From: Cudoniella acicularis | Lineage: Eukaryota > Ascomycota > Leotiomycetes > Helotiales > Helotiaceae | Reading direction: 5' to 3' | DNA length: 57,359 nucleotides | NCBI GenBank assembly: GCA_013054445.1 | Contig: JAAMPI010000166.1 | Coordinates: 1 to 57,359, forward strand | Shown: positions 1 through 57,359 of the stretch, piece after piece | How positions within the stretch are numbered: the first letter of the stretch is position 1 | Layout of the letters: each line of letters begins with the position of its first letter | Program-made: the position numbers and the translations under genes | Notes under the pieces: model-generated | Told to the model about the DNA's origin: nothing | What the model saw: the letters and a program-made list of their open reading frames with translations, nothing else | Database searches by the model: none

Positions 1-1016
1 GGGTATTTGAATTACCAGCTTCAAGCTCCAGATTTCTCGTCTAGTAATTCAGATGGCGTAGGCCCATTTGGTTCGTTTGGGCCATATCTATGGCAAACCA
101 CTTCTAGTAGGATGCTATCTGGACCTCCTGTTTCCAGCCTGTCCTCAGAAGAACGTGCTCAGCTCAAAATGCAACTGTGAGCCCTCTTCTTCAAGCTACT
201 TGCATCTCTTACTAATTTAGCCTGGACAGAGAATATTACTTCTCACTCAATAACCTGATCAAAGACTACACCCTACGCAAACACATGAACGATGAAGGCT
301 ATGTTCGTCTAGATTTAATCGCTAGCTTCCGCCGTATCCAGTCGCTGACATCGAACATCGATATCATTCGAGCTGGTTGCATGGAGTCGGATACTCTTGA
401 AGTTCGAAGGGATAAAGAGGGAGGAGGAGTTGACCATGTGCGATGTAAAAAGGGTTGGAAGGATTGGGTATTGCCTGTTAGTGAGCGTGTGGAAGGGGAG
501 AGAAAGAAGGCGCAAGGGCAAGTCCAATTACAAGGAAGACTGCGGCATAGTTCTAGTGGGACTAAGAAGGGGAAGGCGGTGACGGTGAGTGAGAATAAGG
601 AGGAGCAGGTAAAGCAGCAGAAAGAGGCGCTGGTGAAGAAGGAGAAGGAGGAGCGAGAGAGAAGGGAGAAGGAAGAGCAGGCGAAGAGGAAGTGGGAGGA
701 GCGGATAAAGCGGGGGAGAGAGGCGCAGGTTAAAAAAGAGCAGGAACAGTTACAAAGGAAGAAAGAAGAGCAAGTGAAGAAGGAGAAAGAGGAGAGAGCG
801 GAGAAACAGAAAGAGAAACAGGCAAGGAGGAAGGAGGAAGAGGAGCAGGTAAAGAGGAAGAACGAGGAGCGAGCGAAAAAGGAGAAAGAGGAGCAATTAA
901 GCAAAGCTCAGGCTCTCCAGGAGAAGAAAGAGAAAGCAAAACAAGCTAAGCGAGAAAAGAAAGAGAAGAACGAAAGAGATAAAAGAGTGAGAAAAGAGAA
1001 ACGAAGAGATAATTAA
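1..1016 (+). CDS. La-motif RNA-binding protein, LARP1-like (5' end outside window)
   Basis: Exon 1 is open from base 1 to 176, followed by a 44-nt GT-AG intron (177-220) and exon 2 from 221 to the stop at 1014-1016. Across the junction the frame reads LDREYYFSLNNLIKDYTLRK and then HMNDEGYVRLDLIASF, the winged-helix La motif (residues E-YYFS-NL--D-LR-HM--EG-V-L--I-SF). LARP1-type proteins bind mRNA, especially 5' TOP and poly(A) regions, and control translation and stability in the cytoplasm. After the La motif come about 150 residues rich in Lys, Glu, Gln and Arg, a long charged helix or coiled coil of purine-rich codons. The start and N-terminal half are missing. The family assignment rests on the La motif; whether this is LARP1 (Slf1/Sro9 type) or another LARP is inferred. 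Confidence 0.8.
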
Positions 1017-1562
1017 GAAGGAGAGGAAGGAGAAGGAAAAGGAGGTGGAAAAGGAAGAGAAGAAAAAGGATTTTAAACGTAGGATACAGTTTGGCGACTT
1101 CATATCTTATAGTTAATACGAAGGAAAAAAAGACAGAAGGAAAAGAGATGATGGAGAAGGGGTTAACGATATAGAGTATTAAGATTTGAACTTAGGAAAA
1201 GGCTGATAATCACTAGCTGATATTCAAAAGGGATACTGTCACCAAAGTTCAAAGTTGATTTATATGGTTTTTATTGTACTGTACAGTTGAATTCGGGTGG
1301 ACCCTAGCTCCTACGCCGACTTTTTCATTTTACATCATTCACTTCTCTGCCCTGCCATGTGCTGTGCTCCAGATGTAAGATTACCGCGTTGGCAATCCGG
1401 CCAGCCAGCCGGCCGTTCGTTCATTAATCATTACTCATTGAGCGCCTCGCATCGTATCTTTTCTTGACATGCGTTCTTTTCGACCGACTTTGTGCCTAGT
1501 TTAGCGGTTATTGTATTTCGCATCCACTAAATTTCGTATCCCCTTCATCTCAAAGCCATCTA

Positions 1563-3736
1563 CTACCGCTGGATCCACTTCCCACTATTGCGAATCACCT
1601 CCAACTCAAGACTCCTCAAACACCTAAGCTCCATATTCCGATTCAACGCAAGACCAATCTCCACATCTTCGGTGACGATGTTTTCTTCAGAACTGTCGCC
1701 TTTCATGGCCTCGGTGCTGTCACCTCTGCTTAGTCTTAGAATATCTTCGTCGTCTGATAGGCGCGGACCTTGGAGGAGAAATAAGGACGTGTCGGAACTG
1801 TTGGAAGCGGATGCGTGGTGGAGACTGCTGCGGTGGGTACTTTCGCGATATGTTCTGCGGTGTGTATTATCTCGATGTGTACTGTCACGATGTGTACTGC
1901 CGTGGTGAATATTGCCGTAAATACTCCCGTGCTGAATCGAATGCACAGAGACGATATTCCCGCGACGATCAAAGCGTGGATTTACCCACACAGGCGTCAT
2001 CCGAGCTTCCCACTCTAGGTTCCTGAGAAATGCATCGTCGGGAGAGGTGATAACGCGTTTGTCGTATAATGGACTCGAGCTCGTACGGTCGGACTTCTCG
2101 GTTTGAGGGCGGGAAGAGACGGAGAATGGGCTGGGGAATTGGTGGTCTTTGGTCGCGCCGTAGGGTGTTCTAGGGTTTGAAGATGTGTGCGAGCGTGGGG
2201 TAGGTGTGGAATGAGAAGAGGGAGGGGAGGTAGCGAGAGAGAAGGGCTCGGGTTGCGAGGAGGCAGGCGCAGATAGTTGCGATGCTGAGCTCGATGAAGG
2301 AACAGATTCCCGGCACGACATTGTCCCCTGATTCCGAATTAGTTAGTTATAATGAATGGATAGATATTGATCCGAGGCAGTTTTCAGTTTGAATTTAACA
2401 GGTTGAGAACTTACATGTTGGATCTGTACTGTTGCCCAAGTTGATAATGTAATGAAGACGGACAATGCTTGTAGCACAAGCGCTTGGAGGCTATTAGCTA
2501 TTGGTTCTTGGATCACAATAAATTATTTACAAGCTCCCTAGACTGAAAATAAATAAGAGGTAGAAATTTTTCTTCTTTTCCATTCGTAGCCGGAGACATT
2601 CCCGAATTGGTAGTATGAGAATGGTAACATCGAGCGTAATGCCTATTCCACCTAGCGCGAGGGCTAACTTATTGACATTCAGGCACTTCGATGGTATAGC
2701 AAGGTTCCATGCACCACCTGAGAGACCATTAGTATCTGCTGGAGAACAAGCAAATTGAGAAGTGCAACATACGAATGGGTCGCATTGAAAGATAGCGGCG
2801 ATAGTTACTGCGAGGCTAAAAGTTATGTTTATAGCTAAGACAACGGACGTCGTTACTCTAAAACTGAACGATGGAAACACGCGCAGCTTGGTTGAATTGG
2901 CTACTAGACATGGCATGAGATTAAATTCATACATAGAAGAGTAAGATAAATGTTTTAATAAGAGTGATGTTCACCACGTAAAGAATCTCGGCAATGTAGA
3001 ATATCTGCTTCGAGTCAACTGCATATCTCGTAAAGGATCTCAGAATCACAATATACCTTCAACAGCTGTTGTACTTTGTTAGGATCGAGATCCCAAATAC
3101 GCAGACCGAATCCATTAGCCATGCCATCTAACAGCGTCAGTGTTGTTTGAATTATGGGAACCAGACCACTTACTGTAAACCTCTAAAACAAAAAGCACAA
3201 TCAAGACAGCCGTCGAAATTACAATGATTGAATCATCAGAACCAAACTGCCGGGCAACGGAATAACGTGAATAGCAACGGAGGACAACCGCAGCAATAGC
3301 CAAGGGTCCACCGACCAGAGCAGTGATAGTAACTGCCCACGCTCGACTCTCTACTGGCGTTCCTTCGCAAATTTTCTCGTTGACTTTTGCAATCTCTGCT
3401 TGGATTAGCTAAAGAATTCAAAATTTTTGGAGTTGCCATACGCTCTTGTTCCGTATAATTGTATCGACCTTGGATGCAGCTAGTCAATGCCGCTCGGAGC
3501 GTATTATTGGTACAAGTAGCAAGTAGCAGTCAGATTCGAAGACACTGTTGGTAATGAACCGAAAGCCGTAACGACACAGCCGAGCTATTCATTTACCAAC
3601 GATACGATGTTGAAAAGGGGCGAAATTATCTTACAGAGCATGCAGGTAGCTGTGATATTATCTCAGTCAGACTGATGTTTGCAGCACATGCCGCAGCAGC
3701 TATAAAAAAATAGAAAAAGAAACGACCGAAATACAT
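1563..3736 (-). CDS. CFEM/PTH11-like seven-helix receptor, multi-exon; possible frameshift near the 3' end
   Basis: The start at 3736 opens a signal peptide (MYFGRFFFFYFFIAAAACA) followed by SLTEIISQLPACS and further Cys residues of a CFEM-type ectodomain. The rhodopsin-like (PTH11-type) seven-helix core is spread over several small exons: a segment ending LRCYSRYSVARQFGSDDSII, then GFGLRIWDL, then FYIAEILYVVNITLIKTFIL, then IPSKCLNVNKLALALGGIGI, and a last helix after WDNVVPGICSFIELS that begins at 2327 behind an 87-nt intron (2328-2414). PTH11-like receptors sit in the plasma membrane and sense surface or host cues. The last helix frame stops at 2170. A second open frame on the same strand, 2321-1563, looks like the cytosolic tail (Ser/Pro-rich, with THRDSTHRDNTHR-like repeats). 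No splice site joins the two, so a one-base error or a real frameshift is likely between about 2,170 and 2,320. Some internal exon borders are approximate, and a 7-bp tandem duplication (CTACTTG twice) lies in the ectodomain near 3,520. Confidence 0.78.
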
Positions 3737-5276
3737 CGTGATAAATTTTGTAGCTCCAAGTGATAATGGTTTGTAGAACGACCACACCCAACGGGTTGAG
3801 AAAGGTTGCTGGGAAAGAGGTTGGAACGGAGGAAGGCAAATACATGCTTAAGTACAGTGATATTGAGTTTCGACCCAGTCTGGGCGCCTTTCCTAGGCGT
3901 GAAAGGGTTAGCAACCATGCAAGGAAAGGCCTAGAGTCGCACCGACTGAGCTGCAGAGTGCAAGATGGGGCCTTTGCGACAGAGAAAACCAGGTCAACCC
4001 TTTTACAGACGTCTCAACTTGTCGAACTGGCCAACGCGGTGGCCAACTGTTCGTTTTCTTTGGATAGTAGTCGTCACGAAAGAAAGCTTGATGGGATAGC
4101 ATGTACATCTACCAACCCTACGGCTCTCTCAATAGCAGGAGACATTGAAGAAAAGTCCCGAATGGCATCTTGAGATCGCGGGACCTCGAGCGTTGGATCT
4201 AGCTCTCTCCGCGGCTGATTCTCCGAGTCTGTGTGAACAGCACCGCTTGGTGGCTCGAGATCTCTCCGTCGATATCCCAATCAGTGATTTTCTAATTCGT
4301 AATGTCTTTATTGAGAAAAGTAAAGTGCCACGTCTTCTGCCAGTTTCCAGATGGACAAAAGCAAGCAAAAATGAGCAGGCCTGTTTTCAGATGGCGGATC
4401 CGATACGCTAGCGCTTATCGGATGCTCTTCTTCCTTTCGTGTCCGCTTGTGTTCCCTTGATGGAGAGAATGCTGCGAGTCTTCCAAGTTCCAGGCGGTTG
4501 CTCATGATGACAAGAAATGTTGAGGTATTTGTGGACGTGCGCAGAGCTAATGGCTCATTGGCATCTCACGATATCGAGGCTCAGTGGTTTACGAAACATC
4601 CGTCGGGAGGGGAAATAGTATGAGGTGTTCCAGCGCAACTTGGTCGGCCACCGAGAAGGTAGGAATCTTACGGATAATACGATGAAGGTTGGCTGTGCTC
4701 GAAAACTTATGAGTGGTGAAAAGTCGCACTTGCAACCTGGAAATACATGAGATTGTATTGCAGTTGAGAGTTTCACATGTTTGAGAAGGATGGAGATCGC
4801 AGGAGAGAGGGTTGCAAAGGTGGTTTTCTGCCGAGGGCGGTGAAGCTTGGCAACTTTTGCCGAGGTGAGCTTTGGCCTGTGCTTGGGACCTCAACTACCC
4901 CCTTACTCTCCCTTTCTGTCCTTCACAAAGACAAAGCAGCGTGTGTGCATTCGACCGAGAAAGACCTCCCTGCTAGCGAATTTGGGAATGGCTTTGTTCC
5001 CACATTTCGGCCCCTTTGCGGATCTCCCTATTAGAGGTTGTGTTCTTGATCAACCATGCCATGTCCCTGCTTCAACATCCCACTCCACTCTACAGTACAA
5101 AGCCCCACCATCGTCACTCTGTCATTGGCATTCGCTGAGAATAAGGCCGAATTCCCCGGAACAACGTCATCGTTCTTCGCATTTCTTCCTTTTTCTCTTC
5201 ACTCTCCATCTTCATTCTCTATCTTCTTCCTCCCACCTACACTGACTCGAACAGAACAAGTTGAATAAGCACAGCA
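3737..5276. other. Intergenic, no gene supported
   Basis: This stretch lies between two divergent genes (receptor on -, oxidoreductase on +) and so holds both promoters. It contains several open frames up to about 137 codons, but none resembles a family I know, they overlap on both strands, and none has a coherent intron pattern. C/T-rich DNA at about 5,090-5,250, just before the start at 5277, is typical of a fungal core promoter or 5' UTR. Confidence 0.5.
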
Positions 5277-6412
5277 ATGGCAGGCAAAACATATAACGTC
5301 GGCGTCATTGGCTATGGGTAAGCTATACCCCTCCCTTCCTCAATATTTATAAAAGCTGATAATGACTCAGAATGTCTGCAAAGGTCTTCCACATCCCTCT
5401 CATCCTCGTTACCCCTCAATTCAAGCTCCATGCCATCGTCCAGCGCACACCCAAGCCAAATGACGATGCTTCCAAAGACCATCCCACCACGAAAGTTTAT
5501 CACTCTGCCCCCGAGCTGTTCGCAGACTCCGATATCGATGTGATTGCTATAACAACCACACCCGATACACATTTTGCATTTACGAAAGCAGCTCTCGAAG
5601 CAGGCAAACATGTTATCGTCGAAAAGCCATTTGTTCCAACCAGCGCGGAAGCACAACAGCTTGTGGAGATCTCGAAGAGAACAGGAAAATTAATATGCGT
5701 CTATCAGAATCGAAGATGGGATACAGACTTCCTTACGGTTAAGAAATTGTTGGATGAGGGAACAATTGGACGATGCGTAGAGTTCAATACACATTTCGAT
5801 CGTTATAAACCAGTGCGACCAGAGACCTGGAAAGGAACCTTGGGAATGGAGCAAGCTGGAGGAGTCATCTACGATCTAGGCACACATTTGATTGACCAGG
5901 CTTACGTCCTCTTTGGCCTGCCTTCGGCCGTTACAGCAGTATTTTCCAACCAGAGGAATGATGGGCAGGCGGAACCGGATAGCATTACCGTTATCTTGCA
6001 GTATCCAAGTGGTGGTCCTCTCGTCACTGCCAAAGCTGGAGTGATGTGTGTTGAGACTGAACAACTACGCTATTGGGTACGAGGAACGAATGGCAGTTTC
6101 AAGAAATTTCATCTCGATATCCAGGAAGATCAGCTGAAGGCAGGATTGAAACCTGGAGATAAGGGTTTTGGAGTTGAGAATGAAGGTAGTTCAGGCACGC
6201 TGGTGGTGCTTGAAGGTGACAAACCAAAGGGAAGTACGCTGAAGAATATTGAACCGCTTACATATGCCTCGCTATATGCAGGCTTTGTGGAAGCAATAGA
6301 GGGGGGTGGAGAGGCGAAGGTACCTGTCAAGGCAAGTGAGGCAAGGGATGTCCTCCGAATTATCGAAGCGGCTCGAGAGAGCGCGAAGACAGGAAAGACG
6401 GTGGCTCTTTAA
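5277..6412 (+). CDS. Gfo/Idh/MocA-family NAD(P)-dependent oxidoreductase
   Basis: Two exons (5277-5317 and 5371-6412) flank a 53-nt GTAAG...CAG intron and give 360 residues, the usual length. The intron splits the Rossmann motif, and the joined start reads MAGKTYNVGVIGYGMSAKVF (G-x-G-x-x-A nucleotide-binding loop). The family hallmark EKP is at about residues 98-100 (VIVEKPF), and the C-terminal alpha/beta domain begins with CVEFNTHFDRYKP. These enzymes reduce or oxidise sugars, inositols, dihydrodiols or biliverdin with NAD(P)(H), usually in the cytosol; the substrate cannot be told from sequence. The frame is intact. A Gal80-like role is possible, since Gal80 shares this fold, but the catalytic EKP signature favours an enzyme. 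Confidence 0.93.
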
Positions 6413-9400
6413 ATTTTTTCGAGGTTCTTTGCTTATTCACTTTGCCTTTTTATTTGAAGCTTGCTGCCCCCTAGAAAAAATTGAAAAATATCCAACTATT
6501 ATTTTCGCCTGAAAGATGAAGTTATAGTAATGAAAATCAAGATTAAAATTCCTTCTATCACAGACTCATAATTGGTTTTACTTATATACTCGGAATTTAC
6601 AGACAGCTATAAGCTACGACCTCTAGACATTCACAACTCATTATTAAATCACAGCTGTCCAACCCTCAAAACTCTACTCACAAATCAAGACCTCAGGACT
6701 TCCGAAAAGCCCATATGTTCTCTTCCTGCCTCCTTAAAGGCTCTAACTCCGAGTTCCTCAACAAGCAAAGCTGACACCCAATTACATCCATGTCACAATT
6801 ACACGAACACTTCACCCACCTCCCCACCACCACCCCCCGTGACGGCCGACACTCCTAGTCATCCCTCACCCGCCAAGTAACCACTTGGGCACAAAACCGC
6901 GTTCGCAACTCACCTCCTAACAACGCTCTGCCTATCCCGTTACCGCTAGGCTACGTGATAGGTATTAGGTAATACTTATTACTCGCGGGCTACCTACCGG
7001 GAGTACTACCTACCTATAGGTAGATAGTACCTATAGATAAATAAGGTTTCTCTTACTCTTATATAGAAACTTATAAATATTATATAAATTCTTTTTATAT
7101 ATATTCTTTTTTTTAGGTACATAGGTGTTTACTTTCCGCCCTTTGATATTTATGTGTTAACCGTTTTCGATTGTGTTTCATTCCTTGCTATCGCGATATG
7201 CTAATGGTAGATGAGTTGTTTGTCCCAGTTACTTTTGCCGCGTTCATTTGCGCTCTTCTACAAAACATTCTCGGTTGGTACTCCAGCTCGGAAGTACAGT
7301 AGTTAATTGACAATGTCCGGTAATACCGGGACATCTGCTTGCTCTCGGGTAACAAAAGAATTTCTTTAAAATACAGCACATTCGGAAATCCGGAACCTTG
7401 TTTCGGCCCGCAACCCCTGTCAAGGCGCCCCTGCCCGCTTCGATCTGGCTCGCTTCCTAATCGTTCTTTTGTGGAGTTTAAATGGATTCCTGTTGCTTGT
7501 GGGATGCTTCCGGGTTAAAGATTTCGCTTGGTGTAGAGAATCGAAGGAGTCGCGACTCAGTTTTCACCGAAGTAGTAATATAATATGTTGAGCTCTATTT
7601 TTAATTCGTATGGAGCTCTACAAGGAAAGTTTCAAAACAACACTCCCTTGACTGAATACCCCTTTGGATTTTAGTAATTATTCTGAGATCCTGAAGGCTG
7701 AGGGCACGAGAACCATGAGGTCTTGTGGAGACTCGGAGAGGGAACAGGAGCTTGGAGAGGTATAGGTTAAGGAGAAAATCCGATTGTTTCTCTGAATGTT
7801 TCATCAAAAACTTATATTGCCTTTTCATTTCTTGCTTTCATTTAAATTCTTTTATTTTCATTCCTTCTAGCTTCTAAAATGCTTTTTAACTTCAACACCT
7901 TGTTAGCTTTCGTAGCCGTTTCTACTGTTCTACCCTATGTAGTCAATAGTCGTGCACTTTCTATTAAGCATCGAAGCAATAATCTCTAGTGTATAAAATA
8001 AATAGAATAGAATAGGATAGGATAATGGCTATTATTCCATTCTAAATAACTAAATAATATAATCACGTGAGTATTTGATATAAATAATATATATAAAGTC
8101 TAAATCAGGTTTAGAATTAAGATAAATTAAACTTAGAATATATATCCTAAGTAAGTAAAGATCTATAATTAGCTTATTAAGCGTTATAGAAGCTTTAGGT
8201 AGTAGGCTAATATAAATAGCACGTGTAGCCCGCTCTGATAACGTCGGTAAGCGACGGGCACTAGCTCGAATTTAGAAGGCATTACTAACTAATCGGTTAT
8301 TTAAATAATTATTCTATTTATTCTATTTAAAGTCTAGAAAATTTTATTCTTATTCTATTCTAAATAATTAAATAGAATAGAGTATTATCTAAATAATAAG
8401 AATAATCCTTTGACACACTGGCCAAAACAAAACTTCTAACTGATTTGGGAGGTACTGCGATATGCGATATACATACCATTCTGAAAGCTTGAGTCCTGAA
8501 GACGACTTAAGCGATAGAGATTGATGATTCCTCGGATACAAGGGTGGAAGAAGATGGAAGGAGATGAGAGTGAGTTCCAAAGGCGATAATTTGGAAAGTC
8601 GTAGAAATGCTTCCTTTTTTTTAATATCCTCATAAAATAAGCCACCACGAGTCAAAGCTTTCACATCGCCTCCATTGTGGCTGCAGAAGATCCAGTGTCT
8701 TGGGACACCCGATGGCCTGGACACAGCTGCGAGCTTATGACATGTCACTGCCTATGACAAAATGATGACTTTTCACTGGTGAACTTAGAAAACCTTCTCA
8801 TCTCACACAATATCTATACAGCCATAGAAAATCGCGTACTGCAGTCGACGCCCCACCGCATATGTGACTGACACATGTATGTTTATAGAAATCGTGGGTT
8901 GTTCTGTATGGTCCGAATGAAACATTGGCTTTACACAGTTATGCATGTTCCACAGATAGTCCGAGATCGTTTAAGACAAGTGGTCGCTTGGAATGTGGAG
9001 AGGGAAGCATTTAAGACATCGGTATGAAAATCATCCGACAATATTGCTTTTTAGCTATAACGAAGGCAGGGCACGACATTTTGGAGTGATCGGAGAGGGG
9101 AAAGGGCGAGAAACAGGTAAAGGAAGTCAGGGAGGTCTATCGCTCTTGCTCTGCACGGAGTTCTGAAATTGCTATCAAGCGCTCTTGTTATGAAACCCTG
9201 AAACCCTGAAAACTGCATGCAACCTTTACTACAGCGCTTGCGCTTCAGAACCGAAAAAGATTCCGGATTTTCCCTCTAGTAAAACACCTCTCATTTACTA
9301 GCCATACACGTGCTAATAACTCGATCTCTAGAGATCTCTCCAAGATCAGTGACTTGCTGAATATATTTATACACCCCAATAAGGCTCTTGCAAAGGGCGT

Positions 9401-9471
9401 CTTTAGAAGACTGATATATCATCTTGTCCTACTATTAGGCTCTTGTTAGCGAAAACACGTGTCTTGAGAAC
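6413..9471. other. Intergenic, with two small AT-rich, RIP-like islands
   Basis: No gene is supported. At about 6,950-7,110 the DNA becomes TA-rich with nested inverted repeats (for example CTACCTACCTATAGGTAG around 6,999-7,030). At about 7,985-8,405 a second island consists of degenerate ATAGAAT/TATTCTAT runs on both arms around a GC-richer centre with AGCACGTG, resembling a decayed inverted-repeat element. Both look like remnants of small transposons hit by RIP. The rest has scattered short open frames without family likeness. Confidence 0.5.
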
Positions 9472-9866
9472 TTAGAGCCGAAGTGGATCTACCCTTATCT
9501 TGGCATCAGTAGGGGCCCAATCAATAAACACAATCTTCCTCCTAGAAACCTGTTAGTCGAGACTCGAGAAGGATTCTTAGACTTGTTAGGGGAATTCGGA
9601 AACTCACTGCATGCCCGGGCCAGCTCTCTCGTATTCGAAGTCGTATATTACGTATCTCGGCTGCGTCGATGGGAGAGAGGCTAAGAAGGAATCATAGGTC
9701 GAGTCCGAGGATGTCCTTTCCACGATGATAGAACGTAAGTCGTCGGATATGCGAAAGACAATATATATCGGTAGCCTTTGTTGATCATCTGCTCAACAAA
9801 TGTAGGGCCACACTCTTCGCTGACGCTGACAGATGCCTTTCGAAGGCGGAAAACAAGATCAGCCAA
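9472..9866 (-). pseudogene. Cofilin/actin-depolymerizing factor fragment, frameshifted and truncated
   Basis: On the minus strand one frame reads SVSEECGPTFVEQMINKGYR (cofilin N-terminus, compare VSEEC-TFNE-KL-KKY). Within an alternating AT run it shifts to IVFRISDDLRSIIVERTSSD, then STYDSFLASLPSTQPRYVIY and DFEYERAGPGM. A splice (GT at the end of that exon, AG near 9,550) leads to KIVFIDWAPTDAKIR, the actin-binding core W-P-D-A--R. Cofilins sever and depolymerise actin filaments. The C-terminal helix (about 40 residues, YASSKDALRR region) is missing: after AKIR the frame runs into an early stop at 9472. The frame break is what a 2-bp (AT) slippage would give. A functional cofilin gene presumably lies elsewhere; this looks like a decayed paralogue. 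Confidence 0.75.
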
Positions 9867-11207
9867 GGGATATTCCGATTGTTAAAACTGAAGCAAGGAA
9901 CGCTGGGGATTTGTGCCATTTTGATTTATTGAAGATACTTTGACCAATTGAGCTTAATAACGAGTTGGAATAAGATCAAAAGCTATGGAGGAGAAGAAGG
10001 TAGTTAGGAATATTGGAAATTCTTCGGTATTGAACACATATATCTGTGGTGGTGCCCGTACCGTTGGGGACAAGAAATTTCAAATCCATCATATACTCTC
10101 ATGCTGTCTCAGCTTGGATAACAATGTGCAGGTAACTGCAGGTCTGACGTCTTTGAGATCCCCATAGTTCCAACTCATCGTATGTCGCCTAAGTATGTGC
10201 ATGGGAGAAGCGCGATTCCCGAGGGTATTATTGCTTTTTAGTTTACAGAATGACGATTTCTTGCTGAGATTCAGAGAATCAGAACCCACCACAAGTCATG
10301 GGAGACATATCTGCCATCCAAATGGAATCATGCACACCATATTTGCGCATGTTTTAAAGATAAACGAAAATGTTTTCAGACATAGGCGAGAGGCGGTAAA
10401 AGGGGTGGATATTGCTTTTGAAGATGCAACGACAACAATACGAGACACTTTCGTCTGACTGCCGATATCGCGAACGACCTGAAATTGACTCAGATAATTT
10501 GTATCTGGTATGTTGATATGCGGTATCGATGCAGGCCAAGGCTCGAGAGAAAAGGGGGGGAATGTGTCCACTGCCCAGGCTTCAGACTTTTGAATCAGAG
10601 ATCCCCCTCTCCCCACCACGTCTCTAATCCCCGCTCAAGATCCAAGACATTCTGTCTCCCTTTATTTTATCTTTTCCTGAACCGCAAAGCAACATCCGCA
10701 TTCAAGTATTCTCATCTTTTAAGTCAACACGAAGCACCATTTTCACTTTCCTTGACACCAAGCTCTAGCAATGCAAGTTATGCAGAACTGGTTTTAAAGC
10801 GATTAAGGGGCTTTTTGACTGTTTTCATAGTCGCTTTCAACGTCTTGCCAGCCCCAGTCGCCTTTCAATGTGGCCANGTTCCACTTGCAGCCACTTGCCC
10901 TGCATTTTATGCTTCCTTCTGCCAAAAAAAGAACACGTGAAGAGCGTGTTTTTATGGGTTTCAAAGAATTTGAATTTTACCGGTATAGCGATACTTTTTT
11001 GCGTGTGATTGGTCAGGTCTCTAACCTGGCTCTTTCGGAGAGCTGTCAGTAGAGACCAGCCAACCCTCACGCAAGAAAGCTGCCAACGCGCCGGTTGAAT
11101 GGCTCTATATAATTGTAAATCCCCCTATTCCCCCTTGTTCTGCCAGTTGTCGTTGTAGAGGGACGGTGTGGTGGGTGAAAATCTTACAAATTGTCACAGC
11201 ACGGATG
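9867..11207. other. Intergenic, no gene supported
   Basis: Open frames up to about 150 codons occur on both strands near 10,195-10,940, but they overlap each other, lack family likeness and show no consistent exon pattern. One ambiguous base (N) sits at 10,877. I see no RNA gene. Confidence 0.45.
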
Positions 11208-11606
11208 TGTAACATTCTGTTGTTACGTGGTATATCGATATCACGTGGTCGTTGGGTTTAGTTGTCAATTGAAGTGTCAAGTAAATCAGAATAGAAGTTA
11301 TGTCTTGAAGTTGAGCACGCCGCTCTATAAAGGGAAATTATATGGCTATATAGGTGGTAATGGTGTTTAGAGTCTAGGAATCCAGGAGTCTATCTCTACT
11401 AGACGACCCCAGGATCCAGGACTCTATCACGTAACCATAGTCACATGATCGCGGGTCGTGGCAGGATGACAAAGTGGGAATTGCCTCAATTGACTAAGAC
11501 TATAGCGAAGAGAAGAAAAATTAATTACAAAGTTCTAGAAGAGAAATAAAGTCTCTCGTGACTCGTCCCCTATAGTGGTATTTACCCCTGAATCTGGTCC
11601 GTGACA
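11208..11606 (+). repeat. LTR-like repeat, copy 1 (probable solo LTR)
   Basis: This segment shares diverged but clearly collinear sequence with the reverse complement of about 25,348-25,577. Shared blocks include ACGTGGTAT..ATATCACGTG, GGTTTAGTTGTCAATTGAAG, GAAGTTGAGCACG and ATATGGCTATATAGGTGG. It begins TGTAAC and ends GTGACA, the TG...CA ends expected of an LTR, and has a TATA-like CTATATAGG. No matching target-site duplication is visible (left GGATG, right CAAAT), so it is old, or the ends are mis-set by a few bases. No internal retrotransposon genes adjoin it. Confidence 0.55.
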
Positions 11607-13717
11607 CAAATCAAGTTTTTGTTTTTAGATGAAAAGTAAAAAAGCGGATGTAGAATTAGAATGCCAAACTAATCGCTTTTATGCTGCTTCGCCAGGGCTG
11701 TGCCGCGTCGTCGCATAAAGCAACCTATTTATTAGCAGAAAACCCCTTGCAACTGCCTGCAGGTATGGAAATAACCTAATCGTGATTTTGTGAATTTTGC
11801 GTATGCGGCATGCTTTGCTACTCAATGACTTGTTACAAAGGATTCAGCTGTAATCTCTGGTACTCTACCAATCGCAAACTTCGAGTCTGTCTATTGGTCA
11901 CGTTTCAATAGAAGTAGCTGAGTTGTTTCAGGCGTGGAAGTCGACATCTCTTCGAGGAGCTTTTTATCACTTCCTCGCCCGCACCCCCTTTTTGCTCGCT
12001 TAGCCCCCGCACTTGTTTTTTCAAGAAAGATGTTAGTATGCAAATTTTAATATTGAACTCGCTGAATATACCTTAGATCATCATCTGTTATTTATTTTAA
12101 TTGTCATCGCCGCTGTCTACACTGATTTTTTTGAAGACTAATTCGTAAGTATATACTGCTTGGCACTGTAGAAACTTGATTTTACGTCTATTGACTGATT
12201 ATTTTCACTACAAAATTACTCCACGTATGTCTAAATTTTACTGTACACGTACTAAGTATCTATGTTCTTGGAAACCGGTAGTGGTTCTTATTCATGTTAA
12301 GTGCGAAGTACAGGGACTTATGCGCTGTAAATTAGCGGGTGTTCTGTTCCGAGGCGTTCACTGATAGAGTAAAACACTTCAACGTAACTTTACCCACGAA
12401 TTAATTACAGAGATACAGGAGGTTACAAAACGTATATAAGAGTATTGACTTCAATTAAAGTCTACATGCATCCTTCGTTCCCCTGGTTTTTAGCGATTCG
12501 CACGCTATAGCAGGAAATTTTGGCTTAAAATAGAACGCCATGCTCGATAAAACGGTGCTCTTGCCCCGATGTAAATCCCGCTGTAAACACATCTCCTGTT
12601 TCATTTGTCTTAAGACTGAAACAAACCAACAGATTACTCGTATCGCCACGGATAATTTCACCCACAATTATTGCGGACACACACTCCGAAGCATCGATTT
12701 ATTGTCCTCCGTCTGAGTCGGATCCTCGAGCTGAAGCTTCGGCACGAATTGATCGAATCACAATTTTAGTCTGGCGATAACAACACTCACGATCTCGCGC
12801 AAAATTTGATAATAATTGCACAATTCCAAGCCTTCGTGGCAACAAGCATTTCCAGCGATACGCTTGCCCCAGACCCGTTACTGATTCCGCGGCCCGTCCC
12901 ACGATTCCCCACGTGTGAGTGGAGACGCCGCGCAGTTATAGGACGCCACATATTTTTTAAAATCTCTAGGACTTGCGACATATTTTCTATTTTCAACAAA
13001 TATTTATATTTCCAAATTTGTGAGTAATGATTGCGATCGGTATTAGTTGGCCATTTCTCGGACAGCTAGAAAAACCAAGTTTCGCTCGCACTCCACAATG
13101 TCTGTAGGCGGAGAAATGGAATAACGAGTGATACATTCAGACATGAGGCGTATATATAGTAAGAACGATCATGTTTACCTATAATTTCTTTAAGAAAATA
13201 CGAATTATTCTTACGATTTTATCGTTCACGTTCCTAAAGCATTTCAGGCTGCCTCTGAGTAGAGGAAACTTTCTCAAAGTTCTTTCCTAATCTCTCAATT
13301 CCCTGTTAAAAAGCAAGGCATTGCTTTATGCTACCCCCTCCACCTCTAGGTTGCAGATGATCGACTAAGGGTGTCTGGCTCGCACCGCCGCATCAAGTAT
13401 GGGTAAACTCTAATTTATACTATCACCCTTGGAATTTGGAATTTCTAGTGACATTTCTTGAACTATAAGACCTACTATTATGTGGAGCCACGGCCTCGGG
13501 CTCTTGGTAGCCAGATTAGGAAGTTGACAGGGCATTTCTACTGATGGTGCAATCAACAACATATATGAGGAATTACCAACCTTCTGGTCCCGGGTCGTCA
13601 TAACGCCCGTGCATGATGTATCCTGACACATATAATTAATGTGTTCGAACCTTTCCAAAAGTTCCTTTGACAGGTGATATCGACTTGACAACATTATATC
13701 GCAATCACCACCCTACC
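11607..13717. other. Intergenic, no gene supported
   Basis: This is AT-rich non-coding DNA with short open frames only and no recognisable RNA gene or protein family. The last few hundred bases must contain the promoter of the permease gene that starts at 13718. Confidence 0.45.
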
Positions 13718-16007
13718 ATGTCATTGTTTCGAAGATTTGGAAGGGAGAAGGGTACTGAACAGGCCACAACGAGCGGGAGGGAAATTCAAGGTGAAGTTCT
13801 CCAGGAAGGCAATCTTAAATATGCCATCGAACAAGGAGGAAATGGCTCCTTGCCATCCTACCAGGAGGTCACCGGCGCACCGGTCGAGCGTCTCTCGCCA
13901 TTGGGTTACGCAGTTGGTCCTGTCACCATCATGTTTCTGAATATCAGTATGATGATCGGAACAGGTGTCTATTCCACGCGTAAGTTAATACAACAATAGC
14001 TTTTTTGAGCGCAATGTCTGACTTTCCAAACCAGCCGCATCTGTTCTTTCGGGCACCGGGTCCGTTGGACTTTCTATGATCTATTGGTTCTTGGGCTTCC
14101 TCATTGCTTCCAGTTCCTTGAGTGTGTACCTTGAATACGCGTCGTATTTCCCAAATCGATCGGGCTCTGAGACTGTCTATCTCGAGGCAAGCATATCCCC
14201 GTCCGAAATATTTTTTCCCGACAGCATTTGCTGCTCAGTCAGTGATTTTATCTTTCAGTAGTAGCAACGCGATTGGTATGATCTTTTTGTCATTTGTCAA
14301 AAACTTAGTCTTAGGGCTGGTTACTGACTCCTTGGCAGTTCTCGCACAGTATCTGTATAAAATAAATGGCCATACTCCAACTAACTGGGAGCTGAAAGGG
14401 GTGGCCATTGCCGGCTACTCAGTTGCTGTTCTGCGTGAGTGGCCCCTCAAGCGAGGCAACAAAAGGAACAACACTAACATGTCCCAGTTCTTTTGTTCCA
14501 CACCCGATTTTCTTTCTGGCTTTCCAACGGAATTGGCATTGTCAAGGTCCTCACTTTGGTATTGTAAGTATCTTTTAAGAATATAATTCGACTATCATAA
14601 CACCTCGCAAAATCTTTCTAACGATCCCATAGCATTGCAATTACAGGGCTCGTCGTTTTAGGTGGTCACACCGCAGTCAAGAACCCAACAATCAATTTCC
14701 AGAATGCCTTTGAGAGTTCGGGCACTACACCATACGGTGTGACTAACGCTTTGGTCAAAATTATTTTCTCATATGCAGGCTATCAGAATGCGTTTAATGT
14801 TGTGAATGAAGTCAAGGTTCGTGGAACCAATTTCCAATTGTTACCATTTTAGGTGATATCTGACGGCAACTGCAGAACCCAGTTAGAACTATTCGAAACA
14901 ACGCTTTTATTTCCTTGTTTATAGTCGCGGTACTCTACATATTTGCAAATATAGCGTACTTCGCAGCCGGCAAGTCTTGTCATCATTGTCTTCCGTTGAA
15001 GCGACTGACAGTCCCACAGTTTCGAAGACAGATCTCAGAACTTCATCCCAAGTCGCTGCTGCTCTATTTTTCCAGAATGTTTTTGGGAATAGTGGTGCCG
15101 TCCGAGGACTCAACTTTCTCATCGCTCTGAGTGCTTTTGGGAATCTCCTAGCGGTGCTCATTGGACAATCTAGACTTATTAGAGAATGTGGCAGGTTAGT
15201 ATTCTCCTGAAAAAAAAAACAAGCAAAGTTACGACTAACAATTTGAGCAGACAGGGTGTTCTCCCATATCCACGCTTTTGGGCCTCCACTCGACCATTTG
15301 GGACACCCACGGGACCCTATTTTGTCAAGTGGGCCCTTACCGTGCTCATGATTCTCGCCCCTCCAGCAGGCGATGCCTTTAACTTCAGTATATCTCCCCC
15401 AAAGTGAAATTTTCTCACATCACATAAGACTAATGACTTGATTTCCAGTTGTCGATCTCCAAAATTACCCAGCCGCCTTTTTCAACGTTACAATGGCAAT
15501 TGGCCTCTACATCGTCCGATATAGACGCAAGAAACTCGCCTTGCCAAGGACTGAATTTCGTGCCTGGGATTTCGTTGTAATTTTCAACATCCTCACAAAT
15601 CTTTACATCCTGATAATGCCTTGGTATCCACCTGCCAAAGGCCGCGCTGGAGGAGATGTCAGCTTCTGGTATGGAACTTACATCGTCACCGGTATTGCAA
15701 TGCGAGTCATCACCATCCCTTTATATTATAGGTTATATTGGCTAATACCATAAAAAGTCTTGTTATTTGTGGACTTTACTACTCAGCTTGGGTTTATATC
15801 CTTCCGAAATTTGGGGGATATCAAATTCGTCAGGAAGTCATAGACCTGGGCGATGGGGCAACGACCCACAAGCTGGTCAAGGTTCCGAATGAGGAACTGG
15901 CAAGGTGGGATGAGACGCATGATGCTGTTGGAAGGTCTTTGACTGAGGCTACTCAGGGGGGCAGTGATAAGGACAGCCAGCAGACTCCTCAGGGTGAGAA
16001 GGTTTGA
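13718..16007 (+). CDS. APC-superfamily methionine permease (MUP1-like), ten exons, one frameshift
   Basis: Nine introns can be placed: 13980-14034, 14276-14338, 14435-14487, 14564-14632, 14817-14875, 14970-15019, 15195-15250, 15388-15448 and 15702-15757. The joined protein has the MUP1/LAT architecture: a soluble N-terminus, first helix PVTIMFLNISMMIGTGVYST, then YFPNRSGSETVYLE, the conserved QAYPRPKYFFPTAFA, about ten further helices, and a hydrophilic tail ending at 16007. Such proteins import methionine or related amino acids across the plasma membrane. Between VYLE and QAYPRP one extra G (near 14,185-14,187) breaks the frame; no intron can explain one base, so this is a sequencing error or an inactivating mutation. 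Two introns (14970 and 15702) start with GC rather than GT (GCAAGT, GCGAGT), a known minor donor class. Confidence 0.88.
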
Positions 16008-16107
16008 GGTGTCGCGGTGCTGGGTGGATTACTTTGTGGCCTTCTCACTCTCGTGATGGCTTGAACCCGAGGCCTGTTTGGACTGTTTAGGCTTTCTTTA
16101 GATTTGC

Positions 16108-16693
16108 TCACTCATTCATTTTGTAGATATCACTCAGACTGACTAATGCCAATGCCTTATATATATATCCCCATTCCCAATTCCACGCACAACTGTAAAC
16201 CTTCCAGCAGTCCCCCAATCTATCATCTGTGAATAAAGTTGCATCTGGCAACCGCTCTCTCGGGTTCGGAAACTCCTTGTAACACGTAGACCTATTTTTC
16301 GGACTCTCCGCCCAACCCACCAAATCTCCCAACACCACACTTTCATCTGCACCCTTGATGATATGGCTAGTGAGGCTTCCAAATTCAAACCTACAACAAA
16401 AACTTGTTATTTGTGAACATAAAGGAACATGTAAAATAAATTTACGACCCGGAAATCGCTGCTCTTTCCTAGCTCACGAAAGGAGAAGACCCAACTTTAA
16501 CGAGTTCATCTGGCGAATTTCCAGACAACGCCGCGACATTGAAGGCATAGGAAGCGATTGCACTTTGTGCGGACACGCTCGAGGTGCCCTGGCAGTTGAC
16601 GAGATAGAAGACGTTACGAGCGTATTCGGGAGGTGATGGGAGGGCTGCAGCGACTGTAAGCCCGAGGAAACATGTCAAAACTTAGGCAAGCAT
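16108..16693 (-). pseudogene. Small secreted protein candidate with a stop at codon 4
   Basis: From the ATG at 16693 the frame reads M-L-A-stop-V-L-T-C-F-L-G-L-T-V-A-A-A-L-P, which would be a typical signal peptide if codon 4 (TAA) were CAA. It continues through NVFYLVNCQGTSSVSAQ. Exon 1 (16693-16478) can be joined through a GTGAGC donor to exon 2 (16353-16108) in phase, adding WAESPKNRSTCYKEF and GDCWKVYSCAWNWEWGY. The result is a Cys- and Trp-containing protein of about 150 residues with no family I recognise. Secretion and effector-like function are inferences from the signal peptide and size. The stop may be a C-to-T nonsense mutation, or the true start or exon structure may differ. The gene converges on the permease gene about 100 bp away. 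Confidence 0.5.
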
Positions 16694-17431
16694 TTTTTCT
16701 TGAGGCGGAAGTAAGAAGAGTAGTGAAGGATAACTCTTCTTGTCGTAATCGAAGGGGTTCGAGATTTCTATACTGTTTCTGAAGTTTCTGGAAGTGACGT
16801 TACAGAGGGGGAAATTCAAATAGAATTTGAAATGCGGATAAATTATATATTGATTATGATGTGATGCGAAACTGTGGGCAGTTTATTACGAAATGATGCA
16901 GGTTGTCAGACCGCGTAAAAACATTGTTTATATATTAGAACCTGTAACGCTTCTGACCTTGGGTCTTGGAGAATGACACGTACTTTCTTTTGGAGGGCCT
17001 CTCTTAATTAATCTTATCGAATTAGAACTCCCAGGGCATACTCGTTTAATGAATCTTAAATAAACATACGGAAGCCACACGTCCAACACGGTAGTACCTA
17101 TGGGCATGAATTATTAGATGTTAAGCGTGCCGCGCTCGATATTTAATTACCATATGGATACTATGTTCAGTCCTCTCGTTATTATAGGCTGCATCCTGGT
17201 TTCCTAATATCGCACAAAAACTTAGCTAGCCTTCCCGCTCAAATCGACGCCGGGCAAAAATGAACAATGAAGTATTTCTTTTCAAAATTTTCACTAAAAA
17301 TGAGCCGTATAGTTCAAAAATGCTGTGGAGAGAAATATAAGGTGGCAAACACATGCTGTCCTCTTCAAATCACGAAGTGATGTTTACTTGATGCTTCTTG
17401 ATAGTGAAATATAAATTTCAACAACCTCTAT

Positions 17432-18770
17432 TTACGTAGTAGAATATGTAGAATCTATCTCTCCCCACTTAATCTGACTGAAGATAACGGCGGGATCAGG
17501 CTGCACCTTCGTAACAACCTTGGGATCACCCTCAGTCGCATTGCAAGGCCCCGCCTTCCCGCTGTCCAACCAATTCATAAATCCTCCCACATCCCACCAC
17601 ACACTGAAAATCAATACCATACCACGGCCCAGTGCATCACCCATGGCTTCCACACCACCTAGTGACATAAATGTACCCCCGCCGGGTCTGGAGCAATACT
17701 CGGTATCAACCTCATCAAAGGCTTTGGTACCTGTAATGTTCACCGCTGCATTTTTAATCACTTTCCCATCCTGGACATATAGCCTTCTGATTGCTGTCAA
17801 TTTTCCAGTTGTATTTGAAGTCGGGAATTGTGTCACGACAGTGAAAGGACGACGAGTGTCGACCTTGAGGCCTGGGCCGTAATAATCTTTGTTTCCCTGC
17901 CCGTAGGGGTTATAACTGCAGCCCCATTGATCGCAGACACCGTTGAAACCGCATTCAGCACCACTGCAGCCGTAGAAAGAAGTTTGGTTACAGACGTGAG
18001 GAGCAATGGATGTTGCGACGTTATTAGCTTCCCAGATGTCCATTTCGTTGCAGCATGCACCTAGAGATTTGACATTTGGCTTTTTTGCCCTTTTCGTCAG
18101 CTCCACTATCTTGCAGTACTGTTGAGGGGGAAAATACCTGGCCATTGAGAAAAGCAGGAACATAGCACTGCGCATCACAATATCCACTACCATATGCGGC
18201 ACCAGTCTTACTCTCCGACGATTTTGAAGCTCCGCCATCAGCTTCCATTTCTGAAAGATACAAAGCGCCATTCATTCCACACGGCAGCTTGCTAACATCC
18301 ACGTCAAAAGTGAACTCTTTTCCCGTGAGTTTAAGCATGTCATATTTCTTTCCCTCCTCGTCGAGCAGATATACTCGGGGACTCACGCTGGTTCCATTTT
18401 CCAGCATTGAGAGCGAGAGCGAGGACCCAGATGTCTGTACGCCATGGGGGGTGTAGTCGGTTATGCCTTCGATAACACAGTTTTTGGCGCAGTTGAGCGC
18501 ATCGGGGCAGATGGTGCTGTTTGGGGAGCTGGAGGAAGTGAGGTTCGTGCAGGGCAAAGATGGGGCGGATAACTGGTGGATGGGATGGGTCATCTCGTCA
18601 AGGACGAGGCGGGAGGTTTGTGGTTTGCAGCCAGTTGATTTGGTGCATTGGTATGTTTGAAGCTTGGGATGGTTTTCGGGAGTCTTATTGGGGGTTTGGG
18701 CGTTGGTGAGGGCGAGGAAAAGGGACGCCAAAACGAGACTGAGGTGGGTTGGAGACATAGTTTTCTTCAT
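17432..18770 (-). CDS. GH7 cellulase (endoglucanase/cellobiohydrolase), secreted
   Basis: Two exons (18770-18138 and 18079-17432) flank a 58-nt intron ending AAAAAAG, with branch site GCTGAC, and give 426 residues. The signal peptide MKKTMSPTHLSLVLASLFLA is followed by the GH7 beta-jelly-roll. Family signatures are GSGYCDAQCYVPAFLNG, the catalytic loop CCNEMDIWEAN (Glu223 nucleophile, Asp225, Glu228 acid/base) and CDQWGCSYNPYGQGNKDYYG. GH7 enzymes cleave beta-1,4-glucan in plant cell walls outside the cell. The protein ends shortly after the catalytic domain, so there is no cellulose-binding module. The short CNEMD loop and overall length are nearer to GH7 endoglucanases than to long CBH1 enzymes, but this split is not certain. 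All Cys and catalytic residues checked are present. Confidence 0.95.
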
Positions 18771-20480
18771 CGCGAAGGTCCAACTGGTCGAGCTATCAGG
18801 ATTCCAAAATGAAGAGGAAGTGCAAGAATGAGAAAATGTGAATTGAGAAGATAAGAGGAGTTTCTCGTATTTAGGGAAACGGTGCAGGGTGCATATCATT
18901 ATTATTCCGGCCGAATTAAGTCTCGAAACATCCTAGTATAATCCATCATGTCCCTTCTTCAAGATCGAATCATCCCGTTTTGTCTTTGAGGGGTCAGGGT
19001 TATGTCCACAACGGCCCTGCATGTAGGCATCAATGGGCATCAGGTGATAACTAGACCCGGGTGCTAAGTAGAAGTTACGAGTGAAAGAGGTAGATTCGGG
19101 TCATTCATACTCTAAAATAAGTGCGACACGGGCCTACTACCTAGCTATCGTGAACCTTTTAGGAAAAGAAGCCAATCGGAATTACCTAATTAGGCAAAAT
19201 TCAGGACCCTTTGCCGTGAGTGTAGTTTGGTGGTACCTGCATATTAACCCGGAGATACTCATTCCGACACTATGGGTCGCATGAGGTTTTGGGAGTTGAA
19301 ATTTGCGGCCCGTTGTTCCTTTGCATTTTGCTAGGAGCTAGCCGCAAAGAAAAAATAAATGAATAACCGGACCGTAATGGCGGGGGTGTATTTTGAATGC
19401 AGGTCTGACCGTGAGTAAATAGATTAATTCTGGGGTAGGCGACAGGGATTTTTGCGGAAGAATATATTATCCAGAAAAGCACTTAGAGAAATTCCGACCC
19501 TCACATGACTAGAGCAAGCATAGAAAGTTTAAACTTATTCGGCGTTTCGTATACTTCAAACCTGGATCCAAAACCAAATTTGAGTATGTCCATTTGTTTT
19601 CGCATTTTAGGAAGAACCCGACCGAGTGAACCCCCTTAAGTTTCGTCTGACTTGACTCCCTTTTGTTAATTAGCTGTCATGGCTAGACATAGTTTTGAAC
19701 CCTCTTAAAACAAGAAAGTGAAGAAAGCTCCGAAAAGTAATTTCATTGTTGAATTCTAAAAGGCGTCTCCTCTCGCGATTTGAAAATTGTCCTTGACAAC
19801 GGACTAAAAATGGGTAGTGGGGGGTTTCGATTCGCTTCGGCTTCGGGGTGGGTTACAGCGTGTGAGCCCCTATAATTTAGCGAATATCATGGCTGAGGCT
19901 TCGGTGGTCACCAAAACTCCCTAAGTGAACAACTATTTATCCGTACGATTATGTAAATGCTCACAAACAATTGAGTATATGTACCAGCGTTTCCTTTTTT
20001 TGCGCGATGCATCAATTGTGGTTTGAAGGATGCCCTCTGAATAGAAACTTAACAGCTTAATGGTCTTTGCTAGCGAACGATACGGTCTCATGCATTGATT
20101 GTAATACTGCACTAGAACCCCATTGACATGTGCGCCACGAGTTTTTAGCCGTAAATATTATGAGGCAGCTTTGGCGCGATTTCAAATAGTTAAAACCAAC
20201 CAGAAATAGTTCTATACTTTTTTGAAAAGGGTTACCGAACAGATTAGCGAGTATTCCCCTGACTCACCCCCTGAGTGGATTCAAATACTGAGACGTGAAA
20301 AGTACAGGCATTTAAGCGCACAAGAATAATTTAGACCTACACTTTACGAAGTGATACAGACGACACCGTATCTCATTTTTAAAGAACACGTTGGCGGGGA
20401 AAACGCCAAATCACGTGCACCTATATACTCGATTTCCCGCTTTTTATCCGAGAGCACAATCCACTTTAAACACCCACAAT
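18771..20480. other. Intergenic, no gene supported
   Basis: The GH7 promoter lies directly upstream of 18770 on the minus strand. The rest has no open frame longer than about 70 codons and no family likeness. I see no RNA gene or clear repeat here. Confidence 0.45.
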
Positions 20481-20905
20481 ATGAGCTACGAAGACCCTAT
20501 GCAGAAGGCGCTAGCTAAATTAAAGAGCTTATCAAAGCCTAACTACGTTATAATAGCAAGAAAGTGCGATCTCGAGCGTACGACGTTAGTAAAACACGCT
20601 AAAGGCTAAACCACCTCTAGAGAGCAGTTCTAGCTCGAGAGGAACCAATGCCTCATCAACGCCCAGGAACGTGTTCTAATTAATCAGATCAATCGTTTGA
20701 CTGAGCGTGGGATCCCTCCGACTAGTTTGATAGTCAAGAACTTCATAGAAAAGATAATTAGACGCGATGTTAGGAAGAACTAGATCTCTGATTTTTACTG
20801 CTATTACTAAAGTGAGCTAAAGAGCTTATACTTATATAATATTGATAATCTACGTGTCAAGGGTGAATTTAGCCCTATATATAAACTATTTTATAATCTC
20901 GTTAA
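20481..20905 (+). pseudogene. Fot1/pogo-type (Tc1/mariner superfamily) transposase, RIP-damaged N-terminal fragment
   Basis: From the ATG at 20481 the frame reads MSYEDPMQKALAKLKSLSKP, then NYVIIARKCDLERTTLVKH, the psq-type helix-turn-helix typical of Fot1/pogo transposases. It continues in the same frame through CLINAQERVLINQINRLTER and then GIPPTSLIVKNFIEKIIRRD, the CENP-B-type DNA-binding domain, and LKSLYLYNIDNLRVKGEF. Stops inside the frame (after HAKG, after REQF, after RKN, after YCYY) are TAA or TAG at Gln or Trp positions, the RIP signature. The DDE catalytic domain is absent: the sequence breaks off near 20,905, where a different repeat begins. It marks an old insertion in otherwise unmutated DNA. 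Confidence 0.75.
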
Positions 20906-21235
20906 GTGTTTTTTTTGTGTTACTTTATGTGATGTGGTTCGCTTACCTGCCAGGTGGCGCCCGTCACGTGGCTTGGATAGACGTCGGATGTCCGGAATGA
21001 TGTCGGTAGCAAACCTCCGACATCCAGGATCATGGTTCTGGGGCACTTGATACGTGGCACGGGATGCCAGATAATGCCATTGATTTCTATCATCATTGGG
21101 CCTTGGCATCGGACCCCTATCGGTAGCAGATAGCTAATAAAAAGGGGGCTTCTCTGGACCCCCCGGGGCCAGAGATTAGTTCTGTACTGAATCTTTTTCT
21201 TCTTACACGTGACTTCTTTGCCTACCAACGCCTCC
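20905..21235. repeat. Possible LTR-like fragment downstream of the transposase remnant
   Basis: The composition changes sharply after the transposase fragment. The segment starts near TGTGTTACTTTATGTGATG, has a TAATAAAAAGGGGGC box followed by a C/G-rich block (CCCCCCGGGGCC), and ends near CTTACACGTGAC, a layout often seen in fungal LTRs. No second copy is present in the window and no target duplication is visible, so this is weak. Confidence 0.3.
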
Positions 21236-21284
21236 TTCTCACATGTATACCCGAAAATTAAGCGAGCAGCCCCTGAAACTAAGC

Positions 21285-21405
21285 ACCTACTGTAGTCGGT
21301 AGAGCTATTCCTCTACGCACTACAGTTTACAGCCAATCAAATCAACTGTAGTCGGTTTAGGAATGCCCTCACTAACTACAGTTAGTGTGGTTCCACTGTC
21401 CAACT
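21285..21405. repeat. Short direct and inverted repeat cluster (ACTGTAGTCGGT / ACTACAGT)
   Basis: ACTGTAGTCGGT occurs twice about 60 bp apart, interleaved with two copies of ACTACAGTT, its partial inverse, and with TATTCC / GGAATG arms. The arrangement can fold into a hairpin and looks like a decayed miniature inverted-repeat element. It lies about 130 bp downstream of the stop of the transcription-factor gene. Confidence 0.4.
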
Positions 21406-21530
21406 GAGCAACTATTGACTACACTGAGTTCAGTCACACGTTTTAGTCGCAAGAAGAAAATTTCAAGGCATCGTTTAACTGTTTGAAATCTAGAGTGCAG
21501 ATACCATACAACCGACCACCTTTGCATAGA

Positions 21531-23283
21531 TTATCCAAGTCTAAAAATCTGCTCGTTCGACGCCCATGGTCCGGCCCTCCCTTTGATGACGTCGAAGATG
21601 TCCTTCAGCCACAACTTCTGGGAAAGAGCGTTGAGTGACTCTGATTGAGAGAGAACCTGGAATGCAACACGCATAGGAAAAAGAAGATAGAAGTTGCGAG
21701 GCCCAGAACCATGTAATATGGATTCTGAAGCCGGTAGTGTGAATGGGAGATGGTAATCAATGCTTTTCAATATCTCCACGGCTGCGACGGACACCTGTTC
21801 CGAGGCCAGTTCCTCAGCAAGAATATCGCGATGTTTTGTGGGGATGAGCCGGCACACGGAGATGATGAATTGGTTGATGAGTATCAGGAGACAGTTGTAA
21901 AGGGTGAAAGCGTTAGCCACGTGCAAAGATGAAAAGTGCGTGATGATTCGGCACGGATATGGCTGTATTGAATAGATTCGCGTGCTAGGAAGGCTAGGGA
22001 ACTCTGAGTTGGGATGCGAGTCCATCCACTGGGTTCGTTGGGCACGAATGTCGTTCAACAAGCCTAGTGAACTACCAAGGAGTGACTGAACACCCAATAT
22101 TGGATACGGGCTGCTCGTTCCATCGGTGTCTCCGGGGGCTTGTGTCTGGGAATCAGACACCAAAGCATCTCGCTCGCTATATAGCGTTGGGAGCTGTGCC
22201 AAAGCGTCTAGGATATATGGAAGAGCGGAATCGTAGACTGATTGGTTAGTATTCGCTGCTTTCCATTCCGGACGTGACATTAAGGATGGCCGACGGGTAT
22301 AGAGAGTTACTGTAATCATGATCAACCGGGTGGCCTCAACCAAAACTTTGACGAGTGGGTCGCTCGCGTCTGTAATAGGCCCATGAGCTGCGAAAAGTTG
22401 TTCGAGGCCATTGATATGGCACAGCCAGGTGTGGCTATTGGTGAGAGTGGGAGCGATAGCCTAATGAAAGCGAAAGACAATCAGTATAAAACCCCAGTGA
22501 AGAAAACAATTGGCTTACTTCATGAAGGCTCAATGCAACGACCGAACTGAGTGTTTCTGTCATTCCGTGCCGGCTAGAATCGCTTATGGTTGCGTTTAAC
22601 ATTGTCAAAGCTCTACTGTAAATGCGCCTGCCACCATCAACGATGGACTCCTCTGCATGTCCGACCCCATAAAAGGTCGTGGCCAATGCTAAGAAGCATT
22701 GTTTGGTGGCTGCCCGCTGCGAAGAGTCTGGTTGGTCGCTCGACATCGCTATTTTGCGGTAGAGAGTCCCCATTGGCCCGAGATCCGCGACAAGGTAAGA
22801 TAAAAAGATTTCGTCCTTCCATGGTGACGCAGAGAGACAGGACCAAGAATAGGGACCTTGGTAGTAGAGAAACATGTGCTGAGGCTGAGCAGGTTCGGGA
22901 GGCTTCGTCACCTGATCCCCAGAATGTTGATGTTCCTGTGGCGCCTCTGAAGAGTCAATCCTCTTCAATTGTAGCATGGACTGACTATGTAGTCGCCGTT
23001 GGACCTGCTCCCCTCCGTCGATAAATAGGGTTTCTCGATACCCCAGGCAAATGAACCTGCCTGTGGAGCATCGGGTACATATAGGGTGGGTTTGGTCTAG
23101 GTAGATTATGAAGGTTAGCTACAACCCACATGTAAGTTTGCCTCCAGCGGTTGGCAACTAGGGTTACACAAGCTACTGCTCCGCCGCGAGTGTATTTTTG
23201 CAGGCAGATCTTGACTCACCACACTTGACGTGGCGCTGAAGACACGTCCTGCAGGCTTTTGATCGCCCCTTATTATTACCCAT
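21531..23283 (-). CDS. Zn2Cys6 fungal transcription factor
   Basis: Three exons (23283-23220, 23096-22519, 22460-21531) join in frame to 523 residues. The N-terminus carries the binuclear zinc cluster split by intron 1: C11-x2-C14-x6-C21-x6-C28-x2-C31-x6-C38, read from ACRTCLQRHVKC and DQTHPICTRCSTGRFIC. It is followed by GYRETLF and a basic stretch, typical of the linker. The remainder is the fungal-specific regulatory region (helical, with ALSLHEAIAPTLTNSHTWLC and VKVLVEATRLIMITVTLY). Such proteins bind CGG-containing sites in the nucleus and control metabolic or virulence genes. The gene is divergent from the carboxylesterase gene with about 570 bp between starts, so it might regulate it; that is inference. 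No defects were seen. Confidence 0.92.
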
Positions 23284-23852
23284 CGCGTCAGAAAATCGTA
23301 GAGAAATGCTCGCGAAACTGACCACTTTGGCAAAAACCGGAATCAGCCATGGGGGTTATATATCAGAGCATTCCTATTACATAGGACTTGACCAAAATCT
23401 GTAAGCTTGCCCAGTTTTCAGCTATAGGGATGACCGCAGCAGCTGACATAAGTACTCTATCGCGAAGAGGGACCGCATTGGGAATAGGCGGAATACCAAC
23501 TAGCCAATCATATCCAGAACCAGGTTTCTAAATCTATCCACCATCCTTGACACCTGAACGACGTTCATCGGCGACCACCTACGAAGAGGCTGTCTTGTTT
23601 ACAACTATTTCTTGCAGGCACATTTTTGGCTCTCTTCGCGAGCAATAAGGCCTACATGTGAAAGTACAGCTATTGAGAGGAAGCCTTATGATTACTGTCA
23701 AGGAGACGAAACCGACAATGCATGTCGACGGGGTATAAGTAGACTGTGTCCCTCATGTCTTTTATCTTTAAGCCTCCCTAGATTTTATTACCTCTGCATC
23801 AAATTCTTTCGCACTAGATTATATCGTACAACATCACAACCTATTCGCAGCA

Positions 23853-25370
23853 ATGCACCCCTTTAACATTCTTACAACTTTAACCATCTACACGGTTTTT
23901 GCAACCCCCCTCGCAAAATGTTGCCCTGTTGCACCTCCCGATTGCGTTCTTGAAGTCGAGACCAGCAGTGGCGTTCTTAATGGATTCATCAACGCATCGG
24001 CTCCCAGTGTTCGTCAATTCCTTGGGGTCCCGTTCGCCCTTCCACCCACGGGGACCAGACGGTGGCAGCCTCCATCTAAACTAGAATCAGACAAGCCTAT
24101 CAACGCGACCAACATTGGACCTGCCTGTCCCCAGCAACCCCTTAGTGCAACACCGACGTTATACGTATATGCACCGTCTGGTGGTAATCGAACCGAGTTC
24201 TTCCCTCTGGAAAACTTCAGCGAAGACTGCCTAACACTGAACGTCTGGACACCCGAAGCCCCAAGTAAACCGTTACCCGTGTTCGTTTGGTATTTCGGTG
24301 GAGGTTTCGTGCAGGGAGGCACGAACTCACTATACTTTAACCCCCAGTCGTGGGTTCAGCGGACGCAACAGCACATCGTGGTCACTGTCAATTTCCGCTC
24401 CAACATCTTCGGCTTTCCGAATGCCAACGGCCTAACCGACCAGAACCTGGGCTTACTGGACCAGCGCCTTGCGCTTGAATGGGTTCGAGATAATATTGCC
24501 AACTTTGGCGGGGATCCATTGAAGATCGTGACCTGGGGTGAGAGTGCAGGAGCTATCGCTGCTGACTACCTCAACTTCGCATATCTAGAGGATCCCATTA
24601 TCAGCGGCATTATCTTGGAATCTAGCACCGCCCTTTTCCCTCCGAAGTTATGTCAAAGCTTCGATAAGGCCTACGCCAACTTCTCCGCTGTGGCTATAGC
24701 TTTCGGTTGTGCTACGGCACTATCTCCTGTCGATTGTCTCAAGAATGTCACATGGCAGGATATCCAAGACTCCATGGTGAAGTTAAATTTGACTTCGTCA
24801 TTCCTGCCTACTGCTGACGAGCGCCTTGTTTTCTCTAATTATGCCCAGAGGTATGAGATAGGCGCTTACTCGTCGGCCCCGGCCATCATAGGGTCAAATC
24901 AGCACGAGGCGAACGCCTTGATTCCGCCTATCCTCGGAGTAACGTTGAATGAGACACATGCGGATGAGTACACAAACGCCACCTTCCTCTGCACTGCAGC
25001 CATAGCAAGTCAACTCAGAGAAACGACGGGCCGCACGACATACAGGTACCGGTACGATGGAAACTTCCCCAACATCTCGCCTCCCGATTTTCCGGGGGCA
25101 TACCATGCCGCCGAGCTACCGCTGATATTCGGAACCGCTGGTGATTATCACGGGGCGTCTACTACGTACGAGGATAGCGTGAGCAGGAGCATGCAGGACA
25201 TGTGGTTAGAATTTGCAAAGGATCCGCTCAACGGCCTTCGGAACGCGGGCTGGTGTTTGTATGCTGATGGCAAGGCGGTGCTGATTGGAGGTACCGAGGC
25301 GCCGTTTCAAGAAATTGATATCTTGCAGCTCGATAGTGTCTGCAACATGTCACGACTCAGGATCATGTGA
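23853..25370 (+). CDS. Secreted type-B carboxylesterase/lipase (alpha/beta hydrolase)
   Basis: An intronless 505-codon frame. The signal peptide MHPFNILTTLTIYTVFATPL is followed by GVPFALPPTGTRRWQPP, the disulfide-region motif EDCLTLNVWTPE, the oxyanion hole YFGGGFVQGG and the nucleophile elbow GESAG (Ser231). Other family marks are SNQHE around the acid residue and GAYHAAELPLIFG with the catalytic His. Such enzymes hydrolyse carboxyl esters outside the cell. The last seven codons (MSRLRIM) and the stop lie inside the LTR-like repeat that begins at 25,348, so the original C-terminus has been replaced by a short transposon-derived tail. Because the conserved fold is complete by then, the protein may still be active. 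It is divergent from the Zn2Cys6 factor gene. Confidence 0.95.
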   Translation: MHPFNILTTLTIYTVFATPLAKCCPVAPPDCVLEVETSSGVLNGFINASAPSVRQFLGVPFALPPTGTRRWQPPSKLESDKPINATNIGPACPQQPLSATPTLYVYAPSGGNRTEFFPLENFSEDCLTLNVWTPEAPSKPLPVFVWYFGGGFVQGGTNSLYFNPQSWVQRTQQHIVVTVNFRSNIFGFPNANGLTDQNLGLLDQRLALEWVRDNIANFGGDPLKIVTWGESAGAIAADYLNFAYLEDPIISGIILESSTALFPPKLCQSFDKAYANFSAVAIAFGCATALSPVDCLKNVTWQDIQDSMVKLNLTSSFLPTADERLVFSNYAQRYEIGAYSSAPAIIGSNQHEANALIPPILGVTLNETHADEYTNATFLCTAAIASQLRETTGRTTYRYRYDGNFPNISPPDFPGAYHAAELPLIFGTAGDYHGASTTYEDSVSRSMQDMWLEFAKDPLNGLRNAGWCLYADGKAVLIGGTEAPFQEIDILQLDSVCNMSRLRIM

Positions 25371-25577
25371 TAGGTCACATGATGGAGTTCTGGATCCAGG
25401 ATCCACGGATCACCACCACCTATATAGCCATATAGTTTTCCTACGTTCAGAGCTTCGTGCTCAACTTCATCAATCTTAGCAAAGGTAACATTCTACCCTT
25501 TGCTTAAACGCTTCAATTGACAACTAAACCTGACGCCTCACGTGATATTGCATACCACGTGACAAGAGAACGTTACA
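25348..25577 (-). repeat. LTR-like repeat, copy 2 (internally deleted), overlapping the esterase 3' end
   Basis: Its reverse complement is collinear with 11,208-11,606: it starts TGTAACGTTCTCTTGTCACG, shares GGTTTAGTTGTCAATTGAAG, GAAGTTGAGCACG and ATATGGCTATATAGGTGG, and ends CGTGACA. It is about 170 bp shorter than copy 1, so part is deleted. It supplies the stop codon, and presumably the terminator region, of the carboxylesterase. Flanking 5-bp sequences do not match. Confidence 0.55.
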
Positions 25578-25869
25578 TTATTGGGGCAAGCTATGGCCTG
25601 GTGATGCTAAGTGCAAGGCTGGTCGCAGCGGAGGTGATACTTGGCATACTAGACGACGTGAAGCACTTTATTAGACAATACAATCGCAACATAAGTCTGT
25701 CAGGTTCTATGTTTTCTCCATACGGTGTGTGTACCATGCAGGATATGCCACAAGGCATCATGCGAGCAATCTTCGGCTAGAGGCGCATGCGAGCGGTACT
25801 TAAGAAGCGTGTGTTAGTGCCTGTTGATGCCTTGTGGCCTCACGCCAAAACAAGTGTACCCGATGTGGG
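25578..25869. other. Unassigned sequence between LTR-like copy and Dicer remnant
   Basis: About 290 bp with only short open frames. It replaces what should have been the continuation of the Dicer helicase domain, so the truncation breakpoint of Dicer lies at or near its right end. I recognise nothing in it. Confidence 0.4.
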
Positions 25870-26705
25870 GACGAACGGAAGCTCGCTCAGCTTTGACCTG
25901 ACAATGGGACTGGCTGTTAGACCTAGGATATGAGGCGACCCTACTTTCTGATCGTAGGATGGTAAAAGTAGCGCATAATTTTGTTTGCTGGATGCCCTCG
26001 CGCACAATGATGAGCTTGCGACGTCAGCGAACAGCGCCGAGGGGCGGCGCTACGGAAACAACTTGCCTTCATCGAAAATTAACAACGTCAGCTTCGACAT
26101 TTCTATGAACCCATGGCTTAAGGCATCGGCGAGAACCGCGTGTGTCGACATGACAATCTGCACGTCCTTCAATGTAGCGTCCCAGATCTGCTGTTTGCTC
26201 CACTGACCCATGTTATCGGAACCAATGAACAACCTTGTCCTGGCGGCGGGAATTTGGGAGGATATCACTTCATGCTATTGTGCACATAACGCGACTGTCG
26301 GGGCTAAGAACTAGACCAGCTATAAAGGTTCAGAAATCGTAACGTTGCTGCAAACGAAGCATACCTTCTCTGGAGGGTAGCATTCGAGTTCGGCCATGAT
26401 TCGAAGAACGGCTCTATACATCTTGATTAACACTGCCATCACTCAAGCACTGTTGGCGGGTATGAAGACTCCAGAAAGTCAATACACCAGGATGACATGT
26501 AGGCGACTTACATATACGTCTTCCCGCCTCCAATGCCCATCTGTTGATGTCAATATCGTATAATAATATGATGGAGGGTGTTAAACACTACAACGATGAT
26601 ATTTTCCTTCATGCTCTCTCCCAACATCTCCAAATGGTAGCTTCGAACACGAGCTTGCACGGCATCCCGGCCGAGTGGTCTTGAATTGCCAGCTTGGGAG
26701 GACAT
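25870..26705 (-). pseudogene. Dicer-like RNase III, N-terminal helicase fragment, inactivated
   Basis: From the ATG at 26705 the frame reads SYHLEMLGESMKENIIVV, then after an intron MGIGGGKTY (helicase motif I), AVLRIMAELECYPPEK, then LV-stop-FLAPTVALCAQ-stop-[40 protein letters not shown] and LLIFDEAHHCARGHPANKIM (DExH box, split by a GC-AG intron, 26015-26066) and finally ILGLTASPIVRSKLSEL. These are successive motifs of the Dicer N-terminal helicase; Dicers cut double-stranded RNA into small RNAs. Two TAG codons (26313-26311 and 26277-26275) replace the expected Trp and Gln, both RIP-type changes. A frameshift lies near 25,925, and everything after motif III (helicase C, PAZ-like, RNase III domains) is absent. 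It stands head-to-head with Argonaute, 528 bp away. Confidence 0.87.
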
Positions 26706-26959
26706 TCTAGCCAAGAATGCCAACTGTCATGTCATAATGTATGTCTATGATTTATCTAGGTTAGGTATCAATTTATGGAGTTTCGCTCTACCACGTTGTC
26801 CTTACTAAAGAGCTACCGTTATCCTAGGCCAGTTATCCTCCGATACTCTAAACCAGACTCTAGTCTAAAAGGGAATCCCAACTTCCATGACGTATATTGT
26901 CGGGATCTTCATAGCGGGGTAAGAATGCTTGAGAGCCTCCTCACTAGTAAACTGCGTGA

Positions 26960-27155
26960 TGGGTAGCCCACGGGTACCCGTTTGGCCGTGGTTCTCTTTT
27001 GTTTCTAGGCCTAATTCAGTACGGATTTTTTGATGGGGCTGGAAATTTTAAGTCTATTACGAAAATACAATATTTATTAAAAAAAACTTTAGGGCTTTAC
27101 CCGACGCACGGCTAGGCACGGACCAACTGGTCCGTGTACGGGTACCTATCACACA
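26960..27155. mobile_element. Possible hAT-type miniature inverted-repeat element in the Dicer-Argonaute intergenic region
   Basis: The left arm GGGTAGCCCACGGGTACCCG followed by TTTGGCCGTGG is roughly inverted on the right as CACGGCTAGGCACGGACC...CCGTGTACGGGTACC. Outward GGTACCCG ends and internal CCGTG motifs resemble fungal hAT terminal repeats. The 120-bp core is AT-rich. It sits between the divergent Dicer and Argonaute starts, in the shared promoter region, and ends about 80 bp before the Argonaute ATG. Target duplications are not evident. Confidence 0.4.
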
Positions 27156-27233
27156 GTCTACTCACTAGCACAAAAAATAAACTAGTTGGTTGGGCGTACG
27201 TCTGCAGATTCAATTTCCGTCCATTCTTGCACA

Positions 27234-30200
27234 ATGTCTGAACAGCAATTCCAACGTGGCCGCGGTCGCGGACGTGGAGAGCGGGGTTCATCGGATCGTG
27301 GCCACGTTCGCGGTCGCGGTCGCACAAGTGGAGACAGACCTCCAAGCGATCGTGGTCGTGGCTCGCAGTTTCAGGTCGCAGGCTTTGAGAGTCGGGGCGG
27401 TCGAGGTTCTCATGGCGGATTTGGACGAGGCGGCCGTGGTGGCCCTGTAGAAGTTGAGGTATTCTCGTGAGCAGCTCTATTGATCAAATGTAGCCACTGA
27501 CACCGACTGACGTATCCCAGCCACGGCCCCGGAGGGCATCCCGAGCATGATGTCCAAGTGCGAAAGATCGAGAACGAGACTGCAAGAGCCATTCAGCTCA
27601 AGAGTAGTGGTCCTCAGAAATCCATTCTCGAACCACGTTTGCCTCCCAGGCCTGGTTACGGAACACAAGGGAAGGAGGTCACTCTGTGGGCGAATTACTT
27701 TGAGATGGTAGCGCACAAGGATCTGACGTTGTTTCGCTACAGCATCGAGATTATACCGGTTGACGCTAGAGTCGGAAGAGCGCCGACTGGCAAAGGGGCG
27801 AAAAGGGTCATCGAGCTCCTTGTTGAAGAACACTTCTCTGAACACAAGAACGGTATTGCGACAGACTACAAGTCGAACCTGATTTGTAGATCAGAGCTCC
27901 CTATCGATGAAGAGGGATACATTGTGCGNTANAGATCGGAAGACGAAGACGAACCTTTATAAAATACTAAAGCCTATAAGCTACGTCTTTAAAGTATAGG
28001 CATACTCGTAGTTTCTAAACTTAGGGACTATCTAACTTCTAGCTATATAAGTACCCTATTTAGATCTAAAGACGAGATTATCTAAGCGCTTAATATCGTT
28101 ATAAGACACTATCTAAAATCCGCCTCTAATATTTTCTCTATAGGTATAAACAAGCACTTCGAACTGGCCCTAGCTGCCTTTAAGACGATAAGTCTAAGAG
28201 GAGGGCTTTAGGCTATAAGAGGATTTTTTATTAGCGTTCGGTCTACTACCTACCGTATCCTTCTTAACGTCTAGGTAAAACATATTATATGTTACGAGGA
28301 AGGCCTTCTTAGCCTATTAATATCTATATATCTAAACTATAATAACCGAAATATAGTCAGACTAGCCACTTTTCTAAAGAGAGTACGCGTCCGAGTCACC
28401 TATATTATTAAGAAGAATAGAGAAGGTCGTGAAATAGCTAGAATAAAGACTATTACGGGTCTAGTAACGCCTAAAGATAGCCACGGGTTATAGTACCCTC
28501 CTATCGTACTAAAATTTACTACTAGCGTAAAAGAGATAAAGTTTCACCTCGATAGCCCCGAAGGACAACTAAGTACGTCTTAACCGAGTATGCCTTAACA
28601 AAGTTCTACCGGAAAGAAAGGTAAGAAGGGCAAGAAGCCTATTAAGGAAGGACCTAAACCACCTAGCGGCGATTATATTAGCGTTTATGACTTCTTCTAA
28701 AAGAGTAAGGTGTCTGCCTATCCCCGTATACTTGAAATCATAGTTAACGTATCTGCTAGCCTACGGTATTACTATAACAGATCCTAGTATACCTGTTATT
28801 AATGTCGATATCCGGTAGAACCCTTCGTATCTGCCTCCGGATGTCTACGTCGTTTTACCTAGCCAACCTAGCGGTACGAAACTGACTCTAGGTCAAACAT
28901 AACAGATAATACGATTTATAGTACGCAGACCTGTCGCGAACGCCCGATCAATTGTCACTAATAGCGCTCGACTTCTTAGTATAGAACCGCCGGTAAATCC
29001 TATACTTATAAGTTAACCCTACGGTAATAGTATTAAGAGAAAACGGCTTACCTTGTCAGGCTGAGTTCGATATCGCTGTTACGCCTAAGCTTATCGCCGT
29101 CCTAGGCCGGGTCTTGACGGGACCAAATGTTCGATATAAAGACGGCAAACCTGCCTAGACTCGATCTACTAGCTAAAATATATAAGAGGTTAAATTTTCG
29201 ATAAGATCAAAGCTTTTTTCTTAGACATACCTCCTTATATCGTCGCCGAGATCGCCCGACGTATAAAGAAATAAGTAGGAGTTAGGTATTACGTTAAACG
29301 TATTCTAATAGAAACTAAAAAGACTCGGCGTCGACGTAGATAATTATACCCCTAGTCTACGTATTAGCTTAAACCCTGATAATATTAACGCGGATATTAA
29401 TACGGCTTTCTAAAGATTCGTTAGCTATTCTACTAGACCTCTACTAAAGTTGATTCTCGTTATTATACCTTATCTTGATTTATCTATTTATAACCGTATT
29501 AAGTTTATATATAATATTAAAAAAGGGACTTCTTAACGTCTATACCCTAGGCCCGAAATTTATAAAGGCTAACGACTAGTACTACGCTAATATTACGTTT
29601 AAGTTTAACCTTAAGCTCGACGGACGAAACTAGTACTTAGACAATAATAAAATCGGTATTATCGTAGAAGGGAAGACTATAGTCGTAGGCATCGACGTTA
29701 CCTACCCTACGCCTGGCTCCGTATCAAACGCGCCAAGCGTAGTAGGAATCGTGGCTTCTATAGATCAATAGCTCGGACAATGGCCGGCGGACCTCTAAAT
29801 CTAGACCGCGAGACAAGAGATAGTCTCTAGCCTCGACAGGATGTTCAAGTCACGCCTTCGTCTATAGGCGAACAAGAATAAAGGAACTTACCCCGAAAAC
29901 ATCTTAATCTATCGTAATAGTATGTCTGAAGGGCAATACGAAATCGTTCTTGACTAAGAGCTACCTTTTCTTCGACAGGCGTATAAAGAACTCTATATAC
30001 TAAGTGACTTTAAAAAGGGGCTTCCTCGTATATCTATTATTATTGTTAGTAAACGCTATAACACTCGGTTTTATCTAACTAGGAAAGAAGACGTAGACCG
30101 CTCGTCGAATCCTTAGAATAGTATTATTATCGACCGCGGTGTTACGGAAGCCCGGAATTAGGACTTCTTCTTCTAAGCTTATACTACCCTCTAAGGAACC

Positions 30201-30545
30201 GCGCGTCCGGCATATTATTATACGGTATTAGATAAGATCTTTAGAAGTCGGAAGGCGTAACCTCCTTTCTAGAACGCCGCCGATGCCCTCGAGGACTTGA
30301 CGTATAATATATACTACTTGTTCGGTCGCGCTACTAAGGCCGTTAGTATTTGCCCTGCCGCCTATTACGCGGATCTCGTTTATAAGAGGGCTAGGTGTTA
30401 TTTAAGTAAGCTATTTGATACTATTCCCGGAGCTATACCAGTAGGTAGCGTGGTGTCGGGAGTAGGTAGCGGAGCTAGACAAGTAGTAGACCCGAATAAT
30501 ATACGAATATATAAGAACGTGCGTGATACGATGTTCTATATCTAA
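27234..30545 (+). pseudogene. Argonaute (QDE-2-like), 5' part intact, remainder RIP-mutated
   Basis: Exon 1 (27234-27466) encodes an Arg-Gly-rich tail (QRGRGRGRGERGSSDRGHVR). A 54-nt intron (27467-27520) precedes the ArgoN domain (PPRPGYGTQGKEVTLWANYF). The same frame then continues into RIP-mutated DNA, where the family remains readable: KSASNIFSIGINKHFEL, RGFFISVRSTTYRILLNV, PAZ region NPSYLPPDVYVVLP, the Mid domain (NPDNINADINTAF) and PIWI with GIDVTYPTPGSVSNAPSVVG, then SICPAAYYADLVY and the C-terminal RDTMFYI. Frame changes near 28.7, 29.0 and 29.55 kb fit introns. All stops checked are TAA/TAG at former Gln or Trp codons. The first catalytic Asp survives (29694-29696), but the second is Asn: YRDG has become YRNS (29910-29921). 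Argonaute binds small RNAs and silences or cleaves targets; this copy cannot be functional as written. Confidence 0.95.
27929..27960. other. Ambiguous bases at the clean/RIP-mutated boundary
   Basis: Bases 27,929 and 27,932 are N. The next ten bases (AGATCGGAAG, 27,933-27,942) equal the start of the common Illumina adapter, although the translation (RSEDEDEP) suggests genuine coding sequence. RIP-type stops begin within about 30 bp (TAA after EPL). Adapter trimming here would lower read support and could produce the Ns or a chimeric join. Confidence 0.85.
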
Positions 30546-31179
30546 CGCGATAAAGGTAAATACTTGACTATATTAATGTTTAGATACGAGTAATCTCCGG
30601 ATTTGTTATAGTATATTCTACTTTTAAAACTCTTTTATATACTAACAAACCTAAGGCTCTCTCTTATATAGTTAATATAAATTTAAGGCTATATAAAGAT
30701 TAAATTATATCTATATAGCCGTGGCTCCTAGAAGAATGCTTCTAAGACTCCTAGGGCAACGTCGGAAGGCCGTGTAAGGGGGAAAATTCTATAGCACGTG
30801 AGCCTATAGAATAGGATCAGGCTTAAGGGAATCAGAATCTAAATCAAGGAGATTTAGGTTAATAGTCGAGGGATCTCGGAAGGCAATTGATATAATAACC
30901 GTTTAAACGACTGCCTAGGTCTCTTGATAAATAAAGAAATCTAAATTAGATATCGTGTTTGACTAATATAGCTAGGGTAAACATAAAGAACTATCTCTAA
31001 GATACGAGATATGTCCTCGGCGTTAAAGAAGCCGCGAAAAGTATGTTTTATAGGCTCTTATAGCACTCTACTTCTACGCTTCTATATATATTAGCGGTTT
31101 AACTCGAGGGCTAGACTTAGAACGGCAGATAGAATGTTTGTTATCTATATACTAAAATTAGGAGCGCCGTAACTATAAT
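30546..31179. other. RIP-mutated intergenic DNA
   Basis: This lies between the Argonaute 3' end and the end of the convergent BTB-like remnant. I could not read a coherent ancestral frame on either strand. Confidence 0.4.
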
Positions 31180-32205
31180 AGTTCTTACTATAAGAGTTTA
31201 CGTAATAGATTCGGATATCTCTAACCTTTACGGCAAGTCCTTTAACACTTATATAGATATCTTTGGCTTGTTTCCGTGGCCAGAGACCTGCCTTTTATAG
31301 ACCTCGAACAATAGAGCTATAAACTATAGTATTATAACCCTCCCTACCGGCTCGTTAACAACAGATATTATCAATTATACTTTCGTACTAGTCAAGTATT
31401 CTATAAGGCAAATCGAGTAGGTTCTTGATCGTCTCCTTACGAACTTCTTAGATGCGTTCTAGTAGGAAGGTTAGCACGTGTTCCGAACTATTACGAATCT
31501 TGACTCACTAAGGATCTTAGGCGGTATTGGCCTAGAAACCTCTATACCAGATGATATTAAGCATTTGCTATCACTATTTGTCGTAGCTTCTAGAACTATT
31601 CTAGCTGCCAAGTCCGAAAAGACTTTGTCCCTACTAAAGACCTATATAATAAACAACTAATATTTATACTCTACTTCCTTCGATGACTTTTCTTCGTCTA
31701 AAAGCCATTACGATAACTAAGGCTAAACTAACTTAACATAACTATAATAGTGGTATAAAACGGCGACGTCGAGAAGCGTCTTATAGGCTAGCGTAGTTAG
31801 GATGTTATTATACTAGTGGTGCGTAATACGGAGGAGTAAGAGAAGAGCTTCGCCGTCGTTATCACGAAAATCAACCTCCTTTACTAGCCTACTTGTTCCT
31901 TGCTTTTTATTCTTGTTAGTCGGACCTTGCTTCTCGAAATGTTAGCTCTTCTGAGTTTGATTTATAGATCTAGGCTTAATATTATCCTCTTTTCCGTCTC
32001 CTAATCTCTTATCTCTTTCCTTATATTTCGTTAGTAGATTAAAGATAATACTCTCCTAGACCTTACTAGCTAGAACTATATAGTAAGACGAAACCTGGCC
32101 TACCACGAGCTCGTCTTTATATATGACTTTGATTTATACGTTTCCGTATCTAAAACTAAACAAATTAGTGCTCTTGATTACCCTAATATCGATAGGTTTT
32201 AAGGT
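31180..32205 (-). pseudogene. BTB/POZ-like domain protein, RIP-inactivated (second of a tandem pair)
   Basis: On the minus strand the frame reads NVQIKVIYKDELVVGQVSSH, IVLASKVW, VDFRDNDGEALLLLLRITHH, LLDVAVLYHYYSYVKLV, then WLLDEEKSSKEVEYKY, VFSRDKVFSDLAARIVLEAT and SSGIEVSRPIPPKIL, with TAG/TAA at Gln or Trp positions. The order (short strand pair, S-HAIVLASK-W, D-D-EALL-LLRI-H, Y-LL-VA-L---Y--V, a Trp-rich helical segment) matches fungal BTB/POZ-fold proteins, which act as protein-protein adaptors. It is a paralogue of the adjacent gene at about 32.3-33.4 kb, in the same orientation. The plus-strand open frame at 31,478-31,660 is only its shadow. Ends are approximate. Confidence 0.6.
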
Positions 32206-32259
32206 ATTTTGCGCTTCTATATGTCGGTAGTGTAAGTCAAGAACGAGAGATAGGACACC

Positions 32260-33395
32260 TGAAAGTGTTATACGTACTTGCTACTTGATATTATAGACAC
32301 TATACGAGCTATAGTAATCCCTATCAGGAAGGACAAAGATTTCTAGGGAATCGAGTATAGATATAAGTTGATCTATACTGATATAGATATCTTCTTGTTT
32401 CTTTCGGGGCTATAAACTAGCAATTTGAAGGCCCCTAGTTAGGAAACTATAGACTAAAGCATCACAAGCCTTAGTCTTACGACGACATATTATATTATTA
32501 GCGTTCTCGTAACGATCGACGTGCGCGTAAGGAATATCAAGTAGCTTGCTAATAGTAGCTTGACGAATAGTAGAAATATTTTCTAAAGAAATATATAAGT
32601 TTTCTTAAAGTATAAAAGCGGGATCTGGTTTACTAAATTACCGATAATACTATCTGGTATAGGCTAGGAAACGAGTTCTCTAGATAAAGTAGAAATTACT
32701 CTATCCGCGTCTACTATAATTTCTTTCGTAATCTTTAATACTAAGCTCTTAAAGACTTTATTTCTCTTAAAGGTCTAGGTAATAAATAGCCAGGATTTAT
32801 GTTTAGGTGCCTTCTACTCCGTTTCTTTATTCGTAAGCTATATGGCTAGCCAAGGTCGGATAATACTAATATAGTTATACTGATCTACGAGAATAGCTAA
32901 GTTTAACAAGTAGTCGTAAGGTAGTATAGCCGGAATTTCTTTATATTACAAGTAGGCAATACGTAGAAGGATTAGAAGTACTTTACCGTCGTCTTTAGTA
33001 AAGTCGAGCTACTAAACAGGGGATGTTTATACGTCTTGTCCCTCTACGCCTTTTGTTTCTTTCGACCTAGACTAAGGCGGAAACATAAATTTCTCCTAGG
33101 CGGGGCTCGCGAGTGCTATAGCGTGGGATAACACTCTGCCTGCGTAGATCTCGCTATCGTACGTAACCTAAATTATAGAGTTAGTATCTTTTATATTATA
33201 TAGATTTCTATACTCGTGACGAAGAATAAAAACAACTTCTAGAGGCCCTTAAACTCTAGGATACGTGAAGTGATAAGATCTTACTACGATAGACACGTCG
33301 CTAGGATCGAAAGTGAAAAGAGTATTACGCTTGGTTTTCGATATCTTATTTAAGGGTAAAGTTACTTATTCTAATAGTATTATTTATACTTCGTT
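32260..33395 (-). pseudogene. BTB/POZ-like domain protein, RIP-inactivated (first of a tandem pair)
   Basis: The minus-strand frame reads VTLPLNKISKTKRNTLFTFD, then VTYDSEIYAGRVLSHAIALA, SPA-stop-EKFMFPP, LDFTKDDGKVLLILLRIAYL, EIPAILPYDYLLNLAILVDQ and YNYISIIRPWLAI, followed by a helical C-terminal part (SWLFIT, RNKVFKSLVLKITKE). This is the layout of fungal BTB/POZ adaptor proteins: strand-turn, buried S-HAIALASPAW helix, and a D-D---LL-LLRI-H helix. Stops are RIP-type. It is homologous to the gene just downstream on the same strand, so the pair arose by tandem duplication, which could itself have drawn RIP. Ends are approximate. Confidence 0.68.
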
Positions 33396-34040
33396 AATAG
33401 TAGTCGATTGATTAATACGACACACGTAGTTACGGCCTTATTAGCTACTATGTCGGAAAGTGCGTTATTGCCGAGAGGGGCTTAGTAACCCTAGCGTACC
33501 TATATAAATAGAAATACCGCCCGTAGTTATAATATGTTGGCTATCTAATATTAAGAGCTTTAAGGTTATAGAATAAAACACGAGAAGAAGGTTATAGAAG
33601 GGAGAATTAGTAAGGGGAACCGGTAGATAGAAGACAGAAGAGGACGACTAACGTAATCGAGTATTTTTTATAAATAGAGTGGTAATATATTTTCGAGTTT
33701 AATAAAACTAGAGACTTATACGTCGTCAAATGTCCGTAGGCGAACGCGGCTTGATATATAATATATAAATCCCTTAGCTTTTCTTAGCCGGTTACGAAGT
33801 TCGATTTTATATATTTTCGGAGCCTATTAGGGTTTTTATCGCGGATAAGTTAGAAATTCTATAGCTAAACCTAAGGAGAAATCCGAGGACAACCTTAAAG
33901 GGAATAAGAGTAAGGGTAAGGGAGAGGATAAGAAGAAATATAAGAGAGAGTATAAAAGCAAAATAAATAACGCTAGGAGTAAGATACGTTCGATAATACT
34001 AATTAACTTATATTTTACTATATCCTCGAGGTATTATATA
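33396..34040. other. RIP-mutated DNA, no identified gene
   Basis: Purine-rich patches near 33.87-33.96 kb (AAGGGTAAGGGAGAGGATAAG) suggest a Lys/Arg-rich coding tail on the plus strand, but I could not connect it to a family. Confidence 0.35.
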
Positions 34041-34044
34041 CCCT

Positions 34045-34556
34045 AGATAGGTTGACCCTCTATACTCCTATCTCCCTTATAAGCCTATACCCCTAGTTCG
34101 GAGTTCGAAACAAAATGACTACCCCTCGTATATCGGTATCCCGTCCTCTATTTGATCTAACGAAATCCTATAAGACAAACACCTATATCTCTTAACTTCT
34201 TTTATACCTAAGCTTCCTCCTTCCTCTTCCTGTCCGCCTCGTCTCTAGCTTTACGTAGCTTCTCCTCCGCTTCTTGTTTAGCGTAGCGAGCTTTTAGGGC
34301 ACGAATCCCTAACTCTTTATATCTACGCTTTCGCTCGTTCTCTTTATTATCGTCGTCGGGAATAGTTTCTTACGCGTAGGCTTCTTTCTTAGTTACTATA
34401 GTCTCTAACTGCTACTCTAAATCGACGATCGCGTCTTAGGATTTTTCTTAGGCGAGCTTATTCGCTCTAGTGTCGGCCTGCCGCTATGTCTAAGAGTACC
34501 TTAGCGAACAAGTTCCGAAGTCTATTACTTCGAGCGTTGATAGCTCTATCCGACAT
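34045..34556 (-). pseudogene. Small charged coiled-coil protein, RIP-inactivated
   Basis: Starting at the ATG at 34556 (MSDRAINARSNRLRNLFAKV) and continuing with one frame change, the minus strand reads DAIVDLE-stop-QLETIVTKKEAYA, then IPDDDNKENERKRRYKELGI and KQEAEEKLRKARDEADRKRK, a clear heptad-type charged helix. It ends KKLRDIGVCLIGFR and GYRYTRGSHFVSNSELGV, where Tyr probably replaces Cys by RIP. The GSHFVS-containing tail reminds me of uncharacterised fungal proteins, but I cannot assign a function. It lies between the BTB-like pair and the 2EXR gene, all on the same strand. Confidence 0.5.
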
Positions 34557-34929
34557 TACGAAGCTCCCGTCAGGACATCGACGAGCAAATAAGCGATAGG
34601 TAGGTTTCTACTATAAAAAGACAGCCTCTAAGAGAGAATAATATTATATTCGTAATAGAGTAACTTATTAGATTAATAGGATATAAAGTATTTAGATAAG
34701 CCGTAGAGTTTGTTTTAATGTTTCTAGTTGTTAGTAACCTCGATAAAAGTTAAGTAGGGTAATACTAGGTTCGTATTTCACGCGAATGCCTAAGGCCGAA
34801 AAGCAAACGCTCCGGACTCTAATTAAAATACCTACGGTAATAAACTGCCTAAGCTTATACGTATCGCCTAGTACGACATACGGTCTAAACGTGGCCTTAA
34901 GTAATTATATAGCCCTAGGATCTCTACGA

Positions 34930-35760
34930 GCATACTAGACACTTTAGTAGTACCTTAGAGAGGCACGTTACTATTTCTAAACAGGTAAACTTGTATAATC
35001 AATCTCTATTATTAGTAGTTTAACTATAAACGATCTATAAGCCTCTTTATAGGCTCCCTGATAGCCTTAAGTCCGATTAGCCCCTAGTTATAATTCTAAA
35101 AATATAGGATTAACTCTATTAATCTATATTAAACTAATAACTAGATACTATAACCTGCCTGTTTTTATCTAAGAAAAATTACTAGACACGGCGGACGAGT
35201 TCTAAAGTACCCGGAGATACCTTATAATGTTTGCGGTCTAGAAACGTCCGTTTATAAACCAAATAAAGTAGCGCCCGGTCCGTTAAAATCAGTTCTTAGA
35301 GTCCTAATAAATAGTTATAATAGTAGATCATATTCGGCGACGTTTCGTTTACCCTTATTCCCGAGATCACTACTCTGTTTACGAGGGCGGGATTAGCGAC
35401 AATCCTTAAAATTTTTAAGTTTATCTATATATCTAGCTTCGTAATAGCGAAGTAGTTATAGGCTTGATTAAGGTAAAGGGTTTTCCTTCTAGGGATACTA
35501 GGAATCTATATAGAAGTGCGTTTTAAAAGTCTCTTTACTAAAGAACGAGAGCGATGGTATATATATAGCGCTACTAGCGATAAGAAACGTATGATCCTAT
35601 TATACCACTATTTACGAAAGCAGGTTTCTCCGCTGATTAGGCGTGGTTCCGATAGAGTGAACTCCTATATCATGTCTTAGAGCTCGAAAGGTAATTTAGG
35701 AAAGAGGGTAAATATACGAGGCGAAAGTAGTAATGATATTGCCGAAGTTTACGCTTAGAT
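34930..35760 (-). pseudogene. 2EXR-domain protein, RIP-inactivated
   Basis: The minus-strand frame reads LFPKLPFEL-stop-DMI-stop-EFTLSEPRLI, the hallmark start of the fungal 2EXR domain (F--LP-ELR--IWE-AL--PR). It continues with VALYIYHRSRSLVKRLLKR, KTLYLNQAYNYFAI and LKILRIVANPALVNR, the usual order in 2EXR proteins (CRESR helix, then a strand with ---D-LYF, then LK-IA). The function of 2EXR proteins is unknown; they are often expanded in plant-associated ascomycetes. The two stops in the signature sit where Arg (CGA to TGA is not the change; TAA here implies Gln) and Trp are usual. Exact ends are uncertain. Confidence 0.65.
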
Positions 35761-36457
35761 AATGTTATGTTAAACTATGTCGCCTTTTTAAAGCCTTTAT
35801 AGGGCTTGGTCGGTGTTAGAGGTATATAAACGGCCCTAAGGCTATGATAGGAGGAAGGCGTAGCGTTATAGGGAGCCTAATCCGACAACCGATACGTTAG
35901 TGAGATTATATTTTAGACGCCTTAATTTAGGGTATAGTAGAACAGACTAATAATATTTAACAAACTATAGCTATCTAAAACGTAATATCTAAGATATGTG
36001 TTTCTAAAACAAGGTCCGGCCTACTCTAACTATACTAACTAGTGTGGTATATTATGTCTTTAGAGTCTTAAAGTCGCTAAAATCTAAAAATTTATATTTA
36101 AACATTAATATATATTCTCTATGTCCGCCTTTAAAACCTACCTCCTCGCCCCGAACCCCTTAGTATACAGAATTCCTCTACTCGAAACCGTTATAACTAC
36201 TAATTTAGAGCGTAGTAATAGCCGTTCCTTATACGGTAGCGTCCGGGTATAATCTCTATAGTCCGCGAGCGTAGAGGCTAATATAGAGGCCAGTAGAGAT
36301 ATACTGACGCGGTCCGCTATAGATAACTTAGAAGCTATATATTTAAGGATCGACTAGACGGTAGTATAACGTATTAGACCAGACGGCTATAAATAAAGAT
36401 ATTAAATCGAGATACTGTCGACTCGTACTCGTACTCCCCTTTCCTCGCTAATAGCCC
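35761..36457. other. RIP-mutated DNA, weak plus-strand coding remnant
   Basis: A plus-strand frame from about 36,121 (MSAFKTYLLAPNPLVYRIPL) to 36,390 stays open except for TAA/TAG and has normal-looking amino-acid composition (VEANIEASRDILTRSAIDNL). I cannot identify it; it may be a small gene convergent with the helicase gene. Confidence 0.3.
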
Positions 36458-39400
36458 CTAGTTTTCTATGTTCATTATACGGGTCACGCCTCTAACTGCG
36501 GTATAGTTCTGTCCGCTAACACTTGCCCTATATTTAGGGCAACGAGCTAACTCTATTAGTATCTTATACTCACTAATTATAAACTGGCTAGAAATCAGCA
36601 GTTATTAAAAGTTTTAACCTAATACGAACTTACGGGGTGTCTATTCTCGTAGTTATACTAATGGCCTAAATAAGTCGTAATACCCTAAGAACTACTAACC
36701 ATCGTAGCCTTGATCGCGTTAATCTCCTCGGCTATGACTTCCTTATACTATTGTTTCTTTATTAGGCGTATCGACTCCTTAACTATATTACGTAAGCTTT
36801 TAGTATTCTGAAATGGCTGTTTATAAACTTCTCGAGTATCTTCTAACAACTATTTAGCTATCTCTAAATAAATTACGGCCTTTTTAAGGTTTATTTTACT
36901 AGATTGACAAAAGGACTCGAATAAGCGCGCAATACTTGTATAGAAAAGTGACACTTTAACGGCTAGCTTCGGTAGATTCTCGGCCTTATATTCGTTAATA
37001 AAGCTTTTATAGCCCTAAAAGAATAGCACTACAAGTAGACTAGGGGCTTCGCCAGGGATCTTGATTAGAGTCTTAGTAGATGTTGATTTTAACGCTTAAG
37101 TAATAATAAATTTGTTATCGAGGATAAAAAATTCGGTCTTAATCTAAACTATTCGGCCACCTATAGTAACTCGACGATCACGAGCGAGAGCTAGGACGAC
37201 GTCAACGACAGCTAAATTCGTTATAAGTATATCGACGGTTAAAGTAGCGATAGCGGCCTTTCTTGCTACGTAGACTATAGCGTTATAGAGCTTTTATACT
37301 AGTTGATGTTTATTAGCCATACTATTATAGAACGTTTTTAACGCACCCTTAAGCTTCCTGGATTCCGTATCTCGTTCTTTTAGAATTCTAGTGACTTCTA
37401 AAATCTTTGCCTAAGTAAGACTTAAAGTCATATATGTTTTGGCTTGGCGGATTGACTATATAATCTCCTCTCGAGTCGTCCCGAGACTTCGCTCTAGCTC
37501 GGCAATCCGCTACTCTAACTCTCGAAGCTTATTTCTTCTAGTTGCGAGGAACCGTTTAGACATCTTATTAATGACAGCCCTGTTAATAGCCCTACTATAT
37601 CTCTATATAGCGAATTGTCTGACCGGACAGTTATAGTCAGGACAGTAAGGTATTGATTAAGCTAAAGCTCTAGACACATCTTTGAGTCCGATAAACTCCT
37701 TATACCCGTTAACTTTATAAACTTCCGATATACCTAAATGACCGTTAAGAGATTCTGCCGTAAAGAAGTGACTATAGCTAAGAATAACTACTAGTGTCTT
37801 ATTAACGTCAATTTCTCTATAGGATTTTATCTCGAGAAAGTCGACTCGAGCCTTAAGTTTATCAGAACACTAGTAGCAATACCCTTCCGCACACACTTCA
37901 CTACAAATTCCTAGGCATCGGTGGCGATAAGAGAGAGTCTTAGAGCAACGTTGGTTATATAGCAGACGATTATAAGGCGCTACGCAAGGTATTTTATACG
38001 CTCCCTTATACTCGTAAGACCAAGTATAGCTCTTTATATACGGTATATAAGATTGGTGACAGCGTAAAGTATATCGAGAGTAAGAACATCGGACCTATAC
38101 CTATTAGTATATACCTCTATTATATTAAAAGAAAATATATCTAAATGTCTTATAATTTCTTAGACATTTAAAAGGCGCCGTTATATCGTTATAAGAATAA
38201 AAAAAATTGTTTTATACCTCGTACGGAGTAAAGTAAAGCCTATAATCTATACTATTATAGTACGGGCTTCGACAGGTGTGATTATAAGTCCTAGAGTGTC
38301 TCTCGTAGATCTTAGTATATTTCTAGTGTTTGACAACGGGATTTATGTCGGCGTCCTTGCTATTATATCTTCTATAGCTACCTAGACAGCGGTGACTATA
38401 AGCTAAATTTATTCTATAGGCTATAAAACACCTAAAAGATAGATTAGCTATATCTTGAAAACATAGAACTTTAATAGTGTGTTTATAAACCGGAACTTGT
38501 TTCTAGACACGGATATTATATTTGATAATACTAGGATCTTACGCTTGGTAGTATAGAACGCTATCCTTTAAATAGTTATATAGAAGGTATATATTGTCTA
38601 ACTTTATTATATAAGGACCGTAATCCTCTCTATAGGTCTGCTTCTGACAACCGTGGTTATAAGGGGTATGAAGACGTTAACAAGGTTAAGGACATTTAAA
38701 AACGTTATATATACTATCAGAATGACATCGTACTAGACATTTATAGCCGTAGTCAATTAGACGTCGATCGTAAGAGAGTTGATATCCTCTTTTAGGGCTA
38801 AGTTTCTTAAAGTCGAGTGGCTCTAAGGCTTATATCACTATATCTATATGTCGAGGGTAATAAAGACTAAAGGCCTTCCTAACTAAATCGCTTGCCTCTA
38901 GTATACGAATTACCTACGCCTATATTAATATATTCGAATAAGTATCGGTGTTTCTAATTAGATATATACTATACTAGGCCCGGCTAAGTAAGACATTAAT
39001 ACGATTTGTCGTCTTAAGAAATCCTACTTTCTTTTCCTTATTACTTCGTACGAGTAAGATAATTATGACCTTACTTTCCTCTCCTTAAAAATTATCTACG
39101 GTCGTAATACGAAGAAGTTCGCTTAGTTTCTTCTTTTCTAAAGGCTTTCGTCTATTTCCTATGCTTGTCTGATCCTCTTCGGTAGCGGCTGTTTCTTCGT
39201 TAAATCTATCTCTTATAAGCGTTTCTTTATCCCGATTACTTAGGACAATCTTAAAATCGCCTCGTATCTTTGTTCGTAACTTCTATAACTGTCCCGTATA
39301 TAGTGTTAAGACTATAATATCACTGCTGCTATATATACCTTGCCGAACGATATAACGGACGAGAGTATGTGTTATATCTACCTCTTAGTCGTTACTTCGC

Positions 39401-42400
39401 GACTTTTAATGCCGATTAGCGTCGGGTATTTCTTTTATATTCTCGTGATCAAGCTAAAAGACATTTTTTCTTATTCCTACGACGTCGGGCAAGTTCTTTA
39501 TCGTCTCGTAGTCGATTAAGCGTAGGTAGATGGTTATCCGAATTAAGGTTAAGATCTCGGGGCGTATTCGCCGTTAAACATTTAATTAGGCTATAGGAAA
39601 TAAAGGTCTGCCTAGCTCCCCTACCGAAAGCCGTTTAAACTGGCTACGGTCGAGTTGATAAGGAGTTCCCTGTTTACTTTCAAGCGATAGCCCGTGATTA
39701 TTGATCTACGGACGAAGTTGTTAGTAATCTCTAATCTAAATAAAGTACTCGACACTAGGAAGTAAGGCCGATATTATATAGGGCTCTATAACTTCCCCGG
39801 CTTCTTCGTATATGATTACTTTATAATATACGCGTTAAAGGACGGAAATTCTCTTGGCTAGCCCTATCGTAGTGACCCCGATGACATCCGTAGTTTAGAG
39901 AACTCTTTTATCTACTTCGTCGTATATATCTTCTAGCTATTTATAAATGTTATAGCTATCTTTTACGAGCTCGAATAACTCGTCGGTTTTATTTTCGTGG
40001 ATTTCTTATACCTAGAGTTCTACTAATTAGCGCCTTTCAAGTGTCGAGAGACTATAGACATTTCGGTTCGTATTATATACGAGCTCTTAATAAGTAGTGA
40101 CCGTCTCGTCTAAAGTATTGCTTTCGCCAATAGCCTTACTTTTTACCTCTTAGTTCTAGACCTTAAAGGGTTCTTTACCTACTATCTTAAACCCGTCTTC
40201 GTCGAATCGGGAAAATTGTAAGAAGATACGTAGATATCTCCGCTATAGATAAGTCTTAAGATTGGCCTAGTCAGGTCTTTTTTACGTAGTATATAGCGAG
40301 CCTAGGACTATAGTAATAACCCGCTCTCTATTCTCGAGCTGCTCGTATGATTTAGCAACTAAATAGCGTTCGGATTTTGTTTTCGCCTCGCCTTAGGACA
40401 CGATACGTAGGTTCTTCCCTTCTAGAATCCTCGACTTACTTTGGCCGTCAATTCGAATAATCTTCTTAATACTAATCTTAATAAGATACTCTAGGAACTG
40501 ATCTAAAGCGTGATTTATATAGTATCTATATAAGGTTAATCACTAACTTTATAAAACGAAACTGTGAGCTTATACGACAACTACGGGTCCTAAATCTGCC
40601 TTCTCCTTACAAGCTAAGAGAACACTTATTAGTTAGACATTAAGGTACGATTTCCCCGTTCCCGGTAGGCCTTATATAAAAGCAAACTCGCGAGTTAAGG
40701 CCGCTATAAGTGCTAGACACTGCCTACGGTCAAGCGATGTTCGTGCCTCGAGCTTATCAATACTAGTAATATCATCGATTAAGACTCTAGGGCTAAAAGA
40801 GAGCCGATCACTATCCGCTTTAAGTATAGAATCTAATAGGAAGAGAAAACTCTGACCCCGGGCGTAGAGTGATAGAAGAATATCTAGAGGCTTTATAGAT
40901 ATAGTATAGCGGTCTGGTAGAATCTATTAACGGAATAGTAACCGGCCGAGGCGATATATATTTTAAAGGTTCTTTAAGATAGGAAGGAATATAGTAAGTA
41001 GAATCCCTAGAAACTCAATCAAAGCCCCTCTTATATCCTGGTAGCTTAATTAAATCAGTAGTTCTAGGTCTCCTTAATTACGGGTAGCAAGTTTAGTAAC
41101 AATAGTTAAGATATGATCGTAAGAACTAAGACTATAAGATGCCTTAGGATCGGTATATTTCTTACTGACTATAAGAAATAAGAGGGAACTTTTGTTATTG
41201 ATAAGTAAGACAAAGTATAGTAAAGAACCTTCTTCGAGGCGTTTCGAGTCTTCCTACCACTTGCGCCTATTAGGTATAGACTTCTTTCGAAGAGTATAGA
41301 GTTGGTTAAACGACACGTGAGCTTCGACACCTCGGTTTCGGTTAAAGGAAACGTAGCTAATATAGGCCTTAGTATAAGGGTACGCTCGTATATCTCCGAG
41401 GCTTAGCTTCGAGTTGTTAAGTAGAGTCGGGTTATTAGTGATAGAGTTTATTAACCCCTTAAGAGCCTCTTTTAACTCCCCGAAGATGTTATGACGAAGC
41501 AGGCGGAATTGTGTGTCGAGATGACGTGCTATAGGGTCGTTAAGGAAATATAGTTGATCAAGATCGGTACTAGGTAGAAATTCTAGATAATCGCTTCGAA
41601 TCTTATTTTCTATAGGAAGAATCTTGATCTTTATGATATCCCTATTGTTATTATCGTGATGTCCTCTTAAGATGATGATTTGTCGAGGATATGTCGACTT
41701 GACTATAGTAGTTAAGACACCGTCGACATTCGGCGCCTCTACGTCCGTAAGAAGGCTAGTCGCACGTGCTATGATAGCCCGAATCTCACTACTCTGATTG
41801 ATGATTACCTAGAACGCCGTAGACGTATCGTCAATGCCTATAGCTTCTATAAGGTTCTATAATGAGTTGATAAGATCTAGAAGTTCTTCGTAGAAGGCAG
41901 CTCGTTGTTCCCTCTTTAGAATCTCTCGTAGCGAAATTAGTATTATAATAAGTGTCGTTTCTACCGAGGCTCTCGAGACATTAGATTCGTAGTATACGTC
42001 GGCCAAGTTTATATAAAGACGCTAAAAAAAAGGAACTACTCTAGTCCTATTACTACTACTGATAAAGTTATACAAGCCTCTAACGAAGGTGTCTATAGAT
42101 AAACAGTCTAGTATAGCTAGATGTGTGATTACTAGAAGAAAGGGTTATACAAGTATAATAAAGGTAGCGCCTCTATTAGTATACGACACTATGCTTAGGA
42201 GTGCCTTAATATGTTTACGGCCGTAGTTCTCCTCTATATTAAGGTCTCGCGGGAGTATCTGTTTCTAGTCTCGATCTCCTTCGTTTAAAATAGTAAGAGC
42301 ACTATTCTATAAGAGCTTAATCGTTCTGGTGTCGTTTGGCGTTAAAGGTCTCTTGACAAGCCTCTTCTACGAATTATAGTCCTCCCTCTCCCTTTGTTGC

Positions 42401-42770
42401 TCCGGTGTATCTGCCAATCTTCTAGTTGGCTATTTGTTACGGTTCGATATATTATAAGAATAGGTATAGTTATCGCTATATCGATAATACTCTCCTTACT
42501 CGATAAATCGACATAGTCGGGGTCCGCCCCGCTAGATATTGCCGCCTCTGCCTCCTCGATCGCCTCTATTCTATCTATCCCCTCTATTGCCTCTATTCCC
42601 TCTACTATCTCCTCCTCTCTATCCTCTGCTAGTACCCTGTCTATCTTCCCCTCTTCTACTAAACCTACCTCCTAAATTCGAGCCTCGCTATCTCTCCCCT
42701 AGCGTTACTATTATTATAAGTACTTCGGTTTTCTAACTAAAGTCGGTTAAAGCCTTATAAAGAAATAAGT
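36458..42770 (-). pseudogene. NFX1-type zinc finger helicase (ZNFX1-like), RIP-inactivated
   Basis: A gene of about 6.3 kb on the minus strand, readable almost throughout. Order: Gly/Arg-rich N-terminus with a CCCH-type finger (about 42.5 kb; LCRF..G..C..G..C..SH with Cys changed to Tyr), a long helical region (FLNDPIARHLDTQFRLLRHN), SF1 helicase motif I at about 40,644-40,672 (GLPGTGKSY), motif II IIYEEAGEV (39.8 kb), motif III-like region QLRPQINN, motif V/VI LLRITTVDNFQGEESKVIII and RINVLLSRAQ (with TAG), NFX1-type Cys-rich fingers (38.7-38.0 kb), a coiled coil (MSKRFLATRRNKLRELE) and a C-terminal RZ-type finger (GHxYNxENRHP...LARCPKY). ZNFX1 proteins act with Argonautes in small-RNA pathways in animals, and fission yeast Hrr1 is a related RNAi helicase. 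Stops and Cys-to-Tyr changes are RIP-type, so this copy is dead. Confidence 0.9.
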
Positions 42771-43236
42771 TAACAAGAAACACAAGAAATAGAAGTCGTA
42801 AAAGTAGAAAAGAGGTTGTTTGACAGCCGAATCTAGAAATATCTACTTCTCTATATATATACTAACGCCGAAACATATAGTTTCTTTTTTTCTTAAAAAA
42901 AAAAATTTAGTATTAAGAAACGAAAGAATATAATCTATAACCTATTCGGTGACCGTATAGGTTATACGCTGTCATTCCTAGTCATAGTATTGGTTTGTCT
43001 TTACTAGGTAGATAACCGTATTTACGTAGAGTCTAATCATAAGATAATGATATATTACTAAGTACGGTAAGCTACGCCTATCGCTAGATAACATAATATA
43101 GTTTGTTAGGGTACGGCGAAAGAGGGTCGTATAAGAAATAACAACATAGAGCTACTCTATAGTCCCTAGTTAGTAGGGGATAGCGCTTATAATAGTATAA
43201 GAATACGGTTGGTTATAGTATAGGGCAACCTTACGA

Positions 43237-43508
43237 GCCTATATACGCAGGTCTATATGTTTAGGGCATTTTTTAGGCATTTCCAGGCTTCCCGCGGCCG
43301 CTTTTAGGCGTTAGAAAACTATAGTCTCTACGATTATTTCGAATTTATAAAATAATAATAACTAATTACGATTTAAGATTTCGGATATAAGAATTAAAAT
43401 AGATAAAGTATAACTTAGTTTTATTAATTGATTTTTAAGGGTTTAAAAGTTCTAAAGTTTTATTTATAACTAAAATGCCCTAAACGTATAGACCTACGCC
43501 TATAGGGC
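43237..43508. mobile_element. Miniature inverted-repeat element
   Basis: The left arm (43,237-43,273; core GGTCTATATGTTTAGGGCAT) is inverted on the right (43,473-43,508; core ATGCCCTAAACGTATAGACC), giving about 35-bp terminal inverted repeats with few mismatches around a 200-bp AT-rich core that contains a GCGGCCGC patch. No coding sequence. This is the form of a MITE mobilised by a Tc1/mariner or hAT transposase. Target duplications cannot be judged in the RIP-mutated context. Confidence 0.6.
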
Positions 43509-43892
43509 TATAAATTCAGTTCTTAGGCTACTTTCTTCTTATTTAAATTTAAAATTAGTATACTAAACTAGCGAAATCTAAACCATTTTCCGACTTAAAC
43601 AAAATCAAAGTACTAGAATCTATTAAATAAATCTACTTGCTTCTAATAAGATGCCGAACAACCTCTAAATATCCTTAATATATTCACTTAAGACAAGGTT
43701 AAGAGTATAGGTCCCGCGAGAGTCGCGAGAGCAAGGTCATTAGTATTATCCGGCTTTTATGTCGTTACTATAACAAATGCTACCCTATTTATCCCTAGCG
43801 GTACGGCTGTCGTCCCTTTGCCCTTTACCGTAATATTTAACGGTATATATACCGGTTTATTAAGCTAGTTGACCTAGCTAACTAGTAATTAC

Positions 43893-44156
43893 TTGCCAGC
43901 TTCTACGACAAAAGTCATCTACGTAGGATCCTACTTAAACTCTCGAAGGGGTAGCTCGGTAGAATTTGCTAGTCTTAGATATATTGACTTAGAAACATTT
44001 AAGGTAGGGAGAGTAGGTAATAGAACCTTAACGGGGCAAGATCCGGGAACGATAAACGAGAGAGCCAGGTTATATGCCTATATGTCACTAATACTAGTGT
44101 TAAAAGGCGCCGGATTAGGGGATTTCCCTTTAATATGCCTAAAGAAAGTATCATGA
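43893..44156 (+). pseudogene. Unidentified coding remnant A
   Basis: An 87-codon plus-strand stretch free of RIP stops (STTKVIYVGSYLNSRRGSSV, then EFASLRYIDLETFKVG and NERARLYAYMSLILVLKGAG) ending in TGA. Composition is coding-like, but I recognise no family. It may be an exon of a larger gene or a small protein. Its TGA overlaps the ATG of the next coding-like frame by the sequence ATGA. Confidence 0.35.
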
Positions 44157-44775
44157 CGAGACTTAACCGTAAAGATCGACGATACCGATTATATAAGCAA
44201 TAGATCGGTGACTATAAGGCGCTTAGCGAGGCCGATAGTAGAGCTAATGCCGACAGAAGTGATTATGTCGGCTAGCTTAAAAAACCCTTAAGTAGAGTTA
44301 ACTAGAAAAGAATAATTATAAGGAGGGATTAGTTCTATATTATAGTGTTCGAGAAGATCGATAATAGTTATAACGTGAACCTCTTCTTACTATAACGGCA
44401 TCAGATTAGCACTTATAGATTTAGGGCAAGACTACTTATAGTAGTAACCTTACTAACAACCTCGATAGTATTATACGGGTACCCGCTTATATTCTACCCT
44501 ATAATATTAGTTAAACTAGTCTAGAAGAACGATGATTCTATATTTTCGAGAAACAGAGCAAACTAGAAACCTTTGACTACGCTTATTAATATAGATAATA
44601 GCTTGTTAATATATAGTAAGCTACCTCCTACTATATCTGTGATATTGTTATAAAGCGGTGCTATAGCGACAAGGCTTCCTATAAGAAGAGAAGAAGCGTA
44701 AAGAAGAGCTCCTATAGTAGCTGCGAGTAGATATCTACGTAAAAGGTTTAAGGAGAAACTAAAGTAAAGAAGTTG
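44153..44775 (+). pseudogene. Unidentified coding remnant B
   Basis: From the ATG at 44153 one frame can be read for about 200 codons with stops only of the TAA/TAG type: MTRLNRKDRRYRLYKQ, DYKALSEADSRANADRSDYV, LKKPLSRVN, then a hydrophobic stretch LLIVVTLLTTSIVLYGYPLI that could be a membrane helix, and RREEA..RRAPIVAASRYLR. No family is recognised. It ends shortly before the first G-rich minisatellite array. Confidence 0.35.
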
Positions 44776-44925
44776 TTAATATTAAAAGTGACCGTCAAGT
44801 ATATCCCTCTCTACTATATTAATACCTATAGGATAGCCTTAAAAAGAGAGTTTCCATTTCTGATCCCTTTAGGGAGTCATAATTTAGTAGTCGGCTAATA
44901 ATAGATAGGAGGTCGATTTAAGCTC

Positions 44926-45001
44926 CGGGGGCAAGTCAGGGGCAAAGACAGGGGGCAGAGACAGGGGGTAAAGACAGGGGACAAAGGCAGGGGGCAGAGA
45001 C
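44926..45001 (+). repeat. G-rich 13-bp minisatellite, array 1
   Basis: About five imperfect units of GGGGGYARAGACM. It is followed by a partly conserved flank (CGACGCCTTTAAGCCGCT) also seen beside arrays 3 and 4. The G-rich strand is plus. The next plus-strand coding remnant begins roughly 130 bp later. Confidence 0.88.
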
Positions 45002-45129
45002 TACGTACGGCGACGCCTTTAAGCCGCTCTATAAGCTAGGTTCTTCTGACTAAGGAGACAGGCCTATATATAGATCCTTTAGAATATAGTAGCCAATTAG
45101 GGTTCTAACGTGCCCGCGCTAACTTTCTA

Positions 45130-45690
45130 TAAAACTCTTTCGTCTAGGTACCTAAATAGCACTCTATTTACCGATCAAGGCTTGCCTAAACTATAAGATA
45201 TCTCTTAAATGATTCTAATTATTCGCTACTTAAACGCTTCTACTATCTCTATATTATAGCCAGGTATAAAAGTCACCAAACAACACCCTTTTACCTATTA
45301 TAGTACGTAAGATGTTTATTAGATTTAGAGTAATGTTAGTAGGACCGAGGAGATCTAACGGGAAAGCGAGAACGAAACGGTATTATAGCGCCGGTTAGAT
45401 GTTTCGAAGGCTAAAATAGGGGGGGTCTCGAGGGAAGAAATTGAGTATAGTAACCGAGGACCGTTCTTCCGACGACAACCCTCCGAGCTATATTAACGTA
45501 TCTACCTAAAGTAGCTTCGAAGGTCTACCTAAGATTGCCGTATAATTTGATCCCTACGACTTTGATCTAAGAGAATTAGTAAAACAGTTTCGAGATAAGA
45601 GATCCCGTAACAAGTCTAAAAGAGGATCTAGAGCTTTATTAGAAAAGATATCTTATAAAGGCAGCGGGATTATAAATAAAGAATAAAGAC
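45130..45690 (+). pseudogene. Unidentified coding remnant C
   Basis: The plus-strand reading gives LFTDQGLPKL, ISTMILIIRYLNAST, GIKVTK, then RTEEI and RLDVSKAKIGGVSREEIEYS, and in an overlapping frame EDRSSDDNPPSYINVST, FEGLPKIAV, FDPYDFDLRELVKQFRDKRS. Composition is coding-like with RIP-type stops, and at least one intron or frame change. I cannot identify the protein. Confidence 0.35.
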
Positions 45691-46429
45691 AATTGTCCTA
45701 GTAGGTATAGGTTTATATATATATAGTCTATATATAGTTACAAACGGAAGTAAGGGACTGATTAGCCAAATTTTTTCCTAGGTTAAGTAGTAAAAGAGGC
45801 TTTTATTCTCGACGAATACTTAAGCTATATCTTATTATTAGTCTAGTATTTTTATCTAGTTTAGTTATTATAGTATTATTAAACCAATCAAATGACCTTC
45901 GCTAAAACATTAATAGTATCAATTTTAAGCTTCTATATATCGTAAAGCCAGCCTCGTTCGCTAGCGTAGATAAGGAGCCGAAACTGACGGCGTATTATTC
46001 TATTAATCACTTTAAAAGGTTTAATATAAAGTACTATAACTACGTTCTTTACCTGCTATCTTATATTATGTCTTAAAGATCTTTTTAATTTAGAACTAAC
46101 GTCTATCCTTACGTGCCGAGACGCAGTTAAGTATTAGAAGAAGAAGTGATAGTAGTATGCTTAATAGTAGAATCTGGCTGTCTAGGTGTTCTTATATAAC
46201 ACTATAGCTGCCTGGTAGGCAGCCACACGTGATCAGGGATCTAACAGCGTCTCGCTACGTAGGGACAGACGTTAATATCAAGTTTATAAAATTTTATATT
46301 CTTATATTTAACCTCTAGATTAAAGTATATCGTATATATACCTATAACTCTTACTTAATATAGAATATCAAATATTATATACCTACGATATGTTCTTAGA
46401 TCTTAGGAGAGAGGGCTCCGACAAGTAAT

Positions 46430-47020
46430 ATGTCTATTATCTTCGAGGAAAATACTATTATTATCGGGACTAATAGTATCTATAAATTATTAGTATTATC
46501 TTATAAAGCTAATAAGAGGGCTAGAATAGATTTTAAAGAAGGGTCTAAGGATTTAATACTTACTAAGATTGATTATAGAAGTAATACTCTTCCTAATATC
46601 ATTATTATAGGTATAGCTAAAGTCTAGCGTAACACTATCGAGTATATATCTACTATAAGTAGTAGAAAAACCGCCCCTATAGCATATTAGCATTCGATTT
46701 CCTATCTTAACCTCAATCTCTAAAGCGCTTACTAGGCTAGAAACTATATAATATTAGTATCTCTATTTCGTTAAGGATTACGTTAAGGGTTTAAGGCACT
46801 CACGGATAACTCTCTACTTGTATTCGTAAGGCACTCCTCTAGCGAAACCTTCGAAGTAACGATCGTAAAACCGGTATCGTATTATATATTAATAGTATAA
46901 TCGTTTATAGAGTCGAGATTAAAAGCGTAAAGACTATTTAGAAGATCGAGAGTTGCTTGCCTGACGCGTAAGAGAACAGAAGAGGAGGCTAAGGAGGTAA
47001 GAGCGAGGAAGAAGGGGAAG
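46430..47020 (+). pseudogene. Unidentified coding remnant D
   Basis: From the ATG at 46430 the frame reads MSIIFEENTIIIGTNSIYKL, then YKANKRARIDFKEGSKDLIL and on through RIP-type stops to a Lys/Glu/Arg-rich C-terminal stretch (RKRTEEEAKEVRARKKGKAI). It resembles a small nuclear or RNA-binding protein in composition only; no family is recognised. Confidence 0.35.
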
Positions 47021-48205
47021 GCGATAAAGGTAAGAGAGTGTTATATTTTAATAGGTGTTTATTATTTTAAGAGTAATTAAAAGAATAGACGGATAAGGTA
47101 GGGCTAGTGTTATAGAAATATTAACGAGAGATCGATAGTAATAGTGATAATAATATAAAAATAGGAGCCTAAAATAGTCTTATATATATTTTAGGAATAA
47201 TAGTATACTACTAGGATCTAGGGTTTTTCTTATAAGTGCCCGTTTACTTAAGGGCCGAAAGAGATTCTTAGAGTTATTTTTGACTCTTCGGCCGCGCTAG
47301 TTCGTTATTACTAAGCCATGTTAGAAATAAGGCCTCGTAATTCAGTCCGGGCCGACTAAGACAAGACTAATACTTGTTATATAGAGAGCTATTACTGATC
47401 CTAGTCATATGTAAACAGGAGACTTAATTCGTAATCTATAATAGTCGAGATCTCTAGGGAAAGAATAATCCCGATTTTATTATACTAAAGAAATCTAAAT
47501 CAATTCTATTCCTTACTAGGCATTATACGATTTGTCTTCTCCTCTTTAAACCTTTTAAGTTTATTAAAATCTACTAGCTAATTCTTCTTAATAGTAGCCT
47601 CGTAGTCATCTCTTCTCTATTACTTATTTCTAGAATTTCGGCAAATCGAAGAAATATAGCGTGTCCGCCTTTAAAAATAGGATCGCGTAGCTCTTCTATT
47701 AAAGGATCGAACAATAGGTTTGTGTTCTTAGGATAATTCGAGCTATTACTATACCTAATTATAACCCTAACCTATTAGTATTAAGTTACTAAGCTATAGA
47801 TTTAAGATTAGTATATATACCCCCTCTACCCGAACACGCTCCGTAGCTAACCGAAATTTTTCGTTAGATTCTACCACGAGTAAAACCTTTAGATATTTAA
47901 CGGAATACCTGATTGACTTATACGAACTTAAATAAATAAAGAGGAGTTTACGAAGAATAAATCGTAGCTATCTGACGGTTATCAACTGACGTCTAGGTAA
48001 GAAGGCTACTAATAAGATTATCTCGGTGCTTGTTCGGATTATAAAGCTATATCTTAGCCTAGACGATAGGATTCTTAAATAATAGTATCTTTTCGTTAAA
48101 GGGTTTTATTAAACAAGACATCGAACATCTAATAGTATTTAAGGAGAGATAGCGCAGCCGATAGTAGAGAAATCAGTAATTATAACTAAGGACGACGACT
48201 AAGGC
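47021..48205. other. RIP-mutated DNA, unidentified
   Basis: Scattered plus-strand coding-like segments occur (for example GPKEILRVIFDSSAALVRYY near 47.25 kb and TFRYLTEYLIDLYELK near 47.9 kb) but I could not link them into a gene or assign a family. Confidence 0.3.
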
Positions 48206-48280
48206 GTAGAGACTAGAGGCAGAAACCGGGGGTAGAGATAGGGGGTAGAGACAGGGGGTAGAGACAGGGGGCAAAGACTA
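48206..48280 (+). repeat. G-rich 13-bp minisatellite, array 2
   Basis: About five units of RGGGGGTAGAGAYM on the plus strand. It ends 254 bp before the start codon of the plus-strand reductase-like gene. One unit shows a GATAGGGGG variant, consistent with CpA to TpA mutation. Confidence 0.9.
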
Positions 48281-48533
48281 GTGCTAACGGTTAGGGCGTT
48301 ACACTTCGCTAATGTTAGTAAACTTAGTAGCTAGTAACATAAAAACATAAATAAAGTAATCAATCAACTAAAATTTCTTATAGATACTAACTTTTAGTTA
48401 AGGGTATAGCTCGATCGAAGATACGACGTATAGTCTAAGATAAAATAAAGGGTTTTGCTTAGACGTAGATATAGATACTATAATATCTTTTCTAATCACT
48501 TTAGATATTTTAAATCATTTCCTACTATTAAAT

Positions 48534-49784
48534 ATGACCTTAATCTACGATTTTTATAAAAAACAAGTTGCCTTCTTAACCGGGGCGACTAGCGGCTTAA
48601 GAGGCTGTCTCCTCTATAAGCTATATATTATGCTTGATATATAGCGGCTATACGTCCTAATTCGTAGGTCGGAGAACATAGTATTAGAACGATAGAAATA
48701 TACTATGCCTTAATAGTACCGACATATTAAAGATCGAATAAAGGCCGGAAAGGTTATCCTTGTTCCGGGTGACATGATAAAGGAACGCTTTAGTATCACT
48801 ACTAAAATTCTTTATAAAATTAAAGAAGAAGTCACGATTATTATCTATACGGCTACGAACATCAGCTTTCGAGCTCCTCTATAAAAAGTCATTTTAGACA
48901 ACTGCTTACCCGTACTTCGATTAGCGGCTTAGGCTATAAAAATGACTCGACTTTAGTATTTTGTTTAAGTTTCTAGTGTATATACGAACTCTTTCCTCCC
49001 TGATAGCCCTATAGAAGAGAAGATATATTACCCGTCTAACCCTAACGATACGGAGGGAGAGCTAGAGAAGATTCTACGGACCGGCATAACGAGGCATTTA
49101 TAGCGCTTTCCTTAGGCCTACGCATACTTAAAGTAGCTAATAGAGCGGCTGATGATATTACGGTTTCCTAGCCTGCCGATTCTTCTCTTACGGCCTACTA
49201 GTATCGGACCTGCTATTGCTTAGCCCTATAAGATATACGGCCCGTAGGGATCATGTCCTATCTCTACGCTCTATTCCCGTTTAATATAGCTAATAGGAGG
49301 AAAAAGCATCTGGTATATACTAGTATATAGTAATAATATCCTTAATAAGATTCCGGTAGATCTAGTTACGAACGTTATACTTTAACACGTTTATTTAGGT
49401 ACTCGTAAGGTAGTTTATATATCTTTATCGTATTATATCCCTAAGACATTAGAGTAGATACTAGAACAGCCGTTCAAGTACCTCCTAACTCATTAGGCTA
49501 TAAGGATAGTAACACCGGTCTTTATTTAAGACTAGGGAGTAGAATAATATAAAGAAGCGGAATTTTATCGGATTAGATCTTAGGCGTAGGAATTTTGTGC
49601 TCTATTATCACGTCGTCTAGGAATTCTTAACGGGCCCTTAAGGTTTAGCTTAAATGACTACGATATAGATCGGTTTGCCGAACTTAGGGTAAGGTCTATC
49701 TTTAAAGAATCTTTTAAAGAAGGGCGTTATATTTAAAAGGTAGAAGGAATCGGTTAGCGGGCATTAGCTTCGGCAAGGCTATAA
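48534..49784 (+). pseudogene. NAD-binding-4 domain reductase (fatty acyl-CoA reductase-like), RIP-inactivated
   Basis: A single uninterrupted ancestral frame of about 416 codons from the ATG at 48534 to TAA at 49784. It opens with MTLIYDFYKKQVAFLTGATS and GLRGCLLYKLYIMLD, the Rossmann TGxxGxxG motif (one Gly now Arg). It continues VLIRRSENIVLER, AGKVILVPGDMIKERF, IIIYTATNISFRAPL, VSSVYTNSFLP, AYAYLK-stop-LIERL (the Y---K catalytic pair region), RFPSLPILLLRPTSIGPAIA and VDLVTNVILQHVYLGT. This is the order of the FAR/male-sterility family and of the reductase domains of Lys2-like enzymes, which reduce acyl thioesters with NAD(P)H. Frame integrity shows damage by substitutions only. It is followed by the F-box remnant on the same strand, with array 2 upstream. 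Confidence 0.8.
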
Positions 49785-50215
49785 TAATCTATCGCTAGTA
49801 CTTAGTAGAGGATGTCTTTCCTATAAACCTAGTATACGGGATAATTTCTTAAGTAAAATAAAATCGAGTTTCTATTAGATTAATTATCTAAACATATACG
49901 CGTCAATATTATAGCTATCTATCTATTTAAGTCTATATTATTATTACGATTACTCTCGGTTTACGAGATCCCTTTTACTTTAGACCTTTTTATAATATAA
50001 ACATTCTTTAGATATAATTCTATTTTTAAGAACATACTTATTAAACTAAGTTTTAATTTTAGCTCCTAGTGACCTATTTAGATATCAAAATACACTATGC
50101 CTCCTATCGGGAGCCGGATATAGTTCCTAGTGATCTATTAAAGTTTATAGCTATGTTTCTTCTTTATCCCGTCGAGAAATCAGCTTTAATTCTTACTTAT
50201 TTCAGAATAGCACGT

Positions 50216-51640
50216 ATGTCTTCTTCTTTACTCTCTTTAACACTAGAACTCGTCTATAGGGTTATAAAAGATTTGCCTATCGAAGATACCCTTAACTTCT
50301 TGTTAAGTTGCCGCTAGATATATAGTAATAGTAAGTATACTTTTAATAAGAAATGTTTTTACGTCTTCCTAGTCAAACTAAAGAGCTAGAGTTTACGAAT
50401 CGCGAAAGACATTATAAAGAAAGAACAATATCGTTTTATCCGAAAGATTTTTATTTAATTAGACCGAGTTTACGTTCCTCTATATCTTAAGAGACCTTAA
50501 GAAATAGTTCGAAATTATTTATATAAAATTCTAAAAGAGGACTTTATCTTTCTACTAAGTACGACACTATTATAATAAATTATAGTCTAGAAACGAAAGA
50601 AAATAAGTATCGTTATTATATAAAAGTCGTTACTTAGGCAATAAAAAAGGCATTATCTCGTCAGGGCGTTAACTATTTTAAAGTCCGGATATAAAACATA
50701 ACAGTCCTTAGTTGTCGCGACTTGATTAATTTTAAAAGGACTTTACTTTACTAAGTATATTCTATAGAAGTCAAAGTTAATTCTCTAGACTATAACTTAG
50801 ATCCTATATATAAGGTATTGTCTCGTATAACTAACCTTAGAGAGCTCTCTATCCGTAATAATAAGTCTAAATTTCTTGATTCAGACGTTATTTTAGAAGT
50901 AATAGAAGTAAATTCTAAGTTAGAAAGTTTAAGGCTTAGCGGGTTTAAAATCTCTATAGAGTAACTATAGGGAGCTCTTATCGATATAGAACATTATATC
51001 AAGAACATAAATTTATAGAGAATAATGTTCGTCGATAGATTTAGTTCTTTTATTAATTATATCTTAACGTTGTCTTTAAATAAGGTTTTCCTTAAAGATA
51101 TTTAGGAGCGTGATTTCGAAGGCGGCGAATATATAATACGGGATCTAATAAGCTATCTATAATTTTTCACTAGGATTATTCACGTTATAACGATCTATCT
51201 AGATAGCTATAGATAAGGAGTTGACTAAATTAAGAGGTAATAGGATACTATAATTATAGATAATAACGATCGCCTTCTCTAAAAGGTATAAGAAATTTTT
51301 AGATTAGTTGACTAGGATAAGAAAAGGGATTTATTTAAATATAACGGACTTTAAATAAAAATCGAAAGACTATATACTTATATATATCTACTTCTCTTTA
51401 TACTTAGCCGTTTTTTAGCTTATCCGTTTCCTAATAATCTACTTTAATAAGTTTTATCGGAATATTAACGCTATCTATAAACTAAATAGTATATACCTAA
51501 CTAATAAAATTTAGTATTAGGCGTATAAATTAGGTTCTAAAAATTTAAAACTACTTTAATTTATCTAAGAAATAGGCATACTCTAATATTTAAGAAGCGA
51601 GCGGAGACACCGTTATTCTAGGCATATTTAACCTTTTACG
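50216..51640 (+). pseudogene. F-box protein with leucine-rich C-terminal region, RIP-inactivated
   Basis: The ATG at 50216 gives MSSSLLSLTLELVYRVIKDL PIEDTLNFLLSCR, an F-box (LP-EL---I---LP-----NF-L-CR). F-box proteins recruit substrates to SCF ubiquitin ligases. After it comes a long leucine-rich, helical region in which family-like segments recur: LESLRLSGFKISIE, YIKNINL, FINYILTLSLNKVFLKDI, and further LYTYIYLLLFILSRFLAYPF. Stops are RIP-type, and at least one frame change (intron or indel) is needed. The C-terminal end is uncertain. Confidence 0.62.
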
Positions 51641-52209
51641 GAGTCTAAGACTAACTACTCTCGTACTTCCTTATTATTACCGACATACGACCCTAAACTC
51701 CGTCAAAGTCAGCCTTAATCGCTCCGGAAATCGTGCCTAACCGCTAAACCAAGACCAAAATACGATTATATTCGCCTTCTTTATTAGCGTCCGCTACTAT
51801 TACTATAGCCTTTATCTAATATATAATAGTAAGCCGAGGCTCTAATAAATTAGATAATATTACTAACTTCGGTATTATATCTTTTCTATATATAATACTA
51901 AGCCGATAGTGATTTCTTGACCCCGATTTTCGTAAAATCCCTAGTAATAGCTTCCTAGCTCGACTTCGTTTCTTTCTAATCTATTAGAGTCATCTTTAGT
52001 TACCAAGTCTCTTTCTATCTCTTAAAACCTGGTATAGTACGTATTCTAGTCGACTTGTCGTAGAGAACCCCTTTCTATACCGGTATAAGATATTTATTCT
52101 AGGCGGACGAATTAAGTTTGAAGTTTATATAGAGAAATCTAGCGGGGACAAGATCAACTAAAAGAGGTAGAGTAGACAAAAGTTTAGTAAACTAAATCAA
52201 GTAGTAGGC

Positions 52210-52290
52210 CCGCGGGGTAGAGACTAGGGGCAGAGACCGGGGGTAGAGACCGGGGGCAGAGACCGGGGGTAGAGACTAGGGGTAAAGGCA
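52210..52290 (+). repeat. G-rich 13-bp minisatellite, array 3
   Basis: Six units of SGGGGTAGAGACY on the plus strand, alternating TAG/CAG variants. It is followed by the flank GCGATTTCGTGCCCTTTAGT and CCGCTACGCC, which resembles the flank of array 4 (inverted) and, more weakly, array 1. The P450 remnant begins about 300-400 bp downstream on the same strand. Confidence 0.92.
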
Positions 52291-52619
52291 GCGATTTCGT
52301 GCCCTTTAGTCCGCTACGCCTGGGGTAAGCATCGTTAAGTATCGTATAAGCATCAAAACCGCGATATATATAAACTTATATAGACTATATATTAAAAGGA
52401 TAATTATATACTCGGCTAAGAAAATCGTAACCGGTCTAAAAAGAGATAAAAGACCCTTGCTTTACTCTATATACTAGTATATACTAAAGATAGTAATAAA
52501 TAAAAATTTTATAATAAAATAGCTATCTATTTAGTTCCTTTTTATTACTTGTTCTTCTTAATCTCTATGTTTTCTCCGATTTTACCTATAATCAGAACTA
52601 ACTTTTTAAATTTATTTAA

Positions 52620-54365
52620 ATCTTATAATAGAGTATAGCTTTCTAGCCTATAATCATATCTTTAACTATAGGTGTGTTTATACTTATTATCTTACGGAAA
52701 CTATAGCTATAGCTAGTCCTTTATTATCGTAGATCGAGATTTAGGATTTAGTATATATATAAAGAGCCACTAAGATACCCTAACAAAGACCCTATTTTCG
52801 GCCTTAACGTTATCTAGAAGAACTATAAGACTTAGAAGAGACATAATCTTCTACCTAAACTCACCTCTCGGTATCAGAAATATAGTAATACCTACTCGCT
52901 CGTTATTAGAGGACGTCGTATACTAAGTATAATCGAGCCGGAGAATCTAAAAACAATTCTCTCTACTAGCTTTACGAGCTTCGACTTTAGACCCGTAAAG
53001 ACCGAAACACTTAAGCCACTTCTAGGCGAATCTATATTTACCTTGTCTAGGCCTAAATAGTAGTATTCTAGGGCGATGATACGACCGAACTTGATTAAAG
53101 ACTAATTCGTCGATATAGAAATATCAATATTCGAAAAGCACTTTAACCGACTTTTATTAATTATCTTAAAAGATAGCTTAAAAGTCGATCTTTAGCTACT
53201 GTTTTTCTTATTTACGTTAAACGCTACTATAGACCTCTTAATAGGCCAGGATATATAGTCATCGCAACCGTCTCTTTTAGGAGAAGACGATATAACTCGG
53301 ATATTTAACGATATTAAGAAGTATATAAACACTTAAGTCCTATTAGCTTTTTTTCCTTTTCGTCGCTCGTAGAAAGAATATTTATATACCTGTTAACGGT
53401 ACTACGACTAGGTTGATCGATACGTTTATCAAGCTATATAGGACTATAAGTCTTATAAATTTAATAGGGATTTAGGGAAAAGAGATAACGTTAGGGAGAA
53501 ATATGCCCTTCTAAATAAACTTGTTAAAGAGACCTATAATATATTAAGGATCCGATCAGAATTGATCGCTATTCTTACCGCTAGCCGCGAAACCACTACT
53601 TCGGCTTTAAGCTCTCTCTGGTTTATATTAGCTAAAAGGCCAGATATCGTTAAGGAATTACGAGTAGAGGTAGACGAATTAAGCGGGGAGAGACCTGATT
53701 TTTAGCGGTTAAAGAAGATACGATATCTTTAGAATACTATTTAAGAATATAAGCTATAACCGTACTATTTAACTTCTATTCTAGCTTTATAAAAGACTAA
53801 CGGCGATATTCTAGTGCTCCGCCTCTACCCTCCGCTTCCTATAAACATGCGTATAGCTATAGACGACACCGTCCTTCCGACTAGTAGAGGGCTAGAGCAA
53901 AACTCTCCTATATTTGTCGCGAAAGGTCAAATAGTCGTTTATAATGTCTTTACTATATATAGGCGTCAAGACTTGTTCGGCCTAGATACTAATACCTTTA
54001 GGCCAGAAAGATAGGAGGATAATTCCCTTCGCCCCGGGTAAGCTTAAATTCATCTCTTCTGTTACTCCCTTTCTATTATACCTATATACGATACAAACGA
54101 TATAATCATACTTTAACTAATCGATCATACGTATACTAATTTATCGTAAGTAGGGCTTTCTACCCTTTAATAGAGGCCCTCGAGTCTACCTTAGTCAGCA
54201 ATTTGCTCTAACCGAGATCGCGTATATAACGGTGCGGCTGCTATAGGAGTTCTAGGCCGTAAAATCGTATAACGACTCTCTATAGCAAGAAAATCTGTTG
54301 ATCAACTATAGTGTTAAGTCGGGGTATAAGGTTTCCTTACTATTATATAGTCATAGTCTTTAAAT
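52620..54365 (+). pseudogene. Cytochrome P450 (CYP52-like), RIP-inactivated
   Basis: Readable landmarks in order: NLKTILSTSFTSFDF, LKPLLGESIFTLSRP, SRAMIRPNLIKD, FEKHFNRLLLIILKD; the I-helix LIAILTASRETTTSALSSLW (A-x-x-E-T-T); LAKRPDIVKELRVEVDELSG; after an intron near 53.75-53.81 kb LRLYPPLPINMRIAIDDTVL, the ExxR-to-PERF region VYNVFTIYRRQDLFGLDTNT and FRPER; then, after a second intron, the heme loop [20 protein letters not shown]. The heme-ligating Cys is Tyr (TAC at 54187-54189) and the following Gly is Ser, both TpG-type RIP changes, so the enzyme is dead. The internal loop TVLPT--G-EQNSPIFV is characteristic of the CYP52 clan, which hydroxylates alkanes and fatty acids at the terminal carbon in the ER. 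The N-terminal membrane anchor is not clearly readable. Confidence 0.92.
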
Positions 54366-54975
54366 AATATAATCCTTCGCCCTTAAACCTATATCTAAGG
54401 GCTATATAGAACATGCTATATAGTAATGATCGAAATAAGGCTATAATTATAGTCTTAACAAGTCTTCGTATATAGTCAAGTAATCGAATATTATTTCTGT
54501 TCTTATAGTAGTCCTTAATATTTAATATAAATTGGCCTATTAGCTTTGTTCTAAGGGTATAAGAAGCTAGATTTTAACCATGTTATAAGTCCGGTCGCGA
54601 AATTCGCGAGGACACTCTTTCCGGCAGCTATAGAAAGTCACTTCGCATTCTTATATAGGAGAGAATCTCGGTAAAGCGATCCCCTAGGGATAACAAGCCT
54701 AAATGAGGCTAGTCTTAAGATCCTAAGCGATATTCTATCTATATAACGAAAGAGTAGGTTACTTGCGTTTTGCTAGCTCTATAATGTTCTAGCGGTCACG
54801 AAGCCGGTAGAAATGACTCGAATTAGATAGATTAGTAATTCGTTTAGAATACTAAGATTCTACCCGTAGGATAACCGGTTTAGCTACTAAAGCCTAAATT
54901 AGTAGGTATAAAGCAAGTAAATTAGAAACTTAAAACCAGATATATATATAAGAATCAGCTTAAGAAGGTTCTTAA
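54366..54975. other. RIP-mutated intergenic DNA
   Basis: Convergent intergenic space between the P450 remnant (+) and the MFS remnant (-). No ancestral frame could be read. Confidence 0.4.
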
Positions 54976-54979
54976 GGCT

Positions 54980-56010
54980 TTCGAGGCTTAAATTAGAGCG
55001 ATATTAAAGCCCCGCCCTCTTTAGGATCACTTTTGCCCTCCTAAGCTGTTTGCTCTTTACCCTTCTAAACGCGATCTAAAGTCAGGCCTTTTATAGAGAG
55101 AGACAGCACCCTAGATATGATCGTAATCGCTAATATTGTCTACTATATAACTCTTAAAGAATAAACAAAGCTTTTAATAATATATACCCTAGTCGGCGAA
55201 TTAATAGGCATTACTCTGACCTCCTAGATAAGGCTTAGTAGATTCTTTACGTACGTGACAGTATTATCTCTTAGCCCTACGTACTTCGATAACTCTCTCT
55301 CTATTTCGTTTTAAAAGACTATATTCCTAATAACAACCCCGAAAGCTTAGCCAAGTGACCGAAAAAAGGGGCATAGACTTGCCGCGACATCTATATCGAT
55401 ATCAGACGTAGTGGCTTGTACTAGAGAGGATAGGGACGTAAATAGCATTCCTATGCCTAAACCGGACGCTACGGTAAGGAAGATCTACGCTATAGTCGAT
55501 GTCCCGATTTCTAGAAGCTAGAGGAGGCCTATACTAAGGATCATGAATACCTAGCCCCTAAAAACTGCCTAGCGGTATATACTAGTACGTACGATACTAG
55601 AACTAACAATTGTGGCGGTCAAGCCTAAGGTAAAGCAAATTAAGAGCTAGACATTAAAATATTAGTGCCCTTAAAACATTATTAGGACATATCAGGATAT
55701 TCTTACTAAGGCAACGCCTAACATAATAGGTGATAAGTCTAACGTAGTCTAATAATATAATAGAAGGTAGTATATCAGGCTAAAAGTCTATATAACGGGT
55801 TAGATGCGCTTAGCCCTTAAATGATAGAAGGAAGTTACTAGTATCCTATGACTTAAAATTCTAAAATATATAACGGCAGCGGTCCTGTTACCTATAATTC
55901 CTAATCGAATTATAGGGTTGTTTGCTATAAGATGTTCGTATACGGCCTAGCCAATCAGACTAGCCACTCCGAGGACGAGAGGGACTAAGGTTCGAGTACC
56001 TTTCTACGAA
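54980..56010 (-). pseudogene. MFS multidrug-type exporter, C-terminal part, RIP-inactivated
   Basis: Minus-strand reading gives membrane helices in the order of DHA2-type major facilitator transporters: LVPLVLGVASLIG, AVYEHLIANNPIIRLGIIG, RTAAVIYFRILSH, LDLSPIMLGVALVRIS, CFTLGLTATIV, then GVGMLFTSLSSLVQATTSDI and DIDVAASLCPFF (the cytosolic-gate and motif-G-like region), and after a frame change NEIERELSKYVGLRDNTVTY, VKNLLSLI and KSFVYSLRVI near the C-terminus. Such proteins export drugs or metabolites by proton antiport across the plasma membrane. The N-terminal helices should lie above 56.0 kb but were not readable with confidence. Stops are RIP-type. Confidence 0.72.
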
Positions 56011-57049
56011 TAAGATATTCCTCCCTACCTAATTTAATTAGTAGCTATATACTTTATAATATAGTAGTCTTATTTCTTACCTAAGAGAGTAGAATCAAGA
56101 AACTCGTTAATAATAAAACGAAAAGAGCGGATCCGACCTAGTCGATCTCTCTTATAATACTACGAAAAGCCTTTATCTTTTCGTCGACCCGAAAAAAGAA
56201 GATTACTAGAAGGTAGCTTACTATACTAAACGGGAACGAGATCTAGAAAATCTAGCGCTATACGAAATCACTAATATAAATAAATCTAATAATTCTAGGT
56301 ATTCTATAAACTTACCTAGATAACTTTTTAAGAGAATATACTACTAATAATTAGTCTAGTAACGGAGCTAACAAGCTATACCAAGCTTATAATACCGACC
56401 TATTTGCCCCGCTCTCTAAGAGAGACAAGATCCGTTAAGACTAGGAAACTCATTGTCATAAGAGTGCCTATACCCGCTCCTTATACCGAGCGACCTAAAA
56501 GAAGTAATACTATATTATAAGCGACACTTGCGATGATCGCTCTAGCCGTGAAAAGCGTCGAGCTAAGGAGAACAATAGCTTTACGGCCAAAATTCTTAGA
56601 AGTAGAAGCCGAGATCGGTTAGAAGACAGTAGAAAAAACCTGAAAGGAGGTAACGGACTAGAAGCCCTAAATGTTAGTCGTATGAACTTCTCTTACTATA
56701 ACCTATAATTAAGTGATCAGCCTATTACTAAACTTCTAGAAGCTATACCCAGGCCGATAAAGAGACCGAATACTTACTAGTAAAGAGACGGAGAAAGATA
56801 TTGTTTCTATCGTAGCGTTAAAATTCTAATAACAGATTCTAATAAAAGACAAAATAAAAGCCTTACTCCGAGGTTGATTTATTATAGAAATAAGCGAAGG
56901 GAAGAAACGGATTAGCGACGATAATAGATATTCTATATAAGAATAATACTACTAAGCACACTATATGATCACGAGTATATAGGATAGGTAATAAGGCACT
57001 CAAACGTCTTTAGACGATCTAGCGAGGCGGAGCTAAAGGTCACTAAGTC
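56011..57049. other. RIP-mutated DNA, possibly the MFS 5' part plus a plus-strand remnant
   Basis: At about 56,130-56,310 a plus-strand frame (DLVDLSYNTTKSLYLFVDP, YYTKRERDLENLALYEITNI) is coding-like but unidentified; other parts are unreadable. It may belong to the 5' exons of the minus-strand transporter or to another gene. Confidence 0.3.
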
Positions 57050-57130
57050 GCTACCCCCTGCCTTTACCCCCTGTCTCTACCCCCGGTCTCTACCCCTAGT
57101 CTCTACCCCTAGTCTCTACCCCCTGTGTTT
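57050..57130 (-). repeat. G-rich 13-bp minisatellite, array 4 (inverted)
   Basis: Six units read on the minus strand as GGGGGTAGAGACM (plus strand CTACCCCCTG...TCTCTACCCC). Read on the minus strand it is followed by TAGCGACTTAGTGACCTTTA and GCTCCGCC, similar to the flank of array 3. It has the same orientation as the minus-strand MFS remnant to its left. Confidence 0.92.
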
Positions 57131-57359
57131 AGATCGACAGTAACTAGCTTTATACTCGACGTTATAACGAATTTATAACTTTATCGCGTAAGGGATGTCG
57201 TGTCTAGGAATACGCGTATTCTTAACCTAGACGCGTATCCTTCTATAATCTCCGCTCCTAGAGAAACGTGGTCGTATCATTTTCTAGCCCTATAGCGCCC
57301 TCGTACTAGAATAGAGTCAATCACTAAGCCTTATTAATAGAGTAGATCTAAGTCTAATT

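What the first reader, a model, noticed from the sequence alone, without database searches (positions are those of the whole stretch)
25870..42770. RNA-silencing gene island: Dicer and Argonaute head-to-head, ZNFX1-like helicase nearby, all inactivated
Within 17 kb lie a Dicer-like fragment (-), an Argonaute gene (+) starting 528 bp away and divergent, and a large NFX1/ZNFX1-type helicase. ZNFX1 proteins work with Argonautes in animals and a related helicase, Hrr1, is in the fission yeast RNAi complex (established). Clustering of these genes is not the usual arrangement in fungi as far as I know. A co-inherited RNAi module, possibly accessory or mobile, that was later duplicated and then silenced by RIP would be a notable case of one genome defence disabling another. 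Physical clustering is seen; functional linkage is inferred.
Basis: partly seen in the sequence, partly recalled or inferred. Interest (0 to 1): 0.87.

Follow-up and report, generated by a model that had tools for sequence, protein, structure and literature searches.

The report
Duplicated Dicer–Argonaute pair, mostly RIP-silenced
In this fungus a back-to-back pair of RNA-silencing genes, a Dicer and an Argonaute, was copied and the younger copies were mutated to death by another genome defence, and the stretch read here appears to be two such copies stitched together wrongly by the genome assembly.

Summary
The Dicer fragment, Argonaute and NFX1-type helicase are present, but the window is very probably an assembly chimera. 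Window and contig C846 carry the same head-to-head Dicer–Argonaute pair with mirror-image RIP states; they swap within window 27821-27966, where C846 has 25 Ns and the window two. Three pairs result. Locus A is un-RIPed: truncated Dicer, Argonaute open in the exons read (window left plus C846 right). Locus B is RIPed: full-length Dicer and Argonaute, helicase 6 kb beyond (C846 left plus window right). Locus C is heavily RIPed (C703 plus C488). B and C are recent duplicates (19 transversions in 2588 sites); A is older (66 in 2585). Both genes belong to lineages distinct from the genome's other intact DCL-2 and Argonaute. In Capronia epimyces the two hits lie two locus tags apart. The helicase link is weaker: it sits in a repeat mosaic and locus C's homology stops before it, yet Exophiala xenobiotica has an Argonaute and such a helicase four tags apart. 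RIP of duplicated RNAi genes is supported; one island with everything inactivated is not.

The parts
1..27928 (.). Part of the contig that belongs to locus A (un-RIPed); its true continuation is probably C846 from about 3650 down to 1
   Evidence: mirror-image RIP states and Ns at the swap
25861..26678 (-). Dicer (DCL-2-type) 5' fragment of locus A, truncated, un-RIPed, with stops and frame changes
   Evidence: DNA match 25868-26872 to C846, 74%
26945..27162 (.). dispersed repeat inserted between the two genes in locus A; absent from C846, which has only about 45 bases between the aligned blocks
   Evidence: 67 of the 73 matches lie on this part; 10 fetched loci match at 87-92% DNA identity
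27234..27928 (+). Argonaute N-terminal part of locus A, un-RIPed; an in-frame stop between 27234 and 27501 is read as lying in an intron
27821..27966 (.). collapsed stretch and joint: C846 has 25 Ns here, window Ns at 27929 and 27932; window phase changes between 27926 and 27953
   Evidence: N count
27933..30542 (+). Argonaute remainder of locus B, RIPed, many stops (Piwi match 29571-30401)
30556..34492 (.). flank shared by locus B and locus C (C488); no Pfam match
34493..35854 (.). repeat that begins exactly where the C488 homology ends; 79% to C1401; contains a 2EXR match on the minus strand (35461-35712)
36461..42711 (-). NFX1/ZNFX1-type helicase, RIPed pseudogene, nearly full length
48331..57359 (.). 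RIPed segment duplicated on C1450 at 94%; holds NAD_binding_4 (48576-49379, +) and cytochrome P450 (52836-53747, +) relics

Best explanation
This is a second RNAi gene pair of a helotialean fungus: a DCL-2-type Dicer and an Argonaute transcribed divergently from a shared intergenic stretch of about half a kilobase, both from lineages other than the genome's other intact Argonaute (C134) and its intact DCL-2 (C288). The pair was duplicated, first into A and B/C and later into B and C. RIP, most likely set off by the recent B/C duplication, mutated both genes in B and in C. The older A copy escaped RIP and keeps an apparently working Argonaute, but lost most of its Dicer to truncation. The window is none of these loci: it joins the left of A to the right of B, and C846 is the reciprocal product. 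Shown: the two genes in divergent order in A and B, the direction and context of the mutations, the mirror-image joint. Inferred: that C703 and C488 are the two sides of one locus C, the order of events, that the shared promoter region co-regulated a Dicer that makes and an Argonaute that uses small RNAs against viruses or transposons, and that Argonaute A now depends on the genome's other Dicers. The helicase is more likely a neighbour in a RIPed repeat mosaic than a third member, but a real link is not excluded.
For: Head-to-head order in the window and in C846. Swap of RIP state at one place: left, 90 changes in the RIP sense against 22 reverse in 655 sites; right, 373 against 70 in 2585; CpA hit 54 of 84 and 234 of 348. 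All called bases of the two contigs agree from 27804 to 27970; at 11 of the 18 N sites of C846 up to 27926 the window has C or G and RIPed C488 has T or A; at 5 of 5 N sites from 27953 on the window has the C488 base. Transversions 19 of 2588 (B-C), 66 of 2585 (A-B), 67 of 2586 (A-C). Trees: B and C with one Leptodontidium Argonaute (99), A outside that group with Acephala and another Leptodontidium protein; pair Dicers with Capronia, Scytalidium and Pseudogymnoascus (97), C288 elsewhere. Locus C: about 260-base repeat in direct orientation facing both genes, CTTAT at both outer sides. In a relative, Phialocephala subalpina, 4 Argonautes and 4 Dicers against medians of 2 and 2, and a CpA-to-TpA signature (PMC5148876, passages).
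Against: No reads or long-range data were available, so the joint is judged from contigs alone. At 7 of the 18 left N sites the simple C/T or G/A pattern is not seen. A and B differ by only about 8% outside RIP, inside the range in which RIP acts in Neurospora (recalled), so A's escape is unexplained. No reverse transcriptase domain was found in the parts of C703 and C488 scanned. C703 and C488 could be two separate loci. Trees are quick ones on chosen rows with some long branches. In Capronia orientation and spacing were not seen. Whether the pair's lineage is an extra one or the main DCL-2 of other orders is open, since Aspergillus and Penicillium proteins named Dicer-like protein 2 fall with it.
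Confidence: 0.72

Rival explanations
1. The three genes form one module (Dicer, Argonaute, NFX1 helicase) inherited or moved as a unit, and the helicase of locus B is its third member.
For: Exophiala xenobiotica: Argonaute LTR47_011252 / LTR92_010753 and helicase LTR47_011248 / LTR92_010749, longest contig 149823 for both. C1100: RNase III relic and helicase relic 1.5 kb apart. The window helicase is of another lineage than the intact C910 one (33%), as the pair's genes are.
Against: Locus C homology stops at 34492, 2 kb before the helicase's near end, and a dispersed repeat starts at 34493. Segments 35120-35704 and 48234-49813 are neighbours in five places on four other contigs but 12.5 kb apart around the helicase here. 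Broken helicase copies on C1610, C1449, C1548 and C1144 are on no contig of the Argonaute or Dicer match lists. The C1100 relic matches only RNase III stretches and is weak. The Exophiala helicase is in another subclade than the window's.
Confidence: 0.35
2. The swap is real: a reciprocal crossover or translocation between loci A and B within the Argonaute gene, correctly assembled.
For: Both reciprocal products are present as contigs.
Against: 25 Ns in 147 bases of C846, and two in the window, exactly at the swap, 17% as against about 19-20% difference between the copies elsewhere: both versions were in the reads. A real crossover needs no Ns.
Confidence: 0.06
3. A and B are not two loci but alleles of two nuclei or strains in the sequenced material, one of them RIPed.
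For: Ns at differing sites show that two versions were read; they differ by about 8% outside RIP.
Against: Leptodontidium also has both lineages (two proteins); A's Dicer is truncated with an unrelated flank while B's is full length. Ploidy and purity were not tested.
Confidence: 0.08
4. The AT-rich decay is ordinary drift of dead heterochromatin, not RIP.
For: Locus C also has many changes outside CpA: CpC 120 of 341, CpG 130 of 297, CpT 102 of 350.
Against: Locus B: 67% of CpA against 12-15% of other C sites; locus C: 313 of 348 CpA. Same signature reported in Phialocephala subalpina, which has RID-like genes (PMC5148876, passages).
Confidence: 0.04
5. The head-to-head order arose once, in this lineage, and the Capronia tag neighbours are a coincidence.
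For: Only one other named species showed the linkage, and only the best 120 of 2927 Argonaute hits could be seen.
Against: The Capronia proteins fall in the same lineages as the pair's genes, and they are two tags apart on a 5-Mb contig.
Confidence: 0.2

Closest known systems
Dicer-like 2 and QDE-2-type Argonaute silencing of Pezizomycotina (quelling, antiviral dcl2/ago2 of Cryphonectria)
   Same: Same protein families; both intact Argonautes match QDE-2 best in PDB; pair Dicer is DCL-2-like, not DCL-1-like
   Different: Here Dicer and Argonaute are neighbours, divergent, of a lineage beside the genome's other DCL-2 and Argonaute, and duplicated
Truncated Dicer and Argonaute genes of Aspergillus nidulans (Hammond and others 2008; paper not held, content recalled)
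   Same: Loss of one Dicer and one Argonaute of a larger set by truncation
   Different: Here by RIP in two copies and truncation of a Dicer in the third; linkage in A. nidulans not checked
RNAi gene expansion in Phialocephala subalpina (PMC5148876, passages read)
   Same: More Argonaute, Dicer and RdRP genes than usual, RIP signature in repeats
   Different: No linkage or RIP of RNAi genes is stated in the passages read
ZNFX1 / Hrr1 helicases of RNA silencing
   Same: AAA_11/AAA_12 core; several relatives are named NFX1-type zinc finger-containing protein 1
   Different: ZNFX1 domain only below cut-off here (13.6 bits against 27); role with Argonaute untested

Membership tests
Argonaute (eukaryotic) | ArgoN, L1, L2 and Piwi domains in order | tested here: met
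   window scan (ArgoN, L1, Piwi over cut-off; L2 below it); PAZ only E 0.048
Argonaute (eukaryotic) | catalytic residues of the slicer | tested here: inconclusive
   Locus A Piwi exon shows GIDVTHP, RQEMVSDL, YRDGVSEG, YYADL; motif positions recalled; most fungal Argonautes have DD[DEK] (PMC4290597, passages); activity not tested
Dicer-like 2 | helicase, Dicer_dimer and two RNase III domains | tested here: met
   on C846: Dicer_dimer 48.3 bits, alignments to DCL-2 proteins over 5027-9106; gene dead, 38 stops over 6545-9133. The window itself holds only the 5' part
Dicer-like 2 | groups with DCL-2, not DCL-1 | tested here: met
   with own C1099 DCL-1 as outgroup
RIP | C to T on either strand, mainly at CpA, in duplicated DNA | tested here: met
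   B and C duplicated
RIP | RID (or DIM-2) methyltransferase and a sexual cycle | not tested
   not searched in this genome
ZNFX1/Hrr1-type RNAi helicase | helicase core of the family | tested here: met
   AAA_12 89.1 bits; 183 relatives
ZNFX1/Hrr1-type RNAi helicase | works with Argonaute or RdRP | not testable with these tools
   -
Starship-type mobile element | captain tyrosine recombinase at one end | tested here: inconclusive
   none in six frames of 25.6-54.5 kb; 1-25.6 and 54.5-57.4 kb not scanned, element ends unknown, RIP may hide it

The most novel reading that the evidence does not exclude
Pezizomycotina carry a patchily kept RNAi gene cluster, a divergently transcribed DCL-2-type Dicer and Argonaute sometimes joined by an NFX1-type helicase, that multiplies in some lineages (here, with linked genes also in Capronia and Exophiala) and is destroyed by RIP when it duplicates, so that the copy number of one genome defence is policed by another.
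Probability: 0.33. Interest if true: 0.8.

Novelty: new variant of a known kind. Interest (0 to 1): 0.58.

Why it matters
A paired, divergently transcribed Dicer–Argonaute unit that duplicates would help to explain the extra RNAi genes counted in relatives such as Phialocephala, and gives a natural case of RIP acting on silencing genes. It also shows how collapsed repeat reads can produce a contig that looks like one dead gene island while one of the genes is open elsewhere.

Tried and rejected
Looked for another copy of the whole 30.6-57.4 kb flank: 30556-38500 and 47500-57359 gave pieces only, the longest being 9 kb at 94% on C1450; 38.5-47.5 kb was searched as protein, not as DNA. Looked for RdRP genes beside the pair: four contigs (C1534, C1108, C651, C1601), none among the contigs of the Argonaute or Dicer matches. 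Looked for the pair in viral contigs: no relatives. Scanned parts of the locus C flanks for transposon domains: none at E 0.1 (4 of 6 frames of C488 1-2800, 6 frames of C703 4000-6717). The 104 bases after Argonaute A seemed to mark an inversion, but occur in four places and decide nothing. In the helicase tree the row own_C1610 was misframed (end branch 6.92) and is not used. In the Argonaute tree Pochonia, C956 and C1616 are long branches and are not used. Nine paper searches listed no paper that by title or abstract describes a linked Dicer–Argonaute pair in fungi; most listed papers were not opened, and the library holds open-licence papers only. In the listing the Starship papers show no occurrence of Argonaute or Dicer. 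Passages, not whole papers, were seen of PMC5148876, PMC7763443, PMC5450132, PMC12663654 and PMC4290597.
Full report
What is in the window. The left 27.8 kb has ordinary composition apart from the dispersed repeat near 27.0 kb; from about 27.8 kb to the end the DNA is AT-rich with a strong RIP signature. Six-frame Pfam scans with stops as X found a Dicer-type DEAD helicase match on the minus strand at 26.07-26.32 kb, just under its cut-off, an Argonaute on the plus strand, and an AAA_11/AAA_12 helicase with a sub-threshold ZNFX1 match on the minus strand. Homologues extend these to 26678-25861 (Dicer 5' part), 27234-30542 (Argonaute) and 42711-36461 (helicase).

The contig is a chimera. Contig C846 of the same genome carries the same two genes in the same head-to-head order. 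Its RIP state is the mirror image of the window's. Left of the joint the window is un-RIPed and C846 RIPed (90 changes in that sense against 22 reverse, 655 sites); right of it the window is RIPed and C846 is not (373 against 70, 2585 sites). The swap lies in window 27821-27966. All called bases of the two contigs agree from 27804 to 27970, C846 has 25 Ns in the 147 bases concerned, and the window's phase turns between 27926 and 27953, with its own Ns at 27929 and 27932. At 11 of the 18 N sites up to 27926 the window has C or G where the RIPed copy C488 has T or A; at the other seven this pattern is not seen; at all five N sites from 27953 on the window has the C488 base. The density of Ns (17%) is close to the difference of the two copies elsewhere (19-20%). 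The natural reading is that reads of two copies were collapsed here and the contigs left on the wrong partners. A true crossover would leave no Ns.

Three loci. Locus A is window 1-27928 continued by C846 from about 3650 down to 1. Its Dicer is a 5' fragment; its Argonaute is open in the exons read (introns inferred), the 487-residue Piwi exon being 90% identical to Acephala macrosclerotiorum. Locus B is C846 from 10735 down to about 3700, continued by window 27933-57359; both genes are near full length and full of stops. Locus C is inferred from C703 (Dicer) and C488 (Argonaute): each carries a copy of a ~260-base repeat (84% alike) where the partner gene would begin, the copies are in direct orientation across the gap, and by eye CTTAT stands at both outer sides; I read this as one retroelement inserted between the genes. 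No reverse transcriptase domain was found in the parts scanned. Further Dicer relics lie on C1269 and C1067, 84-92% identical in DNA to C846 over the Dicer end and downstream sequence, and Argonaute relics of this type on C1809 and C678.

Order of events. Transversions, which RIP does not make, number 19 of 2588 between B and C, 66 of 2585 between A and B, and 67 of 2586 between A and C in the Argonaute. B and C separated recently, A earlier. The Argonaute tree agrees: B and C group with one Leptodontidium protein (SH-aLRT 99), A lies outside that group with Acephala and another Leptodontidium protein. In B 234 of 348 CpA sites are changed and 12-15% of other C sites; in C 313 of 348 CpA. So the recent duplicates were RIPed in both members and the older copy escaped. 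Why it escaped at about 92% identity is not explained.

Lineage. The pair's Dicer lies with Capronia, Scytalidium and Pseudogymnoascus Dicers (97) and then Aspergillus, Penicillium and Monascus Dicers, some named dcl2-1 or Dicer-like protein 2 (100), and not with C288, the genome's other DCL-2. The pair's Argonaute is apart from the other intact one on C134. The trees are quick ones: 34 of the 120 Argonaute hits listed (2927 found), 33 of 106 Dicer hits, 28 of the 120 helicase hits listed (183 found). Whether this lineage is an extra one or the main one in other orders is open; against QDE-2 the two Argonautes score alike.

The helicase. It is nearly full length and 72% identical over 1430 residues to a Botryotinia convoluta protein, and only 33% identical to the intact helicase on C910. 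Locus C shares locus B's sequence only up to 34492, and a dispersed repeat begins at the next base. Two repeat segments that are neighbours in five places on four other contigs lie 12.5 kb apart around the helicase. This argues for a mosaic neighbourhood. For a link: Exophiala xenobiotica has an Argonaute and a helicase of this family four tags apart, in two tag series, and C1100 has relics of an RNase III domain and of this helicase 1.5 kb apart, the former too weak to call a Dicer with confidence. Four other contigs with broken copies of this helicase (C1610, C1449, C1548, C1144) are in neither the Argonaute nor the Dicer match list.

Background. Phialocephala subalpina, a root endophyte whose kinship to this fungus I recall, has 4 Argonautes, 4 Dicers and 5 RdRPs (medians 2, 2, 3) and a CpA-to-TpA signature in repeats (PMC5148876, passages read). 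Nine paper searches listed no linked fungal Dicer–Argonaute pair by title or abstract (see Tried and rejected); that covers open-licence papers and listings only.

Verdict. The pair and its RIP are real; the single dead island is an assembly product; the three-gene module is open. What remains of interest is a divergently transcribed Dicer–Argonaute unit that duplicates and is RIPed.

Noticed in passing
C1616 3080-4442, C956 42654-43566, C452 9286-10247, C1138 78950-79649, C1008 7968-8920: Five further Piwi relics of ordinary composition, mostly broken by frame changes or stops, about 22-41% identical to the Argonautes compared: remains of a more divergent Argonaute group.
   Followed up: partly
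C1601 16871-17092 and 20291-21986: A stretch similar to the window helicase (E 2e-6) lies about 3 kb from an RdRP gene; kind of helicase not determined.
   Followed up: no
window 44913-45012, 48190-48302, 52188-52313, 57046-57131: G-rich 13-base tandem repeat arrays at four places of the RIPed part, one in the opposite orientation; similar stretches on many other contigs.
   Followed up: no
window 17432-18932 (-): Two overlapping open frames that look like a glycoside hydrolase family 7 cellulase split by a frame change or intron (judged by eye, no search made).
   Followed up: no
window 51566-51669; C846 949-1052; C1450 25961-26064; C1449 35323-35426: A 104-base sequence that follows Argonaute A occurs four times in the genome, 75-77% alike.
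   Followed up: partly
C1067, C1269, C846 9790-10735: Sequence downstream of the Dicer is shared at about 91-92% by three contigs, and C1067 also has pieces of the window flank (35.1-36.0 and 47.5-48.5 kb): the RIPed block is a segmentally repeated mosaic.
   Followed up: partly
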